Assembly (NCBI RefSeq): GCF_014643735.1
Contig: NZ_BMKA01000006.1
Coordinates: 88,750 to 152,749, forward strand
Direction: 5' to 3'
Source of the DNA: Neptunicoccus cionae
GTDB lineage: Bacteria; Pseudomonadota; Alphaproteobacteria; Rhodobacterales; Rhodobacteraceae
Length of the DNA: 64,000 nucleotides
The position numbers were made by a program, and so were the translations under genes. The notes beneath the pieces are model-generated. The model ran no database searches. It worked only from the letters and a program-made list of their open reading frames with translations, and was not told where the DNA came from. This document shows, in pieces, positions 1 to 64,000 of this stretch (position 1 is its first letter; each line of letters opens with the position of its first letter).

Positions 1-65
1 GGCGCTTCACCCATATTAGAGTATTCGCCATAATTTAGCTCGCACTCTAGGATAAGACCCAGAAG

Positions 66-482
66 ATGTTCAAAATACGCCAGACAGCTCCCACCTTTTT
101 CGCCGCTCTTCTTGTGGCAACCACCGCTTTTGCCAATGAACCCCAAGAGCGCACGGACACCACTGCCCTGTGGTTTGAATCCTGGGGCAGCCTGAGCAAT
201 GCGACGCTGGTGGTGTCTGGACCGGATGGATTTATCACCAATATCGTGGCGGAAAAAGGCACCCCGCGGTTTTACCTGCGCGATGCGGCGCCGGTGACAG
301 ACGGGGTCTACCGCTATGAACTGACCGCCGCCACCACCGAGAAAATCAAACTGCGCAACCAACTGAACAACGGACGCGGTGAGAACCAGAAGGACGAGAT
401 CGCCAAACCCTTCCAAATGGGCGGCAGCTTTGTTGTCTCGCGCGGGGTGATCACCAAACAAGAAGACATCGTCGAAGAATAA
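66..482 (+). CDS. Small secreted protein of unknown function
   Basis: A 138-residue protein that I do not recognise. Residues 1-23 form a clear Sec signal peptide (KIR basic start, hydrophobic core FFAALLVATTAFA, cleavage likely after AFA). The mature part is about 115 residues, polar, with a possible small beta-sandwich (ALWFESWGSLSNATLVVSGPDG) and no cysteines. The start codon follows a purine-rich stretch (aggataagacccagaag). The next gene starts 55 bp downstream on the same strand and is also secreted, so the two are probably one operon exporting a pair of envelope or surface proteins. The function is open; the order (small secreted protein, then fibre-like protein) is the main clue. It could be a chaperone or accessory for the downstream fibre protein, which is inference only. 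Confidence 0.75.
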   Translation: MFKIRQTAPTFFAALLVATTAFANEPQERTDTTALWFESWGSLSNATLVVSGPDGFITNIVAEKGTPRFYLRDAAPVTDGVYRYELTAATTEKIKLRNQLNNGRGENQKDEIAKPFQMGGSFVVSRGVITKQEDIVEE

Positions 483-537
483 CCGCATAATACCATTCAA
501 AAAGGGGTGCGAGCCCCGTAAACGGGAGTTTTAAAAA

Positions 538-1713
538 ATGCTTTTACTGAGAACCACCGCCGCCGCCTTTGCACTGGGCGTGACCGGTCTGGCTGGAACC
601 GCCTCTGCGGACATTCAGCATCTGGATGATGTAATTATCGATGGCAGCCTTTGTGTCGGGCAGGACTGTGTCAACGGAGAGTCCTTTGGCTTTGACACAG
701 TTCGCCTGAAGGAAAACAACCTGCGGCTTCATTTCAATGATACCTCCACTTCCGCAAGCTTTCCCAGCAATGACTGGCGGCTGACCGCCAATGACAGCTC
801 CAATGGCGGTGGAAATTACTTCGCGATTGAAGATGCCACGGCCGGCAGAACGCCTTTCAGGGTAGAAGCCGGCGCCCGCAGCAATGCGCTTTATGTCGAT
901 GACGGCGGCCGGATCGGTGTGGGCACATCCACACCAGTGGCCAATATTCATACAAAAATCGGAAACACACCCACCTTGCGTCTGGAACAAGACGGCTCGT
1001 CCGGCTTTACCGCACAAACATGGGATCTGGCTGGCAACGAAGCCAACTTCTTTGTTCGTGATGTCACAAACGGCAGCCAACTGCCGTTCCGCATTCAACC
1101 AGGCGCGGACTCAAACTCGCTTTACATCGCTTCTGACAATGATGTGGGTATCGGGACGAGCAGTCCGAGTGCGCCGCTACACATCAGGCGTACAAACAGC
1201 ACAGCCAGTCTGATGATCGAAGACACGGGCACGAGTTTTAACCCTATGGTGGAATTGGTCCAGGGTAACAGCCCTCGCATCCGCTTTGACAACTCAACCG
1301 CTGACAATGCACCCACCGGCGGTGGAACAAACCTTACAGCAGAGTGGGATATCGGTCTTGCTTCTGATCATAAATTTCTCTTCCGCAGCATCCAGGAAAA
1401 TGCAAACGTGGTAACAATTGACCACGCGGGAGACATGACAATCACAGGAGCGCTCACGACAGGTGGCGGAACTTGTGGCGGTGGTTGTGACCGTGTCTTT
1501 GATGCCGAATACGAATTGCCGACAATATCGGATCATGCTGCTGTCATGTGGGAAAACGGTTACCTGCCAAATGTTGGCCCCACCAAAGAGAATACACCGA
1601 TCAATGTTTCGGACAAACTCGGTCGTATGCTCAATGAGCTGGAGCACGCACATATCTATATCGCGGAACTCCATGAGCGTTTGGAAACACTCGAGTCAAA
1701 ACTGACTAAATAA
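538..1713 (+). CDS. Secreted fibre-like protein with tail-spike type repeats and C-terminal coiled coil
   Basis: 391 residues with an N-terminal signal peptide (residues 1-24, ending in AGTASA). The middle holds two imperfect repeats of about 60 residues with the pattern NxF-x-x-D-x-T-x-G-x-x-P-F-R ... SNxLY ... GxGTSxP (around 100-138 and 163-205). This GIGTSSP...LHI pattern is typical of phage tail fibres and bacterial fibres that carry an intramolecular chaperone. The C-terminus (about 355-391) is a heptad-rich segment (LNELEHAHIYIAELHERLETLE) that should trimerise as a coiled coil. I see no full endosialidase-type peptidase S74 domain. A gggag ribosome site lies about 10 nt before the ATG. 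Two hairpins follow the stop, one a plausible terminator. The likely role is a secreted or surface trimeric fibre; the ligand is unknown. Confidence 0.75.
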   Translation: MLLLRTTAAAFALGVTGLAGTASADIQHLDDVIIDGSLCVGQDCVNGESFGFDTVRLKENNLRLHFNDTSTSASFPSNDWRLTANDSSNGGGNYFAIEDATAGRTPFRVEAGARSNALYVDDGGRIGVGTSTPVANIHTKIGNTPTLRLEQDGSSGFTAQTWDLAGNEANFFVRDVTNGSQLPFRIQPGADSNSLYIASDNDVGIGTSSPSAPLHIRRTNSTASLMIEDTGTSFNPMVELVQGNSPRIRFDNSTADNAPTGGGTNLTAEWDIGLASDHKFLFRSIQENANVVTIDHAGDMTITGALTTGGGTCGGGCDRVFDAEYELPTISDHAAVMWENGYLPNVGPTKENTPINVSDKLGRMLNELEHAHIYIAELHERLETLESKLTK

Positions 1714-1740
1714 TCAATACAGCTCTGTATTGATTTAAAA
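1712..1740 (+). terminator. Perfect 11-bp inverted repeat just after the fibre gene
   Basis: Arms 1712-1722 and 1725-1735 are perfect complements (aatcaatacag / ctgtattgatt) with only two bases between them; the left arm overlaps the stop codon. The stem is AT-rich and followed by a weak T run, so alone it is a poor terminator. It may act together with the next hairpin. Confidence 0.4.
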
Positions 1741-1746
1741 TTCTTC

Positions 1747-1780
1747 AATGGCCTGGTAGGATTATCAGGCCATTTTCCTT
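1747..1780 (+). terminator. Rho-independent terminator
   Basis: A 9-bp perfect stem (aatggcctg 1747-1755 / caggccatt 1766-1774) with a 10-nt loop is followed by ttttcctt. It ends the fibre operon. It sits immediately before the gggagg ribosome site of the next gene, so that gene needs its own promoter, is fed by read-through, or is attenuated here. Confidence 0.65.
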
Positions 1781-1800
1781 GGGAGGTATTGGAAACCTTT

Positions 1801-2577
1801 ATGTCGCGTAGTCTTTTTATTGTCGGCGCTGGACGGAACGGTACCAGTATGACCGCTGGATTGTTTCGGAATTGCGGGCTCTATATGGGGGAAAACCTGC
1901 ATGCGCCTTCTATCGAGAATCCGCGAGGGTATTTTGAGTCTCCGAAAATAAACACACTCAACAACCAAATACTCGGAGCATATAATCCCGCACGCGAAAC
2001 CATATCGGGTTTGGGTTATCGGCACGACAGCCCTGGAACAGGAAGCGGCTGGCTTTCCAGAATTCCTTTGGAAACCAGATTACACGCATCTCCGGAACAA
2101 CAGGCCGAGATCACCAAAATTACGACTCGGACGCCCTTTTGCCTGAAAGACACCCGATTTTGCTACCTGCTTCACCTGTGGCGCATGAATGTGCCCGATA
2201 GCCGGATGATATGTGTTTTCCGCCCGCCTTCGGTCTCTGTTACCAGTGTCCTAAAGTCATGCAGAACGCGCCCCTATCTCTATGATATGGCCATCAGTGT
2301 TAATCAGGCCTTCGAGCTTTGGACCCTTATGTACAGTCATATATTGCAGCACCAGTCCCAACACGGAGAATGGTTCTTTGTGAATTATGAAGATATTCTG
2401 AACCAAAGCGCGTTGCCCGCACTGGAGGAATTTACCGGGTATACACCGGATGCCCAGTTCCCGGATCGAATCTATAACAGGACACAACCTGAATACGAAG
2501 TTCCATCCGCTGCTTCAGACGTTTTTGAAGCTCTAAAGAACCAAGCAGAAATCTCACGCAGCCGGTTCAGTGCCTAA
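1801..2577 (+). CDS. Sulfotransferase family protein
   Basis: About 258 residues. The N-terminus SLFIVGAGRNGTSMTAGLF is the phosphate-binding loop of PAPS-dependent sulfotransferases, and MICVFRPPSVSVTSVLKSCR (near residue 140) fits the 3'-phosphate-binding R/S motif. The fold would move sulfate from PAPS to a sugar or peptide hydroxyl. A TTG at 1789 would also open the frame but lies only two bases after the GGAGG; the ATG at 1801 was preferred because the P-loop then sits at the usual distance from the N-terminus, although the 14-nt spacer is long. A terminator lies directly upstream. The 3' end overlaps the convergent glycosyltransferase gene by 24 bp. It is one of seven sulfotransferase-like genes in the window, which points to sulfation of a surface polysaccharide (inference). 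Confidence 0.75.
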   Translation: MSRSLFIVGAGRNGTSMTAGLFRNCGLYMGENLHAPSIENPRGYFESPKINTLNNQILGAYNPARETISGLGYRHDSPGTGSGWLSRIPLETRLHASPEQQAEITKITTRTPFCLKDTRFCYLLHLWRMNVPDSRMICVFRPPSVSVTSVLKSCRTRPYLYDMAISVNQAFELWTLMYSHILQHQSQHGEWFFVNYEDILNQSALPALEEFTGYTPDAQFPDRIYNRTQPEYEVPSAASDVFEALKNQAEISRSRFSA

Positions 2578-3444
2578 GGCCGCTTGCAACGCCTCAAGCC
2601 CTCGCAAATCCCGAAGCACGCGCCCAGTTTCAAGATCCGCCTTAAGCATATCCTGCGATGGCAGAGCATCGCGTAATGGCAGTTCGATCCCGCCGGCCTG
2701 TTCCATCCGGTGCCAGCGCCGCCAGTGCCAGCCGGTCATCTTTCCAAGATTCTTGTGATTGAGAAATGCAGCACCGCCCTGCACCACTTTTCGTTCAAAT
2801 TGAGCGGCAGAGCGGACCGGATAGTGATAAATGACCATTTCTGCCTCGGCCTTGGTCACGTCTGACACAAATTGCGCGTTATGGTTTCCCATACCGATCC
2901 CGCCAAATCCTTCAGCCCGAAAAATAACTTTCGGCGGCAGATTCATATAAAAATAGGGACAGGGCAGATTATCCGCGTAGATATCGTCGATCGGCGGGCG
3001 GGCAACAGGATCTGCCACACGGTAGACCAGCCCTTGCGCCCAGCCCCCCTCAGGAGGAGGCGCATCATGGGCAAAGACCATATTGCGCCGTGTCACATTC
3101 AGGATATGTGCTGGCGTGCGCGTCAGTTCCGCTTTGAGATCATTGTCCTGCGTCAACCAGAACTCATCCGCATCATTGCTAAAAATCCAGTCCGCCTTCA
3201 AACGGTCTTTCGCCTGAAAGATTGCTTGATTAACCCAAGTAGATTGCGCGTAATCTCGGCCTGGCTCGTCAACAATAGTTATCGGAGCCTGCCCTACCAA
3301 ATCAGCCAGAATATCTCGTGTGCCGTCGACCGATCCATTATCAATGGCAATCACGTGATCCACACCACAGGCCAGGTGAAACGCGATGTTCTGACGGACA
3401 ATATCCGCTTCATCCCTAACCAATAAAATCATTACCAATTTCAT
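2554..3444 (-). CDS. Family 2-like glycosyltransferase (Glyco_tranf_2_4 type)
   Basis: About 296 residues starting MKLVMILLVRDEADIVRQNI, the typical opening of the small bacterial GT2-like group. GVDHVIAIDNGSVDGT near residue 30 is the nucleotide-binding region and WIFSNDADEFW is the DxD-like metal site. It should transfer a sugar from a nucleotide donor; donor and acceptor cannot be read from sequence. A start seven codons earlier (3465) is possible; both have a GGAG upstream, but the later ATG gives the conserved family N-terminus. It overlaps the sulfotransferase tail by 24 bp and shares a 161-bp divergent promoter region with the PhyH operon. Confidence 0.8.
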   Translation of the reverse strand: MKLVMILLVRDEADIVRQNIAFHLACGVDHVIAIDNGSVDGTRDILADLVGQAPITIVDEPGRDYAQSTWVNQAIFQAKDRLKADWIFSNDADEFWLTQDNDLKAELTRTPAHILNVTRRNMVFAHDAPPPEGGWAQGLVYRVADPVARPPIDDIYADNLPCPYFYMNLPPKVIFRAEGFGGIGMGNHNAQFVSDVTKAEAEMVIYHYPVRSAAQFERKVVQGGAAFLNHKNLGKMTGWHWRRWHRMEQAGGIELPLRDALPSQDMLKADLETGRVLRDLRGLEALQAALGTEPAA

Positions 3445-3605
3445 AGAATAAACTCCAACAAGCATCCACTCTCCGTCTGGGAGGTTTCAAAATTTCCGAA
3501 ACACCGACGATTCATCGTCGCTCGTGTCTCTATGAACTTGATAATGGTGGCCTGTAAAGGCTACCTTGAAACGTATTCGAGCAATGGAAAGAAGCCCCCT
3601 TAATC

Positions 3606-4334
3606 ATGTCCTCCACTTCAGAACATCTCTCCGGAACCCATTGGGGCAAAGAAAAAAATGCTTTGGATCAGCTCGGTTACACTGCACCGTTGCCTTTGTC
3701 CGAACCGGAACGGGTGGCGGCAGTTCTGGCGGAAAATGCAGATCGCGCAAGCTACACCCGCAACCCGCACAGCAGTTCTGCTACAGTACGCCATATGCTG
3801 TCCGATCCGGGTCTGGTGAAATACGTCACGGCCCTGTGTGGTCCCAATCTCCGCCTGTGGCGCAGCGCCTTTTTTTCCAAGAGCGAGGGCAGCGGGGAAA
3901 TCGGCTGGCATCATGACAAACACTTCTTTTCAAATGAAGCTGAAGACATCCGTCTGGATGAAATCGGCAGCCATTATTCTGTTCTCTTCGGGCTGACCCA
4001 GATTGATCAGACCACCGGGATGCTAGAGGTTCTGACAGCAACCCACCAACCGATGGACGGGTTGGAGCGGGATTCCCGCCCCTATCACAAACGTCCTGCA
4101 AACGAACATATTTTGACGGACCTGCCCGATACCGTTCTGTCCAATCGCAGGCCGATCCCGATCCCCGCCAACAGCTTTCTGATTTTCCATTCAGCCCTGC
4201 TGCATCACAGCCTGCCCCACAATGGCGGCGGAGACCGGTTGGGGCTGGCGATCCGTCTGGTCGCACCTGATCTGGTCGTTCCCGCAGAACTCGCAGATGC
4301 AAAAGATGTCATGTCCTTTCCACCGGCCCCCTGA
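3606..4334 (+). CDS. Phytanoyl-CoA dioxygenase (PhyH) family Fe(II)/2-oxoglutarate oxygenase
   Basis: 242 residues. The facial-triad motif HxD is visible in IGWHHDKHFF (about 100-105), and the distal His and 2OG-binding Arg in FHSALLHHSLPHNGGGDRLGLAIRL (about 195-220). It would hydroxylate a small molecule or acyl group using Fe(II), 2-oxoglutarate and O2. The stop codon overlaps the start of the next SDR gene (TGATG), so the two are translationally coupled and probably act in sequence: hydroxylation, then oxidation or reduction of the product. The substrate is unknown. Confidence 0.8.
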   Translation: MSSTSEHLSGTHWGKEKNALDQLGYTAPLPLSEPERVAAVLAENADRASYTRNPHSSSATVRHMLSDPGLVKYVTALCGPNLRLWRSAFFSKSEGSGEIGWHHDKHFFSNEAEDIRLDEIGSHYSVLFGLTQIDQTTGMLEVLTATHQPMDGLERDSRPYHKRPANEHILTDLPDTVLSNRRPIPIPANSFLIFHSALLHHSLPHNGGGDRLGLAIRLVAPDLVVPAELADAKDVMSFPPAP

Positions 4335-5035
4335 TGATTAATAAAAACAGTGAAATATGGCTGATCAGCGGAGCGGGTCGGGGAATTGGTCTGGCTATGA
4401 CCCAAGCACATCTGGAGCGCGGCGGTACCGTCCTTGCCACCTATCGCAACGCACTGCCCGAAAGCCTCTCCCGCCTTGAAGATAATTACCCAAAACGATT
4501 GATCCCGATCCGGTTTGATCAACAGCAAACCCTCACTTCCGACGAGATCGCGCAATACGTTCCCGGCCCCCTAGATGTCATCGTCCATAATGCCGGGGTC
4601 TACGGCCCACGCAACTCCTCTCTGGAAGGGCTTGATTACACGGGGATATTGAACACGTTCGATACCAACACTCTTGGCGTCCTCCGCGTGAGCGAAGCTT
4701 TCCTTCCGTTCATGAAAGATGCCGCAAATCCCAAAATCGCTGCGATTTCCAGCCTGTTGGGCACTCCCGCTAAAGCAGGGCCAAACGACATGGCCTACCG
4801 CCTGTCCAAAGCGGCTCTCAATATGGCGATGCATGTTATGGCAGCCAACGTTGCACCTCAAAAGATTGCAACCGCCTGTCTGCGACCGGGACATGTGCGC
4901 ACAGATATGGGCGGTCCCAACGGTGCGATCAGCCCAGATGAAAGCGCCAGCGCCCTTCTAACCGTTATTGACCAAATGACTTTTTCCGCAAAACCTGTAT
5001 TCTTGGATCTCACCGGAGAGCCGCTCGCCTGGTAG
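4334..5035 (+). CDS. Short-chain dehydrogenase/reductase (SDR)
   Basis: 233 residues. The Rossmann motif GAGRGIG is at about 13-19, NAG at about 90-92, and the catalytic Ser (SSLLG) with YRLSK at about 157-161. It is a classical NAD(P)-dependent oxidoreductase. Its ATG overlaps the TGA of the PhyH gene, and the next gene (permease fusion) begins 13 bp after its stop with a GGAG site, so 3606-8102 reads as one operon. The likely partner substrate is the alcohol made or consumed by the dioxygenase; this is inference from coupling. Confidence 0.85.
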   Translation: MINKNSEIWLISGAGRGIGLAMTQAHLERGGTVLATYRNALPESLSRLEDNYPKRLIPIRFDQQQTLTSDEIAQYVPGPLDVIVHNAGVYGPRNSSLEGLDYTGILNTFDTNTLGVLRVSEAFLPFMKDAANPKIAAISSLLGTPAKAGPNDMAYRLSKAALNMAMHVMAANVAPQKIATACLRPGHVRTDMGGPNGAISPDESASALLTVIDQMTFSAKPVFLDLTGEPLAW

Positions 5036-5048
5036 CAATGGAGCCCCC

Positions 5049-8000
5049 ATGCAAACCCTCGTCACACCGCCTTTTCAGAAACGTGCTTTTTTCACCCTGC
5101 TGCTGGTTGTCGTGCTCGCGGTGATTTTCTGGACGCAGTCGCGTTATCCGGCACTTGATGAGAAGGCGATGATGTCCGGCGCGATCCAGCTGGAAGACTC
5201 CCTTAGTTTTGAGGCGAAGTACCCCATTCTGGACTCCATGCCGGTCTGGAAGAAGATCGGGCTTTCGACGCTGAACTGGATCAACACCAACAAGAAGGGG
5301 ATGACCTTTGGGCTGTTGTTCGGGGCGGCGATGCTGACGTTTTTTGGATATCTGCGCCAGCGCAGTTTCAAGGACGGGTATCTCAACTCTCTGCTCGGGC
5401 TGTTCATCGGGGCGCCGCTCGGGGTGTGTGTGAATTGTGCCGCGCCCATTGCCAAGGGTCTTTATGCGGCGGGAATGCGGGCGGAAACCACGCTGTCGGC
5501 CATGGTGGCCTCGCCCACGCTGAATGCGGTGGTGATGACCATGCTGATTTCCCTGCTGCCGCTTTATATGGTGGTGACAAAAGTGGTGCTAAGCCTGTTT
5601 GTCATCCTGATCGCCGTGCCGCTGGTCTGCCGGATGCTGCCGCGCGCCCAGTTAGAGGTGCCCCCGCCGGTGCCTGCCACCGGGTGGGATCTGCCAGATA
5701 CGGCCCCCCAAAGCGAACCGTTGCTGGCCGCTTTTTGGGGGTTCGTAAAAGCCTATGCCGTTAATCTGTGGTTCATCCTGCGCACCACGGTGCCTTTGAT
5801 GCTGCTGGCGGGGTTTCTCGGGGCGGTTGTGGGCACGTTAATCCCGCCCGAGACCCTTGAAGGCGTGTCTTTTAGTGTCTTTATCGTCGTGGCTGTGGCC
5901 CTTGTGGGGCTGTTCCTGCCGGTGCCGATCGCCTTTGATGTGGTGCTGGCGGGGGCGTTGCTGTCCGCAGGTCTTGCCCCCGGTTATGTGATGGCGCTGC
6001 TGTTCACGCTTGGCATTTTCTCAATCTATTCGTTTTTCATCGTGGCGGGCAGCATTTCCCTACGCGCCGCCCTGTTGATGAGCGGGGTGATCGTCGTGCT
6101 TGGCATCGGGGCGGGGATCGGCGCGCAAAGTTATTACAACTGGCAAAGCAAACGGGCGCTGAACATCCTTTTGTCCGAAGATCATAGCACCCCCTTTTCC
6201 CTGATCGGTATGGCCCACGCACAGGAAACCACGCAAGGCATCACACTCACCGCCACGCCCTTCACGCCGCCCTCGCCTGCCGCGGATACCCCCTTCACCC
6301 GACTGGAGGGCTGGGAGATCGGGCTCGACAAACCCATCGAGTTCTCCTTTCAGGATATGTGGCCCCCCTTTTGGGAAGGGCGCAGCCTGTCATCGGGGGA
6401 TGTGGACGGGGACGGGGATACCGACCTGCTGATCGCCTCTACCTATGAGGGGCTTTACCTTTATGACAATGACGGCGCGGGGCAATTCACCCGCCGCCCG
6501 CTTGACCTTGGCGCGCTGGCATCGGCACCTGTGTTCAATGCCGCTTTGGTGGATCTGGACGGGGACGGCTGGCTCGATATTTTTGTCACCACCTATCAGC
6601 GGGGGAATTTCCTGATCACCAATAACACCGGAGATTTCAGCGCCGCAGGGATCACCCCTGTTGCCAACCGCGAGGATGCGATCCTCAGCCTTGCGCTGTC
6701 TTTCGGGGATGTGGATCGGGACGGAGACCTCGACGTGGCTTTGGGCAATTGGGCGGCGGGCTGGTACCGCCGCATCCCGGGCGAGGAATCTCGCAACCGT
6801 ATTCTGCTGAATGAGGCCGGAACCCTGAACGGCAGCCGTTTCACCGATCTGCCCGGTATTCCGGGCGAAACCCTGTCGATCCTGTTCAGTGATATCAACG
6901 GCGACGGGATCAGCGACCTGCTGGTGGGCAACGATTTTGAAATCCCCGATTACTTTTACCTTGGGGATGGCAAGGGCGGCTTTGATGCCATCACTTACGC
7001 GCAGAACATCATCCCCCATACCACCACCACAACCATGGCCGTCAAAACCGCCGATCTGGCCAATGACGGCACGCCGGAAATCTACCTTGCGCAGATTGCG
7101 GGGCGCTCTTCGGGGGTGTCTTCGACCCTGAAGATGCAGCCGTTGGAGCAGTATTGCGACGGGATCAAACGGGCAGAGGACAAGGAAACCTGCGCGCGGA
7201 ATATGACGATCAAGTCGTGGTATAAATCGGGCAACAACTTTGACCCGACCTATGCCGCCCGCTGCGCCACACTGTCAGGGCGCGACCAGCGGGAATGCAA
7301 GGGGATGCTGGTGAAGGATCTGGCGATCCAGCAGAATGATCCGGCGGTTTGTGACCTGATCCCAGCAGACCAGAGCCTTGCCAAAGCCTATTGCAGCGCC
7401 CATTTCCGCCCCATCCGCCAACCCACCCAGCCAGAGGCCGACGCCGCGATCCAGCAGATATTGCGCTCTAATGTGCTGCTGGAACAAAACGGGGCGCAGG
7501 GTTTGCGCTTTGAAGACACTGCCCAGACCCGTGGCCTTGATGTGGGCGGCTGGAGCTGGGACACGAAGATTGCGGATTTTGACAATGACGGGGCGCAGGA
7601 TGTCTATATCGTCAATGGCACTTGGGTCCCGAATGAGGTCAGCCCCTCAAATCTTTTCTTTCACAACCAAGGGGATGGCAGCTTTACCGAAAGCTCTGGT
7701 GTCTTCGGGCTAGAAGACTATCTGATGACAGCTGCGGCGACCGCCTTTGATCTGGACGGGGACGGTGATCTCGATATGGTCACCCATCCGGTGAACGGCC
7801 CGCTAACGGTGTTTCGCAACAACAGTCAGAAGGGCAATGCCATCGCCTTCAGGCTGGAGGATCGAACCGGAAAGAACCGCTTTGGCATCGGCGCGGTGGT
7901 GCGGATCACCGCGCAGGACGGCACCACCCAAAGCCGCGAGCTGCAATTGGGCGGTGGCTTCATGTCCTTTGATGCACCAATGGCCCATTTCGGGCTGGGA

Positions 8001-8102
8001 TCACAGACAGGGATTAGTAGCGCCAGCATCCGCTGGCCCGATGGCAGTGAAAGCAGCCTTGAAGCGCTTGCCGCCGGTGCCACCTATACTGTGTCCCGTT
8101 AA
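5049..8102 (+). CDS. Fusion of an ArsP/DUF318-like permease with FG-GAP (VCBS) repeats and an ASPIC/UnbV domain
   Basis: 1017 residues, an unusual fusion. Residues 10-375 hold about eight to nine membrane segments with the permease signature GAPLGVCVNCAAPIAKG (about 121-137; Cys127 and Cys130), as in the ArsP/YraQ permease family. Residues about 435-930 carry FG-GAP/VCBS repeats with at least six Ca-binding DxDxDG-like loops (DVDGDGDTD, DLDGDGWLD, DVDRDGDLD, DINGDGISD, DFDNDGAQD, DLDGDGDLD). A cysteine-rich insert lies at about 690-780. The last 85 residues resemble ASPIC/UnbV (FGIGAVVRI, FGLGSQ, SIRWPDGS). The C-terminal half should form a beta-propeller outside the membrane. It is last in the PhyH-SDR operon; its stop overlaps the stop of the convergent M10 protease gene. 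Transport substrate unknown. Confidence 0.8.
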   Translation: MQTLVTPPFQKRAFFTLLLVVVLAVIFWTQSRYPALDEKAMMSGAIQLEDSLSFEAKYPILDSMPVWKKIGLSTLNWINTNKKGMTFGLLFGAAMLTFFGYLRQRSFKDGYLNSLLGLFIGAPLGVCVNCAAPIAKGLYAAGMRAETTLSAMVASPTLNAVVMTMLISLLPLYMVVTKVVLSLFVILIAVPLVCRMLPRAQLEVPPPVPATGWDLPDTAPQSEPLLAAFWGFVKAYAVNLWFILRTTVPLMLLAGFLGAVVGTLIPPETLEGVSFSVFIVVAVALVGLFLPVPIAFDVVLAGALLSAGLAPGYVMALLFTLGIFSIYSFFIVAGSISLRAALLMSGVIVVLGIGAGIGAQSYYNWQSKRALNILLSEDHSTPFSLIGMAHAQETTQGITLTATPFTPPSPAADTPFTRLEGWEIGLDKPIEFSFQDMWPPFWEGRSLSSGDVDGDGDTDLLIASTYEGLYLYDNDGAGQFTRRPLDLGALASAPVFNAALVDLDGDGWLDIFVTTYQRGNFLITNNTGDFSAAGITPVANREDAILSLALSFGDVDRDGDLDVALGNWAAGWYRRIPGEESRNRILLNEAGTLNGSRFTDLPGIPGETLSILFSDINGDGISDLLVGNDFEIPDYFYLGDGKGGFDAITYAQNIIPHTTTTTMAVKTADLANDGTPEIYLAQIAGRSSGVSSTLKMQPLEQYCDGIKRAEDKETCARNMTIKSWYKSGNNFDPTYAARCATLSGRDQRECKGMLVKDLAIQQNDPAVCDLIPADQSLAKAYCSAHFRPIRQPTQPEADAAIQQILRSNVLLEQNGAQGLRFEDTAQTRGLDVGGWSWDTKIADFDNDGAQDVYIVNGTWVPNEVSPSNLFFHNQGDGSFTESSGVFGLEDYLMTAAATAFDLDGDGDLDMVTHPVNGPLTVFRNNSQKGNAIAFRLEDRTGKNRFGIGAVVRITAQDGTTQSRELQLGGGFMSFDAPMAHFGLGSQTGISSASIRWPDGSESSLEALAAGATYTVSR

Positions 8103-9604
8103 ACGAAATTGAAATCGTCGTTGTTGATCAAGCCCTCGTCCACGCCAAGCAGCGTGACCTGACCCTTGTTCCAGACCACGACGGTATCATCGCCGTCGCC
8201 GGACCATGTGACTTTGCCACCGCCTGCGATTTCGATCATATCCTTGCCGTCCTCAAAATCGGTGATCTTGTCCTTGCCCGATCTTACGGTGGTGTCGAAA
8301 TAGAACGTATCCGCGCCCTTGCCGCCGGTGTGTTTGTCATTGCCCTTGCCGCCAAAGAAGTCATCGCGCCCGTTGCCGCCCTTCAGCCGGTCGCGGCCGC
8401 CGCCGCCGAACAGTTCGTCATTGCCACCACCGCCCGACAGCTTGTCCCGTTTGCCGCCGCCAATCAGATCATCCGCGCCGCCAAAGCCGAACAGCCAGTC
8501 CTTACCGCCGCCCCCTTTCAGCATGTTGTTGGCGCTATTGCCGTAAATCCCGTCATCGCCGCTGCCGCCAATGGCGTTTTCAATCAGGGAACGTTTGTCA
8601 CCTTCAAACTGTAAGGCATTGTAAAGATTGCCTTGTGCAAAAACGACGGCCGTATCCCCGACAAAGGTTCCGTCGTCGGCGTAACCGTCGTTCAGCTCTG
8701 CCCGTTGGGCGGTGCCATGATAATCAAAAGTGCTGTAAAATCCGGGTTCCAGATCAATCAGCATGGCGGTGTCATAATTGGACAGGTCATAAGTGTCCTT
8801 GCCGCCCCCGTCCCAGATCGTGCGCAGCACGACGTTTTCCCCCGGCGTGCCTTGCCCTGTGCCGTTGACAAACATCTCTCCGGTTTTGGTAGAGAACGTA
8901 TAGGTGGTATTGCCGCTGTTGGTTTCAAAATTAGCGCCATACATGCGTTGCAAGGCAGCAATATCGAGCATCATGAAGCTTTGCGGATTATGTCCCGGCG
9001 CATTGGCCAGAAAACGGATGCTGTCAGGCTGGCCCACATAACTGTGATAGGTCATCACCGTATATTCATGGCTGTCGTGGCGGTCCTCTATCAGCCCTGT
9101 GCCATTTGCTTCTTCATGGGCGTGCTTCAACCCCATCGCATGACCGATCTCGTGCAATATCCCTGCTGCAAACGCATAGGAACCGATATCGGGGGTTTCG
9201 TATTGACCGTCTTTAAAGGCCATATCTCCGGCGGCTTCGTCGCTGTAGGGGTAAAATCCGTAGGCCGTGTAGAGCCCTTCGAAATCCCCGAAACGCAGGG
9301 TGCCATCGGCGTTATCTTCTCCCGGATCGTCGCCTATTTCATCAAACGTGACCAAGGCCAGTTCCGCCAGCATGGAAAAAGCCAGCTCTACTGCGGCCAT
9401 CTGGGCGCTGTTAAACCCGTTGGCAAAGGTCAAACCACCGGTATCATAAGCGATATCCGAAGCTTCGTCGATAAAGCTGTAAGTGATCAGCGTGCTGCTG
9501 CTGGTGTCCCATTTCTGCCCCTCCAGCAGGGCATCAATGCTTTGGTCCGCATCACCGGTATCGGTGTCTATGCTGAAAGAAATATAGGCGCGCTCTCCGG
9601 CCAT
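8099..9604 (-). CDS. Serralysin-like M10 metalloprotease with RTX repeats
   Basis: 501 residues, no Sec signal. The zinc motif HEIGHAMGLKH is at residues 151-161 and the Met-turn VMTYH at 183-187, diagnostic of M10B (serralysin) proteases. Residues about 335-435 contain glycine-rich GGxGxDx repeats of the RTX type that bind Ca2+ after secretion, followed by a type I secretion-like C-terminus ending in DDFNFV. It should be exported by a type I system and cleave proteins outside the cell; no type I ABC, MFP or TolC genes are visible here, so export must use genes elsewhere. An AGGAG site lies 7 nt before the ATG. The upstream RTX gene (9710-10693) has the same orientation. Confidence 0.88.
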   Translation of the reverse strand: MAGERAYISFSIDTDTGDADQSIDALLEGQKWDTSSSTLITYSFIDEASDIAYDTGGLTFANGFNSAQMAAVELAFSMLAELALVTFDEIGDDPGEDNADGTLRFGDFEGLYTAYGFYPYSDEAAGDMAFKDGQYETPDIGSYAFAAGILHEIGHAMGLKHAHEEANGTGLIEDRHDSHEYTVMTYHSYVGQPDSIRFLANAPGHNPQSFMMLDIAALQRMYGANFETNSGNTTYTFSTKTGEMFVNGTGQGTPGENVVLRTIWDGGGKDTYDLSNYDTAMLIDLEPGFYSTFDYHGTAQRAELNDGYADDGTFVGDTAVVFAQGNLYNALQFEGDKRSLIENAIGGSGDDGIYGNSANNMLKGGGGKDWLFGFGGADDLIGGGKRDKLSGGGGNDELFGGGGRDRLKGGNGRDDFFGGKGNDKHTGGKGADTFYFDTTVRSGKDKITDFEDGKDMIEIAGGGKVTWSGDGDDTVVVWNKGQVTLLGVDEGLINNDDFNFV

Positions 9605-9709
9605 GACGGACTCCTGTAGAAATATTTGGCAAGCCTCTCAGGGGGGCATGCTTCTGTCTAAAACGGATAGCACAGTCCCTTCACTGCGGCACACCTGCCC
9701 AGACGTATA

Positions 9710-10693
9710 TTAAAGGATAAAATCTGCTTCCGCCATATCCGAAAGGATATGTCCGACCAGCGTGATACGGGTGCCCGAGGGTAAAATAATCAGCGTATCT
9801 GCTGCCTCTGCCCCGGTGGATTCCATCTCTAATGCGTCAAAGGACACGCCTTTTACCTGCAAGCGATCCACGCCAGCCTTAAAATCCTCTATCCGGTCGC
9901 GGCCTTCGGATTTTCCGGCTTTAAAGACGAATACATCTGCCCCCGCGCCCCCGGTCAGCAGGTCATTGCCCTTCCCACCGTTGATCCGGTCCGCGCCGTT
10001 GCCCCCCGACAGGGTATCCCCCTTGCCGCCGCCCGACAGCAAATCGTCCCCCGCGCCGCCATAAATCTGATCGCCGCCTGCCCCGCCATAAAGCCGGTCG
10101 TCACCCGAACAGCCAAACAGGATATCCTTGCCGGTCTGCCCGTAAAACTGCGCCTGCGCCGGACCCGCGGTAGAGATCACGTCACCACCGCCACCGCCAT
10201 AAACCGTGTAGTCTTCGCCGGTGCCTGCGCTGATCCGGTCCGCCCCGCCACCACCATAGATCAGACTGCCCGACCCTTTCCCTGTAGCATCCGGCCCGAT
10301 GATCCGGTCCGCACCACGGGTGCCAGCAATCAGCAACGCCTGCCCGCTTTCAGGCTGAAGATCGGTGGTCAGTGTCAAGGGGGCCGACAGATCATCCATA
10401 CTACTGCCAAAACGCAGGGTTTCGATCTTGGGTGCGCCCGCCCCGTTCAGCGGGATCGCGATGCGCCCGACGCCAGCCCCGTTCCAGACCAGCGCACCGT
10501 CCTGTACCAGCACCCATTTCGCCGCCCAAGCGCCACCGCTGTCCAAGATCACCAGTTCGTCCGCCGCCCCGCCCGTGTCTTCCAGTTCTGCGGTTTTGTA
10601 GCGCAGCCGGTCCAGATCCACACGGTAACTGTCAGACCCCGCCGTGCCCTTCAACACCTCGCCCTTGCTCTTTCTATAAACCCGTATCGCCAT
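9710..10693 (-). CDS. RTX-type calcium-binding secreted protein
   Basis: 327 residues. The N-terminal 130 residues are a non-repeat domain that I do not recognise (GTAGSDSYRVDLDRLRYK...). Residues about 140-255 are glycine/aspartate-rich nonapeptides (IYGGGGADRI, VYGGGGGDVI, RLYGGAGGDQI, LLSGGGKGDTL, LLTGGAGADVFVF) that form Ca-loaded parallel beta-rolls. The end, DRIEDFKAGVDRLQV followed by about 50 residues to ADFIL, matches the C-terminal secretion region of type I exported proteins. It precedes the M10 protease by 105 bp on the same strand, so the two may share regulation. It is probably a biofilm or surface matrix protein (inference). Confidence 0.8.
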   Translation of the reverse strand: MAIRVYRKSKGEVLKGTAGSDSYRVDLDRLRYKTAELEDTGGAADELVILDSGGAWAAKWVLVQDGALVWNGAGVGRIAIPLNGAGAPKIETLRFGSSMDDLSAPLTLTTDLQPESGQALLIAGTRGADRIIGPDATGKGSGSLIYGGGGADRISAGTGEDYTVYGGGGGDVISTAGPAQAQFYGQTGKDILFGCSGDDRLYGGAGGDQIYGGAGDDLLSGGGKGDTLSGGNGADRINGGKGNDLLTGGAGADVFVFKAGKSEGRDRIEDFKAGVDRLQVKGVSFDALEMESTGAEAADTLIILPSGTRITLVGHILSDMAEADFIL

Positions 10694-10806
10694 AGGGCCG
10701 CACCCTAACGGGCCGGATCAGAAAAGCTGCAACAGAGTAGTTGGCATTTTAGGAAAAAGGGGACGTAATTCGCCGTTAAGGGTCTAAAACCCCACCCGAC
10801 CCCGGC

Positions 10807-10840
10807 AAAAAGCCCCGTGGAGGGGTCCACGGGGCTTTTC
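10807..10840 (-). terminator. Strong rho-independent terminator of the SH3/DUF1236 gene
   Basis: A perfect 14-bp stem (10808-10821 with 10826-10839, core agccccgtgga / tccacggggct) and a GGGG loop, flanked by A and T runs on both sides, so it can work in both directions. It lies just downstream of the minus-strand gene ending at 10866. Confidence 0.9.
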
Positions 10841-10865
10841 GGTATTGGTTAAATCTGCGGGGATA

Positions 10866-11546
10866 TTAGCGGATGATGCGCACGATCTGATTTGTTTGTG
10901 CGTCCACAACCACCGCCTGATTGTTCACGTTCAGGTAGCGGTATTCCGACTGTGGCAATTCATAGGTTGTGACGGCTTCAGGCACACCTGCGCCAACCAC
11001 GACTTCACCGTCCAGATACACGGTCTCGACCGGATTGGAGCTGATGTAGGTGATGGTTTCTTCTTCAGGCTCTGCTGCGGCTGTACCGGCAGCGCCCCCC
11101 AGAATACCACCGGCAATCACGCCGCCGATCGGTCCACCAAGGGCAACACCTGTCAGCGCACCAAGGGTTGCGCCAACGGCCGCGCCCTCGTTTTCGTTCT
11201 TCTTCGTGCCTTCGGCATCTTCATAGGTCACGGTCTTCACGTCATAGGCTTGTGGACGGGTTGTCAGGGCAATCGCTTTTTCTTCCACATTCACCGCCAG
11301 ATAGTCAGAGCTTGACCAGCCGGTCACATCACCGAATTTCACCTGACACCAAGATGTTGACTCAAGGCAGCCCTCGACACTGGCTTCCTTGCCACCGGGG
11401 ATCACACCCACCACAGAGTGGTGCGGTCCGGGGCCGGAGCGGATGTTGAGGTCGGTTGCTGCAACCGCTTCAACTGTTTGGGCAACAGCGGGAAGCGCTG
11501 TTGAGATGAGAAGACTCGAGATCAGGCCTGTTTTTACCAAATTCAT
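10866..11546 (-). CDS. Secreted SH3b / glycine-zipper / DUF1236 envelope protein
   Basis: 226 residues from the ATG at 11546, chosen because a GGAGG lies 9 nt upstream and a signal peptide follows at once (ISSLLISTALPAVAQ); the longer open frame to 11795 has neither. Residues about 24-85 are a bacterial SH3 domain (ATDLNIRSGPGPHHSVVGVI ... GWSSSDYL) that may bind cell wall. Residues about 120-155 are a glycine zipper (GATLGALTGVALGGPIGGVI), and the C-terminus (VNNQAVVVDAQTNQIVRIIR) fits DUF1236. It is probably periplasmic or membrane-associated and envelope-protective. A minus-strand GGAAC-N16-CGTT promoter sits about 105 nt upstream, suggesting ECF-sigma stress control; a strong terminator follows. 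Confidence 0.82.
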   Translation of the reverse strand: MNLVKTGLISSLLISTALPAVAQTVEAVAATDLNIRSGPGPHHSVVGVIPGGKEASVEGCLESTSWCQVKFGDVTGWSSSDYLAVNVEEKAIALTTRPQAYDVKTVTYEDAEGTKKNENEGAAVGATLGALTGVALGGPIGGVIAGGILGGAAGTAAAEPEEETITYISSNPVETVYLDGEVVVGAGVPEAVTTYELPQSEYRYLNVNNQAVVVDAQTNQIVRIIR

Positions 11547-11651
11547 TATATGTTCCTCCGTATAATTCTTAACTTCGGTTTCATTCGGTGCCGCCCAGAC
11601 GGTAAAGGCACTGGGAGGAGCACCCCGTCCGCTGACCGGCAACATCGCACT

Positions 11652-11676
11652 AACGGGGTGATTGGGGGAAAGTTCC
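11652..11676 (-). promoter_or_regulatory. ECF-sigma-like promoter GGAAC-N16-CGTT (minus)
   Basis: Read on the minus strand, GGAAC (11676-11672), 16 bases, then CGTT (11655-11652). This matches the general-stress EcfG consensus of alphaproteobacteria. It points at the SH3/DUF1236 gene starting at 11546. The partner site 155 bp away has the same spacing in the opposite direction. Confidence 0.6.
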
Positions 11677-11830
11677 ATCCGGTTCAGGGAAAGATTTGCC
11701 CCCTTGCGGAACCGGCATTTTTGCGCCGGCATTACCTTCAAAACGGGCGGGAACCTGCTGACATCATAGAGGCAGTTCAGGTGTAAACGAGCCACATCTT
11801 AAAGAAGCAGAAACTAAAACCGGCAGATTG

Positions 11831-11855
11831 GGAACTAAATCCACCCTGTCGCGTT
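11831..11855 (+). promoter_or_regulatory. ECF-sigma-like promoter GGAAC-N16-CGTT (plus)
   Basis: GGAAC at 11831-11835, 16 bases, CGTT at 11852-11855, about 44 nt before the ATG of the 55-residue membrane protein. Same elements and exact spacing as the divergent minus-strand site, so both units probably answer to the same alternative sigma factor. Confidence 0.6.
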
Positions 11856-11898
11856 TTCCTTTCACAGAACACAAGGTACAAAACTCAAGGAGCAAAAT

Positions 11899-12066
11899 AT
11901 GTCCGAGAAAGATACAACAGTCGTAACCACAGGTGGCAACGGCGGGAGCTGGTTCCTGATCGGTGCGCTGGTCGTCATAGTTGCAGTCGGTGCCTATTTC
12001 TTCCTCGGTGGGGACGGTCCCGCCAAGGACGTGAATGTGTCCATCGAAAACCCTGTAAGCGAATAG
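11899..12066 (+). CDS. Small single-pass membrane protein (55 residues)
   Basis: 55 residues: a polar N-terminus (MSEKDTTVVTTGGNGG), one membrane helix (about 17-36, WFLIGALVVIVAVGAYFF) and a short acidic tail ending ENPVSE. AAGGAG lies 8 nt before the ATG. The gene follows an ECF-sigma-like promoter and is followed 12 bp later by a DUF3309 membrane protein gene, so the two form a short stress-type operon ending at the 12269-12297 hairpin. The exact function is unknown; size, helix and promoter suggest envelope stress adaptation (inference). Confidence 0.75.
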   Translation: MSEKDTTVVTTGGNGGSWFLIGALVVIVAVGAYFFLGGDGPAKDVNVSIENPVSE

Positions 12067-12078
12067 GCGGAAACAGCC

Positions 12079-12231
12079 ATGAGCACTATACTCCTCGTCA
12101 TTCTTATCCTGCTTTTGATCGGGGCACTGCCAACATGGGGCCATAGCCGGTCTTGGGGGTATTTTCCCTCGGGTATTCTGGGCGTCATCCTGATCATCGT
12201 GATCGTGCTTGCCCTGACGGGCCGCATGTAG
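12079..12231 (+). CDS. DUF3309 family small membrane protein
   Basis: 50 residues: MSTILLVILILLLIGALPTW, a polar turn (GHSRSWGYFPSG), then a second helix (ILGVILIIVIVLALTG). This two-helix hairpin with the ALPTW and GYxPSG elements is the DUF3309 pattern, common in proteobacteria and often found among stress-induced genes. The ribosome site (aggcgga) is weak, so translation may be coupled to the gene 12 bp upstream. No biochemical role is known for the family. Confidence 0.82.
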   Translation: MSTILLVILILLLIGALPTWGHSRSWGYFPSGILGVILIIVIVLALTGRM

Positions 12232-12268
12232 GGCGCCGTGCCGGTCAGAACGGATTAACACAACAAAG

Positions 12269-12297
12269 GACCCGTGCCGTCTGGCCGCGGGTCTTTT
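12269..12297 (+). terminator. Terminator after the DUF3309 gene
   Basis: Stem gacccg (12269-12274) / cgggtc (12288-12293) with a GC-rich loop, followed by TTTT. It separates the small-protein operon from the antiporter gene. Confidence 0.65.
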
Positions 12298-12411
12298 GGT
12301 ATCAGAACAAGCGAATGCAGCCCCTGTGTCCTTCGGGTTTTCCCCGAATAAAGTAGCGGGCGACTGCGGGGCGCTGTAGCGTTATTTCAACAGACAAACA
12401 GCGAGGAATAT

Positions 12412-14229
12412 ATGGCGGCAGCAGAAACAGCAGGGTTGGCCCCGGTCATGGCATTTGCGCTTGTGGGGGCGCTTGGTGTGGGCAGCCAGTGGCTGGCATG
12501 GCGGTTGCGAATGCCCTCGATCGTACTGATGCTGCTGGCGGGGCTGCTCTTTGGTCCGGTTCTTGGCATCCTAGACCCTGCGGGGCAGTTCGGTGATATG
12601 CTTGGCCCGATGATCGCTATTGCTGTGGCGATCATTTTGTTTGAGGGCGGATTGACCCTGAACTTTCACACATTGCGTGATGCGGCCACCGGCGTCAAAC
12701 GGCTGGTCGTTCTGGGGGCGCCGCTTGGCTGGTTCGCCTCTGCGCTGACGCTCCACTATGTGGCGGGGCTAAGCTGGGCCGCTTCGGCGGTGTTTGGCGG
12801 CATCATGATCGTCACCGGACCCACGGTGATTGCGCCTTTGCTGCGTCAGGCGAAACTGCAAAAACGCCCCGCTGCGCTGTTGCAATGGGAAGCCATTGTA
12901 AACGATCCGGTGGGCGCATTGGCGGCCGTGTTGGCGTTTCAGGTGGTGATCGTGCTGGAAACCGCCAGTTCTGCCGGTGCTGCCGCGCAGGATCTGACCA
13001 TCGGCATCAGTGTCGCCACACTGCTTGGCATTGCAGGCGGTTGGGGCATCGCGCGGGCGTTCCGGCTGGCCTATGTGCCTGAATACATGAAAGTTCCGGT
13101 CCTTTTTGTGGTCCTTCTAAGTGTCTTTGCCCTGTCTGACAGTGTGCTCCATGAATCCGGACTGCTGGCGGTGACGATCATGGGCATCTGGGTCGCAAAC
13201 GCCCGCCTTCCCAGCTACACAGAGCTGCGCCGCTTCAAGGAACACGCAACCGTTCTGTTGGTTTCGGGCGTGTTTATCCTTCTGGCCGCAAGCATGAGCT
13301 GGACCGCGCTTGGCTCTCTGGATGTTACGGCTCTCCTGTTTGTGCTGGCAGTGATCCTGATCGCCCGCCCCCTGCCCGTACTCGCGGCTCTGTCGTTTTC
13401 CGATGTCCCTTGGCGCGAGCGTTTGCTGGTGGCCTTTACCGGACCACGCGGTGTGGTGCTGGTGGCGGTTGCGGGATTGTTTGGCGAACGGCTGGTAGAG
13501 ATCGGGATCGCGGATGCCGACCGGATTGCGCCCCTTGCCTTTGCGCTGGTGGCCGCGACCGTGGTGTTGCACGGGTTTACCCTGACACCAATGGCGAGAC
13601 TACTGGGGCTGACGGCGTCTTCTACCACGGGGGTGATCATTCTGGGCGGCTCGCGCTGGTCGGTGGCACTGGCCGAGGCGTTACAGAAGATGGGCCTGCA
13701 AGTGATCATTGCCGATCCGAACCACGCCCATCTGCGCGGCGCACGGGATGCCGGAATAGACACGTTCTTTGGCGATATCCTGTCAAAAGCTGCCGAGGAA
13801 CGGATCAACCTTGTTGCCTTTGAAAAGCTGATCTGTGCGACCGACAACGACGCCTATAACACGCTGGTCGCCACCGATCTGGCACCGGAATTCGGGCGGG
13901 ACAATGTGTTTCAGGTAAAACGGGTGCGCGAGGCCAGTTCGCGCCATGCCTTGCCCGCCACATTGGGGGGGCGTGTGATTGGCGGTGGTAAGACCTACTT
14001 TGAAGCCAACGCCCTGATTTCCCAAGGGTGGGAGTTCCGCGTGACCGGATTGTCCGAGGAATTCACGCTGGATCAATGGCGCGAGAAACATCCCGAGGCG
14101 ATCATTATCGCAGAGCTTGGCAAGGGTGGCACCTTGCGTTTGCTGGAAACAGGGATGGACCCGAAAAAAACCGAGGACGTAGAGTTGCTGTCATTGATGC
14201 CTGCCAAACCGAAGCGTCGGGAAAGCTGA
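12412..14229 (+). CDS. Cation/proton antiporter (CPA1/NhaP-like) with C-terminal RCK/TrkA-N domain
   Basis: 605 residues. About 12 membrane segments fill residues 10-400; the ion-binding EAIVNDPVG motif near residue 163 is the NhaP/CPA1 ND signature. Residues about 405-530 form a Rossmann-like RCK/TrkA-N domain (GVIILGGSRWSVALAEAL ... VIIADPN), and a small TrkA-C-like segment follows. It exchanges Na+ or K+ for H+ at the inner membrane; the RCK domain suggests gating by NAD(H) or another nucleotide, and transport of K+ is possible. A GAGGA site precedes the ATG closely. It stands alone, tail to tail with repA (27-bp gap). It may help with salt or pH stress in a marine host. Confidence 0.85.
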   Translation: MAAAETAGLAPVMAFALVGALGVGSQWLAWRLRMPSIVLMLLAGLLFGPVLGILDPAGQFGDMLGPMIAIAVAIILFEGGLTLNFHTLRDAATGVKRLVVLGAPLGWFASALTLHYVAGLSWAASAVFGGIMIVTGPTVIAPLLRQAKLQKRPAALLQWEAIVNDPVGALAAVLAFQVVIVLETASSAGAAAQDLTIGISVATLLGIAGGWGIARAFRLAYVPEYMKVPVLFVVLLSVFALSDSVLHESGLLAVTIMGIWVANARLPSYTELRRFKEHATVLLVSGVFILLAASMSWTALGSLDVTALLFVLAVILIARPLPVLAALSFSDVPWRERLLVAFTGPRGVVLVAVAGLFGERLVEIGIADADRIAPLAFALVAATVVLHGFTLTPMARLLGLTASSTTGVIILGGSRWSVALAEALQKMGLQVIIADPNHAHLRGARDAGIDTFFGDILSKAAEERINLVAFEKLICATDNDAYNTLVATDLAPEFGRDNVFQVKRVREASSRHALPATLGGRVIGGGKTYFEANALISQGWEFRVTGLSEEFTLDQWREKHPEAIIIAELGKGGTLRLLETGMDPKKTEDVELLSLMPAKPKRRES

Positions 14230-14256
14230 TCCCTTCGGTGATGGAATGGCGGGGCG

Positions 14257-15252
14257 TCAGCCGACCCGCCGTTTCACCCAGCCAAGGAAGGCAGCGTCGG
14301 CGCTGCGCAGTTTCTGGCGGCCGCTGCCGGCCCACCATGCCACCCATTCGGATTCCAGCGCGTAGATGTCCCATTCAGGGGCAAGGGCGCGGGCCTGTTC
14401 CAGTGCTGTGGCTGAAATCACCGGCTTCTCGCTTGGCTCCAGCACCACGTTGCGCGGGGCGACGCGGATGATATCGCCGTCTTCCTCAAACAGTTGATAG
14501 TCGGGCAGATGGTCAGCGGCGATCATATCGCGGATCATTTTGCGAAACACACGGCGGGGCGAATTCGATCCCGATTTCTTCAGCAGGGTTTCCAGACCCA
14601 CCCGCCATTCCCGCTGGCGCCCGCAATGTTTGCGCGCGATTTCATAGATGCGCCGCTCCAGCGGTTTGCGCAGGCGAAAGTAATCCCGCGACAGGGTGAG
14701 CACGGATTTCGAGGCAATGGCGCGGAACAGCCAGTCCGACAGTTTCACCGACACGCTGACCATCCGCCCCCGCCCGGTTTTGCGCACGATCTCCCAGCTT
14801 TCGATCAGGCCAAAGCCGCTGGTGGTTTCATGATCGCCTGTGACGATATTGGTGGTGATGCGGGTGCCTGCCAGACGCTCGAACGCTTCGCGCAGACGTT
14901 TGTAACCATCCCCCGAGGTTTCGCGGTTTGTCGCCACCAACAGGTCGTGGGCCTTGAGGTGCAGCGTCTGGCTGACCGCCCGCCCCGCATTGATCCCCGC
15001 CATAAGCTGGCTCATGCAATAGATCAGAATGTCCTTGTCATGGAGCGTTGCCAATCCGCGCACAGAGGGCGTAATCTCGATCACACTCTCCCCGTGTTCA
15101 TAGCGCAGAATGCGCCGGTCCGGACGGGTCGAAAGGGAAAACAGCGGATGCTCCATGGAGGCAAGATCGCTTTTGGGAAGCGCGTCAAATACATCGCACA
15201 AGAAAAAATTCGCGGTAGGATACCGGTCGGGTAACAGCCCTGCTGTTGTCAT
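14257..15252 (-). CDS. repA: Plasmid replication initiator, RepA (RPA family)
   Basis: 331 residues matching the RPA replication initiators that define RepA-type plasmids of Rhodobacterales: MEHPLFSLSTRPDRRILRYEHG near residue 33, then paired winged-helix-type regions (LIYCMSQLMAGI, LLVATNRETSGDGYKRLREAFERLAGTRI, DYFRLRKPLERRIYEIARKHCG). It should bind the iterons at 15438-15503, directly upstream of its own start, and open the origin, probably with host DnaA (perfect box at 15415). It is divergent from parA, the usual layout of this class. The gene is intact. Its 3' end lies 27 bp from the antiporter stop. Confidence 0.92.
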   Translation of the reverse strand: MTTAGLLPDRYPTANFFLCDVFDALPKSDLASMEHPLFSLSTRPDRRILRYEHGESVIEITPSVRGLATLHDKDILIYCMSQLMAGINAGRAVSQTLHLKAHDLLVATNRETSGDGYKRLREAFERLAGTRITTNIVTGDHETTSGFGLIESWEIVRKTGRGRMVSVSVKLSDWLFRAIASKSVLTLSRDYFRLRKPLERRIYEIARKHCGRQREWRVGLETLLKKSGSNSPRRVFRKMIRDMIAADHLPDYQLFEEDGDIIRVAPRNVVLEPSEKPVISATALEQARALAPEWDIYALESEWVAWWAGSGRQKLRSADAAFLGWVKRRVG

Positions 15253-15379
15253 AATACTGCCTGCCTGCGCGCCCTTTTTGGTCGGGCTTTGCGCTTTATT
15301 GTTCTGCTCTGCTCATCGTTGCCACAACTGCCCGCCTGTTTGCACCGCCCCTGTTTTCAGGATCCGGTGCGCGAATCTT

Positions 15380-15398
15380 ATCGTGGTTTTAGTGACAC
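15380..15398 (+). repeat. Degenerate fourth iteron
   Basis: atcgtggttttagtgacac matches the iteron pattern at about 14 of 19 positions. It lies 58 bp before the first full iteron, on the repA side of the DnaA box. Confidence 0.45.
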
Positions 15399-15414
15399 CC
15401 ACGCTAGGGGCGGC

Positions 15415-15423
15415 TGTGGATAA
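15415..15423 (-). promoter_or_regulatory. Perfect DnaA box (TTATCCACA on the minus strand)
   Basis: tgtggataa on the plus strand is the exact complement of the consensus TTATCCACA. It lies 15 bp before the first iteron, as expected in a RepA/DnaA co-initiated plasmid origin. Confidence 0.8.
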
Positions 15424-15437
15424 AAGCAACCGGAGCT

Positions 15438-15503
15438 AACGTGGTATTGGAATCGCTTCAACGTGGTATCAGAGTCACTTAAACGTGGTATCAGATTCAC
15501 TGC
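15438..15503 (+). repeat. Three tandem 22-bp iterons of the plasmid origin
   Basis: Copies start at 15438, 15460 and 15482, exactly 22 bp apart (two helical turns), each beginning aacgtggtat. Copies two and three share aacgtggtatcaga and differ at few positions; copy one diverges in its second half. This is the likely RepA binding array. Confidence 0.9.
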
Positions 15504-15745
15504 TCTCTTCTGAAAGCCGGATTCTTGCCTTGAAACCAGCTCTTTACCGAAAGCCCCTGTGTCCCGTAACTTATAAATAACAGGATTCTTAACTAAGTCT
15601 TTTTGCAATGGTGATAAATTTGCCAGCGTAGCCCCTGCTGAACCCCCTGTATTTGCTTAGAAAAAAGGTTTTTTGTGCTGATAATCCTTTCATGTGCTTC
15701 GTTTTTGGGTATATTGGGTAAAAAGCAGCACATACAGGTAAACTC

Positions 15746-17134
15746 ATGGCACAGGCAGCCCTTCCTCCGTATTTCAATATCTCCGCAGATGACGCGCTGG
15801 CGGAACTTGGCGATCCCGTGGCCACATCGGATTTTGCCCATGTGGCGCAGGTCTGCACAAGGGGGCGGGAGGATCTGATGTCCCGCGGTCATGTGGTGGA
15901 TGGCAAGAAATCCCTGCGGCTGTTTTCCACTTGGGAGATCACCAAATATCTGATCCCTGTGGCCACCCCCCATTTCCGCCGTGTGCTCAAAGCAAACCCG
16001 AACCTGCCCCAAGGCGAGAGCGAAACCGAAGGTGGTGCGAAGTGGTTCACGCTGGACGAGGTTCTGCGCCTGCGGGCCCATTTCGCGACCGAGGGATCGA
16101 AGTCCAAGGAATACACCCCCTACCGTCCCAAGGGCCTGCCCGCCAAAATCGCCGCTGTGGCGAATTTCAAGGGCGGGGTGGGCAAGACCAGCACGGCGGC
16201 CCATCTGGCCATGTCAGCGGCGCTGGACGGCTACAGGGTGCTGGTGATTGATCTGGACAGCCAAGGCTCCATGACCTCGATCTTCGGGGGCACGGTGAAG
16301 GATGAATGGGACACGGTGTTCCCGCTGATCGCGCGGGACTATGCCACCGACCTTCAGGCAGAAAACCGGCGCCGTGCGGATCGGGGCGATGCGCCCCTGC
16401 CCCTTGATGATACCATGACCGAAGCGTTGAAGGTTACCGCCCAGGAGATCACCCAGAAAACCCACTGGCCGAATATTGATCTAATCGGCGCGCAGTTGAA
16501 CCTCTACTGGGCAGAGTTCCAGATCCCCGTCTGGCGCATGGGGCTGAAAAGCTGGAAGCTGTGGGATGCGCTGACCAACGCGCTGGAACGGGACGGGGTG
16601 CTTGATGATTACGATCTGGTAATTTTGGACACCCCCCCTGCCCTTGGCTATCTGACCATCAACGGGCTGACGGCCGCCGATATTCTGATGGTGCCGATGG
16701 GGGCGTCTTTTCTTGAATTTGACTCAACGGGTCGGTTCTTTGACATGCTCCACGCCACGTTCAATTCCATTGAGGAAGGCGAGAACATGGCGGCCCGCGC
16801 ACTCGGGCGGGATGAGATCCGTTTTGAATGGGATGCGGTGCGCACGGTGATCACCCGCTATGACAGCGGCCAGCAGGCGGAACTGGCGTCTTTGATGCAG
16901 GCCTATATGGGGCGGTTTATGACCCCCTACAGGCAGGATTACACCGCTCTGGTGGGTCAGGCTGGCGAACAGGTCAATGGCATCTACGAGGCCGATTACC
17001 GCGATTTCAACCGCGAGACCTATGCCCGCGGGCGCGAAACCTTCGATCAGACCTATGCGATGTTCAAAAAGCTGCTGATCGGAAGCTGGCGGCGGGACGA
17101 GCTGGAGGCGCACGGCGCCGCTACAAAATCCTAA
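15746..17134 (+). CDS. parA: Plasmid partition ATPase ParA
   Basis: 462 residues. An N-terminal region of about 130 residues with a putative MerR/HTH-like DNA-binding segment (about 45-110, SLRLFSTWEITKYL ... WFTLDEVLRLRAHF) precedes the deviant Walker A motif FKGGVGKTST (141-150), Walker A' LVIDLDSQGSMT and VILDTPPALGYLT. The long N-terminal domain makes it a type Ia ParA that probably represses its own promoter. With the next gene (parB, 69 bp downstream) it drives plasmid segregation. Length and motifs are intact. It shares its upstream region with the origin and repA. Confidence 0.93.
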   Translation: MAQAALPPYFNISADDALAELGDPVATSDFAHVAQVCTRGREDLMSRGHVVDGKKSLRLFSTWEITKYLIPVATPHFRRVLKANPNLPQGESETEGGAKWFTLDEVLRLRAHFATEGSKSKEYTPYRPKGLPAKIAAVANFKGGVGKTSTAAHLAMSAALDGYRVLVIDLDSQGSMTSIFGGTVKDEWDTVFPLIARDYATDLQAENRRRADRGDAPLPLDDTMTEALKVTAQEITQKTHWPNIDLIGAQLNLYWAEFQIPVWRMGLKSWKLWDALTNALERDGVLDDYDLVILDTPPALGYLTINGLTAADILMVPMGASFLEFDSTGRFFDMLHATFNSIEEGENMAARALGRDEIRFEWDAVRTVITRYDSGQQAELASLMQAYMGRFMTPYRQDYTALVGQAGEQVNGIYEADYRDFNRETYARGRETFDQTYAMFKKLLIGSWRRDELEAHGAATKS

Positions 17135-17203
17135 TGGCTTGTTGTCATAAGACCGAGGCATTCCCCGCGTTTTCTTTGTCCAAGGACAGAAAGGAATAAC
17201 ATC

Positions 17204-18217
17204 ATGGCCCGCAAGAGACTGGCTCCGGCAAAACCGGATTTCCTGACACAGGACGCCCCTGCCCCCGACACCACCTCCGCGCCGGAAGCACCGCGCATGT
17301 CCGGCCCGCCGATTGCACAGGTCGCAGCGGAGGCTTCGGCCCATAACGCCCTGCAAGGTCTGGCCGAGGACATCAGTCGCGCGCGGGCTGCGGGCAAGAT
17401 GATCCTTGATATTCCGCTGGAAGATATTGCGCCGGATCATCTGGCACGGGACCGCATCCGGCTCGACGGCGAGGAAATGAAGGCGCTGATGGATTCCATC
17501 CTGCGCCACGGCCAGCGCACCCCGATTGAGGTGATGGAGATTGAAGGGTCGCAGAAATACGGTCTGATTTCGGGCTGGCGGCGGTTGATGGCGCTGGAGT
17601 TTCTGCGCAAGGACAATCCGAACAGCCCGCAATTTGCCACAGTGCAGGCGCTGCTGCGCAAACCCGATGCCTCGGTCGATGCTTATGTGGCGATGGTTGA
17701 GGAAAACGAGATCCGCGTTGGTCTGAGCTACTACGAGCGGGCCAGCGTTGCTGCCGAGGCGGTCAAGCACGGGGTGTTTGAGACCGAGAAACAGGCGTTG
17801 TTGTCGCTGTTTGCCACCGCCAGCCGCCCCAAACGCTCTCGCATTCGGTCCTTCATCGAAATCTATCACGCCCTTGGCGATGTGCTTTGCTTTCCGGGGC
17901 ATATTCCCGAACGGCTGGGCCTGTCGCTGGTGGAAGGGCTGCGGCGTGATCCTGAACTTGCAGACCGGATCGAACGGGCCCTGCAGGAGAAACAACCAAC
18001 AACGCCTGATGCAGAGCTGGCCGTTTTGGCGCCATTGGCCGCACCGCCCAAAGAACCAAAGCCTGCGACCGCTAAAAAAGACGCGCCGGTCCGCCAGAAA
18101 CTTGGCAACGGGCTGGAAGTGTCTTTGAAGCAGGGGCGCATTGAAATCAGAGGGGAAAATCTGGACGAGAAGACCCTTGAAAGGGTCGTATCCCTGCTGG
18201 AACAAGAGTCTTTTTAG
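17204..18217 (+). CDS. parB: Plasmid partition protein ParB/RepB
   Basis: 337 residues. An unstructured N-terminus (about 1-60) is followed by the ParB N-terminal domain (about 70-165: LEDIAPDHLARDRIRL, SILRHGQRTPIEV, LISGWRRLMALEFL, VEENEIRVGLSYYERA), a helix-turn-helix (about 175-235) and a C-terminal dimerisation region with the RepB-like end GRIEIRGENLDEKTLERVVSLL. It binds centromere sites; two matching palindromes at 18238-18255 and 19500-19525 are the candidates. AGGAA precedes the ATG. A terminator follows at 18276. Confidence 0.92.
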   Translation: MARKRLAPAKPDFLTQDAPAPDTTSAPEAPRMSGPPIAQVAAEASAHNALQGLAEDISRARAAGKMILDIPLEDIAPDHLARDRIRLDGEEMKALMDSILRHGQRTPIEVMEIEGSQKYGLISGWRRLMALEFLRKDNPNSPQFATVQALLRKPDASVDAYVAMVEENEIRVGLSYYERASVAAEAVKHGVFETEKQALLSLFATASRPKRSRIRSFIEIYHALGDVLCFPGHIPERLGLSLVEGLRRDPELADRIERALQEKQPTTPDAELAVLAPLAAPPKEPKPATAKKDAPVRQKLGNGLEVSLKQGRIEIRGENLDEKTLERVVSLLEQESF

Positions 18218-18237
18218 GGTCTTAGGCACGGCCCCGA

Positions 18238-18255
18238 TGTTCCGCGTGCGGAACA
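18238..18255 (+). promoter_or_regulatory. Candidate parS site 1
   Basis: TGTTCCGCGTGCGGAACA: arms of 8 bp around a central GT, 20 bp after the parB stop. Its reverse complement is exactly the core of the site at 19500-19525. The TGTT...AACA ends resemble ParB-family centromere palindromes. Confidence 0.7.
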
Positions 18256-18275
18256 ATCAGGGATATGACAGTTTT

Positions 18276-18318
18276 AGGCGCGGCGCGGCAGAACAACCGC
18301 AGCCGCGCCTTTGTTTTT
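18276..18318 (+). terminator. Terminator of the parAB operon
   Basis: A 9-bp perfect GC-rich stem (aggcgcggc 18276-18284 / gccgcgcct 18302-18310) with a 17-nt loop, followed by ttgttttt. Confidence 0.75.
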
Positions 18319-18482
18319 AAGGGGTTCAAAGATCGAAACCGCTTCACAGCCCCATTTTTACCCGCTAGACAAGAGTACGGTAGGAAAGCTTGCTCTCTGC
18401 CGGTGAGTTTGCGGCATAGGGGGAACTGCGTGGCGCATCGGGGAAACCGGGATTGTATAATCCCGAAACGGGAGAGTCTCCT

Positions 18483-19484
18483 TTGAACGTTGCTAATGGC
18501 CGTGCGCGGTGGGATCTGGATAATGACAAGGCCATCGCAGAGGCCGTGCGTCATGCGCGGATTCCCTTGTGTATTTCGGACCCGAACCTACCAGACAATC
18601 CGATTGTTTTTGCCAATGCCGCCTTTCTGGAGCTGACCGGATATTCCGAAGCCGAAGTGGTCGGGCGCAATTGTCGTTTCTTGCAAGGCCCCGAGACCAC
18701 CCGCGAAAGCGTGGAAGCGGTGCGCAATGCCATTCTTGCCCAGAAGGTGGAAACGGTGGAGATCATCAACTACCGCGCTGACGGGTCGCGCTTTGACAAC
18801 GCGCTACAGATCGGCCCTATTCTGGATGACGCTGGCAACCTTGTGTTCATCTTCGGCTCGCAGCTGGATGTAACGCAAAAGCGCCAGCAGCAGGAACGGG
18901 CCCGTAAACTGGCCAATGAAGAACTGGTGCACCGCCTGCGCAATATCGTCAATGTGATGTCCGTTGTTATCAAGATGTCTGCGCGGGAAGAGCTGGACAC
19001 CAAAACGCTCGGCGCGTTGGTGATACAGCGTCTGCAAGCCCTCAGCGATGCCCATTTCACGGCGATCACCCAGCCTGTGGATGTGGGCGTGGAGCTTGGG
19101 GAACTGGCACAGGGGGTTCTGGCGGCCTATGCCCCGAAAGGCCTCGAGCAATTTGCATTGCAGGGGCCGCAGGTGGCGCTGCAGGGGCATCTTTTGTCCT
19201 GCATGTCGCTGGGCCTGCATGAATTCGCTACCAATTCTGTCAAACACGGTGCGCTCGGGGCCGAGACTGGTAAGGTCACGCTGGACTGGAGCGTAGAGTC
19301 TGGGGAAGACGGTGCGCGGCATCTGGTGCTTCACTGGGCCGAGAGTGGCGGACCGAAAGTGGTTCAGCCCGAGCGGCGGAGCGGATCGAAGATTGTGAAC
19401 GATCTGTTTGTGGCTGTGGGGGGCACGATCACACTGGACTGGGCGGAAACCGGACTGTTGGCCCGTGTCAGCTTTCCGCTGTAG
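18483..19484 (+). CDS. Blue-light LOV-domain sensor histidine kinase (HWE/HisKA_2 type)
   Basis: 333 residues from a TTG at 18483, preferred because GGAG lies 8 nt upstream; another TTG at 18453 lacks a site. Residues about 20-130 are a LOV domain with the flavin-cysteine motif GRNCRFLQG (Cys64) and FGSQLDVT. A linker helix leads to the kinase: VHRLRNIVNVM with phospho-acceptor His150, and the N box HEFATNSVKHGAL (Asn251). It should bind FMN, form a cysteinyl adduct in blue light and change autophosphorylation. No response regulator is nearby, so the partner is elsewhere. The gene sits between two identical parS-like palindromes behind the parAB terminator. LOV-HWE kinases in other alphaproteobacteria control attachment and stress (established); the role here is inferred. 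Confidence 0.88.
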   Translation: MNVANGRARWDLDNDKAIAEAVRHARIPLCISDPNLPDNPIVFANAAFLELTGYSEAEVVGRNCRFLQGPETTRESVEAVRNAILAQKVETVEIINYRADGSRFDNALQIGPILDDAGNLVFIFGSQLDVTQKRQQQERARKLANEELVHRLRNIVNVMSVVIKMSAREELDTKTLGALVIQRLQALSDAHFTAITQPVDVGVELGELAQGVLAAYAPKGLEQFALQGPQVALQGHLLSCMSLGLHEFATNSVKHGALGAETGKVTLDWSVESGEDGARHLVLHWAESGGPKVVQPERRSGSKIVNDLFVAVGGTITLDWAETGLLARVSFPL

Positions 19485-19499
19485 ACTCTGATCCGGATT

Positions 19500-19525
19500 G
19501 AAATGTTCCGCACGCGGAACATTTC
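19500..19525 (+). promoter_or_regulatory. Candidate parS site 2 (extended palindrome)
   Basis: Two 12-bp arms (gaaatgttccgc / gcggaacatttc) around a central AC. The inner 18 bp is the exact reverse complement of the site at 18238-18255. It lies between two convergent gene ends, where an operator for transcription is not expected, which favours a centromere role. Confidence 0.7.
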
Positions 19526-19539
19526 AGAAGCGCCCTGCC

Positions 19540-20514
19540 CTACAATCCGCCCAGAAACGTGTAGGAATAGGTCCAGCTGTTGGTATAGCGGTTCTCGATT
19601 TGTAACTGGCCGGATTTGACCGCAAGGCTGCTGGTGTTGACTGATCCGGTTGTCCCGTCCAGCACCGCCGTGCCGAGATTGGCAAAGCTGCTGCCGGTAT
19701 AAATTGTGTCACAGGCCAGCGAGCCGCCGGTGTCATAACAGAAAATCCCGCTGTGGCTGCTTTGGGGATAGCTGGCGTGTACCACGGTGATCAGCACAAA
19801 TCCCCCCGCGCCCGGCGTGTCGATCAGGCCCACAGCATCCTGATCCACCGTCAGCTTGCCGCTGGTCAGGCATTTGGCCTGTGTTGTGGCGCTGGCGGGA
19901 TCAAAGGACAGGGCGGTGTCAAAACTGCTGCCATCCGCGCTGACCTTGATGCGAAAGCTGTCATCCCCTGCCAGCCCCATTTCCGCCCGTCCCGACCAGT
20001 TGCTTTGATACAGCAAAGATGCGGTGTCGCTGCTGCTGGCTTTGTTAATCTTGAGCTGATGCCCTGCCCCGTCATGGCTCAGCAATGTGGCGTCCCCCGA
20101 TACCGCCAGCGGATTGGTCCCATCGGATACGGTGTTGACGCCAAGGCCGCTCAGGTTTTGCAGGGTGACACTGTTGCCCCAGCCACTGCCGTCAAAGGTA
20201 ATTCCCGCCGCCTCGTCCAGCGCATAGGCGCGCCAGCCGGCCTGTGGCAGGGTGAAAGCCCATGCTGCCCCCTGCCAGACGGCTATGGCGCCCTCCTGCC
20301 CTTCCCATCCGCCGCTGGCGGTGGCCGCGACCACGTAGCAATCCCCGATGGCGGGGCTGGCCGGGGGGCTGGCAATGGCGCGGCTGATCACAGTCAGTTG
20401 CACCAGCAGGTCAAGCATACGGATTGATTCATTGTGGGTGACATGTTTTTGCGCCTGCGCGGGCAGGATATAGGGCAGGCTAAGGATCGGGGAGGTGTCT
20501 GGGGAAACGGTCAT
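19540..20514 (-). CDS. DUF2793-domain phage-tail-like protein
   Basis: 324 residues from the ATG at 20514 (GGAG 8 nt upstream); the open frame continues to 21675 but that part is antisense to glf. The start MTVSPDTSPILSLPYILPAQAQKHVTHNESIRMLDLLVQLTV and GDCYVVAATASGGWEGQEGAIAVWQGAAW are the DUF2793 signature, seen in prophage and gene-transfer-agent tail regions of roseobacters. The C-terminal 200 residues are fibre-like, Ser/Thr/Gly-rich beta repeats (LLSHDGAGHQLKINKAS, SYTFLGGL). It may be a surface or tail-fibre adhesin. No other phage genes are nearby, so it looks like a domesticated module. Confidence 0.8.
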   Translation of the reverse strand: MTVSPDTSPILSLPYILPAQAQKHVTHNESIRMLDLLVQLTVISRAIASPPASPAIGDCYVVAATASGGWEGQEGAIAVWQGAAWAFTLPQAGWRAYALDEAAGITFDGSGWGNSVTLQNLSGLGVNTVSDGTNPLAVSGDATLLSHDGAGHQLKINKASSSDTASLLYQSNWSGRAEMGLAGDDSFRIKVSADGSSFDTALSFDPASATTQAKCLTSGKLTVDQDAVGLIDTPGAGGFVLITVVHASYPQSSHSGIFCYDTGGSLACDTIYTGSSFANLGTAVLDGTTGSVNTSSLAVKSGQLQIENRYTNSWTYSYTFLGGL

Positions 20515-21969
<1,455 letters not shown>

Positions 21970-21973
21970 GACA

Positions 21974-22987
21974 ATGGTAGCGGACGGGCAGCATATCCTG
22001 CTGGACCAGCGGCTGGTGGCGGTTGTGGCCACCTTCAATCGTTCTGCCGCGCTGCAAAAAACCATTGCCCGTCTGCTGGATGAACCCTGCGAGGCGATTG
22101 TGGTGGTGGACAACGGCTCCACCGATGGCACGCGGGAGTGGCTGCACGACCAGACTGACGCGCGGATTTATCCGGTGTTCCCCAAGGACAACCTCGGCGG
22201 GGCAGGGGGGTTTGAGCTGGGCATGCATGTGGCGATGGAGCAATTCGATCCCGATTGGGTTGTGGTCATGGATGATGACGCCCGTCCCGACCCCGGTGCC
22301 TTTATCCGCTTTGTCGATGCAGCCCATCACGGCTGGGATGTGCTGGCAGCGGCGGTTTACTACCCCGATGGCAGTATCTGCGAAATGAACCGCCCCTCGC
22401 GCAATCCCTTCTGGCATCTGCGTGAAGCCCTTGGCACCATCTGGGGAACCCTGCGGGGGCAGGGGCGGCAGGGGTTTCATATTCCCGACAGTGCCTATAC
22501 CGGCGCGGATGTGCTGCCGGTGGATGCAGCCTCTTTCGTGGGGATGTTTGTGTCCCGTGCGGTGATCCAGAAGATCGGCCTGCCCGATGGCAAGATGTTC
22601 ATCTACGGCGATGATGTGGGCTACAGCCTGCGGGCACGGCAGGCGGATTTCACCATTGGTTTTGCGCCGGACCTGCGCTTTGAACACGAATGTTCCACTT
22701 TTATCGAAAATAAGGTCTACCGGCCCTATTGGAAGATCTATTACAACTACCGCAACGGGCTGATCAATTACCGCGCGGCGGCTGGAATTTATTTCTGGTT
22801 TGTAGCGCCCGTGTTTATTGCGAAATGGTTCCGCAATGCAAAGCATTACGGTGAAGATAAACATATATTTATCAACCTGTTACGCCGCGCAATCAAAGAC
22901 GGTTTCGCCAACCGCAGAGAGGTTAGCCACACAGAGGTTCTGGCCCTTGTGGAGTCATTAAAAACGAAAGATAGGCCCGCGCCATGA
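21974..22987 (+). CDS. GT2 galactofuranosyltransferase-like enzyme
   Basis: 337 residues. VAVVATFNRSAALQKTI and VVDNGSTDGT form the nucleotide-binding start; DNLGGAGGFELGMHVA is the motif shared with GlfT-type galactofuranosyltransferases; VVVMDDDARPDP is the metal-binding DDD site; a likely catalytic region is FIYGDDVGYSLRARQADF. The C-terminal YNYRNGLINYRAAAGIYFW is membrane-proximal. Placement directly after glf supports use of UDP-galactofuranose. Its stop overlaps the next gene by 4 bp (ATGA). Confidence 0.85.
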   Translation: MVADGQHILLDQRLVAVVATFNRSAALQKTIARLLDEPCEAIVVVDNGSTDGTREWLHDQTDARIYPVFPKDNLGGAGGFELGMHVAMEQFDPDWVVVMDDDARPDPGAFIRFVDAAHHGWDVLAAAVYYPDGSICEMNRPSRNPFWHLREALGTIWGTLRGQGRQGFHIPDSAYTGADVLPVDAASFVGMFVSRAVIQKIGLPDGKMFIYGDDVGYSLRARQADFTIGFAPDLRFEHECSTFIENKVYRPYWKIYYNYRNGLINYRAAAGIYFWFVAPVFIAKWFRNAKHYGEDKHIFINLLRRAIKDGFANRREVSHTEVLALVESLKTKDRPAP

Positions 22988-23958
22988 CCTGTGAACTTGT
23001 ATTCCATCTCGGGGACCGGAAAACCGGCAGCACCTCGATCCAGAAGACCCTGACCGATGGCTTGTGGAACAGCGACAGCCGGTCCCTGTATTATACTGCC
23101 AACGGGCATAACGGTCCGCTCGCCCATGCGCTGGCAACAGGGGCGAATCCCGATAATATCCAGCAGCGTTTTACAAGTCTCGGTCAGCGGCTGGCCCGTC
23201 ATGCCGCGGATGCAGATGTGGCGGTTGTCTCTAGCGAGGGCTTTGAGGATGTTGCCCCCAAGACCCTTAAACTGGCGCTTGAGGCTTATCTGCCCGACTA
23301 TGCAGACGCCGTGCGCCTGATTGCCTATGTGCGGCCCCACGGGGCGCGGGTGCTGTCGGGGTATAGCGAGCAGGTCAAACGGGGCCAGAGTGTCGGCAGC
23401 CTTGAGTCTTATTTCAGCGAAGGCATGGCGCTGGGGCGGTTTGATGCCTTTCCACGGCTGTCCGAATGGCGCGAAGTCTTCGGGGACGCCTTCACCCTGC
23501 GCCCGATGATCCGCGACGGTCTGTATCAGGACTGTGTCGTGCAGGACTTTATGCGCTATGCGCTGCAAAGTGAGGATTTCTCCCTGTCATGGCAGCCGGA
23601 TGCAAACCCGTCCCTGTGTGCCCAAGACATCGCCGTGTTGCGGGACATTCACCAGCGGCTTGACGGGGCAGGGGTGACACCGGCACAGGCGGGGTATCTC
23701 GGTTCGGCGATCGGGGAGCAAATGGCAGAGCATCCAATCCCGAATGGCCAGCGGCTGCATCTGCCCGCAGATTTGGCAGAGCAGGTGATCGCGGGATGCA
23801 AACAGGATGCAGAGGCACTTGACCGGATGTTCTTTGACGCCACCCCGATGAGCGATGCGCTTAATGCTTTGAAAGGGGCGGGTGATACCCCTGCCGCTCC
23901 AGGTCCGGATGCCGCTCGGATTGCCGGTCTGATGGGCGCGTGGCTCGGCCGGTTGTAA
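22984..23958 (+). CDS. Sulfotransferase-fold protein, coupled to the Galf transferase
   Basis: 324 residues. LVFHLGDRKTGSTSIQKTL (about 4-22) is a PAPS-binding P-loop variant, and LIAYVRPHGARVLSGYSEQVK (about 112-132) the 3'-phosphate site. It is paralogous to the gene at 25840 (HLGDRKTGSTxIQ, YVRPHGxRxxSxYxExxK). It overlaps the upstream GlfT-like gene by 4 bp, so glycosyl transfer and sulfation probably act on the same glycan. Acceptor unknown. A hairpin terminator follows between it and the convergent GlfT2-like gene. Confidence 0.72.
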   Translation: MTCELVFHLGDRKTGSTSIQKTLTDGLWNSDSRSLYYTANGHNGPLAHALATGANPDNIQQRFTSLGQRLARHAADADVAVVSSEGFEDVAPKTLKLALEAYLPDYADAVRLIAYVRPHGARVLSGYSEQVKRGQSVGSLESYFSEGMALGRFDAFPRLSEWREVFGDAFTLRPMIRDGLYQDCVVQDFMRYALQSEDFSLSWQPDANPSLCAQDIAVLRDIHQRLDGAGVTPAQAGYLGSAIGEQMAEHPIPNGQRLHLPADLAEQVIAGCKQDAEALDRMFFDATPMSDALNALKGAGDTPAAPGPDAARIAGLMGAWLGRL

Positions 23959-23999
23959 GCGCCGCGCCGCATTTTGACAGCCAGTTATTTAGTCGAAGA

Positions 24000-24023
24000 A
24001 ACAAGGGGTCAGCGCCCCTTGTT
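24000..24023. terminator. Bidirectional terminator between convergent operons
   Basis: A perfect 9-bp stem (aacaagggg 24000-24008 / ccccttgtt 24015-24023) with a 6-nt loop. Its right edge touches the stop codon of the minus-strand GlfT2-like gene. Confidence 0.7.
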
Positions 24024-25786
24024 CAACTGTCTTTATAAACCTCGTCCCAATAACTGGCAGCGGCGATCCTTGGATAGCTCTCACGGTAGTCTTTCACCAG
24101 TTCGGGATAGGAATTGCGCAGTTTCCAGAACAGCTTTACGCCCCGCCACATCAGGCCGATCCCCCGCCCCGCAGAGCGGCGGGTGGTATAGGCTTTGGTC
24201 CGGTCGGTGTTAAGATAGGTGATCCTGCGCGCGCCCCAACAGATATGCAGGCTGCCACGGTCCTGGGGCGCAACCACCACAGTGCCAGCCCCGAGCATGG
24301 GCAGTAGATGTCCGTTCAGGCTGAATTTATAAAGCGCCAGCTTCCAGCGGGGGATACGACGATGGGGATCGGCCACATTGTCCAGCGTACTCGCATCCAC
24401 AGGGCGCCAGACTTCGTTTCCGACCATGGATTTGATCCGCCCACGGCGTTCGGCCATGTCTTTATTATTCAAAAAGAACTCCGGTCCCTGCATCACATCT
24501 TCCCATGCCAGAAGACAGGTTTCCATCGTATCATACTGGAATTTAATGATATTCCTCAGCAGGAACTTCAGGCCGATCTTGCCCACGCCGGTGCTGCCAA
24601 TTTCCATGCTGGGAAGGGACAAATGATGCGCCATATGGCTGCGCAAATCCAGATACCATGTCAGCGGGTTCTCTTTTTCGATGAACCCGTCCTGAAAGGA
24701 GACCACCCCGTTCAACAGGGTGATGTTGAAATCATTGGCAATGGAAAAGCTGACATCATCGCCGCGTACAAAGAACGGATAGGGGTGGTATTGCGCGTGT
24801 TCCACGGGAAAGGCGAAGAACCACCAGCCGCCGTAAAGTGTAGGGTAGTGGTCTCGTTCGGATTCAAATTCCATTTTGGAAAGCGCAGTCAGATCCCGCA
24901 GGTCCTGAAAATTGTGCAAAGGGTGGCAGCTCTGGTTGAACCACGCGCCGTTTTCCCACATGGCCCATTTATGGGTGTTGTTGATCATCGCCCCCGCAAT
25001 CGCGGTGCGGCTGTCTGTGGCAAGGGCCAGAAACACAAAGCTGCGATGCAGGCTTTCCATCGGGAAGGCGGCATCGTCATCGGTGAACAGCACATGGGTG
25101 AAGTCCCGTTTGATCGCCGTCTGCAACCCCCGTGCAAAACCGCCAGCCCCGCCCAGATTATCATTGGGGTAATAGCTGGTCTGCGGGCTTTCAGAGACTT
25201 GCGCGCTTTTGCCGTTGTCCACCACGAGGATATGAATATTCTCTTTATATTCATGGTTCTCTAGGTAGCCCTCCAAGCGTTTTACCGTGTTTTGTACCGC
25301 TGTTTCCCGTTTGAACGTGGTAATCGAAACCGCCAGACGGGGCAGGGCAGACAGAGCCCGTTTTGTGGTGAAACGGGCCCCCGTCAGCCGTGCATCGCTA
25401 AGCGCCTTCAGACGGAAGTAGATCATCCCTTTTTGCGAGGTTTCGCTATAGCTGCTGATGTCTACCAGTGTGGCCTCACCGCTAAGGGTCAGGATCTCGC
25501 ATTGCTGGGTGTTCCAGGACTGGTCGGGCAGGGCGTGGTAGACTTCCAGTTCCAGCGTGCCGCTGCCTGTCAGTTCCAGCCACAGATTGTCCAGCGCGCA
25601 GGCCTTGTGCCATTTGCCGATTGAAAGCGCGTTGAAGTAAGTGCCAAAATCCGCTGTTCCGCCCGCGCTGAATTGAAGGGTTTCGCTGGGACGGTCCAGC
25701 CCCACCAGATTGTTCAGGCGCACATAAAGGTCGATCTCGGTACAGATATCGGGATCGGGAAAGGCAATATTCTGTAAGGTAATCAT
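24023..25786 (-). CDS. GlfT2-like galactofuranosyltransferase
   Basis: 587 residues from the ATG at 25786 (AGGA 9 nt upstream, preferred over 25807). An N-terminal beta-rich domain of about 150 residues precedes the GT2 core: AVSITTFKRETAVQNTVKRL, LVVDNGKSAQ, YPNDNLGGAGGFARGLQTAI and VLFTDDDAAFP (DDD metal site), with FFVRGDDVSFSI further on. Size, N-terminal beta domain and motifs match mycobacterial GlfT2 (about 640 residues), which polymerises galactofuran. It is the last gene of a minus-strand operon after two sulfotransferases (26997, 25840) and faces the glf operon. It probably extends or caps Galf residues of the exported glycan. Confidence 0.87.
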   Translation of the reverse strand: MITLQNIAFPDPDICTEIDLYVRLNNLVGLDRPSETLQFSAGGTADFGTYFNALSIGKWHKACALDNLWLELTGSGTLELEVYHALPDQSWNTQQCEILTLSGEATLVDISSYSETSQKGMIYFRLKALSDARLTGARFTTKRALSALPRLAVSITTFKRETAVQNTVKRLEGYLENHEYKENIHILVVDNGKSAQVSESPQTSYYPNDNLGGAGGFARGLQTAIKRDFTHVLFTDDDAAFPMESLHRSFVFLALATDSRTAIAGAMINNTHKWAMWENGAWFNQSCHPLHNFQDLRDLTALSKMEFESERDHYPTLYGGWWFFAFPVEHAQYHPYPFFVRGDDVSFSIANDFNITLLNGVVSFQDGFIEKENPLTWYLDLRSHMAHHLSLPSMEIGSTGVGKIGLKFLLRNIIKFQYDTMETCLLAWEDVMQGPEFFLNNKDMAERRGRIKSMVGNEVWRPVDASTLDNVADPHRRIPRWKLALYKFSLNGHLLPMLGAGTVVVAPQDRGSLHICWGARRITYLNTDRTKAYTTRRSAGRGIGLMWRGVKLFWKLRNSYPELVKDYRESYPRIAAASYWDEVYKDS

Positions 25787-25839
25787 AAGTATATCCTTTG
25801 TGCGCAAAAAAATCGGGGCGCTAAATCGGGTAAAGGGCT

Positions 25840-26985
25840 TTAAAACAGGTCAAGAAGATCATCCTCATTGAATTCCTGATCGCCGGTCGTCTTTTGGTTT
25901 TTCGCCCCGCCCCCTTTGGGGCCAGTGCCTTTGGCTGCACGGGGCCCATCTTTAAGGATTTCCCGCAAAGCAGAGCCGTTCGGGGCTTTCCGGCTGGTCA
26001 ACAGACCGGCCCAGATGTCTACCATGCGGATGGCTTCGGGCGAAAGGTGGTCTTCGGCGGCAATGGACTGGGGCGCTTTAACCGCCTTGGAACGAGCGGC
26101 CAGCAGGGCGTCTTTCATCGGGGTTTCGGGGGCAAAAAACGCCTGATCCAGGGCCTGTGCATCGGCCAGATAAGCCTCTTGCACCGCTTCGGCCAGATCG
26201 GCGTGCAGGGCCAGTTTGGTGTGGTTTGCGGGCTGTTCCGGTGCCTCGGCCAGCAGGGTTCCAAGGGTCTTGCCAAGACTGACCTGAAACTTCGTGCTGT
26301 TGGGCACGGCCGCGATCCGGCTTTGCAAAAGCCGCATCATTGCGAGGTCTTCCAGTGACATGGAGGGATTGCTTTGGGGGGAATCCGCAAGCTGATGGGG
26401 GGTGTCCCCCAGCAGAAACTCTGCGAAATCCGCAACAATATCCCCGTTCACAAGTGCGCCCCGTACGAAGGGGCGCAGGGTGAAGCTGCTGCCGAAAGTT
26501 TCGCGCCAGCGGTTGAACCGTGGCGTATACTGTAGCGGTCTTTTTTCCAGCCGCATGGCGTGATAGGCGTCCAGATCCCCGTCAAAATGCCCGAGTTTTA
26601 TGGCCTCGGCGTAGTTGGACACCAGCCGGTCCCCATGGGGGCGCACATAGGCCAGCAACCGGACCCGCCCCAGAAGATCGGGAAAGAATTCCTTCAGGGC
26701 CTCTTGCAGCGCGGCGGGATCAACGGATTCAAAATGTTCGGCCGAGATCACCGCTATATCCGCATCAGAGCGGTGGATCCGTTTGGCCAGCTTGCCGAAC
26801 CGTTGGTCCCGCTGGCTTGCCAGCGCCTTGACAGAAAGGGTCTTGGCCAGCGGAATGTGATTGTTGCCGGTGGGATAGAATATGCTGGCATCAGGGCTTT
26901 GGATCGCCCCAGCGACCAGCGCGTCCTGAATGGCGGTACTGCCGGTTTTGCGGTCCCCCAGATGAATGACAAGCTGCTTGACCAT
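25840..26985 (-). CDS. Sulfotransferase-fold protein, paralogue of 22984
   Basis: 381 residues. LVIHLGDRKTGSTAIQDAL near the N-terminus is the P-loop; LLAYVRPHGDRLVSNYAEAIK the second PAPS-binding element. The last 60 residues are extra compared with the paralogue: a basic, Gly/Lys-rich stretch (KDGPRAAKGTGPKGGGAKNQK) ending in an acidic tail (EFNEDDLLDLF), likely disordered and perhaps a partner-binding tag. It starts 11 bp after the upstream sulfotransferase ends and lies 53 bp before the GlfT2-like gene, forming one operon. Confidence 0.72.
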   Translation of the reverse strand: MVKQLVIHLGDRKTGSTAIQDALVAGAIQSPDASIFYPTGNNHIPLAKTLSVKALASQRDQRFGKLAKRIHRSDADIAVISAEHFESVDPAALQEALKEFFPDLLGRVRLLAYVRPHGDRLVSNYAEAIKLGHFDGDLDAYHAMRLEKRPLQYTPRFNRWRETFGSSFTLRPFVRGALVNGDIVADFAEFLLGDTPHQLADSPQSNPSMSLEDLAMMRLLQSRIAAVPNSTKFQVSLGKTLGTLLAEAPEQPANHTKLALHADLAEAVQEAYLADAQALDQAFFAPETPMKDALLAARSKAVKAPQSIAAEDHLSPEAIRMVDIWAGLLTSRKAPNGSALREILKDGPRAAKGTGPKGGGAKNQKTTGDQEFNEDDLLDLF

Positions 26986-26996
26986 TTCGTTCTATC

Positions 26997-27992
26997 CTAT
27001 TGTTTGGACTTGGCTTTATGCGCATTGATCAAGGCGCGCACCAGCGGGGCCACAAGGGTTTCCATCGTCTCGTAACTGTCCGCTGGTAGTTTCAGCTCTG
27101 ATATTTTTGCGTTCTCGTCGGGGACAGGATCATGAAACAGTTCGTCCCGCCCGAAATAGCGTTCCGCCACCCATGCGTTGCCAGCGGCATGTTCGTCCAG
27201 AATTATACGACGCTGTTCATGGCTCAGGATCAGGGAACCGGCGGCTTCAGGCTGTGTTTCGCGGATGATTTCATCCACCTTGCCACAGGCACGGTCAAAC
27301 ACCACGCGGTAATCGGTGGGGGCTTCATCCAGCGGCAGGCAGCGCATCATCTCGCTGACCAGTGGCGTAAGGCTGGCATTGCGCTTGGGCGGGGTGGTGA
27401 AACTGTCATCCAGCTCCAGCCCCATCAGTGCTGCGAAATTCGCAATCGGGCCTTCGGGCATCTGGTCCCGTTCAAACACGTTCAGCAGCACATTTTCGCG
27501 GCCAAACAGTTTTTCGAGATGGGTGATATGGGCTTTGTAATCCATCCAGGGAAATTGGGCACGGCGCTCAAAAAACTCATTTACTGTCAGATGGCACAGG
27601 GCAGGGCGCCACTGCCATTTCACATTCTGGAAATACCAGCTTTCGAGCCACAGATCCTGACGGCGCAGGCAGAAGATCACTTTCACATCAAAATGCTCGC
27701 GGAACTTGGCCAGCACCGACAGATCGCGCCGACAGGAGATATCCTCATCGCTGAGCAGGATGGAATGGATGTCCATCTGTTTGCTCTCAGCGCGGAAGTT
27801 CAGATCCTTGGCCACCTCATGGGGGTTTTTGCTGCCGTCAAACAACTGGTTCATCAGCTTCATGTGGCGTGGGGTGTTATAGGGATAAAGCACGCCCTTA
27901 GTGCGCAGGGCTTTGGCATTCTTTGCCATGAAGGACTGGATTGAACTGGTGGCCGTGCGGTGGTTGCCAATGTGTAAATACAATCTGCGCAT
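26997..27992 (-). CDS. Sulfotransferase family protein
   Basis: 331 residues. RLYLHIGNHRTATSSIQSFM at the N-terminus is the PAPS P-loop; VIFCLRRQDLWLESWYFQNVK near residue 105 is the 3'-phosphate motif. It is the first gene of the operon 26997-25840-24023. A GAGGG site lies about 12 nt before the ATG. It probably sulfates a glycan hydroxyl; the acceptor is unknown. Confidence 0.75.
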   Translation of the reverse strand: MRRLYLHIGNHRTATSSIQSFMAKNAKALRTKGVLYPYNTPRHMKLMNQLFDGSKNPHEVAKDLNFRAESKQMDIHSILLSDEDISCRRDLSVLAKFREHFDVKVIFCLRRQDLWLESWYFQNVKWQWRPALCHLTVNEFFERRAQFPWMDYKAHITHLEKLFGRENVLLNVFERDQMPEGPIANFAALMGLELDDSFTTPPKRNASLTPLVSEMMRCLPLDEAPTDYRVVFDRACGKVDEIIRETQPEAAGSLILSHEQRRIILDEHAAGNAWVAERYFGRDELFHDPVPDENAKISELKLPADSYETMETLVAPLVRALINAHKAKSKQ

Positions 27993-28088
27993 GAAATACA
28001 GTACCCTCTGAGTGTCGCCTGATGTGTTTAGTCAAGTTGCCTGACGGGCAAAACCCTATTTCTGCGGATTTGGCAAGGAAAAGGGCCT

Positions 28089-28871
28089 TTAAGCGTTGTC
28101 CTGCTGGGGTGCCCGATCTTTTCGGGCCGTCCATGCCAACTGGGGTAGGATAGCAAAACAGGCGCCATAGCGTCGCGCCAGTCGCGCAGGATTTCCTGCC
28201 AGTCGCCAAAGCCACTCTAACGCCAGCCGTCGTACGATACGGGGCGCGCGTTGTTGTGTTCCGGCAATGAAATCCAGGCCGGCGCCAATCGACACAAAAC
28301 CGCAGGCGGGCAGGGCTTCTGCGCCACGTACGGCCAAGATTTCCTGCTTGGGGGCGCCAAGGGCCAGAAAACACAAGCCTGCGCCGCTGGCCCCCAATTT
28401 GGCGATCAGTTCGTCCGCTTCCTTGTTGGTGGGATCAAACCCGAAAGGAGGAGCAATCTGCGCCACGATCTCAAGACCGGGATGGGCCGCTTCCAACGCT
28501 GTAGCTGTGGCGGATAATGTGTCCGGAGTTGACCCGAACAACGCCACCGGAACACCGTGCTTGGCTGCGATATTCGCCAGAGGGGTGATCAGTTCCGATC
28601 CTGGCACGAGATCCACCGGCCGCCCCGCCAGACGCGATAACCAGACGATCGGATTGCCATCGGCGACCACATGGCTGTGGTGAAGGTAGGCCGCCTTGAA
28701 ATCCGGATTTTGACGCAATTTGACACAGTGGTCCAAATTCAGCGTGGCAAGCGTAAAGCCCTGTCTCTTTGCCAAACGATCCGAAATTTCCCCAAGGAGG
28801 GCATTGCGGTTCGGGTGCGTGATACGCACTTTGCCTGCCGGGGCGCTCTGTCCCCAGTAAATATCCGCCAT
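28089..28871 (-). CDS. WecG/TagA/CpsF family glycosyltransferase (GT26)
   Basis: 260 residues. TLNLDHCVKLRQNPDFKAAY, VVADGNPIVWLSRLAGRPV, LFGSTPDTLSATATAL, LCFLALGAPKQEILAVR and SIGAGLDFIAGTQQRAPR are the conserved GT26 blocks. Enzymes of this family add a second sugar (such as N-acetylmannosaminuronate, N-acetylmannosamine or glucose) to an undecaprenyl-linked sugar on the cytoplasmic face early in polysaccharide assembly. It is divergent from the GT2 gene at 29077. The C-terminus (WLWRLAGNPARLARRYGACF) is amphipathic and likely membrane-associated. Confidence 0.9.
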   Translation of the reverse strand: MADIYWGQSAPAGKVRITHPNRNALLGEISDRLAKRQGFTLATLNLDHCVKLRQNPDFKAAYLHHSHVVADGNPIVWLSRLAGRPVDLVPGSELITPLANIAAKHGVPVALFGSTPDTLSATATALEAAHPGLEIVAQIAPPFGFDPTNKEADELIAKLGASGAGLCFLALGAPKQEILAVRGAEALPACGFVSIGAGLDFIAGTQQRAPRIVRRLALEWLWRLAGNPARLARRYGACFAILPQLAWTARKDRAPQQDNA

Positions 28872-29076
28872 AATCTTCCGCCTAACCTTATAAATAAATT
28901 CTGATATTGCCTTCGTAGAATGCTAAATTTTCTCCTGAACGGATCTGTAACCAGAGCGCTATGTATGTCGCTTCTTTGTGCTAAGAATAGGACACAGCGA
29001 AGCGCACTTTGCCCGAAGTGACGCCAAGTTAGACAGAAACAGGCAAGACCGGCAAGACGGACCAAGAGGTTTGAGT

Positions 29077-29922
29077 ATGACAGTGGCAGTGAACACCCAG
29101 TTTAGCATTATCATCGCGGCGAACAATGAAGAGGATTATATCGGGCCCTGTCTGGATGCTGTGCTGGCGCAGGATCCAGAGGCCGGTGTGTTGGAGGTCA
29201 TTGTTGCTGCAAATGCCTGCACGGATCGTACCGAAGACATCGTAACAGGGTATCTCCCTCGCTTCACCGCACGAGGGTGGCAGTTAACCTGTCTGCATCT
29301 GGACCCGCCTGGCAAGGTGGGCGCGTTGAATGCAGGTGATCGGGCGGCCATAGGCGCCATGCGCGCCTATCTGGATGCGGATGTGATCTGTGACCCTGCC
29401 TTGATCGGCCAACTTCGGGCTGCCCTGTCGTCGGAGCGCCCGCTTTATGCCACTGGCACGCTGGTTGTGACACCGGCCCGCAGCTGGATTACGCGGGCCT
29501 ATGCCAAATTCTGGCAGCAACTGCCTTTTGTCAAAGGCGGCGCGGTGGGGGCGGGGTTGTTTGCAGTGAACGGTGCGGGCCGTGCCCTTTGGGGGGACTT
29601 CCCCGAGGTTATCTCGGATGACACATTTGTGCGGCTGAATTTCCCGCCGGATCAGCGGATTGAGGTGCCAGCGGCCTATCACTGGCCCATGATCGAAGGC
29701 TGGTTCGGGCTGGTCAAAGTGCGCCGCCGTCAGGATGCCGGAGTGCGTGAAATTTATGATCTCTACCCCCATCTGGCCGCCAATGAAGCCAAGGTGGGTT
29801 TGGGACGGAAGGAGCTTGTGTCGCTGGCGTTGCGATATCCGGTCAGTTTTGCTGTTTATGTCGGCGTGGCGCTGAACGTACGCGCACGTCCTGCGCCTGC
29901 GGGCTGGACCCGTGGACGATAG
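29077..29922 (+). CDS. Family 2 glycosyltransferase
   Basis: 281 residues from the ATG at 29077 (AGAGG 9 nt upstream); the frame extends upstream but lacks a ribosome site. FSIIIAANNEEDYIGPCLDAV, VIVAANACTDRTEDI and RAYLDADVICDP (DxD) are GT2 motifs. No transmembrane anchor is obvious. It is followed 38 bp later by the acyltransferase gene, so it is likely part of the 29077-34298 plus-strand unit that modifies the glycan. Donor and acceptor unknown. Confidence 0.85.
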   Translation: MTVAVNTQFSIIIAANNEEDYIGPCLDAVLAQDPEAGVLEVIVAANACTDRTEDIVTGYLPRFTARGWQLTCLHLDPPGKVGALNAGDRAAIGAMRAYLDADVICDPALIGQLRAALSSERPLYATGTLVVTPARSWITRAYAKFWQQLPFVKGGAVGAGLFAVNGAGRALWGDFPEVISDDTFVRLNFPPDQRIEVPAAYHWPMIEGWFGLVKVRRRQDAGVREIYDLYPHLAANEAKVGLGRKELVSLALRYPVSFAVYVGVALNVRARPAPAGWTRGR

Positions 29923-29960
29923 CATCGTATTTGGGAAGAACATATTTAAGGATCATTTGA

Positions 29961-31949
29961 TTGCATCAATACCGTAGAGAGATCGATGGACTGCGCGCGC
30001 TCGCCATCTTGCCGGTCTTGTTCTTTCACTTCGATATACCCGGATTTTCTGGCGGTTTTGTCGGAGTGGATATTTTTTTCGTCATTTCGGGCTTTTTGAT
30101 TGGCGGTATCCTCTGGGGGGAGTTGTCAGACACCGGACGGGTGCGGTTGGGGCATTTCTATCTGCGCCGGATCCGGCGGTTGGCTCCGGTTTACTTTGCG
30201 GTGATCCTGACCTGCCTTGTGGTTGGCTGGCTGATCATGCTGCCGTTTGATTTCCGCGCCCTTGGCAAAGAGATCATCAGTTCCTCGGTATATCTGTCCA
30301 ACGTCTATTTCTTTTCCGAAGCAGGCTATTTCGACACGGCGGCCAAGGAAAAGATCCTGTTGCACACATGGTCGCTGTCGGTGGAGGAACAGTTTTATAT
30401 CTTCCTGCCTTTGACCCTGCTTTTGCTCAAAGCTGTGCGATCCTCCCTTCCGGTTGTGCTAGGTCTTGTCGGGCTGGTCTCGTTTATTGCCTGTATTGCC
30501 GTGACCCCCCAGTCCCAGACTGCGACATTCTATTTGTTCCCGTTTCGCGCATGGGAGATGCTGGCAGGTGTCTTACTGGCTATCGCGGGCGTGCAGCGGG
30601 GCCTGACATGGGATCTGCACCCCGCGCTGTCTTGGGGGGGCGTTGCGCTGATGGGGGCGGGGGTGACGCTGCTGACGCCTGACCCGAGCTTTCCGGGCTG
30701 GAAAGCAGCCGTGCCGGTGCTGGGGGCCGTGCTGATCATCGCCAATGGAAAGAACGCCAACCTGATCAATCAGGTGCTCTCCAGTCGGGTATTGGTGTTC
30801 ATCGGGTTGATTTCCTATTCGCTTTATCTTTGGCATTGGCCGATTGTGACGCTGTCCAGTTATTATTGGGGTGAGGCGGGTTCGCTCCCTGTACGTCTGG
30901 TGAAAATCGTTTTGTCTGTTGGCGTGGCTTACCTCAGCTGGCGGTTCATCGAAGGGCCTACCCGCCGTGCCAGAATACCCCCCGCGTGGTTGTTCACCGC
31001 AGCAGGTGTTGCAACGGCTGGGGCACTTGCGGCTGGGGCGCTGTTGTTTGTCAGGGACGGACTGCCGGAGCGGTTTGATCCGCAGGTGCGCACCCATATC
31101 GAAGCCACGCGCGGATTCCGGCAGGACTGGCGTCGCTGTATCGTACCGGCAGAGGGTGGTTTTTCCGGGATTGAAGTCTGCCCCATAGGCCCTGAAGGTG
31201 AACCGCGTTTGTTGATCTGGGGTGACAGTCATGTGCGCGCCTTCAAGGAGGGGCTGGAGCAGGCGGCGTTTGAACATAATGTGCCTGCGCTCATCATCTG
31301 GCGGGCGGGTTGCGTGCCGGCTTTTGGATTGGAAAAGTCCGAGAACACTTCGACGTCGGTGCAAAATACGGCGTGCGGTGAGAAGAACCGGCAGATTGAA
31401 GCCGCCCTGAGCAAAGGGGCCTTTGATACGGTACTGCTGATCGGTCGCTGGACCTATTATACCCAAGGGGTTGGCGTCGGGCGCGATGTGCAAAACACGA
31501 TCAAGATTAGCGCCACCGATGGGCACGAAACCCCGCAGGATGCGCTGGTCCGCCAAGCGATGCAGGACAGTATCGCCACCCTGACGGAACAGGGTCGCAA
31601 GGTTTTTGTGTTGCGTCAGGCTCCGGAAATATTCGACTATGATTCCCGTGTGGTCGCACGGGATCTGGCCCATGGACGTATGAATCAGGAGGATGTGGCA
31701 AGGCTTTCTGTGACCCCGCTGGAAGACCTTGAACTGCGCAACGCCGAGGCCGACCGGATGCTCGCCGCCCTGTCAGGACAGGCCGAGGTAATCGACCCGT
31801 GGCCGTTCTTTTGTGATGACACCGGTTGTTCGGCCATGTGGGACGGTCGTGCGGAATATCTGGACAACAACCACGTGATTAATACCACTGCCAAACGCCT
31901 GCGCGGGATTTTTGCCCCAGTGTTTGACGCTGCCGGAGGCACGCCATGA
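29961..31949 (+). CDS. Membrane O-acyltransferase (AT3/OafA-like) with SGNH domain
   Basis: 662 residues with a TTG start (AGGA about 9 nt upstream). Residues 1-340 are the acyltransferase-3 membrane domain: REIDGLRALAILPVLFFHF (catalytic-type His), FVGVDIFFVISGFLI and WSLSVEEQFYIFLP. Residues about 410-660 are an SGNH hydrolase-like periplasmic domain (LLIWGDSHVRAF with the Ser, and a DNNHV block giving the Asp and His). Such fusions O-acetylate exported polysaccharide or lipopolysaccharide. Its stop overlaps the GMC gene by 4 bp. Confidence 0.92.
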   Translation: MHQYRREIDGLRALAILPVLFFHFDIPGFSGGFVGVDIFFVISGFLIGGILWGELSDTGRVRLGHFYLRRIRRLAPVYFAVILTCLVVGWLIMLPFDFRALGKEIISSSVYLSNVYFFSEAGYFDTAAKEKILLHTWSLSVEEQFYIFLPLTLLLLKAVRSSLPVVLGLVGLVSFIACIAVTPQSQTATFYLFPFRAWEMLAGVLLAIAGVQRGLTWDLHPALSWGGVALMGAGVTLLTPDPSFPGWKAAVPVLGAVLIIANGKNANLINQVLSSRVLVFIGLISYSLYLWHWPIVTLSSYYWGEAGSLPVRLVKIVLSVGVAYLSWRFIEGPTRRARIPPAWLFTAAGVATAGALAAGALLFVRDGLPERFDPQVRTHIEATRGFRQDWRRCIVPAEGGFSGIEVCPIGPEGEPRLLIWGDSHVRAFKEGLEQAAFEHNVPALIIWRAGCVPAFGLEKSENTSTSVQNTACGEKNRQIEAALSKGAFDTVLLIGRWTYYTQGVGVGRDVQNTIKISATDGHETPQDALVRQAMQDSIATLTEQGRKVFVLRQAPEIFDYDSRVVARDLAHGRMNQEDVARLSVTPLEDLELRNAEADRMLAALSGQAEVIDPWPFFCDDTGCSAMWDGRAEYLDNNHVINTTAKRLRGIFAPVFDAAGGTP

Positions 31950-33538
31950 AACTGCAACAGGCGCAAACCCGAAGCTGGGATGTGATCGTCATCGGTGCGG
32001 GTATGGGGGGCGGGATCGCTGCGCGTCGGCTGGCTGAACAGGGGCTGTCCGTGCTGATTGTTGAAAAAGGTCCTCAGGATCATCCTCAAGAACAGCAGGG
32101 GCTGAACCAGAAGATGCTGGATCCGGTGGCGCGGCGTGTACGCAGTTTCTGGCCCACGCAGATAGAGGCCACGCTGAACGGACGTACCAGCCGCAGTTTT
32201 GCCGCCCTTGGGTGCGGTGTGGGGGGATCATCGGTGTTTTATGCAGGCGCGCTGGAACGCCCCGAACGCCACGATCTGGAAGATACACCGGCCATGCCCC
32301 ATCCCACAGGGGGCTGGCCCGTCGGCTACGACGATTTTGCGCCCTATTATGCGCAGGCCGAAGACATCCTGCATATCGCCGGTGAAAACGACCCGCTTTC
32401 GACCGAGGCTGCGTTTCCGCTGAAAACACCTGTACCGATCAGTGCTGACGAGCAGCAGATGATGGACAGGATGGCGAAGAACGGATTGCACCCCTACCGG
32501 TTGCCGTTGTCGATCCGCCATATTGAAGGGTGTATGATGTGCATCGGGCACAAATGCCCGCGCCGTTGCAAGATGGACGGGCGCTCCGCAGGGATCGAAC
32601 CGGCTCTGGCTACAGGTCATGCCACGCTGCTGACCGATTGCGATGCCACTGCGCTGGTCTATGACGACAAGGTGGTGACAGGGGTCAAGCTGACCCAAGA
32701 CGGACAGGACGCGATCTTATGCGCACGTTTTTATGTTCTGGCCGCAGGGGGGTATGGCTCGCCCCGGTTGCTGTTGCGGTCGCAGGGACCAAACCCTGCA
32801 GGCTGCGCCAATTCTTCGGATTGGGTGGGGCGCGGGCTGATGTTTCACCTGAATGAGCTGTTCGTGCTTTGGCCCCAGCGCAAACATCGCTTCAAAGGGG
32901 CGTCCAAGGCGATTTCCCTGCGGGACCTATACAGTCATAAGGGCGAAAGATTTGGGGTCATCCAATCGGTCGGGCTTGAGGCCTCCTTTGGCAATATAGC
33001 CACATTCCTGTGCGGGATTTACGATCGCTCGGTGCTGCGCCATATCCCCAGGTTGCGCTATCCGCTGACCAATATTCCGGCTCTGATTGCAGCGCGGATG
33101 TTGGGAGATGCCAAGGTTTTTTCGGCCATTATGGAAGATCTGCCCTATCCCGATAACCGGGTGGTGCTGAACGAAAATGATCCCGATGTGCCGACGTTTC
33201 AATATACTATTCCTGATGAGATGATGGCGCGCTGGCGGGCTTACCGGCGCCGGATCAGAAAGGCGTTTGCCGGGCACCGGCGGCTGATGACGGGGATGGC
33301 CCCCCAGTTGAACTTTGGCCATCCTTGCGGCACCTTGCGGTTCGGACATGATCCGGCGACCTCTGTTTTGGATGCCAGTTGCAAAACCCATGATTTGAAC
33401 AATCTTTATGTGACGGATTCGTCGTTCTTTCCGACCTCTCTCGGGGTGAACCCCAGCCTGACCATTGCCGCCAATTCCCTGCGTGTCGGTGATATCATCG
33501 TCGCACGCGCCAAATCGGAGACCCCAGATGAATTATAA
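31946..33538 (+). CDS. GMC-family FAD oxidoreductase with CxxCx4Cx3C motif
   Basis: 530 residues. FAD-binding VIGAGMGGGIAARRLAEQG near residues 15-34, and a typical GMC C-terminus (LYVTDSSFFPTSLGVNPSLTIAANSL). A four-cysteine cluster at Cys196, 199, 204 and 208 (CMMCIGHKCPRRC) follows the CX4CX3C spacing of the 3Fe-4S site in FAD glucose dehydrogenases, suggesting electron transfer rather than O2 use. It oxidises an alcohol, probably on a sugar or lipid-linked sugar. It overlaps the acyltransferase by 4 bp and the following SDR by 11 bp. Its closest relative in the window is the gene at 43438, with Cys at identical positions. Confidence 0.88.
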   Translation: MKLQQAQTRSWDVIVIGAGMGGGIAARRLAEQGLSVLIVEKGPQDHPQEQQGLNQKMLDPVARRVRSFWPTQIEATLNGRTSRSFAALGCGVGGSSVFYAGALERPERHDLEDTPAMPHPTGGWPVGYDDFAPYYAQAEDILHIAGENDPLSTEAAFPLKTPVPISADEQQMMDRMAKNGLHPYRLPLSIRHIEGCMMCIGHKCPRRCKMDGRSAGIEPALATGHATLLTDCDATALVYDDKVVTGVKLTQDGQDAILCARFYVLAAGGYGSPRLLLRSQGPNPAGCANSSDWVGRGLMFHLNELFVLWPQRKHRFKGASKAISLRDLYSHKGERFGVIQSVGLEASFGNIATFLCGIYDRSVLRHIPRLRYPLTNIPALIAARMLGDAKVFSAIMEDLPYPDNRVVLNENDPDVPTFQYTIPDEMMARWRAYRRRIRKAFAGHRRLMTGMAPQLNFGHPCGTLRFGHDPATSVLDASCKTHDLNNLYVTDSSFFPTSLGVNPSLTIAANSLRVGDIIVARAKSETPDEL

Positions 33539-34298
33539 TCAAACCTTGGCAAACGGTGTCGTTGTCGTCACCGGGGCCAGCTCGGGCCTTGGGCGGGCGC
33601 TGTGTCAGGACTTGATGGGGCGGGGCGTGCGTGTGGCGGGGCTGGCCCGCTCAAACGCCCCTTTGCAGCAAATGGCAAAAGACGCGCCCGAGGGATTGTT
33701 TTTGCCGGTTGCTGTGGATGTGGGCGATCCGGAGGCGGTCACGGCGGCCTTTGCAAAAATCCGCAGCGAAATGGGCGCCGTAAGCGTATTGATCAATAAT
33801 GCGGCGCTCTATCCGCGCCGTGATATTCTTGAGGAAACGGTCGACAGCTTCATGCACACGGTGCAGGTCAATCTGGGCGGCATGGTCGCCTGCACTGCCG
33901 AGGCGCTTGGCGATATGGTGGAAACCGGCGTGGGCCGGATCGTGAATGTCACGACCTATGCAGGCAACGGACCGGCCCCTACGGCAGCGGCCTATTCAGT
34001 GTCCAAAGGGGCCTGCCGGATTTACACCAAGGCGCTACTGGCCGATCTGGGCGACCGGTTTCCCGATATCATTATCAACGAATGGATTCCCGGTGCACTG
34101 AACACTACCATGGGCATTCCCGATGGACTGGATCCTGCCGACGTCGCCCGCTGGGGGGGCAAACTGGCGTTGATGCATGACCGCGCGATATCCGGGATGA
34201 CATTTGAGAGGGATCGTTCGGTTCAACCACCCGCCGGGATCAAACGGCGGATTGTGAACCGGATCTTAGGGCAGGCGCGGCAGGTGCATCTCGGCTAG
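33528..34298 (+). CDS. SDR oxidoreductase coupled to the GMC dehydrogenase
   Basis: 256 residues from the ATG at 33528 (GGAG 8 nt upstream, inside the GMC gene); the open frame from 33465 is ignored. VVTGASSGLGRALCQDLMGRG (Rossmann), NNAALYPR, and YSVSKGACRIYTKALLADLG with the catalytic Tyr and Lys. The 11-bp overlap with the GMC gene suggests a two-step reaction: oxidation of a hydroxyl by the GMC enzyme, then stereospecific reduction by the SDR, that is an epimerisation (inference). The 3' end overlaps the convergent polymerase gene by 59 bp. Confidence 0.85.
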   Translation: MNYNQTLANGVVVVTGASSGLGRALCQDLMGRGVRVAGLARSNAPLQQMAKDAPEGLFLPVAVDVGDPEAVTAAFAKIRSEMGAVSVLINNAALYPRRDILEETVDSFMHTVQVNLGGMVACTAEALGDMVETGVGRIVNVTTYAGNGPAPTAAAYSVSKGACRIYTKALLADLGDRFPDIIINEWIPGALNTTMGIPDGLDPADVARWGGKLALMHDRAISGMTFERDRSVQPPAGIKRRIVNRILGQARQVHLG

Positions 34299-35793
34299 GT
34301 CTTCTGCGCGGGGCTGGTTTGGCCGGATCCCCGCGCGGCCGTCGTTCGTATCGCCCTAAAAGGGCCCCCGCCACCATCCAGGTGACTGGCGTCAGTCCGG
34401 AGTTGGGGATCAGATCAATCAGATTGACCACAAGAATTATGCAAAGACCTTGTGTGACGATAGAATTTGCCAGCGCCCCCCTGCTTGACATGTACAAAAA
34501 GGCCGGCAGGGTCAGCAGCCCGAATTGCGCAAGATAGCCCGCCCACCCCGCATTACCAAAAACGATCACCCAAGTGCCATCAGTGACGGACAGATCCTTG
34601 CCGCTGACAGGGTCATAGACGCGACTGCGGCCCCATCCGCCCCAGCCCAACAAAGGTTTTTCCGAAGCGCGCTCCAGCAGGATATCTTCGTTGTCGAGCC
34701 GGAACTTGAACGAATGCGCCCGATCGGCGCTGATCGACTGGGCGAATTCATACATGCGATCCACCGGGGCCAGTCCAGCCGAGCGCATCATCGGATAGAC
34801 CAGCACAGCCAGTGCAAAGACCATCGACAGGATACGCCAGTGCCGCGCCTTGGTCAGGAACATGATCGGCAGGAACAGTGACGCAATCATAAAGGCGCCA
34901 AGGGTTTTGGACATAAAGAGGATGAAAAAGAGCCACAGGAAGGCATAAAACGCAAGCGCTGCACGTTGTGGCGGGGAGGCGGCTGTGTCACGTGCGCCCC
35001 GCAGTTTGCCCGCAGCAGACTTGCTGGCAACCCGTTCCCGGTAAAGCGTGAAGGCGGCCAGAACCGACAGCAATATGAACAATCCGACCCGCAGCCCGTG
35101 CTGGATAAACACCATCGGGCGATATCCCCCGTCCCGAACCTGCTGGCCAAACAGATGGGCGTGAAAGCCGTAAAGCCAGCGATGTAATTGCGGGCTGAGA
35201 CGGATTTCGATCAGGATCAGCAGTGAATAGACCAGTCCGGCGGCGACAAAGGCGCGCAGCAATTGCACATGCGCCTCCTGTGTGGCCAGATGCCGCCGCG
35301 CCAGCAGAAACGGCAGCACCATCACTGCGGTATTCAACATCATCGAAAAGATGTCATAGGTCCGGATACCCGGTATCACCCGCGGTCCGGCGACAACAAT
35401 ATCGTTATTCGTCATCGAAATCCCGATCGGGGTGACAAACAGCATCAGCAGACACAGGTTCGCAATCCAGTTGTGCCGAAAGGATTTCCCCTCTTTTCCC
35501 TTCGGGCGGGGCCGCCTTGCCGGGGGCGATGTTCCCGCAGCGGCGCGCGGCGCGCGGCGCGGCTGCAAGGGGGGCGGGGTCAACCAGCACATTATGGCCG
35601 CCACCAGGCTCGGAATGAGCACCTTGTCTAAAGCGGGCAAAAGGGGAAGGTCTATTTCGGTGCGTTCGGGCAGAAACAGATAGCCGCCCATAATCGACCA
35701 TACCAGTGCTTGTGGCAGGGGTAATCGCCGGAACAGGATGATCACAACCAGCGGATAGCTGAACAAAACAATGTATGCGAACAGATTGGGCAT
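34240..35793 (-). CDS. Polysaccharide polymerase / O-antigen ligase-like membrane protein (Wzy-like)
   Basis: 517 residues with about 10-11 membrane segments and a long basic loop (residues about 75-105, Pro/Arg-rich). A large periplasmic loop around residues 330-410 (FRLDNEDILLERASEKPLLGWGGWGRSRVYD) resembles the Wzy/WaaL signature GxGxxS-type region. Such proteins join repeat units or attach glycan in the periplasm. The C-terminal 35 residues are Pro/Arg/Ala-rich and probably cytoplasmic. It is divergent from the rml operon and overlaps the SDR gene end. No Wzz-like chain-length regulator is visible in the window. Confidence 0.8.
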   Translation of the reverse strand: MPNLFAYIVLFSYPLVVIILFRRLPLPQALVWSIMGGYLFLPERTEIDLPLLPALDKVLIPSLVAAIMCWLTPPPLQPRRAPRAAAGTSPPARRPRPKGKEGKSFRHNWIANLCLLMLFVTPIGISMTNNDIVVAGPRVIPGIRTYDIFSMMLNTAVMVLPFLLARRHLATQEAHVQLLRAFVAAGLVYSLLILIEIRLSPQLHRWLYGFHAHLFGQQVRDGGYRPMVFIQHGLRVGLFILLSVLAAFTLYRERVASKSAAGKLRGARDTAASPPQRAALAFYAFLWLFFILFMSKTLGAFMIASLFLPIMFLTKARHWRILSMVFALAVLVYPMMRSAGLAPVDRMYEFAQSISADRAHSFKFRLDNEDILLERASEKPLLGWGGWGRSRVYDPVSGKDLSVTDGTWVIVFGNAGWAGYLAQFGLLTLPAFLYMSSRGALANSIVTQGLCIILVVNLIDLIPNSGLTPVTWMVAGALLGRYERRPRGDPAKPAPRRRPSRDAPAAPALRSGSQSAV

Positions 35794-36196
35794 CAGCTTA
35801 TGTCAGGTAGACCTCTATTACGTCATACTGTTGTTGATATCTTAACCAATAGATACCCTGCATGCCACAAACCATGACTTGTGATCCAGTGCTGCTTTTG
35901 AAACGGGGAGGCGCATGTGGCCTGTCTGTTCCGCTTCCAGACGCGCCGGAGTCTGTCGTACATGCTACAAGCTTTTGACAGAAATGAAGAATTGCGATAT
36001 CGAGATACTCTAAATACGTGGTATAAAAACGGGATAAACCCCCATATTTCCAATACGGTTTCCAATAAGGAGGCAACCTCAGCGGCGACCGCTTAAAACA
36101 TGACCCAACCTCTCCCCATTCATGTTATGGTGTCTTGGAAACAAGACGCGTGACACAGTTTTTTAAGGGTATTCAGGGTGCAGAAAGTTTGAATTA
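35794..36196. other. Divergent promoter region between the polymerase gene and the rml operon
   Basis: 403 bp, AT-richer than its neighbours, with no supported gene. A perfect -35-like TTGACA at 35975-35980 has only a weak -10 (tatcga, 17 nt later). A small direct repeat, tttccaata, occurs at 36047 and 36059. The rmlC start is followed by a long untranslated leader if that promoter is used. The short minus-strand frames here lack ribosome sites and look non-coding. Confidence 0.6.
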
Positions 36197-36763
36197 ATGA
36201 TTGAAAAGACTGAATTGGACGGCGTTGTTATTATTGAACCGCGCCGCTTCACCGACAGCAGGGGTTATTTCTGCGAAACGTATAATATTAATACTCTGGC
36301 CGAATTTGGCATCACCACCACCTTTGTGCAGGATAACCAGTCTTTCAGCGAAGAGACAGGCACCGTGCGGGGCTTGCACTTTCAGGCGCCTCCGGCGGCA
36401 CAGGCAAAACTGGTGCGGGTACTGAGCGGCGTAATTTGGGATGTTGCTGTGGATATTCGTTCAGGCTCTCCTACATTCGGCCACTGGGTCGGGTGCGAAT
36501 TATCCGCTGAAAAAGGCAATCAGCTGTTGATCCCTGCCGGTTACTTGCATGGGTTCGTCACACGCACCCCCAAATGCACCGTGGCGTATAAATGTTCCGC
36601 CCCCTATACCCCTGCCACAGAAGGGGCGGTGCGTTTTGACGATCCCGATCTGGCGATCGACTGGGGGATCAGGCCCGAGGACGCTGTGCTTTCCGACAAA
36701 GACGCTGCTGCCGCAGCTTTCGCTGATTTGAACACGCCGTTCACCTATGAGGCCCACCCTTGA
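36197..36763 (+). CDS. rmlC: dTDP-4-dehydrorhamnose 3,5-epimerase
   Basis: 188 residues, RmlC cupin: [45 protein letters not shown] (catalytic His region) and [45 protein letters not shown]. It converts dTDP-4-keto-6-deoxyglucose to dTDP-4-keto-rhamnose. First gene of rmlCBDA; its stop overlaps the TTG start of rmlB. The ribosome site is weak. Confidence 0.95.
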
Positions 36764-37797
36764 AAATTCTTGTAACCGGAGGGGCAGGGTTCATCGGCTC
36801 TGCTGTTGTGCGGCTGGCGGTGGCACAGGGACACACTGTGGTGAACCTTGATGCGCTGACCTATGCGGCTTGTCTGGCCAATGTTGCCAGCGTGGCGGGC
36901 ATGGCGAATTATGCCTTTGAACAGGCAGATATCCGGGACCGCGATGCTTTGGACCGTATCCTTGCACAGCATCAACCCGATGCGATCATGCATCTGGCAG
37001 CAGAATCCCATGTGGACCGCTCCATTGACGGGCCCGGTGCGTTTATCGACACCAATGTAACCGGCACCTACACTTTGTTAGAGGCCGCGCGCGCATATTG
37101 GGAACGGCAGGGCTGTCCCGACAGTTTCCGCTTCCATCACGTTTCCACAGATGAGGTTTATGGCTCCCTCGGGGCGGCGGGACGATTCACCGAAACAACG
37201 CCTTACGATCCCCGCAGCCCCTATTCGGCCTCCAAAGCCGCATCCGACCATCTGGTCCGCGCCTGGGGCGAAACCTATAACCTTCCCATCCTGTTGACGA
37301 ATTGCTCCAACAATTATGGGCCGTTCCACTTTCCCGAGAAACTGGTCCCCGTGGTCATTTTGAACGCTTTGCACGGGAAACCCATTCCTGTGTATGGCGC
37401 GGGCGAAAATGTGCGCGACTGGCTTTATGTCGAGGATCACGCCGATGCGCTGCTGACCGTTCTGATGCGCGGCGTGCGGGGGCGCAGTTATAACGTTGGC
37501 GGGGGAAACGAGGCCCGCAACATTGATCTTGTAAAAACGATCTGTGGTTTGCTGGACCGTCACCGTCCTGATGCAGCCCCTCACGGGGATCTGATTACCT
37601 TTGTGGCCGACCGTCCCGGCCACGACCTGCGCTATGCAATTGACTCCACACGGATCAACACGGAATTGGGCTGGTCCCCTTCGGTGACACTGGAGCAAGG
37701 TCTTGAGAAAACCGTCGCGTGGTATCTCGGCCACGCGGACTGGTGGCAGCCTCTGCTGGAGCGGGACGGCGTGGGTACACGTCTGGGAGTCTTATGA
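36760..37797 (+). CDS. rmlB: dTDP-glucose 4,6-dehydratase
   Basis: 345 residues with a TTG start overlapping the rmlC stop. [70 protein letters not shown] and [20 protein letters not shown] are the classic RmlB blocks with NAD-binding and catalytic TDE and YxxxK motifs. It makes dTDP-4-keto-6-deoxyglucose from dTDP-glucose. Its stop overlaps rmlD by 4 bp. Confidence 0.97.
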
Positions 37798-38654
37798 AGA
37801 TCCTCGTTTTTGGCAAAACCGGACAGGTCGCGCGGGCCCTGATCGCCGCCGGTCCCGCCGCCGGTGTGCAGATCACCGCGCTTGGTCGCGATGATGCGGA
37901 CTTACGTGATCCTGCCGCTTGTGCCGGGGCCATCGCCCGGATGGATACGGATGCTGTCATCAATGCTGCGGCCTGGACCGCGGTAGACGCGGCCGAGGAC
38001 CACGAGGCCGAAGCCCATGTGGTCAACGCCGAAGCACCTGGCGCGATGGCCGCTGCCTGTAGGGACCGCGGCGTGCCATTCGTGCATATATCAACGGATT
38101 ATGTCTTTGACGGTGCCCAGGGGCCAGCATGGAAACCTGAGGATTCCACAGCCCCGCTGAGCGCTTACGGGCGCACCAAACTGGCAGGTGAACAGCTTGT
38201 AGCGGCTACGGGCGGGCGCAGTGTCATTTTGCGCACGGCTTGGGTTTTTGACGGGACGGGCAGGAATTTCGTGACCACCATGCTGGGGCTCAGCGAGACC
38301 CGCGATGCCTTAAGCGTGGTCGGCGACCAGACAGGTGGGCCGACACCGGCGGCAGCCATTGCTGCGGCCTGTCTGACCATCGCCAAGGCGCTGCACGCCG
38401 GGCAGGGCGCGCCGGGTGTTTATCATTTCTCAGGCGCCCCCGATGTGACCTGGGCCGATTTTGCCCGACGGATTTTTGCCACTGCCGGACGCCCTGTCAC
38501 GGTCACAGATATCCCCACATCCGATTATCCGACCCCCGCCATGCGCCCCGCCAATTCACGGCTTGATTGCAGGAGTCTTGAAGCAACTTTTGGCATTTCT
38601 CGCCCCGATTGGCAGGCGGAACTGGATGCTATTATCAAGGAGACCCTCTCATGA
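37794..38654 (+). CDS. rmlD: dTDP-4-dehydrorhamnose reductase
   Basis: 286 residues from the ATG at 37794 (GGGAG just upstream), overlapping the rmlB stop (ATGA). [71 protein letters not shown] and [21 protein letters not shown] are RmlD motifs. It uses NAD(P)H to finish dTDP-L-rhamnose. Its stop overlaps the rmlA start. Confidence 0.96.
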
Positions 38655-39520
38655 GCACCCGAAAAGGTCTGATCCTCGCCGGCGGCACCGGATCGCGGCT
38701 CTGGCCGATCACACAAGGTCTGTCCAAGCAACTGATGCCGATCTACGACAAGCCGATGATTTATTACCCGCTGTCGGTTCTGATGCTGACGGGCATCCGC
38801 GACATCGGGATCATCACCACGCCGCAGGATCAGGTACAGTTCCAGAACCTGTTAGGGGACGGGTCGCAATGGGGCATTACGATCACCTGGCTGGTGCAAC
38901 CCAACCCTGAAGGTCTGGCGCAGGCCTATCTGATTGCAGAGGAGTTTCTGGCCGGAGAATCCTCGGCTATGGTGCTGGGGGACAATATCTTTTTCGGCCA
39001 TGGCCTGCCGGAATTGCTGGCCTCGGCAGATACCCAAACTGCGGGGGGCACGGTCTTTGGCTATCGTGTCGCTGATCCCGAACGCTATGGCGTGGTGGGG
39101 ATGGACGGGGATGGGAAAGTGACCAAGATCATCGAAAAACCCGAGGTTCCCCCTTCAAACTATGCGGTGACGGGGCTTTATTTTCTGGACGGCACAGCGC
39201 CCGAGCGGGCGCGCTCTATCCAGCCCAGTGCGCGGGGCGAACTGGAAATTGTCACTCTGTTGGAAAGCTATCTGAACGAAGATGCGCTGACTGTGGAACG
39301 CATGGGGCGGGGGTATGCCTGGCTTGATACGGGCACCCACGGCAGCCTGCTGGATGCGGGCAATTTCGTGCGCACCTTGCAAAGCCGTCAGGGGATGCAA
39401 ACCGGCTGTCCCGAGGAAATCGCCTATGAGGCCGGCTGGATTGATGATGCCGCTCTGCGCGTGCTGGCCGAGCGTTATGCCAAAACGGGTTATGGCGATT
39501 ACTTGCGTGGGCTGCTCTGA
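38651..39520 (+). CDS. rmlA: Glucose-1-phosphate thymidylyltransferase
   Basis: 289 residues from the ATG at 38651 (overlaps rmlD by 4 bp). LILAGGTGSRLWPITQGLSKQLMPIYDKPMIYYPLSVLML, VQPNPEGLAQAYLIAEEFL, VLGDNIFFG and AWLDTGTHGSLLDAGNFVRTLQSRQG are RmlA signatures. It makes dTDP-glucose from dTTP and glucose-1-phosphate. Placing rmlA last is the reverse of the common rmlBDAC order but keeps all four genes. The next gene follows after 1 bp. Confidence 0.97.
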   Translation: MSTRKGLILAGGTGSRLWPITQGLSKQLMPIYDKPMIYYPLSVLMLTGIRDIGIITTPQDQVQFQNLLGDGSQWGITITWLVQPNPEGLAQAYLIAEEFLAGESSAMVLGDNIFFGHGLPELLASADTQTAGGTVFGYRVADPERYGVVGMDGDGKVTKIIEKPEVPPSNYAVTGLYFLDGTAPERARSIQPSARGELEIVTLLESYLNEDALTVERMGRGYAWLDTGTHGSLLDAGNFVRTLQSRQGMQTGCPEEIAYEAGWIDDAALRVLAERYAKTGYGDYLRGLL

Positions 39521-39521
39521 T

Positions 39522-40715
39522 ATGGGGCTGGCGTATCTGATGAACACCTATCCGATCACGTCCACGACCTTTGTGCGGCGGGAAATCCACGCCCATGAGG
39601 CCGCAGGTGTGCCCGTCACCCGTTTTGCTATTCGCGACTGGGCAGAGGTGCCTGTGGACCCGCGTGATCGGGACGAAATCGGCAAGACCACCTATATTCT
39701 CAAGCAGGGGGCTGGCAAACTTGTGACCCGCACACTGCGCGAGATGGTGTTGAACCCCGTAGGCTTTGCGAAGGCGTTGAAAACGACAATCCATCTGGCC
39801 ACCCGTCCTGGCAGCACAGGGATAAAAAACGCTGCTTATCTGGTGGAAGCCGTGTTTTTCAAGCAGGCGGCGCTGGCTTTGGGGGTGCATCACGTCCATG
39901 CGCATTTTTCAACCAATTCCGCGGCTGTCACCCTGTTGGCCCGCCGGATGGGGGGACCGAGCTACAGTTTCACCGCCCATGGTCCGGATGAGTTCGATGA
40001 CCCGATCGGCAATGCTCTGCCGGTGAAAGTCGAACATGCCGCTTTTGTTGCTGCAATCACCGATTACGCGCGGGGTGTGATCCTTGACGCCACCGGGTCC
40101 GGGGCTGCGGATAGGGTCAAGGTGGTGCGCTGCGGCATTGATCTGGATGAATTCGAGGCAACGCCGACACCCCCAAATAAGCGTATCGTTTGTGTCGGGC
40201 GGCTTTGTCCCGCCAAAGCGCAAGCCTTGCTCGTCGAAGCTGTGGCGCCGCTGGTCAAGGATCACCCGACGCTGGATCTGGTCTTTATCGGGGATGGGGA
40301 AGACCGCGCCGGAATTGAAAAACAGATTGCCGAACTTGGGCTTGAGAACCATGTAACATTGTCGGGTTGGGGCACAGGCGAAGAGGTCCGCGCCGCGATC
40401 AAAGGGGCCCGCATTTTTGCCCTGCCCAGTTTTTCCGAAGGTCTCCCGATTGTGCTGATGGAAAGTCTCGCCATGGCCCGCGCTGTGGTGACAACGCGGA
40501 TTACCGGCATTCCCGAACTGGTGGATAACGGCTGTGGCTGGCTGGTGGAGCCTGGCGACGTGCCTGCCCTGCGCGCTGCGGTGGCGGCGGCCCTGTCAGC
40601 GGATACCGACACCTTGGAAGCTTTGGGCGAAACGGGCCGGTCCCGCGTGATCCGCGCCCATGATCAGGCGCGAAATGCGGCCAAGCTGCGGACGCTCTTT
40701 CCCGCGAAACTGTAG
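39522..40715 (+). CDS. Family 4 glycosyltransferase
   Basis: 397 residues from the ATG at 39522, 1 bp after rmlA. The N-terminal domain has AYLMNTYPITSTTFVRREI and HHVHAHFSTNSAAVTLLARRMGGPSYSFTAHGPDEF; the donor side has IVCVGRLCPAKAQALLVEAVAPL and LPSFSEGLPIVLMESLAMARAVVTT with the EX7E motif. It is a retaining GT-B enzyme. Fusion into the rml operon suggests a rhamnose donor or a rhamnose-bearing acceptor, but sequence alone cannot decide. It ends 23 bp before the convergent flippase gene. Confidence 0.9.
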   Translation: MGLAYLMNTYPITSTTFVRREIHAHEAAGVPVTRFAIRDWAEVPVDPRDRDEIGKTTYILKQGAGKLVTRTLREMVLNPVGFAKALKTTIHLATRPGSTGIKNAAYLVEAVFFKQAALALGVHHVHAHFSTNSAAVTLLARRMGGPSYSFTAHGPDEFDDPIGNALPVKVEHAAFVAAITDYARGVILDATGSGAADRVKVVRCGIDLDEFEATPTPPNKRIVCVGRLCPAKAQALLVEAVAPLVKDHPTLDLVFIGDGEDRAGIEKQIAELGLENHVTLSGWGTGEEVRAAIKGARIFALPSFSEGLPIVLMESLAMARAVVTTRITGIPELVDNGCGWLVEPGDVPALRAAVAAALSADTDTLEALGETGRSRVIRAHDQARNAAKLRTLFPAKL

Positions 40716-40738
40716 CATTTTTCCGTTACGAAACGGGT

Positions 40739-42103
40739 TTACGCGTAGACATAGACGCAACCGGCCACAACAAGCGTCAAAACCAGCCAGAGCATATCGA
40801 ATCGGATTTGTGTGTTTCCCAGAAACGGGCGCAGCACTGACAGGGTATAAACCGCCGTTATCAGCGGATTGACTGCGATCACCAGCAGGGCCGCTGACAG
40901 GCCGAGCGTATGATAGGTGAGCGGCAGCAATATACAGATCGACACGGCCCGAATGGCCGAGATTATCATCATCGTCTTGGAGTGGCCAAGGTTCATAATC
41001 AGCCCGTTGAGCGTGTTGAACCGCAGCGTCAGAAAGATGACCGACAGGATCGCCAGATAGCGCCCGGCTTCGCTGTAGACGGGGGTGTAAAGCAGATCAA
41101 TCAGGGTCTGTCCGCCAAACAGCACGATCAGAAAGGCCAGAATGCACATGACGTCGATGACGCTCTGAAACTTGCGATACAGGCGCGGGACATCATCAGG
41201 GCGGGTGCGTATCATCTCGCTGACCGCCGGAAATCCGACGCTGTCGCTGATACGTGAGATGATCATCCCGCCGGCTCCGATCCATGTTTGTGCAATGGCA
41301 TAGATGCCAAAGGTTGTGGTGCTCAGAAGGGCTGCCAGAACGAACCGGTCCGCGCTTTGCGCAACAAAGCTGAACACAGAGGACCCCATCAGCCATTTGC
41401 CGTAGTGCCAGATCCGCCCTGCGATTTCCGTATTCCAGGCCCATGTCATGCGGGGACCGGGAAACAGGAAGTGGGTGCTTCCCGATTTTAACGCGGCGCC
41501 TGTCAGCATGCCTGCCATCAGGGCCCAGACCGTTGGGGACAGGGCAGCGAATGCCACCATAGCAACAATTTGCAGTACCTGCCCGCCAACTTCGATCAGG
41601 GCGATATATTTCATGTTCAGGTGACGCGCGGCCAGATCGTAGGTGGTGGATTCAAACCCCATAATTATAGGCGTAAGGGCTGACAGCGTAATAAGCAGAG
41701 GCAATCTGGGATCGGCATAGACCGATCCCAGAGGGGCCATTGCGGGGGCCAGAAACCAGAGCGCCAGCGCGGTGAGCAACACGCCCAGACCAATGGTCGC
41801 CCCCCGAAGGATTTTGAACACCCAGGCCACATGCAAAAAGTGCTCCTTATCCCCGTCAGGCTCTCGGGCGATGCTGCGGTTGATCCCGATGTCGGTGAAA
41901 TGGCCGAAACCTGCTATCAGAATGCCCACCATCGCCATCAGGCCAAAGGCTTCGGGTACCAGAATTCGCGTCATGATCAGGTTGCTGGCCAGCCGCAGAC
42001 CGCGGCCGCCCACCACCAGTATCAGGCTCCAGCTACCCGCTTTAAGAATACGTTGTCCCAAAGATCCGGGACGGGGTGCAGGGGGAGAAGTTGGATTGCT
42101 CAT
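40739..42103 (-). CDS. Polysaccharide flippase / O-antigen transporter (Wzx-like, PST family)
   Basis: 454 residues with about 12-14 membrane segments (GLRLASNLIMTRILVPEAFGLMAMVGILIAGFGHF is the family start). It would flip undecaprenyl-linked oligosaccharide to the periplasmic face for the Wzy-like polymerase. Its ATG overlaps the stop of the upstream GT2 gene by 4 bp (42100-42103), so GT2 then flippase is one minus-strand operon, convergent with the rml operon. Confidence 0.9.
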   Translation of the reverse strand: MSNPTSPPAPRPGSLGQRILKAGSWSLILVVGGRGLRLASNLIMTRILVPEAFGLMAMVGILIAGFGHFTDIGINRSIAREPDGDKEHFLHVAWVFKILRGATIGLGVLLTALALWFLAPAMAPLGSVYADPRLPLLITLSALTPIIMGFESTTYDLAARHLNMKYIALIEVGGQVLQIVAMVAFAALSPTVWALMAGMLTGAALKSGSTHFLFPGPRMTWAWNTEIAGRIWHYGKWLMGSSVFSFVAQSADRFVLAALLSTTTFGIYAIAQTWIGAGGMIISRISDSVGFPAVSEMIRTRPDDVPRLYRKFQSVIDVMCILAFLIVLFGGQTLIDLLYTPVYSEAGRYLAILSVIFLTLRFNTLNGLIMNLGHSKTMMIISAIRAVSICILLPLTYHTLGLSAALLVIAVNPLITAVYTLSVLRPFLGNTQIRFDMLWLVLTLVVAGCVYVYA

Positions 42104-43080
42104 TTGTATTCAATCAATTCCGCATCATGGCCGCGCCAGCGGCGCCAGTAATAATCCAATACGCCGCGGCATTCGGCAAACTTGCCCAGGGTCAGCAGCA
42201 ATCCCCGTTCCCATTCAAACCGGCTGCCGCCGTCACGCAGCGCCAGCCGGACCACCTGTGCAGGATAGATCATCGCTATCCAAAGGGCCAAAGGCCCGAA
42301 TATAAGACAGCTCAGTAGAATTATGACAGGAAGCACCAAGCCCCAGACCAGCGCACGGCTTGTGGTCGCGACGCCGTGCCGTTCCCCGCTGGCACCATAC
42401 ATCGCCGCACCTTCCGCCGCTGCATAACCGGCCCGCCGCGCGCGACTGAAAAACTGCCGGGCTGTCGTCATCGCCGCATCGTGCAGGGTCATTTCCGCGT
42501 CCAGCCGCCAGACTACCCATCCCATGCGTCGCATCCGTAAACACATTTCGGGCTCTTCGCCGGCAATGAGGTTTGGATTGTAGCCACCCACCTCGCTGAG
42601 TGCCTGCATCCGGATCAGGGCGTCTCCGCCACAGGCTTTGGCCTCGCCCACCGGCGTGTCCCATTCCGCGTCACACATGCGGTTGTAAACCGAGACATCG
42701 GGGGCGCGTTCGCGCCGGCGCCCGCAGACCGCTGCGACCTTGGGGTTTTGCATTAAAAACGCAGTGGCCTTTCTGATCCAGTCCGGGTCCAGCGTGCAAT
42801 CACCGTCAATGAACTGTACCAGATCGGGCCCTATGCCCCGCTCCAGCGCGGCAATCCCGGCATTGCGTGCCCGCGCTGCGGTAAAGGGCGTATCTGTATC
42901 CAGCACCACAATTTCGGCTCCGGCAGCGCGGGCGGCGGCGACCGAGCCATCCGTTGACCCGCTATCAACATAGATGATGCGTTCCAGCCCTTTGCCCAAT
43001 GATGCAAGACAGGCCAGCAGGCGCGCGCCCTCGTTACGCCCGATAATCACAGCACTGACGGTTGGGCCGGGGTCAATCAT
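42100..43080 (-). CDS. Family 2 glycosyltransferase with C-terminal membrane segments
   Basis: 326 residues. SAVIIGRNEGARLLACLASL, RIIYVDSGSTDGSVAAARAAGAEIV, ARNAGIAALE and FIDGDCTLDPDW (metal site) define a GT2; EEPEMCLRMRRMGWVVWRLDAEM resembles the acceptor-side ED motif. Residues about 235-285 are one or two transmembrane helices, typical of enzymes that work on undecaprenyl-linked sugars at the inner membrane. It is coupled to the flippase gene by a 4-bp overlap. Confidence 0.9.
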   Translation of the reverse strand: MIDPGPTVSAVIIGRNEGARLLACLASLGKGLERIIYVDSGSTDGSVAAARAAGAEIVVLDTDTPFTAARARNAGIAALERGIGPDLVQFIDGDCTLDPDWIRKATAFLMQNPKVAAVCGRRRERAPDVSVYNRMCDAEWDTPVGEAKACGGDALIRMQALSEVGGYNPNLIAGEEPEMCLRMRRMGWVVWRLDAEMTLHDAAMTTARQFFSRARRAGYAAAEGAAMYGASGERHGVATTSRALVWGLVLPVIILLSCLIFGPLALWIAMIYPAQVVRLALRDGGSRFEWERGLLLTLGKFAECRGVLDYYWRRWRGHDAELIEYK

Positions 43081-43437
43081 CGCGCTCTTTTCAAACTCCG
43101 CGCGGACATATCGCGCTTTGCCACGCGACCTGTCCCGATACTGATCCGGCTGCCGGAAATCCCCAAGGCAGAGTGCGTCCCAATGACTGTATCGTCTCTA
43201 ACTTTTTGTGTTAGCAATATCATAGCGTCAAAATGGTCCAGTTCTATCAGCGGTCTTTATAAGTCGCATCAGGCAGGCCGATGGCTTTGCCAGTCCTAAA
43301 AGAGATATCGTAAAGCAGATAGAATGGCGTCCGCAAAGCCCGCAGCGGGATTTCCATGCGTTAATTTCCAAACCGATGCTAAAACACCGCTTGCAAACCG
43401 GCTCTATCGGGGCAGTTTTTAGTTTCCGGGGGCCGGT
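43081..43437. other. Gene-free region upstream of the GT2-flippase operon
   Basis: 357 bp between the second GMC gene and the GT2 gene, both on the minus strand. It should hold the promoter of the GT2-flippase operon. I see no gene, terminator or strong repeat. Confidence 0.55.
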
Positions 43438-45012
43438 CTAACGGGTCTTGAGCCGGCTTGTAATCACATCACCGACCCGCAACGCATTGGCCGCAATGGT
43501 CAGACTGGGATTTACGCCCATTGATGTGGGAAAAAACGACGAATCCGCCACGTATAGATTGTCCAGATCGTGGGTCTTGCAATTTGCATCCAGCACCGAA
43601 GTTTCCGGATCCCTGCCAAAGCGCAATGTGCCACAGGGGTGGCCGTAGTTCAGTTCGGGCCGCTGGCCCATCAGCATGGTGCGATACCCTTTGAAGGTCT
43701 TTTTGATCTGGCGTCGAAAAATTTGACGGCGGTGCAGCAATTCCGCAGGCAGACTGTACACAAAGCTGGGGACCTCTTTGTCATCAGCGTCTACCAGCAC
43801 GCGATTTTCGGGGTAGGGGAGATCCTCCAGAATTCCGACAAAGACTTTTGCCTTGCCCAGAACCTTGGCGGCCACCAGCGCGGGGATATTGGTCAGATAG
43901 CGCAGTTTGGGGATGCGCCCCAGGACCGAGCGGTCATAGAGTCTGGCAAGATAGGCCGCGATATTGTTAAAGGACACCTCGAGCCCCAACGATTGGATCA
44001 TTCCCATCCGCGCGCCGTCCACCGTGTAGATGTTGCGCAAGGAAACGGCTTTGGTAGCCCCCTCAAAGCGCTGGTGTCGTTTTGGCCAAAGGGCAAAAAC
44101 TTCGTTCAGGTGGAACATCAAGCCCCGCCCGACCCAATCGCTGGAATTGGCACAGCCTTTGGGATTGGTCCGGTCTGACATCAATAGCAATCTGGGCGAG
44201 CCAAGCGCCCCGGCAGCGAGCACGTAATACCCCGCGTTCAATGTGTGCGTTACACCAGCGTGGACGACTGTAAGTCCGGTGACGCTCCGGGTGTCATAGT
44301 TGATTTCTGTTACGTCACAGTTTTCCAGCAAGACAGCATTGCCGGTTTCAAGCGCGGGCTCCAGACCGGCGGACCGACCGTCCATCTTGCATTTGCGCGG
44401 GCATTTGTGACCCAGACAGACAAGACACCCGGGCAGATTGCGAAAGGCCAGATGCTGGCGGTAGGGGTGCAAGCCATCGGCGCGCATTTCAGTGATCATC
44501 GCCGTCTCGCCGGCGCTGATTTCGGGGGGCGGGCCCAGATCCGACGGCGCTTCGCGGGACAATGGATCATGGGTGCCCGAGATGTGCAAAAGGGCCTCGG
44601 CCTGTTCAAAATAGGGAGTGAAAGCATCATAGCCGACAGGCCAGCCGCCAGTGGGATGTGGTATCTCGGCGGTGTCCTCCAGATCGTGCCGTTCGGGGCG
44701 TTCCAGCGTACCGGCATAAAAGGCCGAAGTGCCGCCGACACCGCAGCCGATCGGGGCGAAGAACCGCATCTGGCGCTGGTTCACTGTGGCCTGTACCGGC
44801 TTGGGCCAATACCCGCGGATGCGGCGCGCATGGGGGTCGGACATCGTCTCGTCGAGCTCTTGTTGTTCTTGGGCGTACCCTCTGGGACCCTTTTCCACGA
44901 CCAGCACCGACAGACCCTGTTCGGCCAGCCGCCGCGCGGCCATACCGCCGCCCATCCCTGCGCCAATTACGATGACATCCCAGTGGCGTGTTCGGGCATC
45001 TTGCGGTGTCAT
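43438..45012 (-). CDS. GMC-family FAD oxidoreductase, second copy
   Basis: 524 residues from the ATG at 45012 (AGGAG 8 nt upstream); the open frame to 45411 is an unsupported extension. FAD-binding GAGMGGGMAARRLAEQGLSVLVVEKG, and the same C-terminus as its paralogue (LYVADSSFFPTSMGVNPSLTIAANALRVGD). The cysteine set CLVCLGHKCPRKC falls at residues 196, 199, 204 and 208, identical to the copy at 31946, and the two align without gaps through the first 210 residues. It has no SDR neighbour and stands alone, so it may be a duplicate that shares or replaces the substrate of the first. It shares a divergent region with the sulfotransferase at 45339. Confidence 0.88.
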   Translation of the reverse strand: MTPQDARTRHWDVIVIGAGMGGGMAARRLAEQGLSVLVVEKGPRGYAQEQQELDETMSDPHARRIRGYWPKPVQATVNQRQMRFFAPIGCGVGGTSAFYAGTLERPERHDLEDTAEIPHPTGGWPVGYDAFTPYFEQAEALLHISGTHDPLSREAPSDLGPPPEISAGETAMITEMRADGLHPYRQHLAFRNLPGCLVCLGHKCPRKCKMDGRSAGLEPALETGNAVLLENCDVTEINYDTRSVTGLTVVHAGVTHTLNAGYYVLAAGALGSPRLLLMSDRTNPKGCANSSDWVGRGLMFHLNEVFALWPKRHQRFEGATKAVSLRNIYTVDGARMGMIQSLGLEVSFNNIAAYLARLYDRSVLGRIPKLRYLTNIPALVAAKVLGKAKVFVGILEDLPYPENRVLVDADDKEVPSFVYSLPAELLHRRQIFRRQIKKTFKGYRTMLMGQRPELNYGHPCGTLRFGRDPETSVLDANCKTHDLDNLYVADSSFFPTSMGVNPSLTIAANALRVGDVITSRLKTR

Positions 45013-45282
45013 CTCGTTGCTCCTGAGACGGAAAAACTCCGGGACACTGATGTCCCGGACCCGCCGCGTTTTGGTGTTGGTGGTGACGCAGTTGGTATCG
45101 CAGTATCCCGCCATGCCGTACGCGATGGCCGAACCTGTCGAGTTGTCACAAAACAGGGACCAGCGGTCAAGCATGCAGACCGCTGGTTTTGCGCTTTGGA
45201 CCCTTTGGCAGAATTGTTCCGGAACAAGTTTACGGTTGACGGGCTGTCTTGGTAACGGATTATGTTCCTGTCTGGAGGAGCT

Positions 45283-45342
45283 ATGACAGAGCAAACGTTT
45301 GCCGTGATGTGGGCATGGCCACATTCGGTACCCAAAGCATGA
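45283..45342 (+). CDS. Possible 19-residue leader ORF coupled to a sulfotransferase
   Basis: ATG at 45283 with a strong ctggaggag ribosome site, encoding MTEQTFAVMWAWPHSVPKA, then TGA overlapping the ATG at 45339 of the sulfotransferase frame (ATGA). The sulfotransferase ATG itself has no good Shine-Dalgarno, so translation may depend on re-initiation after this peptide. Not verified as expressed. Confidence 0.45.
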   Translation: MTEQTFAVMWAWPHSVPKA

Positions 45343-46322
45343 GCGCCAGCTCCAAAGCCCGGCTATTGGCCCGCAAAGCCAAAGCGCATTTGATCCGTTT
45401 TGACGCGGCACATAGACCCATCGTCGTTATGGCATTGCGCCGGGGGGGATCGACGATGGTGGCGGATACCATTTCGATCAACCGTGGGGTTTGGGGGGCC
45501 AATGAACCCTTTGCCGTTTTTGACGCGCATCCGGGATATGACCTGAAACAACGCCTGCTGCCGCCGCGCGAACATTCGCAATTCTTTGAGTTGGCCCCCG
45601 ATGAGTTGGATCAATTCGCCAGCTTTGCCAAGGGTTTGCTGGGCGCGCAATACCCGCAGCTTGGCTCTTGTGCGCGGCCCAAACCGTTTCTGAAGGCGGA
45701 TCGGGTCTGCCTGAAGGTCTTGAACGCGCCTTGGATGATCGACTGGTTTGCGCAGAATACTAATGCCCATGTGCTGCCACTGGTGCGTCACCCCGGTGCG
45801 CAGGCGATTTCGGTGCTGCGCCAGAACTGGGGCTTTGCGGTTGAAGCTTATGGTCGCCAGCTGGATCGCATCGGACATCATTTCAGCGAAGGGCAAAGAG
45901 GGATGATCACGGATGTGCTGAAGGGTGACGACACCTGGGCTATCGCTATCCTAGATTATGCGGTTCTGACGCGACTATTCTTTACCGGCTACACCGACCG
46001 GATTGTGCGGTACGAAGATATTGTCACTGATCCCGCCCGCTTTGTTGATGAGGTGCTGATTGCGCAATTCGGCCTGTCCGAACGGGACCGGATGCTGGCT
46101 ACTTTGTCCAGACCCTCCCATTCCTCGCGGATGAGCCTGAACAGCGTGAACGAGGCTATCAAGGCGGGAAAAACCAATGACATCCTGCACAACTGGCGCA
46201 GTAAGGTCACACCCGAGATGCTGGCCGTCGGGCAGCGGATTCTGGATATGTTTGAAATTGAAACCTATCATTTTCTTGATGACAGGAAGGCAGATTTGCA
46301 GCCCTCGGGCAAGCGGCTGTGA
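45339..46322 (+). CDS. Sulfotransferase family protein
   Basis: 327 residues from the ATG at 45339. RPIVVMALRRGGSTMVADTI is the PAPS P-loop; HVLPLVRHPGAQAISVLRQNW is the 3'-phosphate motif; VRYEDIVTDPARFVDEVLI is a conserved late sulfotransferase block. A longer frame from TTG 45249 exists but the strong ribosome site at 45271-45279 belongs to the overlapping leader, so the shorter start was chosen; 45315 is a further option. It probably sulfates the polysaccharide. Confidence 0.75.
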   Translation: MSASSKARLLARKAKAHLIRFDAAHRPIVVMALRRGGSTMVADTISINRGVWGANEPFAVFDAHPGYDLKQRLLPPREHSQFFELAPDELDQFASFAKGLLGAQYPQLGSCARPKPFLKADRVCLKVLNAPWMIDWFAQNTNAHVLPLVRHPGAQAISVLRQNWGFAVEAYGRQLDRIGHHFSEGQRGMITDVLKGDDTWAIAILDYAVLTRLFFTGYTDRIVRYEDIVTDPARFVDEVLIAQFGLSERDRMLATLSRPSHSSRMSLNSVNEAIKAGKTNDILHNWRSKVTPEMLAVGQRILDMFEIETYHFLDDRKADLQPSGKRL

Positions 46323-46398
46323 CACGGGTGGGGTGGATGGTATTTCTGTATGATAAAACGAACTGTCGAATCCATCGACGCGGGCTATTGGAAGTTTA

Positions 46399-47196
46399 AT
46401 GGAGCGGCATTTCATCCTGACTTTGGGGCGATCCGGTAGCAACGCGCTGGTTGATGTGATCAATCAGCATCCGCAGGCGCTGAACTATGGCGAACTGCTG
46501 GGCGACTGGATGCAGATCCGTAAAATACGTGACCGGTTGGGCCTGTGGCGCGGCGATGATGCGGGGTATCTGGACGCTTTGCTGGCGGATGGCGTGCCCT
46601 TGCGGGTGGTCAACACCTTGCGCAATCTGCGCAAACGCCGTGCGGGCAAGGTCAGCGAGGTGCAACACCGCGCTGACCTGCACACCATCGGGGCCAAGGA
46701 TTTTGCGACCTTTTTTCGGGCACCCGACCTGCGGCGCTATTTTCTGGACCGCCCCGACCTTAAGGTGATCGGGCTTTGCCGTGCCGACACCATCGCCCGC
46801 TTTGTGTCCTGGCAATTGCTGGATCAGACCGGCACCGTCAAACGCGCTCTGAATGATACGTCCGGTCCTGCACGGATTACGCTGGACACGACCACGCTTC
46901 TCGCTGACATCGCGCGCGTGGCGGAGGAGTCCGCGCTGTTGGAGACCCTGCTGTCAGAACTGCCGGAAGGTCAGGTCACGCGGGTCTGTTACGAGGAGTT
47001 CTTTTTTGACGCACAGGCGCAAAAGGCCACCATCAAGACCCTCTATGCCTTTCTTGGTTTGCCGGACGCGCCGGCAAATATACGTGCGCGCAAGATCAAC
47101 ACCACACGGCTGCGCGATACGGTCCTGAATTACGACGACTGCCTGAGTGCCCTTGCGGGCAGCCGGTTTTATGACGGGTTTCTTGCCGCAGGATGA
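46399..47196 (+). CDS. Sulfotransferase family protein (Stf0-like)
   Basis: 265 residues. RHFILTLGRSGSNALVDVINQHPQALNYGELLGDW is the Stf0/sulfotransferase-like N-terminus; VIGLCRADTIARFVSWQLL is the second PAPS motif; RVCYEEFFFDAQAQKATIKTLYAFLGL is the late block. It is 76 bp after the previous sulfotransferase and on the same strand, so probably co-transcribed. The acceptor is unknown; Stf0 relatives sulfate glycolipids such as trehalose in mycobacteria. Confidence 0.8.
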   Translation: MERHFILTLGRSGSNALVDVINQHPQALNYGELLGDWMQIRKIRDRLGLWRGDDAGYLDALLADGVPLRVVNTLRNLRKRRAGKVSEVQHRADLHTIGAKDFATFFRAPDLRRYFLDRPDLKVIGLCRADTIARFVSWQLLDQTGTVKRALNDTSGPARITLDTTTLLADIARVAEESALLETLLSELPEGQVTRVCYEEFFFDAQAQKATIKTLYAFLGLPDAPANIRARKINTTRLRDTVLNYDDCLSALAGSRFYDGFLAAG

Positions 47197-47257
47197 AGCA
47201 AGACCTGCGCGGCTGACCCATGAGAATTTATAAGGCCATCACGTGATGAGAAGCGTT

Positions 47258-48289
47258 TTAAGAAGAACCGATACGCGCTTTGATCCGCCCCAAGAGCCTT
47301 CCCAGATGAAACCCGCTAAAGCGCAGAGTGGTTCGGATGAGGTCGGAAAAATCCGCAGGCCGCACCCGTGTCTGTTGCAGGTCATATTTCAATGCCGCCA
47401 TTTCACGATGCGCAATCTTGTTGAGAATCCAGTGCTCTAGTCCGGTAAGTTCATCTGGTTTGCGCGTGCCTGTCGCGTGGGAGGTATTAGGCTTTTCCGG
47501 CACATGCACGTCTTTGGGCGGTGTGGCCCCGAGAAAATAAGCGATCCGGTTGGCGGTCTGTTGTGGCTGGCCCACGAGGTCTTCAAACTGCACCAGCGTC
47601 AGCCCGTCGCCCAGTGTTTTGCAGTGTCGTTGATAGGATCGCACAGCCATGCGCCAGTAGATTGCATAGGCGATGGGATGGTAGCGTCGTGGATCGCCAT
47701 CCTGTGAGGACATCGGCATATGTTTGTAGGATGCCAGTACCTTGTAGGGATTGCGCAAAATAAACATGAAGCGCGCCTGCGGGTAATGTTGCCGTAACTC
47801 GGGAATCCGGCGGAAAGCGCCGGGCATCTTATAACCCCAACGGGTGCAGCCGGCACGTTTTGCCAGACGGCGCATGAACTCTTCCTGCATCTCGGCCCAC
47901 GATCCGGACCGGTCTGTGAAAGCCTGTGCAAGGGCCCCGTCCAGTGCAGCGACTTCTTCTTCAGTCACATTGGGAACCGCATAAAGACCAAAGCGCAATC
48001 GCGCCCGGATTTGCCAGCCCAGGTAATAGGTTAGTTTTTTGACATCGCGGGCGTTCATCGGGGTGTCTACCCCGATCTCTTGCGCTTTGCGTTGGGTATA
48101 GAGATCGTCAAACACATACCAGTCAGGGATTTGTGACAGGATATGGCTGAGAAAAGAGGAACCGCTACGGGGCATGCCAACCACGATCAACGGATCGCGG
48201 GTACAGATCTCGACAGGCAGGCGGATCGGGGCAAAAAGCGGATCGCAGGTGTCAATTTGTGCAGCGCTAAGTCCTGTATCATCAGCCAT
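47258..48289 (-). CDS. Sulfotransferase family protein (Sulfotransfer_3-like)
   Basis: 343 residues. PLIVVGMPRSGSSFLSHIL is a textbook PAPS P-loop; ARFMFILRNPYKVLASYKHM is the 3'-phosphate site; LVQFEDLVGQPQQTANRIAYFLG is the late conserved block. AGGA lies 9 nt before the ATG. It follows the 2OG oxygenase gene at 48322 by 32 bp on the same strand and may be co-transcribed with it, linking hydroxylation and sulfation at the edge of the PKS/NRPS locus. Confidence 0.85.
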   Translation of the reverse strand: MADDTGLSAAQIDTCDPLFAPIRLPVEICTRDPLIVVGMPRSGSSFLSHILSQIPDWYVFDDLYTQRKAQEIGVDTPMNARDVKKLTYYLGWQIRARLRFGLYAVPNVTEEEVAALDGALAQAFTDRSGSWAEMQEEFMRRLAKRAGCTRWGYKMPGAFRRIPELRQHYPQARFMFILRNPYKVLASYKHMPMSSQDGDPRRYHPIAYAIYWRMAVRSYQRHCKTLGDGLTLVQFEDLVGQPQQTANRIAYFLGATPPKDVHVPEKPNTSHATGTRKPDELTGLEHWILNKIAHREMAALKYDLQQTRVRPADFSDLIRTTLRFSGFHLGRLLGRIKARIGSS

Positions 48290-48321
48290 CCGAATGTCCT
48301 GACAGTGGTCCGCAGAGGACT

Positions 48322-49155
48322 CTATTTACGCAGTTTGCGGAGCAGGTTGCGGGACTTCCGGTAGATCAGCGGGGGAACTAGCTCGCGGAGCATTCTTTGG
48401 GTTGCCTCGGAGCTTTTGGCGTCACTGGTGCCGGGGCGTTGTTTGAACACAGTGGATTGGGAGATACGGGCATCGTCCCAGGTTGAGGTGTAGTAATAAA
48501 GTGCGATGGACAGGCGCGGGTCGTTTTTGGGATGGTTTACCACCTCGGGGTTGCCGTGCATCGTGTTGTCGCCGGTTGAAAAACAGCACATCCGGTTCAT
48601 CACCGGGGCAAAAGACGCCACTTTTTCGGACATGTCATTGGTCCACACCTCAAAGGAGCCGCCGTATTCTTCTTTCCAGTCGGGATTGAGATAGATCAGC
48701 AGGTTCAGGCGGCGTTCCAGATTCATGATCGAATGGTGGTTGAAATCCGCATGGATATCGAGAAATCCGCCGGTGTTGGTGCGGTGAATGCCACCGCCCA
48801 GATAATAGGGATCGGGGATCAGCCCCTTTATGCCCGACATTTTCTCCAGAAACTGGATGAAAGGGCGCGACGAGAGCGCGTGGAACACAGATTTGGTATA
48901 AGTTGGCAGGCGATCAGGATTGTAAGAGGTCTTGAGCTTTTCGTTCTCGCTGGCGTTTTCCGCTGGCTTGTCACCCATAGCCAAAGCTTCTTCGCGCACC
49001 TGTTCCAGAATTTCGGGCGGCAGGAAATTGTCCACACAGGTATAATGATAGGGCGTCTTGGACTGATAGTCAGTGGCAATGCTGTCACCGATTTCTTTTG
49101 CCCTTTGATGAGTGATCGTCAGGGTTTCTGGGTCGAGTGGAAAAAATGCAGACAC
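48322..49155 (-). CDS. Fe(II)/2-oxoglutarate-dependent oxygenase (prolyl-4-hydroxylase-like fold)
   Basis: 277 residues with a GTG start. FLDIHADFNHHSIMNLERRLNLLIYLN carries the HxD pair (His and Asp), and FSTGDNTMHGNPEVVNHPKNDPRLSIALYYYT the distal His and the 2OG-binding Arg. Members of this group hydroxylate amino acids or small molecules. It lies between the SGNH gene (49272) and a sulfotransferase (47258) just downstream of the NRPS-like gene, so it may oxidise the assembly-line product (inference). The ribosome site is weak. Confidence 0.82.
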   Translation of the reverse strand: MSAFFPLDPETLTITHQRAKEIGDSIATDYQSKTPYHYTCVDNFLPPEILEQVREEALAMGDKPAENASENEKLKTSYNPDRLPTYTKSVFHALSSRPFIQFLEKMSGIKGLIPDPYYLGGGIHRTNTGGFLDIHADFNHHSIMNLERRLNLLIYLNPDWKEEYGGSFEVWTNDMSEKVASFAPVMNRMCCFSTGDNTMHGNPEVVNHPKNDPRLSIALYYYTSTWDDARISQSTVFKQRPGTSDAKSSEATQRMLRELVPPLIYRKSRNLLRKLRK

Positions 49156-49271
49156 GGGTATATACCAATAAAAAATGAAGTTTGAGTAAAATTAGGAGGG
49201 ACTGCGCGGGTCAAAAAGTCAAGATTCGTTTAAGAGACAGAGCGTTTCGAAATGAGCACCCGACCATAGTG

Positions 49272-50201
49272 TCAGCCCTCCGGAACACCTGTCATGGGAT
49301 CCTGCGAGACCACCTGCCAGACGATCTTTTGCATCAGCCGCGCCGCTGCAGCACCGGGATCGTCCGCCGGAGTTCCATCGGCCCGCTGCAGGGTATGAGG
49401 GAGACCTGTCGGGTCGCGCTGGTAAAGAACTGCATAATGGATGAGCGCTATCAGGTAGGCGCCGTAGTCGTTGAAGTGGATATCGTCCTTGAACAGATCA
49501 CCGTGCTGTCCCAGCGGGCCAACGGCCCCTCCGGTTTCCAGGGCACGGGACAGGGCGGCCATGACCGAACCGCCGGGGATTACATAGATTGGGCGCGGCG
49601 GATCACTCTGGGCCAGGGCAGGGCGCAGCACAGCATCTTCCCAATAGAGGGTCCGGTCGCGGTCCAGCCGCACCCGCCAGCCAGTAGGGTCATTCAACTG
49701 GTGCCAGGTTTCATAAAGATAGATCACCATACCGGCCTCTTGGCCTTTGGCGGCCCAGCGGTGCAGATACGTGGGGGTGTCGTGGTAGCGGATTGCGTCT
49801 GCGATTTCGACCATCTCGGTCAGCACCAGCGCGTCGTAGGTGCCGGAGGCCAGTGCTTCATCGGGGTCACGATAGGCGGCATGGGCGTTTTCGGCTTCAA
49901 ATCCTTTGACCGGCACATCCGGCTCCCAGTGGGATCGCAACGTCGCGCCCCAACCAAGCTGGCTGGCGTAGTCGTGGCCTTCGCCAGCCAATTGCGCAAG
50001 CATCGCCGGCATGTCGCGCCCTACAAGGCTATGGCCCAGATGGTACACCTGACGCGGGCCCTGCGGCGCAGGGGCCGGAGTGTCGTAAAGGGCCGCAAAG
50101 GCCTGCGGGTCCAGCGGCGCAGCCTGACGGCTGTAAAGGCCAAGCGCTGCGAGAATGAACAGGGCCGGGGCGATCAGGATTTTTTTCAGACGGTGGCGCA
50201 T
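49272..50201 (-). CDS. SGNH-like hydrolase, membrane-anchored or secreted
   Basis: 309 residues. One N-terminal hydrophobic segment (residues about 7-22, KILIAPALFILAALGLY) is either a signal or an anchor. VYHLGHSLVGRDMPAML carries the GHSL block with Ser; QLGWGATLRSHW resembles the second block; the end DDIHFNDYGAYL gives DxxH. The combination indicates an SGNH-type esterase or acyltransferase in the periplasm. It follows the NRPS-like gene by 166 bp. The partial gene at 63605 has the same GHSL opening, so two relatives bracket the assembly line. Confidence 0.7.
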   Translation of the reverse strand: MRHRLKKILIAPALFILAALGLYSRQAAPLDPQAFAALYDTPAPAPQGPRQVYHLGHSLVGRDMPAMLAQLAGEGHDYASQLGWGATLRSHWEPDVPVKGFEAENAHAAYRDPDEALASGTYDALVLTEMVEIADAIRYHDTPTYLHRWAAKGQEAGMVIYLYETWHQLNDPTGWRVRLDRDRTLYWEDAVLRPALAQSDPPRPIYVIPGGSVMAALSRALETGGAVGPLGQHGDLFKDDIHFNDYGAYLIALIHYAVLYQRDPTGLPHTLQRADGTPADDPGAAAARLMQKIVWQVVSQDPMTGVPEG

Positions 50202-50367
50202 GATGGACCGGAGAGAGGTTTGAGGAGGAATGCCACGGGTTTCAGTTTGCTGCTGCCCGCGGATAAGGGCAACAGATCAAAGCAAAGCGCCTCCGGGGGA
50301 AAGCCTGTTTGCCCCTGCCCGACTGAACAGCCCGGCAGCTCACACAGGGGCGCCCCGCATGGAAGGC

Positions 50368-53300
50368 TCATCGGTTTTGCCGCTGTTTGCGCATCTCCCG
50401 CCGCCGTGCCATAGCATCGGTGAGTGTGCCGCCTGCTGGGGGCTCGAGTGTTGCGGGGGCGGTTTGTGCGGGCTGGGGAACCGCAGCAACCGGGGGGGCT
50501 TTGGGCGCAGAGTTCCCGGCTTTCTTGGCAACAATCTCTGATAAGGCGCCAAGGGTCGGGGCGCGAAAAATATCGGTGATCGACAGCTTTTGTACGCCAA
50601 GCCTCGCGCGGATCTCTCGGTGCGCCTGCACAGCCAGCAGCGAGTGACCGCCCAAATCAAAGAAGCTGTCTTTAGGGCCAATCTGCCCGACCCCAAGGAT
50701 TTCGGACCAGATTTCAGCGATCTTCTGGCTGATTTCAGCCTCAGAGCCCAGATCGACCTCCGCTGTCTCCGGCTCCGCTTTTGCCTCTGTAGCTGTAGTC
50801 GGTGTTGGTGTCGCAACGATTGGAGCGGCTTTACTCAGTACAGGCGCGGGCAGGGCCTTACGGTCGACTTTCTTGTTCGGGGTCAACGGAAAGGCGTCCA
50901 GCGTCACAAAATGACGCGGCACCATGTATTCGGGCAGGGCATTGAGCATTTCGGCACGCAAAGCGGCTTCATCTATGTTTGTTTCCGTCAGCATATAGCC
51001 AACCAACTGCACAACCCCTGGCGTATCTTCCCGTGCAATAACAACGGATTGCTGGACACCGTCAAACCTGTCCATGACGCTTTCGATTTCGCCCAATTCC
51101 ACACGGTAGCCGCGCAGTTTGACTTGAAAATCGGCACGCCCCAGAAAGTGGAGCCGCCCGTCCGGTTCCCAGCGCACCAGATCGCCGGTACGATACATGC
51201 GCCCCCGACCGGCAGAGTTAGGGTCAAGGGCCTTGAAAGGATCCGTCACAAAACGTTCCGAGGTAAGGGTGTCCCGCTGGAAATAGCCCCGCGTCACACC
51301 GGCACCAGCGATATACAACTCGCCCGGCATGCCAATGGGCCGGGGTTCCATATCCTCGCCCAACACATAGACTTGTGTATTGGCAATCGGGGTGCCGATA
51401 GGCACTGCCCCATGGCCCGGCGCGGCTGTCTGGGTGGTGGACCAGATTGTGGTTTCGGTCGGGCCGTACATGTTTTCCACGTGCCCCCCTGTAAGGTCAC
51501 GCAATTCGTCGGCCAGCGCCCCGGGCAGCGCTTCACCGCCCACCATCATATGGTCGAGCTGGCGTAAGGCGCCCCTTGCCTCCTCGTTCATGGCCAGCAT
51601 CTGTGCCATAGACGGGGTGCATTGGAGATGGGTGACTTTGTGGCGCAAAATCTGCGCGGCAATGGAATAATCATCGTCTGCCACGGTTTGATTGCTGGCA
51701 GCGACCACCTGTGCGAGCGGCTTCAAGCCTTCCAGCACGTGATCCACGTCGATGCCGTAATCAATCAGGCAGGCGATCTCGGTGACGCCGATGGCTTTGA
51801 CCTGTGCGACCCGCTCAACCGCGTCTTCAACCGTACCAAACAGCCCGGAGTCGTTGAAATACCGTTCAAAGGCGAAATCAAGGATACCTTCCATTTCCTC
51901 GGTGTTCAGCGATGCCAGATCAATCTGCATCGGGTTTTCAACCCCTTTGGGTTTCTTGAATGCCGGAAAAGCCCATGCGTATTGTTTGATCAGGCCAGCG
52001 GCGGCGCGCAGGTAATCCTTCATAGGCTCGCGGGCAATCTCGCGGGCTTGCTCGCGGGTATCTGCAAGAAAGCTGTGCAGCATTAAAGTGACGGAAAAAT
52101 CATCGGGATTATGGCCCGCTTCGCGCAGGGCAGCGTGGTAGATGGCGATTTTTTCCGCAACTTCATCGACGCTTTGCCCCAGAAGGTGGGTCAGCACGTT
52201 GCAGCCGTTTTCTCCGGCCTCTTTCCATGTTGCAGGATTGCCAGCGGTCGTGACCCAGACATTTAGTGTCTTGGATACGGGGCGGGGTTGGGTGACAACA
52301 CCATGCATCTCGCCGTTCTGACGTGCGAATTCTACCGTCTCTCCGGCCCAAAGCTTACGCAGGTCACGGATTGCGTCAAACATCGCCGGTTTGTTGTTCG
52401 GGGGCGTGTTTTCCGGACGCAGCACAAAGTCGTCAGGCTGCCAGCCGGAGGCAATAGCAATTCCACTCCGCCCGTTTGTTAGATTGTCGATGACGGCCCA
52501 TTCCTCGGCAATGCGCGCGGTATGGTGCAACGGGGCGACGCAAGAACCGGCCCGCACAGCAAGGTTGCGCGTGACCGCTGCGACCGCTGCCCCTGTGACC
52601 GAAGGGTTTGGATAGGGGCCGCCAAAGGCGTGGAAATGCCGTTCGGGGGTCCAGACTGCACAAAAGCCGTTTTTGTCGGCAAACTGTGCGCCCTCCAGAA
52701 GCGAGCGGTATTTATCGCGCCCGACGCCATCGTCATTGCCCCAGTAAAACAGGCTGAAGTCCATGCCGACACCGGGTGCGGGGCCTTCGCCTGAGACCAA
52801 GGCGCGGCTTTCTTCGCCCGAGATGACCAGTTTGAAACCGCGCGCGAGGGTCCAGAATAATTCCAGCACCGAAATGTCAAAGGACAGGCTGGTCACAGCC
52901 ATCCAGACGCCGGGGGGGGAATGGGAAATTCGGTCGTCCATTCCGGTAAAGAAGTTTGCCACATTGCGGTGTTCGACCATCACGCCTTTGGGGGTGCCGG
53001 TCGATCCGGATGTGTAGATCATATAGGCCATGTGGTGGCCTGCTACGTCTGAAACAGGATTGCCGGCTTCGCTTTCCGGCGACACTGTATCGACCCGTAT
53101 GATCTCGGCGGATGTACGGGGCAGGTTGGCGGCCAAGGCGCTGTCGGTGATGATGACTTTGGTGCCGCTGTCCTCAATGAAGAACTCTGTGCGGCTGGCT
53201 GGATAGACCGGATCGAGTGGCAGATAGGCACCGCCTGCCTTCAGGATCGCAAGTGCTGCGACCAGAAGAGCCGAAGAGCGGTGCAGGTGCAGGCCCACAA

Positions 53301-54966
53301 TCACATCGGGGCCGACGCCTTTGGCTTGCAGGATGCGGGCAAGTTGATTGGCTTTCCCGTTCAACTGCGCATAGCTGAGGCTTTCGCCTTCAAAGGCCAG
53401 TGCCTCTGCCTCGGGGGTGCGTTCAACCTGCGCCTCAAACGCCTGATGGATACATTGCGTTTGGGGGAAGTCCGTTGTGGTGGCGTTCCAGTCGAACAGC
53501 ACTTTCTGGCGTTCTGCGTCGGGCAGGATCGTGGGCGTTTCGCCTTTGGCGATCTGGGCGGCCATATGGGTTAATCGGGCCGCCATAAGGGTCGCGGCTT
53601 CAGTGGTGATTTTGCCGGTATTGGCGTGCAACGTTGTACCTGCAACGGTCAGGGCCGTGCCAGAAATATAGCTGTCATCTGACAGCCCCAAGGCAGGGAT
53701 TGCGACATCACCGGGCATCCGGGCAAGCAAGTCGGCGGTAAAGGGGCCGCGGGCTCTGGCTGCGGCGGGGTCAGAGCCCGCGCGCAGCGGCACCCAATCG
53801 GACAGATAGCCGGGATGGTCATGGGGCAGCCCCAGAGCCAAATCGATAGGGTCTTCGGCCAGCGCACTGCCCAAATGCATCAATGCGCGGGCCAGATGGT
53901 CGTGATCACCGGCAAGCGGAATGGCGACGATCTCGCCGAACGGGGCGTCCATGTCGATCAGCGGCAGGGCGACTGGGGACATGGCTTCTAGGGTGTGGCG
54001 CCAGTCTTCTTCAGTTTTCAGCGTGGCTTTCAGGGCTGCACTCAGGGCTTCGGCCTCGGCCGTATCAAGGGTGGGCAACACATCCCCTACGGCGGCGATC
54101 CGCGAGGGGGCAACAGGCGCGCCGTAGGCATCCCGCAGTTTGCTCAAAGTCACTGGCGCTGTGGCGGTGGCGACGGTCAGGCTGTCATTGTCCAAGGCGA
54201 TTACGGTTCCTGCGCTGGCATCGGCAGAGCTTTTGCCGGCCTCGGCCTTACCCACAAGAAAGACACCAGCGGCAGAGGCGAGTTTGGGACAGGCCAGCGG
54301 GTTCCAGTAAGCGCCATGGTCCAATGCGCGGACCAAGGTGGTGATCTGTCGCGCACTCTGGGTGAAATTGATCCGTGCGGCGTTCGCAGGCCGGTCGTTT
54401 TTGGCAAAATAGCTGCGTTGCGACAGGTCTTGGGCCGTGGTCACAGGTGCGTTTGTTGCCAGTTTCTCGATGACTGTGGCAAAGCTGTCGATGGCCGCAG
54501 CATAACATTTGGTGTTCAGGGTCAGCGCGGTTTCGTCCGGACTGACATCAAAGAAGCTTTGTGCCAGCAAATCACCTTCGTCGACGCCGCCCGAAATCAT
54601 ATGCCAGCTTACGCCGTATTCAGCCTCACCGTTCAGCAATGCCCAGACCGGAGCGTTCAAACCTGCATAGCGCGGCAGGGGGCCGTCATGAAAATTCACC
54701 GCCCCGCGAAGGGGGCGCGCCAATACAGCCGCAGGGATCATATCAAGATTGGCAATCGACATCAGCCAGTCGAATTCCATTCCGGCAAGTGCCGCAACCA
54801 GATCGGTGTCAGGGCTATGCAGCAACAGCCCTGCGTCCTTTGCCCAATCCTCCACATCAGGGTGGCGGGTCACAACGGCGGCGACCGTATGGCCTGCTTC
54901 GCGCAGCATCTCACCACATTGAATGGTCAGCGTTTCATTACCGATAACAACGGCGCGATAGGACAT
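50368..54966 (-). CDS. NRPS-like protein: formyltransferase, adenylation domain interrupted by a luciferase-like monooxygenase, T domain
   Basis: 1532 residues from the ATG at 54966, chosen over 55080 for its GGAG site and 4-bp distance from the GT2 stop. F domain: about 1-320, formyltransferase with Asn91, His93 and Asp129 in the order of Met-tRNA formyltransferase. Linker (about 430-510) resembles the end of a C domain, but no full C domain exists. A domain: about 510-1380, with A3 YTSGSTGTPKG (651), A5 YGPTETT (1167), A7 YRTGDL, A8 and A10. Between A4 and A5 a monooxygenase of about 355 residues is inserted (about 733-1088, MDFSLFYWGNDDGVGRDKY ... TPERHFHAFGGPYPNP). The code reads DILQMGMIW, one family away from the glycine code DILQLGLIW. 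T domain: about 1410-1480, FFDLGGHS (Ser1442). No C or TE domain. A basic tail (about 1515-1532) may dock to the PKS. Predicted starter: N-formyl, oxidised glycyl-S-T. Confidence 0.92.
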   Translation of the reverse strand: MSYRAVVIGNETLTIQCGEMLREAGHTVAAVVTRHPDVEDWAKDAGLLLHSPDTDLVAALAGMEFDWLMSIANLDMIPAAVLARPLRGAVNFHDGPLPRYAGLNAPVWALLNGEAEYGVSWHMISGGVDEGDLLAQSFFDVSPDETALTLNTKCYAAAIDSFATVIEKLATNAPVTTAQDLSQRSYFAKNDRPANAARINFTQSARQITTLVRALDHGAYWNPLACPKLASAAGVFLVGKAEAGKSSADASAGTVIALDNDSLTVATATAPVTLSKLRDAYGAPVAPSRIAAVGDVLPTLDTAEAEALSAALKATLKTEEDWRHTLEAMSPVALPLIDMDAPFGEIVAIPLAGDHDHLARALMHLGSALAEDPIDLALGLPHDHPGYLSDWVPLRAGSDPAAARARGPFTADLLARMPGDVAIPALGLSDDSYISGTALTVAGTTLHANTGKITTEAATLMAARLTHMAAQIAKGETPTILPDAERQKVLFDWNATTTDFPQTQCIHQAFEAQVERTPEAEALAFEGESLSYAQLNGKANQLARILQAKGVGPDVIVGLHLHRSSALLVAALAILKAGGAYLPLDPVYPASRTEFFIEDSGTKVIITDSALAANLPRTSAEIIRVDTVSPESEAGNPVSDVAGHHMAYMIYTSGSTGTPKGVMVEHRNVANFFTGMDDRISHSPPGVWMAVTSLSFDISVLELFWTLARGFKLVISGEESRALVSGEGPAPGVGMDFSLFYWGNDDGVGRDKYRSLLEGAQFADKNGFCAVWTPERHFHAFGGPYPNPSVTGAAVAAVTRNLAVRAGSCVAPLHHTARIAEEWAVIDNLTNGRSGIAIASGWQPDDFVLRPENTPPNNKPAMFDAIRDLRKLWAGETVEFARQNGEMHGVVTQPRPVSKTLNVWVTTAGNPATWKEAGENGCNVLTHLLGQSVDEVAEKIAIYHAALREAGHNPDDFSVTLMLHSFLADTREQAREIAREPMKDYLRAAAGLIKQYAWAFPAFKKPKGVENPMQIDLASLNTEEMEGILDFAFERYFNDSGLFGTVEDAVERVAQVKAIGVTEIACLIDYGIDVDHVLEGLKPLAQVVAASNQTVADDDYSIAAQILRHKVTHLQCTPSMAQMLAMNEEARGALRQLDHMMVGGEALPGALADELRDLTGGHVENMYGPTETTIWSTTQTAAPGHGAVPIGTPIANTQVYVLGEDMEPRPIGMPGELYIAGAGVTRGYFQRDTLTSERFVTDPFKALDPNSAGRGRMYRTGDLVRWEPDGRLHFLGRADFQVKLRGYRVELGEIESVMDRFDGVQQSVVIAREDTPGVVQLVGYMLTETNIDEAALRAEMLNALPEYMVPRHFVTLDAFPLTPNKKVDRKALPAPVLSKAAPIVATPTPTTATEAKAEPETAEVDLGSEAEISQKIAEIWSEILGVGQIGPKDSFFDLGGHSLLAVQAHREIRARLGVQKLSITDIFRAPTLGALSEIVAKKAGNSAPKAPPVAAVPQPAQTAPATLEPPAGGTLTDAMARRREMRKQRQNR

Positions 54967-54970
54967 GGGG

Positions 54971-55960
54971 TTAGTCTCCGGTTTGGGAACGGGCCTTGAT
55001 CTTATGGTCTCGTTTAGAGGTAAAAAGTTGGGCGATATCGTGGCGGGCAAGGGTCCGCAGGAAATGCGGCGCGCCGCCATGTGGTTTACGGGTCACTTTG
55101 CAGCGCAGCCAGTGCAGCCCGCCACCGCTCAGATGCAGGGCTGTGGCCAAAGTGGCATAAGCGCGACCGTGGTTTTTTGTAAAATAATGCCAGCGCGAGT
55201 TGAACCAGTAATCCGGCACGCGGGACCATTCCTTCATCCCAGTAGAGACCGACCCCAGATGGGTGACGACGCTGTCTTGCAGAAACATCACCCTGTGACC
55301 TGCTTCTTGGGCGCGGCGACACAGGTCTGTTTCTTCAAAATACAAAAAGAAGGTTTCGTCAAAAAGGCCGATTTCGTCCAGCACGTCCTGACGCATCATC
55401 ACCGAGGCCCCCGCCAGCCAGTCGACCGGCCCGGAGCTGTTGCGAGGATCGGGCACCCGGTGGGATTTCAGCAGGCGGCTGACGGGCCCCAGTTTCACAG
55501 ACCGTTCAAATTCGCTCCAGATTGAAGGAAAGCGGAAAGTGGTGATGTGACGTATCTCGTCCTCACCTTCAATATAGCTGCCTGCAAAACCTGTGCCGGG
55601 CGTGGTGTTCAGATGGTCGTAGAGCACCCGGATGGCCTGCGGCTTGGGGAAGGCGTCCGAGTTCAGAATATAGATGTAATCTGGGCGTGACCCATCCGAG
55701 AGCCCGGCCCGGATGCCAACGTTATTGCCCGCGCCATAGCCCCCGTTATGACCCGATTGGATGACCCTGATATTGTCCCGGCCCTGCGCCGTTACACGGG
55801 CGCTCAGGGTTTCGTATGACCCGTCCTGACTGTCATTATCCACAACCACGATTTCGCCGGGCAGACCCTCCATCGCTATGCGTGCGGCTTCCACGGCCTT
55901 CAGGGTCATTTCAGCGGTTTTGTAATTCAGAACGATGGTCAGAATGGTCGGGTCAGACAT
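54971..55960 (-). CDS. Family 2 glycosyltransferase inside the PKS/NRPS operon
   Basis: 329 residues. TIVLNYKTAEMTLKAVEAA, EIVVVDNDSQDGSYETL, NGGYGAGNNVGIRAGL, YILNSDAFPKPQAIRV and FFLYFEETDLCRRAQEAGHRVMFLQ are motifs of the rhamnosyltransferase-like GT2 group. It starts at the base after the PKS stop and ends 4 bp before the NRPS start, so its product probably glycosylates the assembly-line product or its lipid or protein carrier. The rml operon in the window could provide dTDP-rhamnose (inference). The C-terminal 60 residues are basic and probably bind membrane. Confidence 0.9.
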   Translation of the reverse strand: MSDPTILTIVLNYKTAEMTLKAVEAARIAMEGLPGEIVVVDNDSQDGSYETLSARVTAQGRDNIRVIQSGHNGGYGAGNNVGIRAGLSDGSRPDYIYILNSDAFPKPQAIRVLYDHLNTTPGTGFAGSYIEGEDEIRHITTFRFPSIWSEFERSVKLGPVSRLLKSHRVPDPRNSSGPVDWLAGASVMMRQDVLDEIGLFDETFFLYFEETDLCRRAQEAGHRVMFLQDSVVTHLGSVSTGMKEWSRVPDYWFNSRWHYFTKNHGRAYATLATALHLSGGGLHWLRCKVTRKPHGGAPHFLRTLARHDIAQLFTSKRDHKIKARSQTGD

Positions 55961-58900
55961 TTATTCGGCGGCTTCCTGAAATTGGATCTGATCGCGGGGG
56001 CGTTCCAGATACCTGCGGATGCGGGCAGCAAGCACGCGCACATTGGGTTCCAACACCATGGAATCGTGATCGCCGGGCACCTCGAATATCTGGATATCGG
56101 GGGCGAATTTGCCCCAGTCGTTATCGTCATGAAGATAAACGCGCTCATGGCTGATCAACCTGTCGCCTACGGTCCATTTGGGCACAAGTTGCGGGCGGAA
56201 CAGCGCCAGCGTGCCATCCCAGTCTTGCACCTGATAGGCGCCGACGCTTTCTAGAAACGCATCCTGAATGGCGACGTTGTGGAATTGCTGGCCGTCTTCG
56301 GCAGTTTCCTCGCGGGTCTGGCGCTTGCGCATTTCCCAGGCAATGCGGTCGCGGGCCCAGTCGCGGAAATACCCCAGCCCGCCCTTGCGGATATCCTGTA
56401 ACTTGATCCTCAGCCTGTCGGCCTTTTCTATTCCGGGACGCACCGGCAGGGGGGTGTCCAGCAAGACCAGCGCTGCGATCTCTTCGCCATCTGCGCGCAG
56501 TTGTCGGGCTATTTCAAACGCGGTGATGCCACCCCCCGAAAACCCGCCCAGATGATAGGGGCCATGGGGCTGCACCTGACGCATCTCGGAGATGTAGTCG
56601 GCCGCAGCGGATTCGATCGTGCGATGGGGGGGGTCGTCACCCAGCAATCCGCGCGCCTGAAGCCCGTAGAAAGGACGGTCACTGCCAATCAGATGTGCCA
56701 GATGGCGCAGGTTCAGCACATTGCCAAACATCCCTGCCACAAGGAAAAAGGGTGGTTTGTGCCCGCCTTCGCCCTGATGCATCGCGACCAGATGGGTAAA
56801 GCGGCGGGGCGGGGCTTTGGGTTTATCCGCTGCGGCTGCCTCAGCGCTGTCGCCATCCGTGACACCGCGTGCGGCAATCAATTCGGCGCATTTGCGGATT
56901 GTGGGCGCTTCAAACAGCACGGATATCGGGAAATCGACCTGATAGGCTTTGCGGATCTGCGCAAACAGCCGCACTGCGATCAGGGAATGGCCGCCAAGAT
57001 CAAAGAAGCTGTCCTCAACCCCGATCTGGTCCACCCCCAAAAGATCCTGCCAAAAGGCGGCGAGCCGTTCTTCGATGGCATTTGAGGGGGCAACGAAGTC
57101 ACTGTCCAGTTGTGGCCGCGAGAATTTCTGCCCGTCCTCGGTGTCGGTATCATCAGATTGCCCGGCCTGTGTGATAATCGCGTTCAGATCGAGCGAGGAC
57201 AGGATGATCTGGCGGTGCGTTCCCATCAATGCTTGCAGGAACAACTCCGCGCCTTCTTCGGCCCGGATCCCCTGAGACAGATTGTGACGCAGCCGTTCTT
57301 CGGCGGGCGACAGGGGGCGTGCAGTATCGTCGGGCGCTTGCGACGGGGCTTCGTCCTGCGCACCAAAGCCCGAGATTTCTTCCATCTGGCGGATTGAGAA
57401 GCCGCTGATTTCCACGCAGACCGTCCCGTCGGGGGCTGCCAGTGTGATGTCAAAGCTGGCGATATCCCCGTCCGAGGTGTTGTCACCCGCGTTGCGCACC
57501 CAGCTGACAATTTCGCCGGGCAGCGGTGCGTAAACCTTGACCGAGCGGTAACTGACCGGCACCCAGAGGTGCTGGCTGGCATAGCCCGCAATCAGTTCCA
57601 TTGCCCAACCTGTCGCCAGATCCATCAGGCCGGGATGCAGCAGATAACCCTGATCAGTGTCTTTTGCAGCGGCAGCGGGCAGTTTCAGACGTGCGATGCC
57701 TTCGCCGTCCCCGAGCGCAGTGGATTGCAACACACGCCAGCGCGGACCAAAATTCAGATGCGCCTCTTGGGGGGAGGTAATCCAGCCGGTTTCACCAGCC
57801 TCAAGCGGCGCCTTACAGCGGGCGGTGATGGCCGCGACATCCAGTGGTGCGGGGGCTGCCAGAGGCAGGATTTGCAAGTTGGCTTGGGCGTTTTGCGCAA
57901 AGCCTCCCTTTCCGCCGCTTTCCACCAGAAACCCGTAACCCGCATCGCTGCGCGGCAGGGACAGGCGCAAATCAACCGAGCCCGCATCGCCGACAGCAAA
58001 GGGGCGCAGGAAATACAGGTCGCGGATTTCAAAGGCTGCCGTTTCCCCCATGGCATGCAGCGCCTCGATTGCCATCTCCAGATAGCCGGTGCCCGGGACC
58101 AACGCATCGCCGGCCTTGGTGCGGTGCTCGTCCAGAAACCAACGGTCGGCCACAGTGTAGTTTGCAGTGAAGATCCTGTTTCCGGCGTGGTCAAACGTGG
58201 CCTGATCCAGCATGGGGGCGTTTATGTCGTGTACTTCCGGGGGGGTGGCACTGCCGGTGCGCGCCTCCATTGCGTCGGCGGCCATGCCCACGTCGGCCCA
58301 GATGCCCCAGTTTATCGCCCGCACACGGGTCTGGTCGCCACTGCGGGATTTGGCGTAGGCATTAAGATATTCATTGGCGGCCACGTAATCCACCTGCCCG
58401 ATCGGGGCTGTCGCGGTGGAACTGGAGGCAAACAGCACGAGCCAGTCCAGCGTCCCGTCGGGAAACACTTCGTCCAGCACATTGGTGCCGTGGATTTTAG
58501 GGGCAAAGACGTCTTCGATACTGGTGGCATCCTTGGTCATGATCGGCGCGTCGTCGATATGGCCTGCAGCATGGATGATGCCGTTGATCGTACCCAGCTC
58601 GGCTTCAATCGCGGATTTTGCATCGCGAATGTCTTCTACATTGCTGATATCGGCAGCGAAGGTCATGATGGACCCGCCCATTGCCTCAAGCCGCTGTAGG
58701 GCTGTAATCCGGCGGGCAAGCGGGGCTGTGGCCGCGGTATTTTTCAGGACCCTGTCCCAAGTTTCGCGCGGTGGCAGGGGGCTGCGTGCAACCAGCGCCA
58801 GCTTTGCACCTGCACGTTTGATCAGGGTCTCGGCCAGCGTCAGCCCGATGCCGCCAAAGCCGCCGGTAATCATATAGACCCCGCCCTGTTTCAACACGGG

Positions 58901-61900
58901 GAGTTCCCCCTCGGGGAGATCGTCCAACGGGGCGGGGCGATAGGTCAGCGCAAAACGTTTGCCCCCCCGTATCAGGGCGGTGTCATTGCCCGGCTCCGCC
59001 AATGCGTCCTCAAGGATATGATCGACCAGTTGATTAACCTGATCCTCGGGCAGGGAATATTTCTTGCGCCCGGTCCGGGGCGGCAGGGTAATGTCGAGCG
59101 TTGAGACCGTCAGATGCGGAAACTCGCGCGGGATCACACGGGCCGGACCTGCAAGGGTTGCCTTTTCAGGGTGGGGCAGGGGTTCGTCCCTGTGCTGTGC
59201 GGCGCCATTGCTGAGCGCCAGAATATGGATGTCTTCGGGCAGGTCTTCGCCGCCAATCGCCTGAGCGAGGAAAAACAGGCTATAGAACCCCTGTTCCTGC
59301 ACCCGATGGAAAAAGCTGGATCCGGGGCGAAAACTTTCGTCGGGGGTGATCATCCAGCCGTGCAGGATACGGGTGGGGATCAGATCGCGGGTGTTGAGGT
59401 CTGATATCAGGGCGTCATAGCTTTCGCGGCCCCGTTCGGGGGCAATGAAATAACCGCCCTCTCCATCCCGGGAAAAAGTGTCTCCGGTGCGCACGGTGAT
59501 CACGTCATGTCCAGCAGCACGCAGTCGTTTCGCGGCCGCAGTCACCAGCCCCGCCTCATCGGTGAAGGCCAGCCAGACCTGTTTTTCCGCCTCGGACAGA
59601 TCGCCCGTCACATCCACGTCACAGGCAGCATAGCGCGGCACCCATGCGGGTCTGTAACCCCAGTTTTCAGGCGTGTCGCTCCGGGTCAGCCATTGCGCAT
59701 CGGCATCGGATTTGGCCATGCCGGGTTCAATGAAATAGGCAGCATGCTGGAAGGCATAGGTCGGCAAAGGCACGCGGTGACGGGGAACACCGCCCCAGAT
59801 CTGATCCCAGTCAAACGTCCCACCCACAGCCCAGATCCGGCCCAGCATCGCCATGAAATAGGCGTCATCGGCCACGTCATCCTGTTGGTGGCGCAGGGTG
59901 TTCACAATTTGATTGGCCTGCACCTTATCGTGTTGCCCCGCCAGCGCGGACATCGCCCGTCCCGGTCCGACCTCAATGAAAACCCGTTCGTCTTTTGATG
60001 CGAGGGTGCTCAGACAATCGGCAAAATGCACAGTGCCACGGAGGTGTCCAACCCAGTAATCGGGGTCTTGTGCCTGTGCATCGGTGATGAAATCGCCGCT
60101 GCGGTTGGATGTAAACGGAATCTGCGGCGCATTCAGGGGGATCGCGCGCAGATAATCGCCAAAGTCCTTCAGAATAGGTTCCAGCATCCGCGAATGGGCG
60201 GCGATATCAATCGGAATACGCTGGCAGTCGATGTCGTCGGATTTCAATCGCGCCTCAAGAACATCCAGTGCAGCCTGCGGTCCGGTCGCCACGCTAAGGG
60301 AAGGTGCATTCACCGCTCCGAGATCCAGATCATCCCCTAAAAGCGGTTTGAGCTGATCCGCGGGCAGGGCGATGGACAGCATGCCCCCCGCAGGAACGGT
60401 GTCAAACAGCTTGCCGCGCAGGTGAACAAGGCCGATGCAATCTTCAAATGACATCACCCCTGCCACGCAAGCAGCAGTGTTTTCCCCCATGGAGTGTCCT
60501 ACAAGCGCAGCAGGCGTGACGCCCCAGCTGATCCAGAGCTGCGCCAGCGCATATTCTACAATCATAATCAGCGGCAGTTGCACCGAAGGCTGCGTCAACC
60601 GGGAGTCGGCGGCTTCTTCAGCCCCCGGTTCGGGCAACCACAGCGCGCGGATGTCGTAATCCAGCTTGGGTTGCAGAATTTCCAGACCCTTATCCATCCA
60701 TTCTGTAAAGACGGGTTCGGTCTCATAGAGATCGCGGGCCATGCCTGCATATTGGGCGCCGCCGCCCGGGAACATAAAGACGTAATCGGGATCATCGCCC
60801 AAAACGCTGTGGGAAAATGCGCGACGTGGATCGTTCTTTTCCAGCTGGTCAGCGGCGTCTTCATGGCTTTCGGCCACGATCACCCTACGGCGTTCAAAGC
60901 CCCGCCGCCCGTTTTTCAGGGTCCATGCGATATCGGCCAGATCCTGTTCGGGATGGGCCCGAAGATGTGCTGCCAGCCGGGCAGCATTTCCGTCAAGCGC
61001 TGCCTTGTTGCGCCCCGATACAGTCAGAATCTGAAACGGCCAGTCCGAGGGCTGCGTTTTTGCCCGGTCAGGGGCTTCTTCCAGCACCACATGGGCATTG
61101 GTGCCGCCAACGCCCAGTGAATTAACCCCGGCGCGGCGGGGGCCTTTGTGACTGATCCAGTCTGTTAGCTGATCATTGACGCGAAAGGGGGTTGTTTCAA
61201 AATCAATCGCAGGATTGGGTTTCTCATAGCCCAAGGACGCCGGGATCTGTTTGTGATGGAGCGCTAATGACGTCTTGATCAGACTGGCCACACCGGCGGC
61301 AGTATCCAGATGGCCGATGTTGGTTTTTACCGATCCCAAACGGCAAAATCCGACCTCTTGTGTGGTTTCATTAAAGGCTTGCGTCAGCGCGGCCACCTCA
61401 ATCGGGTCGCCCAGATAGGTGCCTGTGCCGTGACATTCGATATAGTCGATGGTGTCGGCAGGGGTGTCAGCGATCATCTGTGCTTCGGCAACGGCTTCGG
61501 CCTGACCATCCACCGAAGGCGCAAGATACCCCGCTTTCGCCGCGCCGTCGTTGTTGATCGCTGATCCTTTGATCACCGCCCAAATGTGATCACCATCGGC
61601 AATCGCGTCTTTCAGGCGGCGCAGAACCACAACACCGGCGCCAGAGCCAAACACCGTGCCCTGTGCGCGGTGGTCAAAGGCGTGGCAATGACCGTCCGGC
61701 GACAGCACTTCGCCCTCTTTGTAGATATAACCGCGATCCTGTGGCAGTTCGATCGTCACACCGCCCGCCAAAGCCGTGTCACATTCGCCCGACAACAGGG
61801 CTTGTGTGGCATAATGCGTGGCGACCAAGGAGGTGGAACAGGCGGTTTGTACGTTTACCGAAGGCCCTTTCAGGTCAAAGATATGGCTGACCCGCGTAGA

Positions 61901-62395
61901 GAGAAAATCCTTGTCGTTCCCTGTGTGCCGTAACAGGAACATTCCAACGTTATCAACGAGATCCTGATTGGAGCAGATGTTGAAATAAAAGTAGCTGCCC
62001 ATACCACAGCCGGCAAAAACCCCGATAGGCCCGCGCGTGTCTTCGGGGATATGTCCGGCGTTTTCCATCGCCTCCCATGCGACCTCGAGGAAGTGACGGT
62101 GTTGGGGGTCCATAATCGCAGCTTCTTTGGGGGACAGCCCGAAAAATTCCGCATCAAAATTCTGATAGCCTTGCAGCGGGGCGGCTGCAGGAACGTAATC
62201 GGGCCGGTTCAGCCGATGTGCCATCTCACCGGCGGCGAGCAGTTCTTCGGAGCTATAGGAGCGGATCGACTCGATGCCGTTGCGCAGGTTTTCCCAATAG
62301 GATGCTACAGTATCAGAACCGGGCAAATGTGCCGCCATACCGACAATGGCAATGTCAGTTTCAGCGAATGTATTCTGTTTGCTACCCGTACCCAT
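55961..62395 (-). CDS. Modular polyketide synthase KS-AT-KR-DH-ACP-TE
   Basis: 2144 residues from the ATG at 62395 (a TTG directly before it is possible). KS: 12-440, Cys186 (TACSTSL), His322 and His362. AT: about 535-860, Ser635 (GHSMGE) with AAHS at 732-735, which does not clearly assign malonate or methylmalonate. KR: structural part about 910-1160, NADPH motif TGGFGGIG at 1177, catalytic Ser about 1325, Tyr1337. DH: about 1395-1675, His1424 and Asp1592 (HPGLMD). ACP: Ser1804 in FFDLGGHS. TE: about 1880-2144, Ser1953 in GFSGGG. The KR precedes the DH, unlike the usual DH-KR order. Neither loading domain nor ER is present, so the starter probably comes from the NRPS T domain. A DH active-site spacing one residue longer than HxxxGxxxxP is noted. 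Confidence 0.93.
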   Translation of the reverse strand: MGTGSKQNTFAETDIAIVGMAAHLPGSDTVASYWENLRNGIESIRSYSSEELLAAGEMAHRLNRPDYVPAAAPLQGYQNFDAEFFGLSPKEAAIMDPQHRHFLEVAWEAMENAGHIPEDTRGPIGVFAGCGMGSYFYFNICSNQDLVDNVGMFLLRHTGNDKDFLSTRVSHIFDLKGPSVNVQTACSTSLVATHYATQALLSGECDTALAGGVTIELPQDRGYIYKEGEVLSPDGHCHAFDHRAQGTVFGSGAGVVVLRRLKDAIADGDHIWAVIKGSAINNDGAAKAGYLAPSVDGQAEAVAEAQMIADTPADTIDYIECHGTGTYLGDPIEVAALTQAFNETTQEVGFCRLGSVKTNIGHLDTAAGVASLIKTSLALHHKQIPASLGYEKPNPAIDFETTPFRVNDQLTDWISHKGPRRAGVNSLGVGGTNAHVVLEEAPDRAKTQPSDWPFQILTVSGRNKAALDGNAARLAAHLRAHPEQDLADIAWTLKNGRRGFERRRVIVAESHEDAADQLEKNDPRRAFSHSVLGDDPDYVFMFPGGGAQYAGMARDLYETEPVFTEWMDKGLEILQPKLDYDIRALWLPEPGAEEAADSRLTQPSVQLPLIMIVEYALAQLWISWGVTPAALVGHSMGENTAACVAGVMSFEDCIGLVHLRGKLFDTVPAGGMLSIALPADQLKPLLGDDLDLGAVNAPSLSVATGPQAALDVLEARLKSDDIDCQRIPIDIAAHSRMLEPILKDFGDYLRAIPLNAPQIPFTSNRSGDFITDAQAQDPDYWVGHLRGTVHFADCLSTLASKDERVFIEVGPGRAMSALAGQHDKVQANQIVNTLRHQQDDVADDAYFMAMLGRIWAVGGTFDWDQIWGGVPRHRVPLPTYAFQHAAYFIEPGMAKSDADAQWLTRSDTPENWGYRPAWVPRYAACDVDVTGDLSEAEKQVWLAFTDEAGLVTAAAKRLRAAGHDVITVRTGDTFSRDGEGGYFIAPERGRESYDALISDLNTRDLIPTRILHGWMITPDESFRPGSSFFHRVQEQGFYSLFFLAQAIGGEDLPEDIHILALSNGAAQHRDEPLPHPEKATLAGPARVIPREFPHLTVSTLDITLPPRTGRKKYSLPEDQVNQLVDHILEDALAEPGNDTALIRGGKRFALTYRPAPLDDLPEGELPVLKQGGVYMITGGFGGIGLTLAETLIKRAGAKLALVARSPLPPRETWDRVLKNTAATAPLARRITALQRLEAMGGSIMTFAADISNVEDIRDAKSAIEAELGTINGIIHAAGHIDDAPIMTKDATSIEDVFAPKIHGTNVLDEVFPDGTLDWLVLFASSSTATAPIGQVDYVAANEYLNAYAKSRSGDQTRVRAINWGIWADVGMAADAMEARTGSATPPEVHDINAPMLDQATFDHAGNRIFTANYTVADRWFLDEHRTKAGDALVPGTGYLEMAIEALHAMGETAAFEIRDLYFLRPFAVGDAGSVDLRLSLPRSDAGYGFLVESGGKGGFAQNAQANLQILPLAAPAPLDVAAITARCKAPLEAGETGWITSPQEAHLNFGPRWRVLQSTALGDGEGIARLKLPAAAAKDTDQGYLLHPGLMDLATGWAMELIAGYASQHLWVPVSYRSVKVYAPLPGEIVSWVRNAGDNTSDGDIASFDITLAAPDGTVCVEISGFSIRQMEEISGFGAQDEAPSQAPDDTARPLSPAEERLRHNLSQGIRAEEGAELFLQALMGTHRQIILSSLDLNAIITQAGQSDDTDTEDGQKFSRPQLDSDFVAPSNAIEERLAAFWQDLLGVDQIGVEDSFFDLGGHSLIAVRLFAQIRKAYQVDFPISVLFEAPTIRKCAELIAARGVTDGDSAEAAAADKPKAPPRRFTHLVAMHQGEGGHKPPFFLVAGMFGNVLNLRHLAHLIGSDRPFYGLQARGLLGDDPPHRTIESAAADYISEMRQVQPHGPYHLGGFSGGGITAFEIARQLRADGEEIAALVLLDTPLPVRPGIEKADRLRIKLQDIRKGGLGYFRDWARDRIAWEMRKRQTREETAEDGQQFHNVAIQDAFLESVGAYQVQDWDGTLALFRPQLVPKWTVGDRLISHERVYLHDDNDWGKFAPDIQIFEVPGDHDSMVLEPNVRVLAARIRRYLERPRDQIQFQEAAE

Positions 62396-62662
62396 CAAAT
62401 AACCGTCTATAATAAAACACTCTTTTCTCCTACCTATCTGTGCCCACAGACAGAATTATGTCAATTAAAACAAAAATAGGGAAATTCTGTTCGGAAGACC
62501 CGATTTTGCAACACTGTGGGGGGCCAGAGCGATCTCCCTCCCGCAGAGCAGGTTGGGAGATCCTATCCCGAAAAGACATTCATCCGATTAGGGGGCATAC
62601 CGTAAAGCCCAGGATGCAATTCACTTGGAAATGGTTCCCTTGCGCGACACACCGCGTTGTTT
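62396..62662. other. Upstream region of the PKS operon
   Basis: 267 bp between the VPLPA-CTERM gene and the PKS start. It contains a small palindrome (62437-62450) about 42 bp before the PKS ATG, a -35-like TTGACA on the minus strand (62464-62459) without a clear -10, and an 8-bp stem pair (gatctccc 62531 / gggagatc 62555). The PKS promoter should lie here; no gene is supported. Confidence 0.5.
62437..62450. promoter_or_regulatory. Small palindrome upstream of the PKS operon, possible operator
   Basis: tctgtgcccacaga: 6-bp arms around CC, 42 bp upstream of the PKS start codon, near the -35-like TTGACA. It could bind a dimeric regulator; no regulator gene is adjacent. Confidence 0.35.
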
Positions 62663-63406
62663 TTAAATGGATTTACGACGTCGGCGCCGGGCGGCAAAAC
62701 CTAGGGCGCCAATGCCGGTTAGAAGCAGTCCCATACCGGCTGGCAGAGGGACTTGCGACAGCAGGGCCAAGTCGCTCGGGGTTGCCAGAACGTCCAGATC
62801 CGCGCGCCATGAAATGCCGCCCAGTTGCCCGCCCCCGTCAAGTCCGGTGAAATCAAGGTCCAACTGTGTGAATGCATCCTCGCCGGTCATATGGTTGCCA
62901 ATCTGGACATGACCGCTGTAATGCGCACCGATCGCCCCGGTGAATGCGTCACCGCCCGCACTTACGTTGAACTCGATTCCGATCTTGGTGGTCGGAGAGT
63001 TCCGCACATCGCTGTCGGGATATTCGCCAGCATCAAAAATTACATTCGCCCTGCCCATATTCACCGTCAGGTTGGTGAGAAGCTTACTGGCGTTCATCGA
63101 GAAGGTGTTGCTGTTATCGTAGGTGAAGGAGAGGTCTGGGCTTTCGTGATCAACACGCACCGAGAATATATTCGATGTATGTTGAATGAATTCCCAGTTT
63201 TCCGTGGTGCCATCGCCAAACCTTGCCAGAACAGTCGCCCCGACCAGATCAGAGCGATATGTGGCTGTCCGGGTTCCGACACCGTCTATGGATTTATAGG
63301 TCGGACGCAGATCGTAGGTAACGTCGACTGTAGCTGCATGTGCAGGCATAACTGCGGTCCAAGCCAGCAGGCAGGCGGCAACTATGGGTTTGTGAAAATA
63401 TCTCAT
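62663..63406 (-). CDS. VPLPA-CTERM sorted surface protein
   Basis: 247 residues from the ATG at 63406 (a TTG at 63415 is an alternative). Signal peptide (about 1-25, ending MPAHA), a beta-rich exported domain, and a C-terminal sorting tail: VPLPAGMGLLLTGIGALGFAARRRRRK, the VPLPA motif, a membrane helix and a basic end. This is the recognition tag for an exosortase in alphaproteobacteria; no exosortase is in the window. Such proteins are tied to exopolysaccharide systems. It shares a divergent promoter region with the SGNH gene at 63605. Confidence 0.88.
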   Translation of the reverse strand: MRYFHKPIVAACLLAWTAVMPAHAATVDVTYDLRPTYKSIDGVGTRTATYRSDLVGATVLARFGDGTTENWEFIQHTSNIFSVRVDHESPDLSFTYDNSNTFSMNASKLLTNLTVNMGRANVIFDAGEYPDSDVRNSPTTKIGIEFNVSAGGDAFTGAIGAHYSGHVQIGNHMTGEDAFTQLDLDFTGLDGGGQLGGISWRADLDVLATPSDLALLSQVPLPAGMGLLLTGIGALGFAARRRRRKSI

Positions 63407-63479
63407 GATTCCCAACTAAACTAATTTTGTAATTAAATTAGAATTATCTTAGGCAAATCGGGGACAACTTGCAATATTG

Positions 63480-63528
63480 ATTGCTGGTGCCATCTGGAAA
63501 CGCGTTGTTTCCAGATGGCACCAGCAAT
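63480..63528. repeat. Perfect 22-bp inverted repeat between divergent genes
   Basis: Left arm 63480-63501 (attgctggtgccatctgg...) and right arm 63507-63528 are perfect complements with a 5-nt loop (gcgtt). No T run follows on either side, so it is not a standard terminator. It lies between the divergent starts at 63406 and 63605. Confidence 0.8.
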
Positions 63529-63604
63529 TACCATAAGCCTGTTCACAAAAGCAGGATTATTACTTTCATTTGATGACAATCTTAATTCTGAAACGGGGTC
63601 AACT

Positions 63605-64000
63605 ATGTCCATAGATGATAATGCAGCTGCCAGAACCGAACTTTCGACATTTGTTTTCGGACATAGCCTGATTTACCATCACGCAGATCACGGGGGGTCC
63701 GATCAGACCAATGTGCCTTACTGGATGGATGCCTTTGCGGATGCAGCAGGGGGTGGTTTTTCTGTGTCAGGCCAGTTCGGTCAATTGGAAAAACACGTTA
63801 AAAAATTGCCCCCGAAGGCGACCTGGTCGTGGCGTTTTGACGGGGTGGATCAGGCGTGGAATTCTGCAAAGGAGCCCTTTTCCGAAGCGGATTTCGACTC
63901 GATCCTGATCACTCCGGCGAATTACATTCAAAATCTGGATCCAAATGATCCGATTTACACCCTGCCCCGTTCTGCTGTCAGCTACACGCTTGAAATCATC
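63605..64000 (+). CDS. SGNH-like protein, 3' end outside the window (partial)
   Basis: The first 132 residues are visible, starting MSIDDNAAARTELSTFVFGHSLIYHHADHGG. The GHSL block is shared with the gene at 49272; VPYWMDAFADAAGGGFSVSGQFG may be the second block. No stop codon before the window end, so C-terminal Asp and His blocks cannot be checked. No signal peptide is visible. It is transcribed away from the VPLPA-CTERM gene. Function probably an esterase or glycan-modifying enzyme (inference from the motif only). Confidence 0.65.
   Translation, partial: MSIDDNAAARTELSTFVFGHSLIYHHADHGGSDQTNVPYWMDAFADAAGGGFSVSGQFGQLEKHVKKLPPKATWSWRFDGVDQAWNSAKEPFSEADFDSILITPANYIQNLDPNDPIYTLPRSAVSYTLEII

Follow-up and report, generated by a model that had tools for sequence, protein, structure and literature searches.

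What would a short NRPS–PKS assembly line make in the polysaccharide gene cluster of a marine bacterium, and what would its product be for? The line lies in the window (the whole 64,000-nucleotide stretch of DNA analysed here, from Neptunicoccus cionae), where three minus-strand genes form a compact block: a type I PKS (62395-55961), a GT2 glycosyltransferase (55960-54971; PF00535) and an NRPS (54966-50368). Our leading reading, to which we give somewhat less than an even chance, is that the two large proteins form one line, with an initiation step and one extension, whose product is a short acyl group destined for a surface polysaccharide.

A compact three-gene block

Pfam domains and motif counts give the PKS the order KS-AT-KR-DH-ACP-TE, all on the minus strand: KS (61049..62359; PF00109/PF02801), AT (59846..60781; PF00698), KR (58292..58882; PF08659), DH, placed after the KR (57377..58216; PF21089, PF14765), ACP with a PCP-like GGHS signature (56876..57070; PF00550) and TE (56009..56728, end approximate; PF00975). 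Under the usual specificity rule, we take the AT motifs GHSMGE and DIAAHS to indicate a malonyl-type unit. The PKS gene starts at the ATG at 62395, with a TTG at 62398 as an alternative. The NRPS gene most likely starts at the ATG at 54966, 4 nt past the GT2 stop; a 1570-aa reading that begins at 55080 extends the frame further upstream, and NRPS residue numbers below use that longer version. Formyl_trans_N/C, AMP-binding surrounding Bac_luciferase, and PP-binding are all found in this one protein, so that the block holds A, T, KS, AT and ACP domains with their catalytic motifs, as a hybrid NRPS–PKS does. The initial annotation had already given these coordinates and the order F-A(LLM)-T and KS-AT-KR-DH-ACP-TE with a GT2 between, and Pfam and the gene coordinates bear it out. 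A VPLPA-CTERM protein adjoins the PKS; two records also have XrtD close to the line.

An initiation module with an embedded monooxygenase

The NRPS opens with a formyltransferase (F) domain (54103..54963, minus strand; PF00551/PF02911) carrying Asn, His and Asp, followed by A and T domains, as in an F-A-T initiation module; its predicted function is formyl transfer onto the T-bound amino acid. Between F and A, residues 327-540 (53437..54108, minus strand) matched no Pfam family. Their modelled fold (pLDDT 92.0) is that of a condensation-domain C-lobe, with matches to the C-terminal halves of C domains. The order first proposed for this protein was correct for F, A(LLM) and T and had overlooked this folded segment. 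Because the C-terminal half of a C domain lies between F and A, the model suggests that F took over the place of the N-lobe, as though a loader had been made out of a C-A(LLM)-T module.

The A domain is split (all parts on the minus strand): its N-terminal part through motif A4 (52807..53439; PF00501, residues 548-758) and its C-terminal part from A5 onward (50869..51690; profile matches) flank the LLM (51706..52758), and the T (PCP) domain follows (50536..50727; PF00550). Motif A4 spans residues 733-742, the LLM 775-1125, and the A5 region begins at 1202. The LLM scored 469.9 bits against TIGR04020 (cut-off 244.45) and was the best conserved region, with a mean pairwise identity of 0.74 versus 0.50 for F, 0.60 and 0.61 for A and 0.58 for T. 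The A code of the window's NRPS is DILQMGMIWK; the form DILQxGM(I/V)WK was found in 52 of 53 aligned NRPS rows (51 of 52 distinct genes), with Lys at the tenth position in every row. Its first nine positions are close to those of an A domain that also carries an LLM, from a Burkholderia glumae cluster which, judged from its annotation, resembles crz. In the excerpted text of PMC11342130, MOx-bearing A domains of the crz type are called glycine-recruiting. As this code agrees with those of other glycine-type A domains that contain an LLM, glycine is the putative substrate.

Parts of this design are shared with known systems. LgrA of linear gramicidin was the best PDB match to the window's NRPS and has the same F-A-T loading order, reportedly with valine rather than glycine, no LLM and no PKS. 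A second comparison is with MtaG and MelG, which we take to be the gene names for the myxothiazol and melithiazol A(LLM)-T modules. In the excerpts of PMC10204066 and PMC11342130, these modules likewise hold a monooxygenase within a glycine A domain, at the point separating A4 from A5. Hydroxylation and cleavage of the glycine leave a glyoxylyl thioester (PMC10204066); the following TE hydrolyses this thioester. The window's NRPS also has a TIGR04020-type LLM between A4 and A5, but by Pfam it has no TE and carries F at its N-terminus: rather than being a terminal module before a TE, it appears to start the chain, with F replacing the N-lobe of the C domain and the PKS next in line. SolF of solanimycin pairs a glycine A domain with a flavin monooxygenase and yields alpha-hydroxyglycine, whereas its LLM lies between A8 and A9 (PMC10204066, excerpt), in an elongation module of an antifungal line. 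Since SolF keeps hydroxyglycine, carbinolamide cleavage cannot be assumed for the present line. Corallorazine-type crz systems have a MOx within a glycine A domain (A2) and, in the B. glumae cluster, a near-identical A code, but they make lipodipeptides, and neither F nor PKS is named in the excerpt of PMC11342130 or in the B. glumae annotation.

Conservation and genomic setting of the line

Of 198 sampled genomes from the window's family (Rhodobacteraceae), 70 carry the NRPS, so the line is common among relatives and not confined to the window. In the NRPS alignment (53 rows, the window's included; L108 and L055 represent a single gene), the F-domain Asn and Asp and the T-domain Ser were present in all 53 rows and the F-domain His in 52. 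In the PKS alignment (44 rows, the window's included; row L110 comes from a different NRPS/PKS of G149), all rows kept the KS Cys and both His, the DH Asp and the ACP Ser, and 43 kept the DH His. Retention of catalytic residues in 52-53 of 53 and 43-44 of 44 rows places the block far beyond chance. By Pfam, the related PKSs L107 and L016 retain KS-AT-KR-DH-ACP-TE, L019 has a C-terminal condensation domain without a TE, and L018 has an extra C-A-T ahead of its TE. In Aliiroseovarius (L018), Deinococcus (L019), G542 (L106) and G484 (L108) both genes lie on one strand with the NRPS ahead of the PKS, which supports the NRPS-to-PKS direction suggested by the initial annotation. No genes separate the two in Aminobacter and Shinella, and they are directly consecutive in Deinococcus.

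The block GT2 was found in 66 of the 70 NRPS-positive genomes. At 64 of 73 NRPS places it is the next gene upstream of the NRPS, in the same orientation (63 by an adjacency rule, plus G001, read by hand, whose reading overlaps the GT2). A PDB sequence search with it gave no match. Five loci that have the line (L016, L018, L019, G542 and G484) contained no GT2 homologue at 85% coverage. The GT2 is therefore more likely a polysaccharide glycosyltransferase than a small-molecule tailoring enzyme, and the earlier claim that it glycosylates the acyl unit is weakened.

Elsewhere in the window we found a Wzx-type flippase and GT2 (40739..43080, minus strand), with homologues near the block in relatives; a Wzy-like O-antigen ligase/polymerase (34240..35793, minus strand; 30.3 bits, just under the Pfam cut-off of 31.7); and a further GT2 (28978..29922, plus strand). 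A homologue of the last follows the SGNH gene described below in four examined genomes where that gene lies away from the block, an assignment based on the match L014 30837-31661, which clusters with this GT2. Examined loci of the line were mostly of Wzx/Wzy type, and the polysaccharide setting recurred in records from Ruegeria, Parasedimentitalea, Paracoccus, Aminobacter, Shinella and Deinococcus, in keeping with the proposed link to a polysaccharide locus. By hand count in 11 genomes, at least 17 further GT2-family matches fell within roughly 20 kb of the line, versus 1.2 expected; the sum omits three of the 14 genomes (G149, G542 and G484), where none lay near the line among the matches listed. 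G484 has GalE- and GT4-like genes no more than about 7 kb from the NRPS. With our self-chosen reference set, G542 and G149 had no polysaccharide homologue near the line, and the nearest annotated glycosyltransferases of L018 are 16-20 kb off; the line may thus not need a polysaccharide. Neighbour clustering used greedy ORFs and was disturbed by antisense ORFs, so that its counts out of 43 are rough.

Beside the block lies a gene for a membrane-anchored SGNH-fold protein (49272..50201, minus strand), a probable ester-handling partner. Motif reading found S58, G85, N105, D239 and H242 invariant in 12 sequences, and fold matches agree with an SGNH fold. The protein matched no Pfam family, in which it differs from the PatB and carbohydrate-esterase SGNH proteins used for comparison, and a PDB sequence search with the SGNH alignment gave no match. 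It was scored in 42 of 198 genomes, of which 41 were NRPS-positive, in a co-occurrence test that ignores shared ancestry; at E <= 1e-60, 37 of 38 genomes were NRPS-positive. Four scored genomes (G028, G067, G116 and G160) had weak matches only (E 1e-16 to 1e-26), which may represent a paralogue. A match was absent from 29 of the 70 NRPS-positive genomes, and the gene is sometimes distant from the block. A link to the VPLPA-CTERM/XrtD exosortase was rejected: 9 of 45 XrtD genomes had the NRPS versus 15.9 expected, a depletion (p 0.02).

Proposed product and alternative readings

In the reading that we favour, A would load glycine onto T, F would formylate the T-bound glycine, and the LLM would hydroxylate its Calpha while it is bound as a thioester. 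The N-formyl carbinolamide could be retained or could collapse, leaving a glyoxylyl thioester as formamide is released. The PKS would add one malonyl unit, followed by reduction and dehydration, giving a 4-oxobut-2-enoyl group (or a 4-formamido-4-hydroxybut-2-enoyl group, an N-formyl hemiaminal) that the TE would pass on. This group would form an ester on the polysaccharide made by the block GT2 together with the neighbouring Wzx/Wzy genes, and the SGNH protein may transfer or trim the ester outside the membrane. The product would most likely be a C4 unit oxidised at C4 and esterified to the polysaccharide. This scheme retains the formyl-glycine start and single malonyl-type extension of the initial annotation, both of which remain supported as predictions. 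It departs from the 4-formamidocrotonate-like product proposed there, because the placement of the LLM suggests that the glycine Calpha, which becomes C4 of the product, is oxidised, and makes an unoxidised end product less likely.

Among the literature matches listed, we found no account of such a line as a polysaccharide tool, nor of a disposable formyl cap that yields a glyoxylyl starter. In the excerpted text of PMC8273931, a cluster of this kind is listed only as an antiSMASH hybrid; its plasmid name suggests that it is this block. If our reading is right, secondary-metabolite machinery serves polysaccharide across a wide range of bacteria, and that hybrid cluster becomes a testable question of surface chemistry. 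A bolder version, which we consider rather unlikely, is that the loader arose from a release module like MtaG or MelG. The formyl cap would then serve only the LLM oxidation and leave as formamide, and the glyoxylyl thioester would become the PKS starter. The polysaccharide would bear a masked aldehyde, as a 4-oxobut-2-enoyl ester with a 5-hydroxyfuranone ring form. If true, a disposable formyl cap supplies a glyoxylyl starter, and about one-third of the bacterial family carries a masked aldehyde on its surface polysaccharide, possibly for cross-linking.

It is conceivable, though doubtful, that the TE hydrolyses a C4 acid that serves as a free signal, metal ligand or antibiotic precursor, and that the line owes its polysaccharide neighbours to history. 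A TE that simply hydrolyses could count against decoration, and the bare surroundings of G542 and G149, without polysaccharide homologues in the self-chosen set or GT2-family matches among those listed, fit a free metabolite, as does the extra C-A-T-TE of L018, which points to a peptide-like product. Such a role sits poorly with a polysaccharide setting that repeats from Ruegeria to Deinococcus, with the GalE- and GT4-like neighbours in G484 and with the co-occurrence of the GT2 and the SGNH protein with the NRPS.

The remaining alternatives give the acyl unit another fate. Its incorporation into the polymer backbone or a lipid-linked intermediate, with the GT2 glycosylating its hydroxyl or the unit bridging repeats, would suit the frequent placement of the GT2 directly upstream of the NRPS; we judge this improbable, as Aminobacter, Shinella and Deinococcus have no gene between NRPS and PKS. 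Domain order alone permits 4-formamidocrotonate, subsequently glycosylated by the GT2, if the LLM is inactive or acts elsewhere. The high conservation of the LLM, the fit of its position and of the A code to glycine Calpha oxidation, and the five loci that keep the line without a GT2 homologue at that coverage make this very unlikely. Least probable of all is an iterative PKS that builds a longer formamido-polyene chain as a lipid anchor for the polysaccharide: KR and DH without an ER would allow it, and the number of rounds is not readable from sequence, but a single module with a TE, and a related PKS that runs on into C-A-T-TE, look more like modular use.

Organization and distribution of the block

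In the window, the PKS (62395-55961), GT2 (55960-54971) and NRPS (54966-50368) genes all lie on the minus strand. These coordinates bear out the tight three-gene block described in the initial annotation, and Pfam and NCBIfam searches agreed with its domain orders, F-A(LLM)-T for the NRPS and KS-AT-KR-DH-ACP-TE for the PKS. Comparison with a close relative, Neptunicoccus sediminis CY02, showed identities of 95% across the NRPS and 98% across the PKS. The substrate specificity of the AT domain in the window PKS is a tentative assignment by general sequence rules. The gene adjoining the PKS (62663-63415, minus strand) encodes a VPLPA-CTERM protein (TIGR03370, 33.8 bits). We looked in the sampled family for co-occurrence of the line with XrtD, the exosortase tied to such proteins, and did not find it.

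To follow the NRPS across genomes, we scored it as present when a match reached E <= 1e-150. At this threshold it was found in 70 of the 198 genomes that represent the family to which genome G001 belongs, and in 7 of 385 genomes in a class-level sample, G001, G060 and G080 being among the seven. GT2 was found in 67 of the 198 family genomes, 66 of which were also NRPS-positive; the sole exception was G102. Within the same sample, no GT2 match was found in the NRPS-positive genomes G123, G149, G163 and G190. Synteny, which the initial annotation had proposed as a check, was scored for GT2 and the NRPS: GT2 lies directly upstream of the NRPS on the same strand at 63 of 73 NRPS places, or 64 with G001, which was added after reading by hand. 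Eight of the 73 places had no GT2 match on their contigs, and in one (G196) GT2 was on the NRPS contig but elsewhere. The block was also found on plasmid records of Ruegeria, Parasedimentitalea and Paracoccus. In Aminobacter and Shinella, the NRPS and PKS genes are divergent, with zero genes between them.

Our literature searches, judged from their listings, returned no account of the line. The block is carried by plasmid pCP157_02 of Paracoccus marcusii CP157, with F as a separate gene, and one study reports an antiSMASH hybrid cluster on this plasmid (PMC8273931).

Probable glycine oxidation and the ends of the line

The anatomy of the line is well supported: it is conserved, lies mostly in polysaccharide loci and has as its starter an MtaG-like module that is predicted to oxidize glycine. 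The A code DILQxGM(I/V)WK was present in 52 of 53 aligned NRPS rows; the outlier was a Bradyrhizobium locus (L020), whose aligned row lacks the luciferase-like monooxygenase (LLM) region. When the first nine code positions are compared, A domains that carry an LLM in B. glumae, Nostoc and Deinococcus have almost the code of the line, and the Streptomyces domain has a looser one (DMVQLGMVW). A domains bearing such a monooxygenase are termed glycine-recruiting in one report (PMC11342130). According to another (PMC10204066), the monooxygenase of the myxothiazol and melithiazol systems sits between a4 and a5, and the carbinolamide cleaves to give a glyoxyl thioester, whereas that of SolF sits between a8 and a9 and hydroxyglycine is retained. 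The LLM of the window NRPS lies between A4 (residues 733-742) and A5 (from residue 1202), and thus shares the placement described there for myxothiazol and melithiazol and differs from that of SolF. Given this placement and the glycine-type code, we expect that the LLM would oxidize the glycine carbon; loss of the formamide may or may not follow.

In keeping with an NRPS-to-PKS direction of the line, Aliiroseovarius (L018), G542 (L106), G484 (L108) and Deinococcus (L019) each have the NRPS gene ahead of a co-oriented gene for a PKS that begins with its KS. The release end varies, with a TE in the window and G542 and C-A-T-TE in Aliiroseovarius. In the Deinococcus locus (L019:14992-26977), a condensation domain with the motif HHLAADA takes the place of the TE at the end of the PKS, and F is encoded by a separate upstream gene. 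A FastTree phylogeny built on the A(LLM)-T portion, which left out G149, clustered the sampled-family loci with Aminobacter and Shinella (0.997), and placed Deinococcus, G484, G542 and Aliiroseovarius in the neighbouring group (0.941). In G149, another large NRPS/PKS reading (L110:2-10000) lies just upstream of the copy of the line.

The polysaccharide setting

Among the records and loci examined, the block is surrounded by flippase, Wzy-like, WecG, sugar transferase and GT4/GT2 genes, together with genes that we read as BY-kinase-like and Wzz-like. A hand count of the matches listed gave at least 17 other GT2-family matches within ~20 kb in 11 genomes, versus 1.2 expected. G484 has GalE- and GT4-like genes near the line. 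Counting against a polysaccharide link, no polysaccharide homologue from a small reference set that we chose was found near the line in G542 or G149, and the three glycosyltransferases annotated in L018 are at a distance of 16-20 kb. Directly after the NRPS, a 4'-phosphopantetheinyl transferase gene is present in L014, L016, L017 and L116; a rough count gave 23 of 43.

The product and the attachment of the line are hypotheses that we hold tentatively, judging them slightly more doubtful than probable. The proposed explanation, in which a C4 acyl unit would be esterified to a surface polysaccharide, is weakened by the lack of a match to the membrane-anchored SGNH-fold protein (window 49272-50201, minus strand) in 29 of the 70 NRPS-positive genomes. 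In L085, an 842-residue protein (L085:2045-4573) adjoins the SGNH gene and is ~32% identical to the SGNH protein over part of its length; a Pfam search with it gave zero matches.

Three sulfotransferase-like genes, one of which scored below the Pfam cut-off, lie beside the polysaccharide genes of the window (45249-48289), and from these neighbours the polymer may be sulfated. The locus also contains two related GMC oxidoreductases (31946-33538 and 43438-45411; 64% identity over 524 residues). In two Paracoccus records, a second NRPS lies inside the same polysaccharide locus: L017:1671-5726, with the domains C-A-T-TE, and L117:1-2603, an NRPS by annotation alone.
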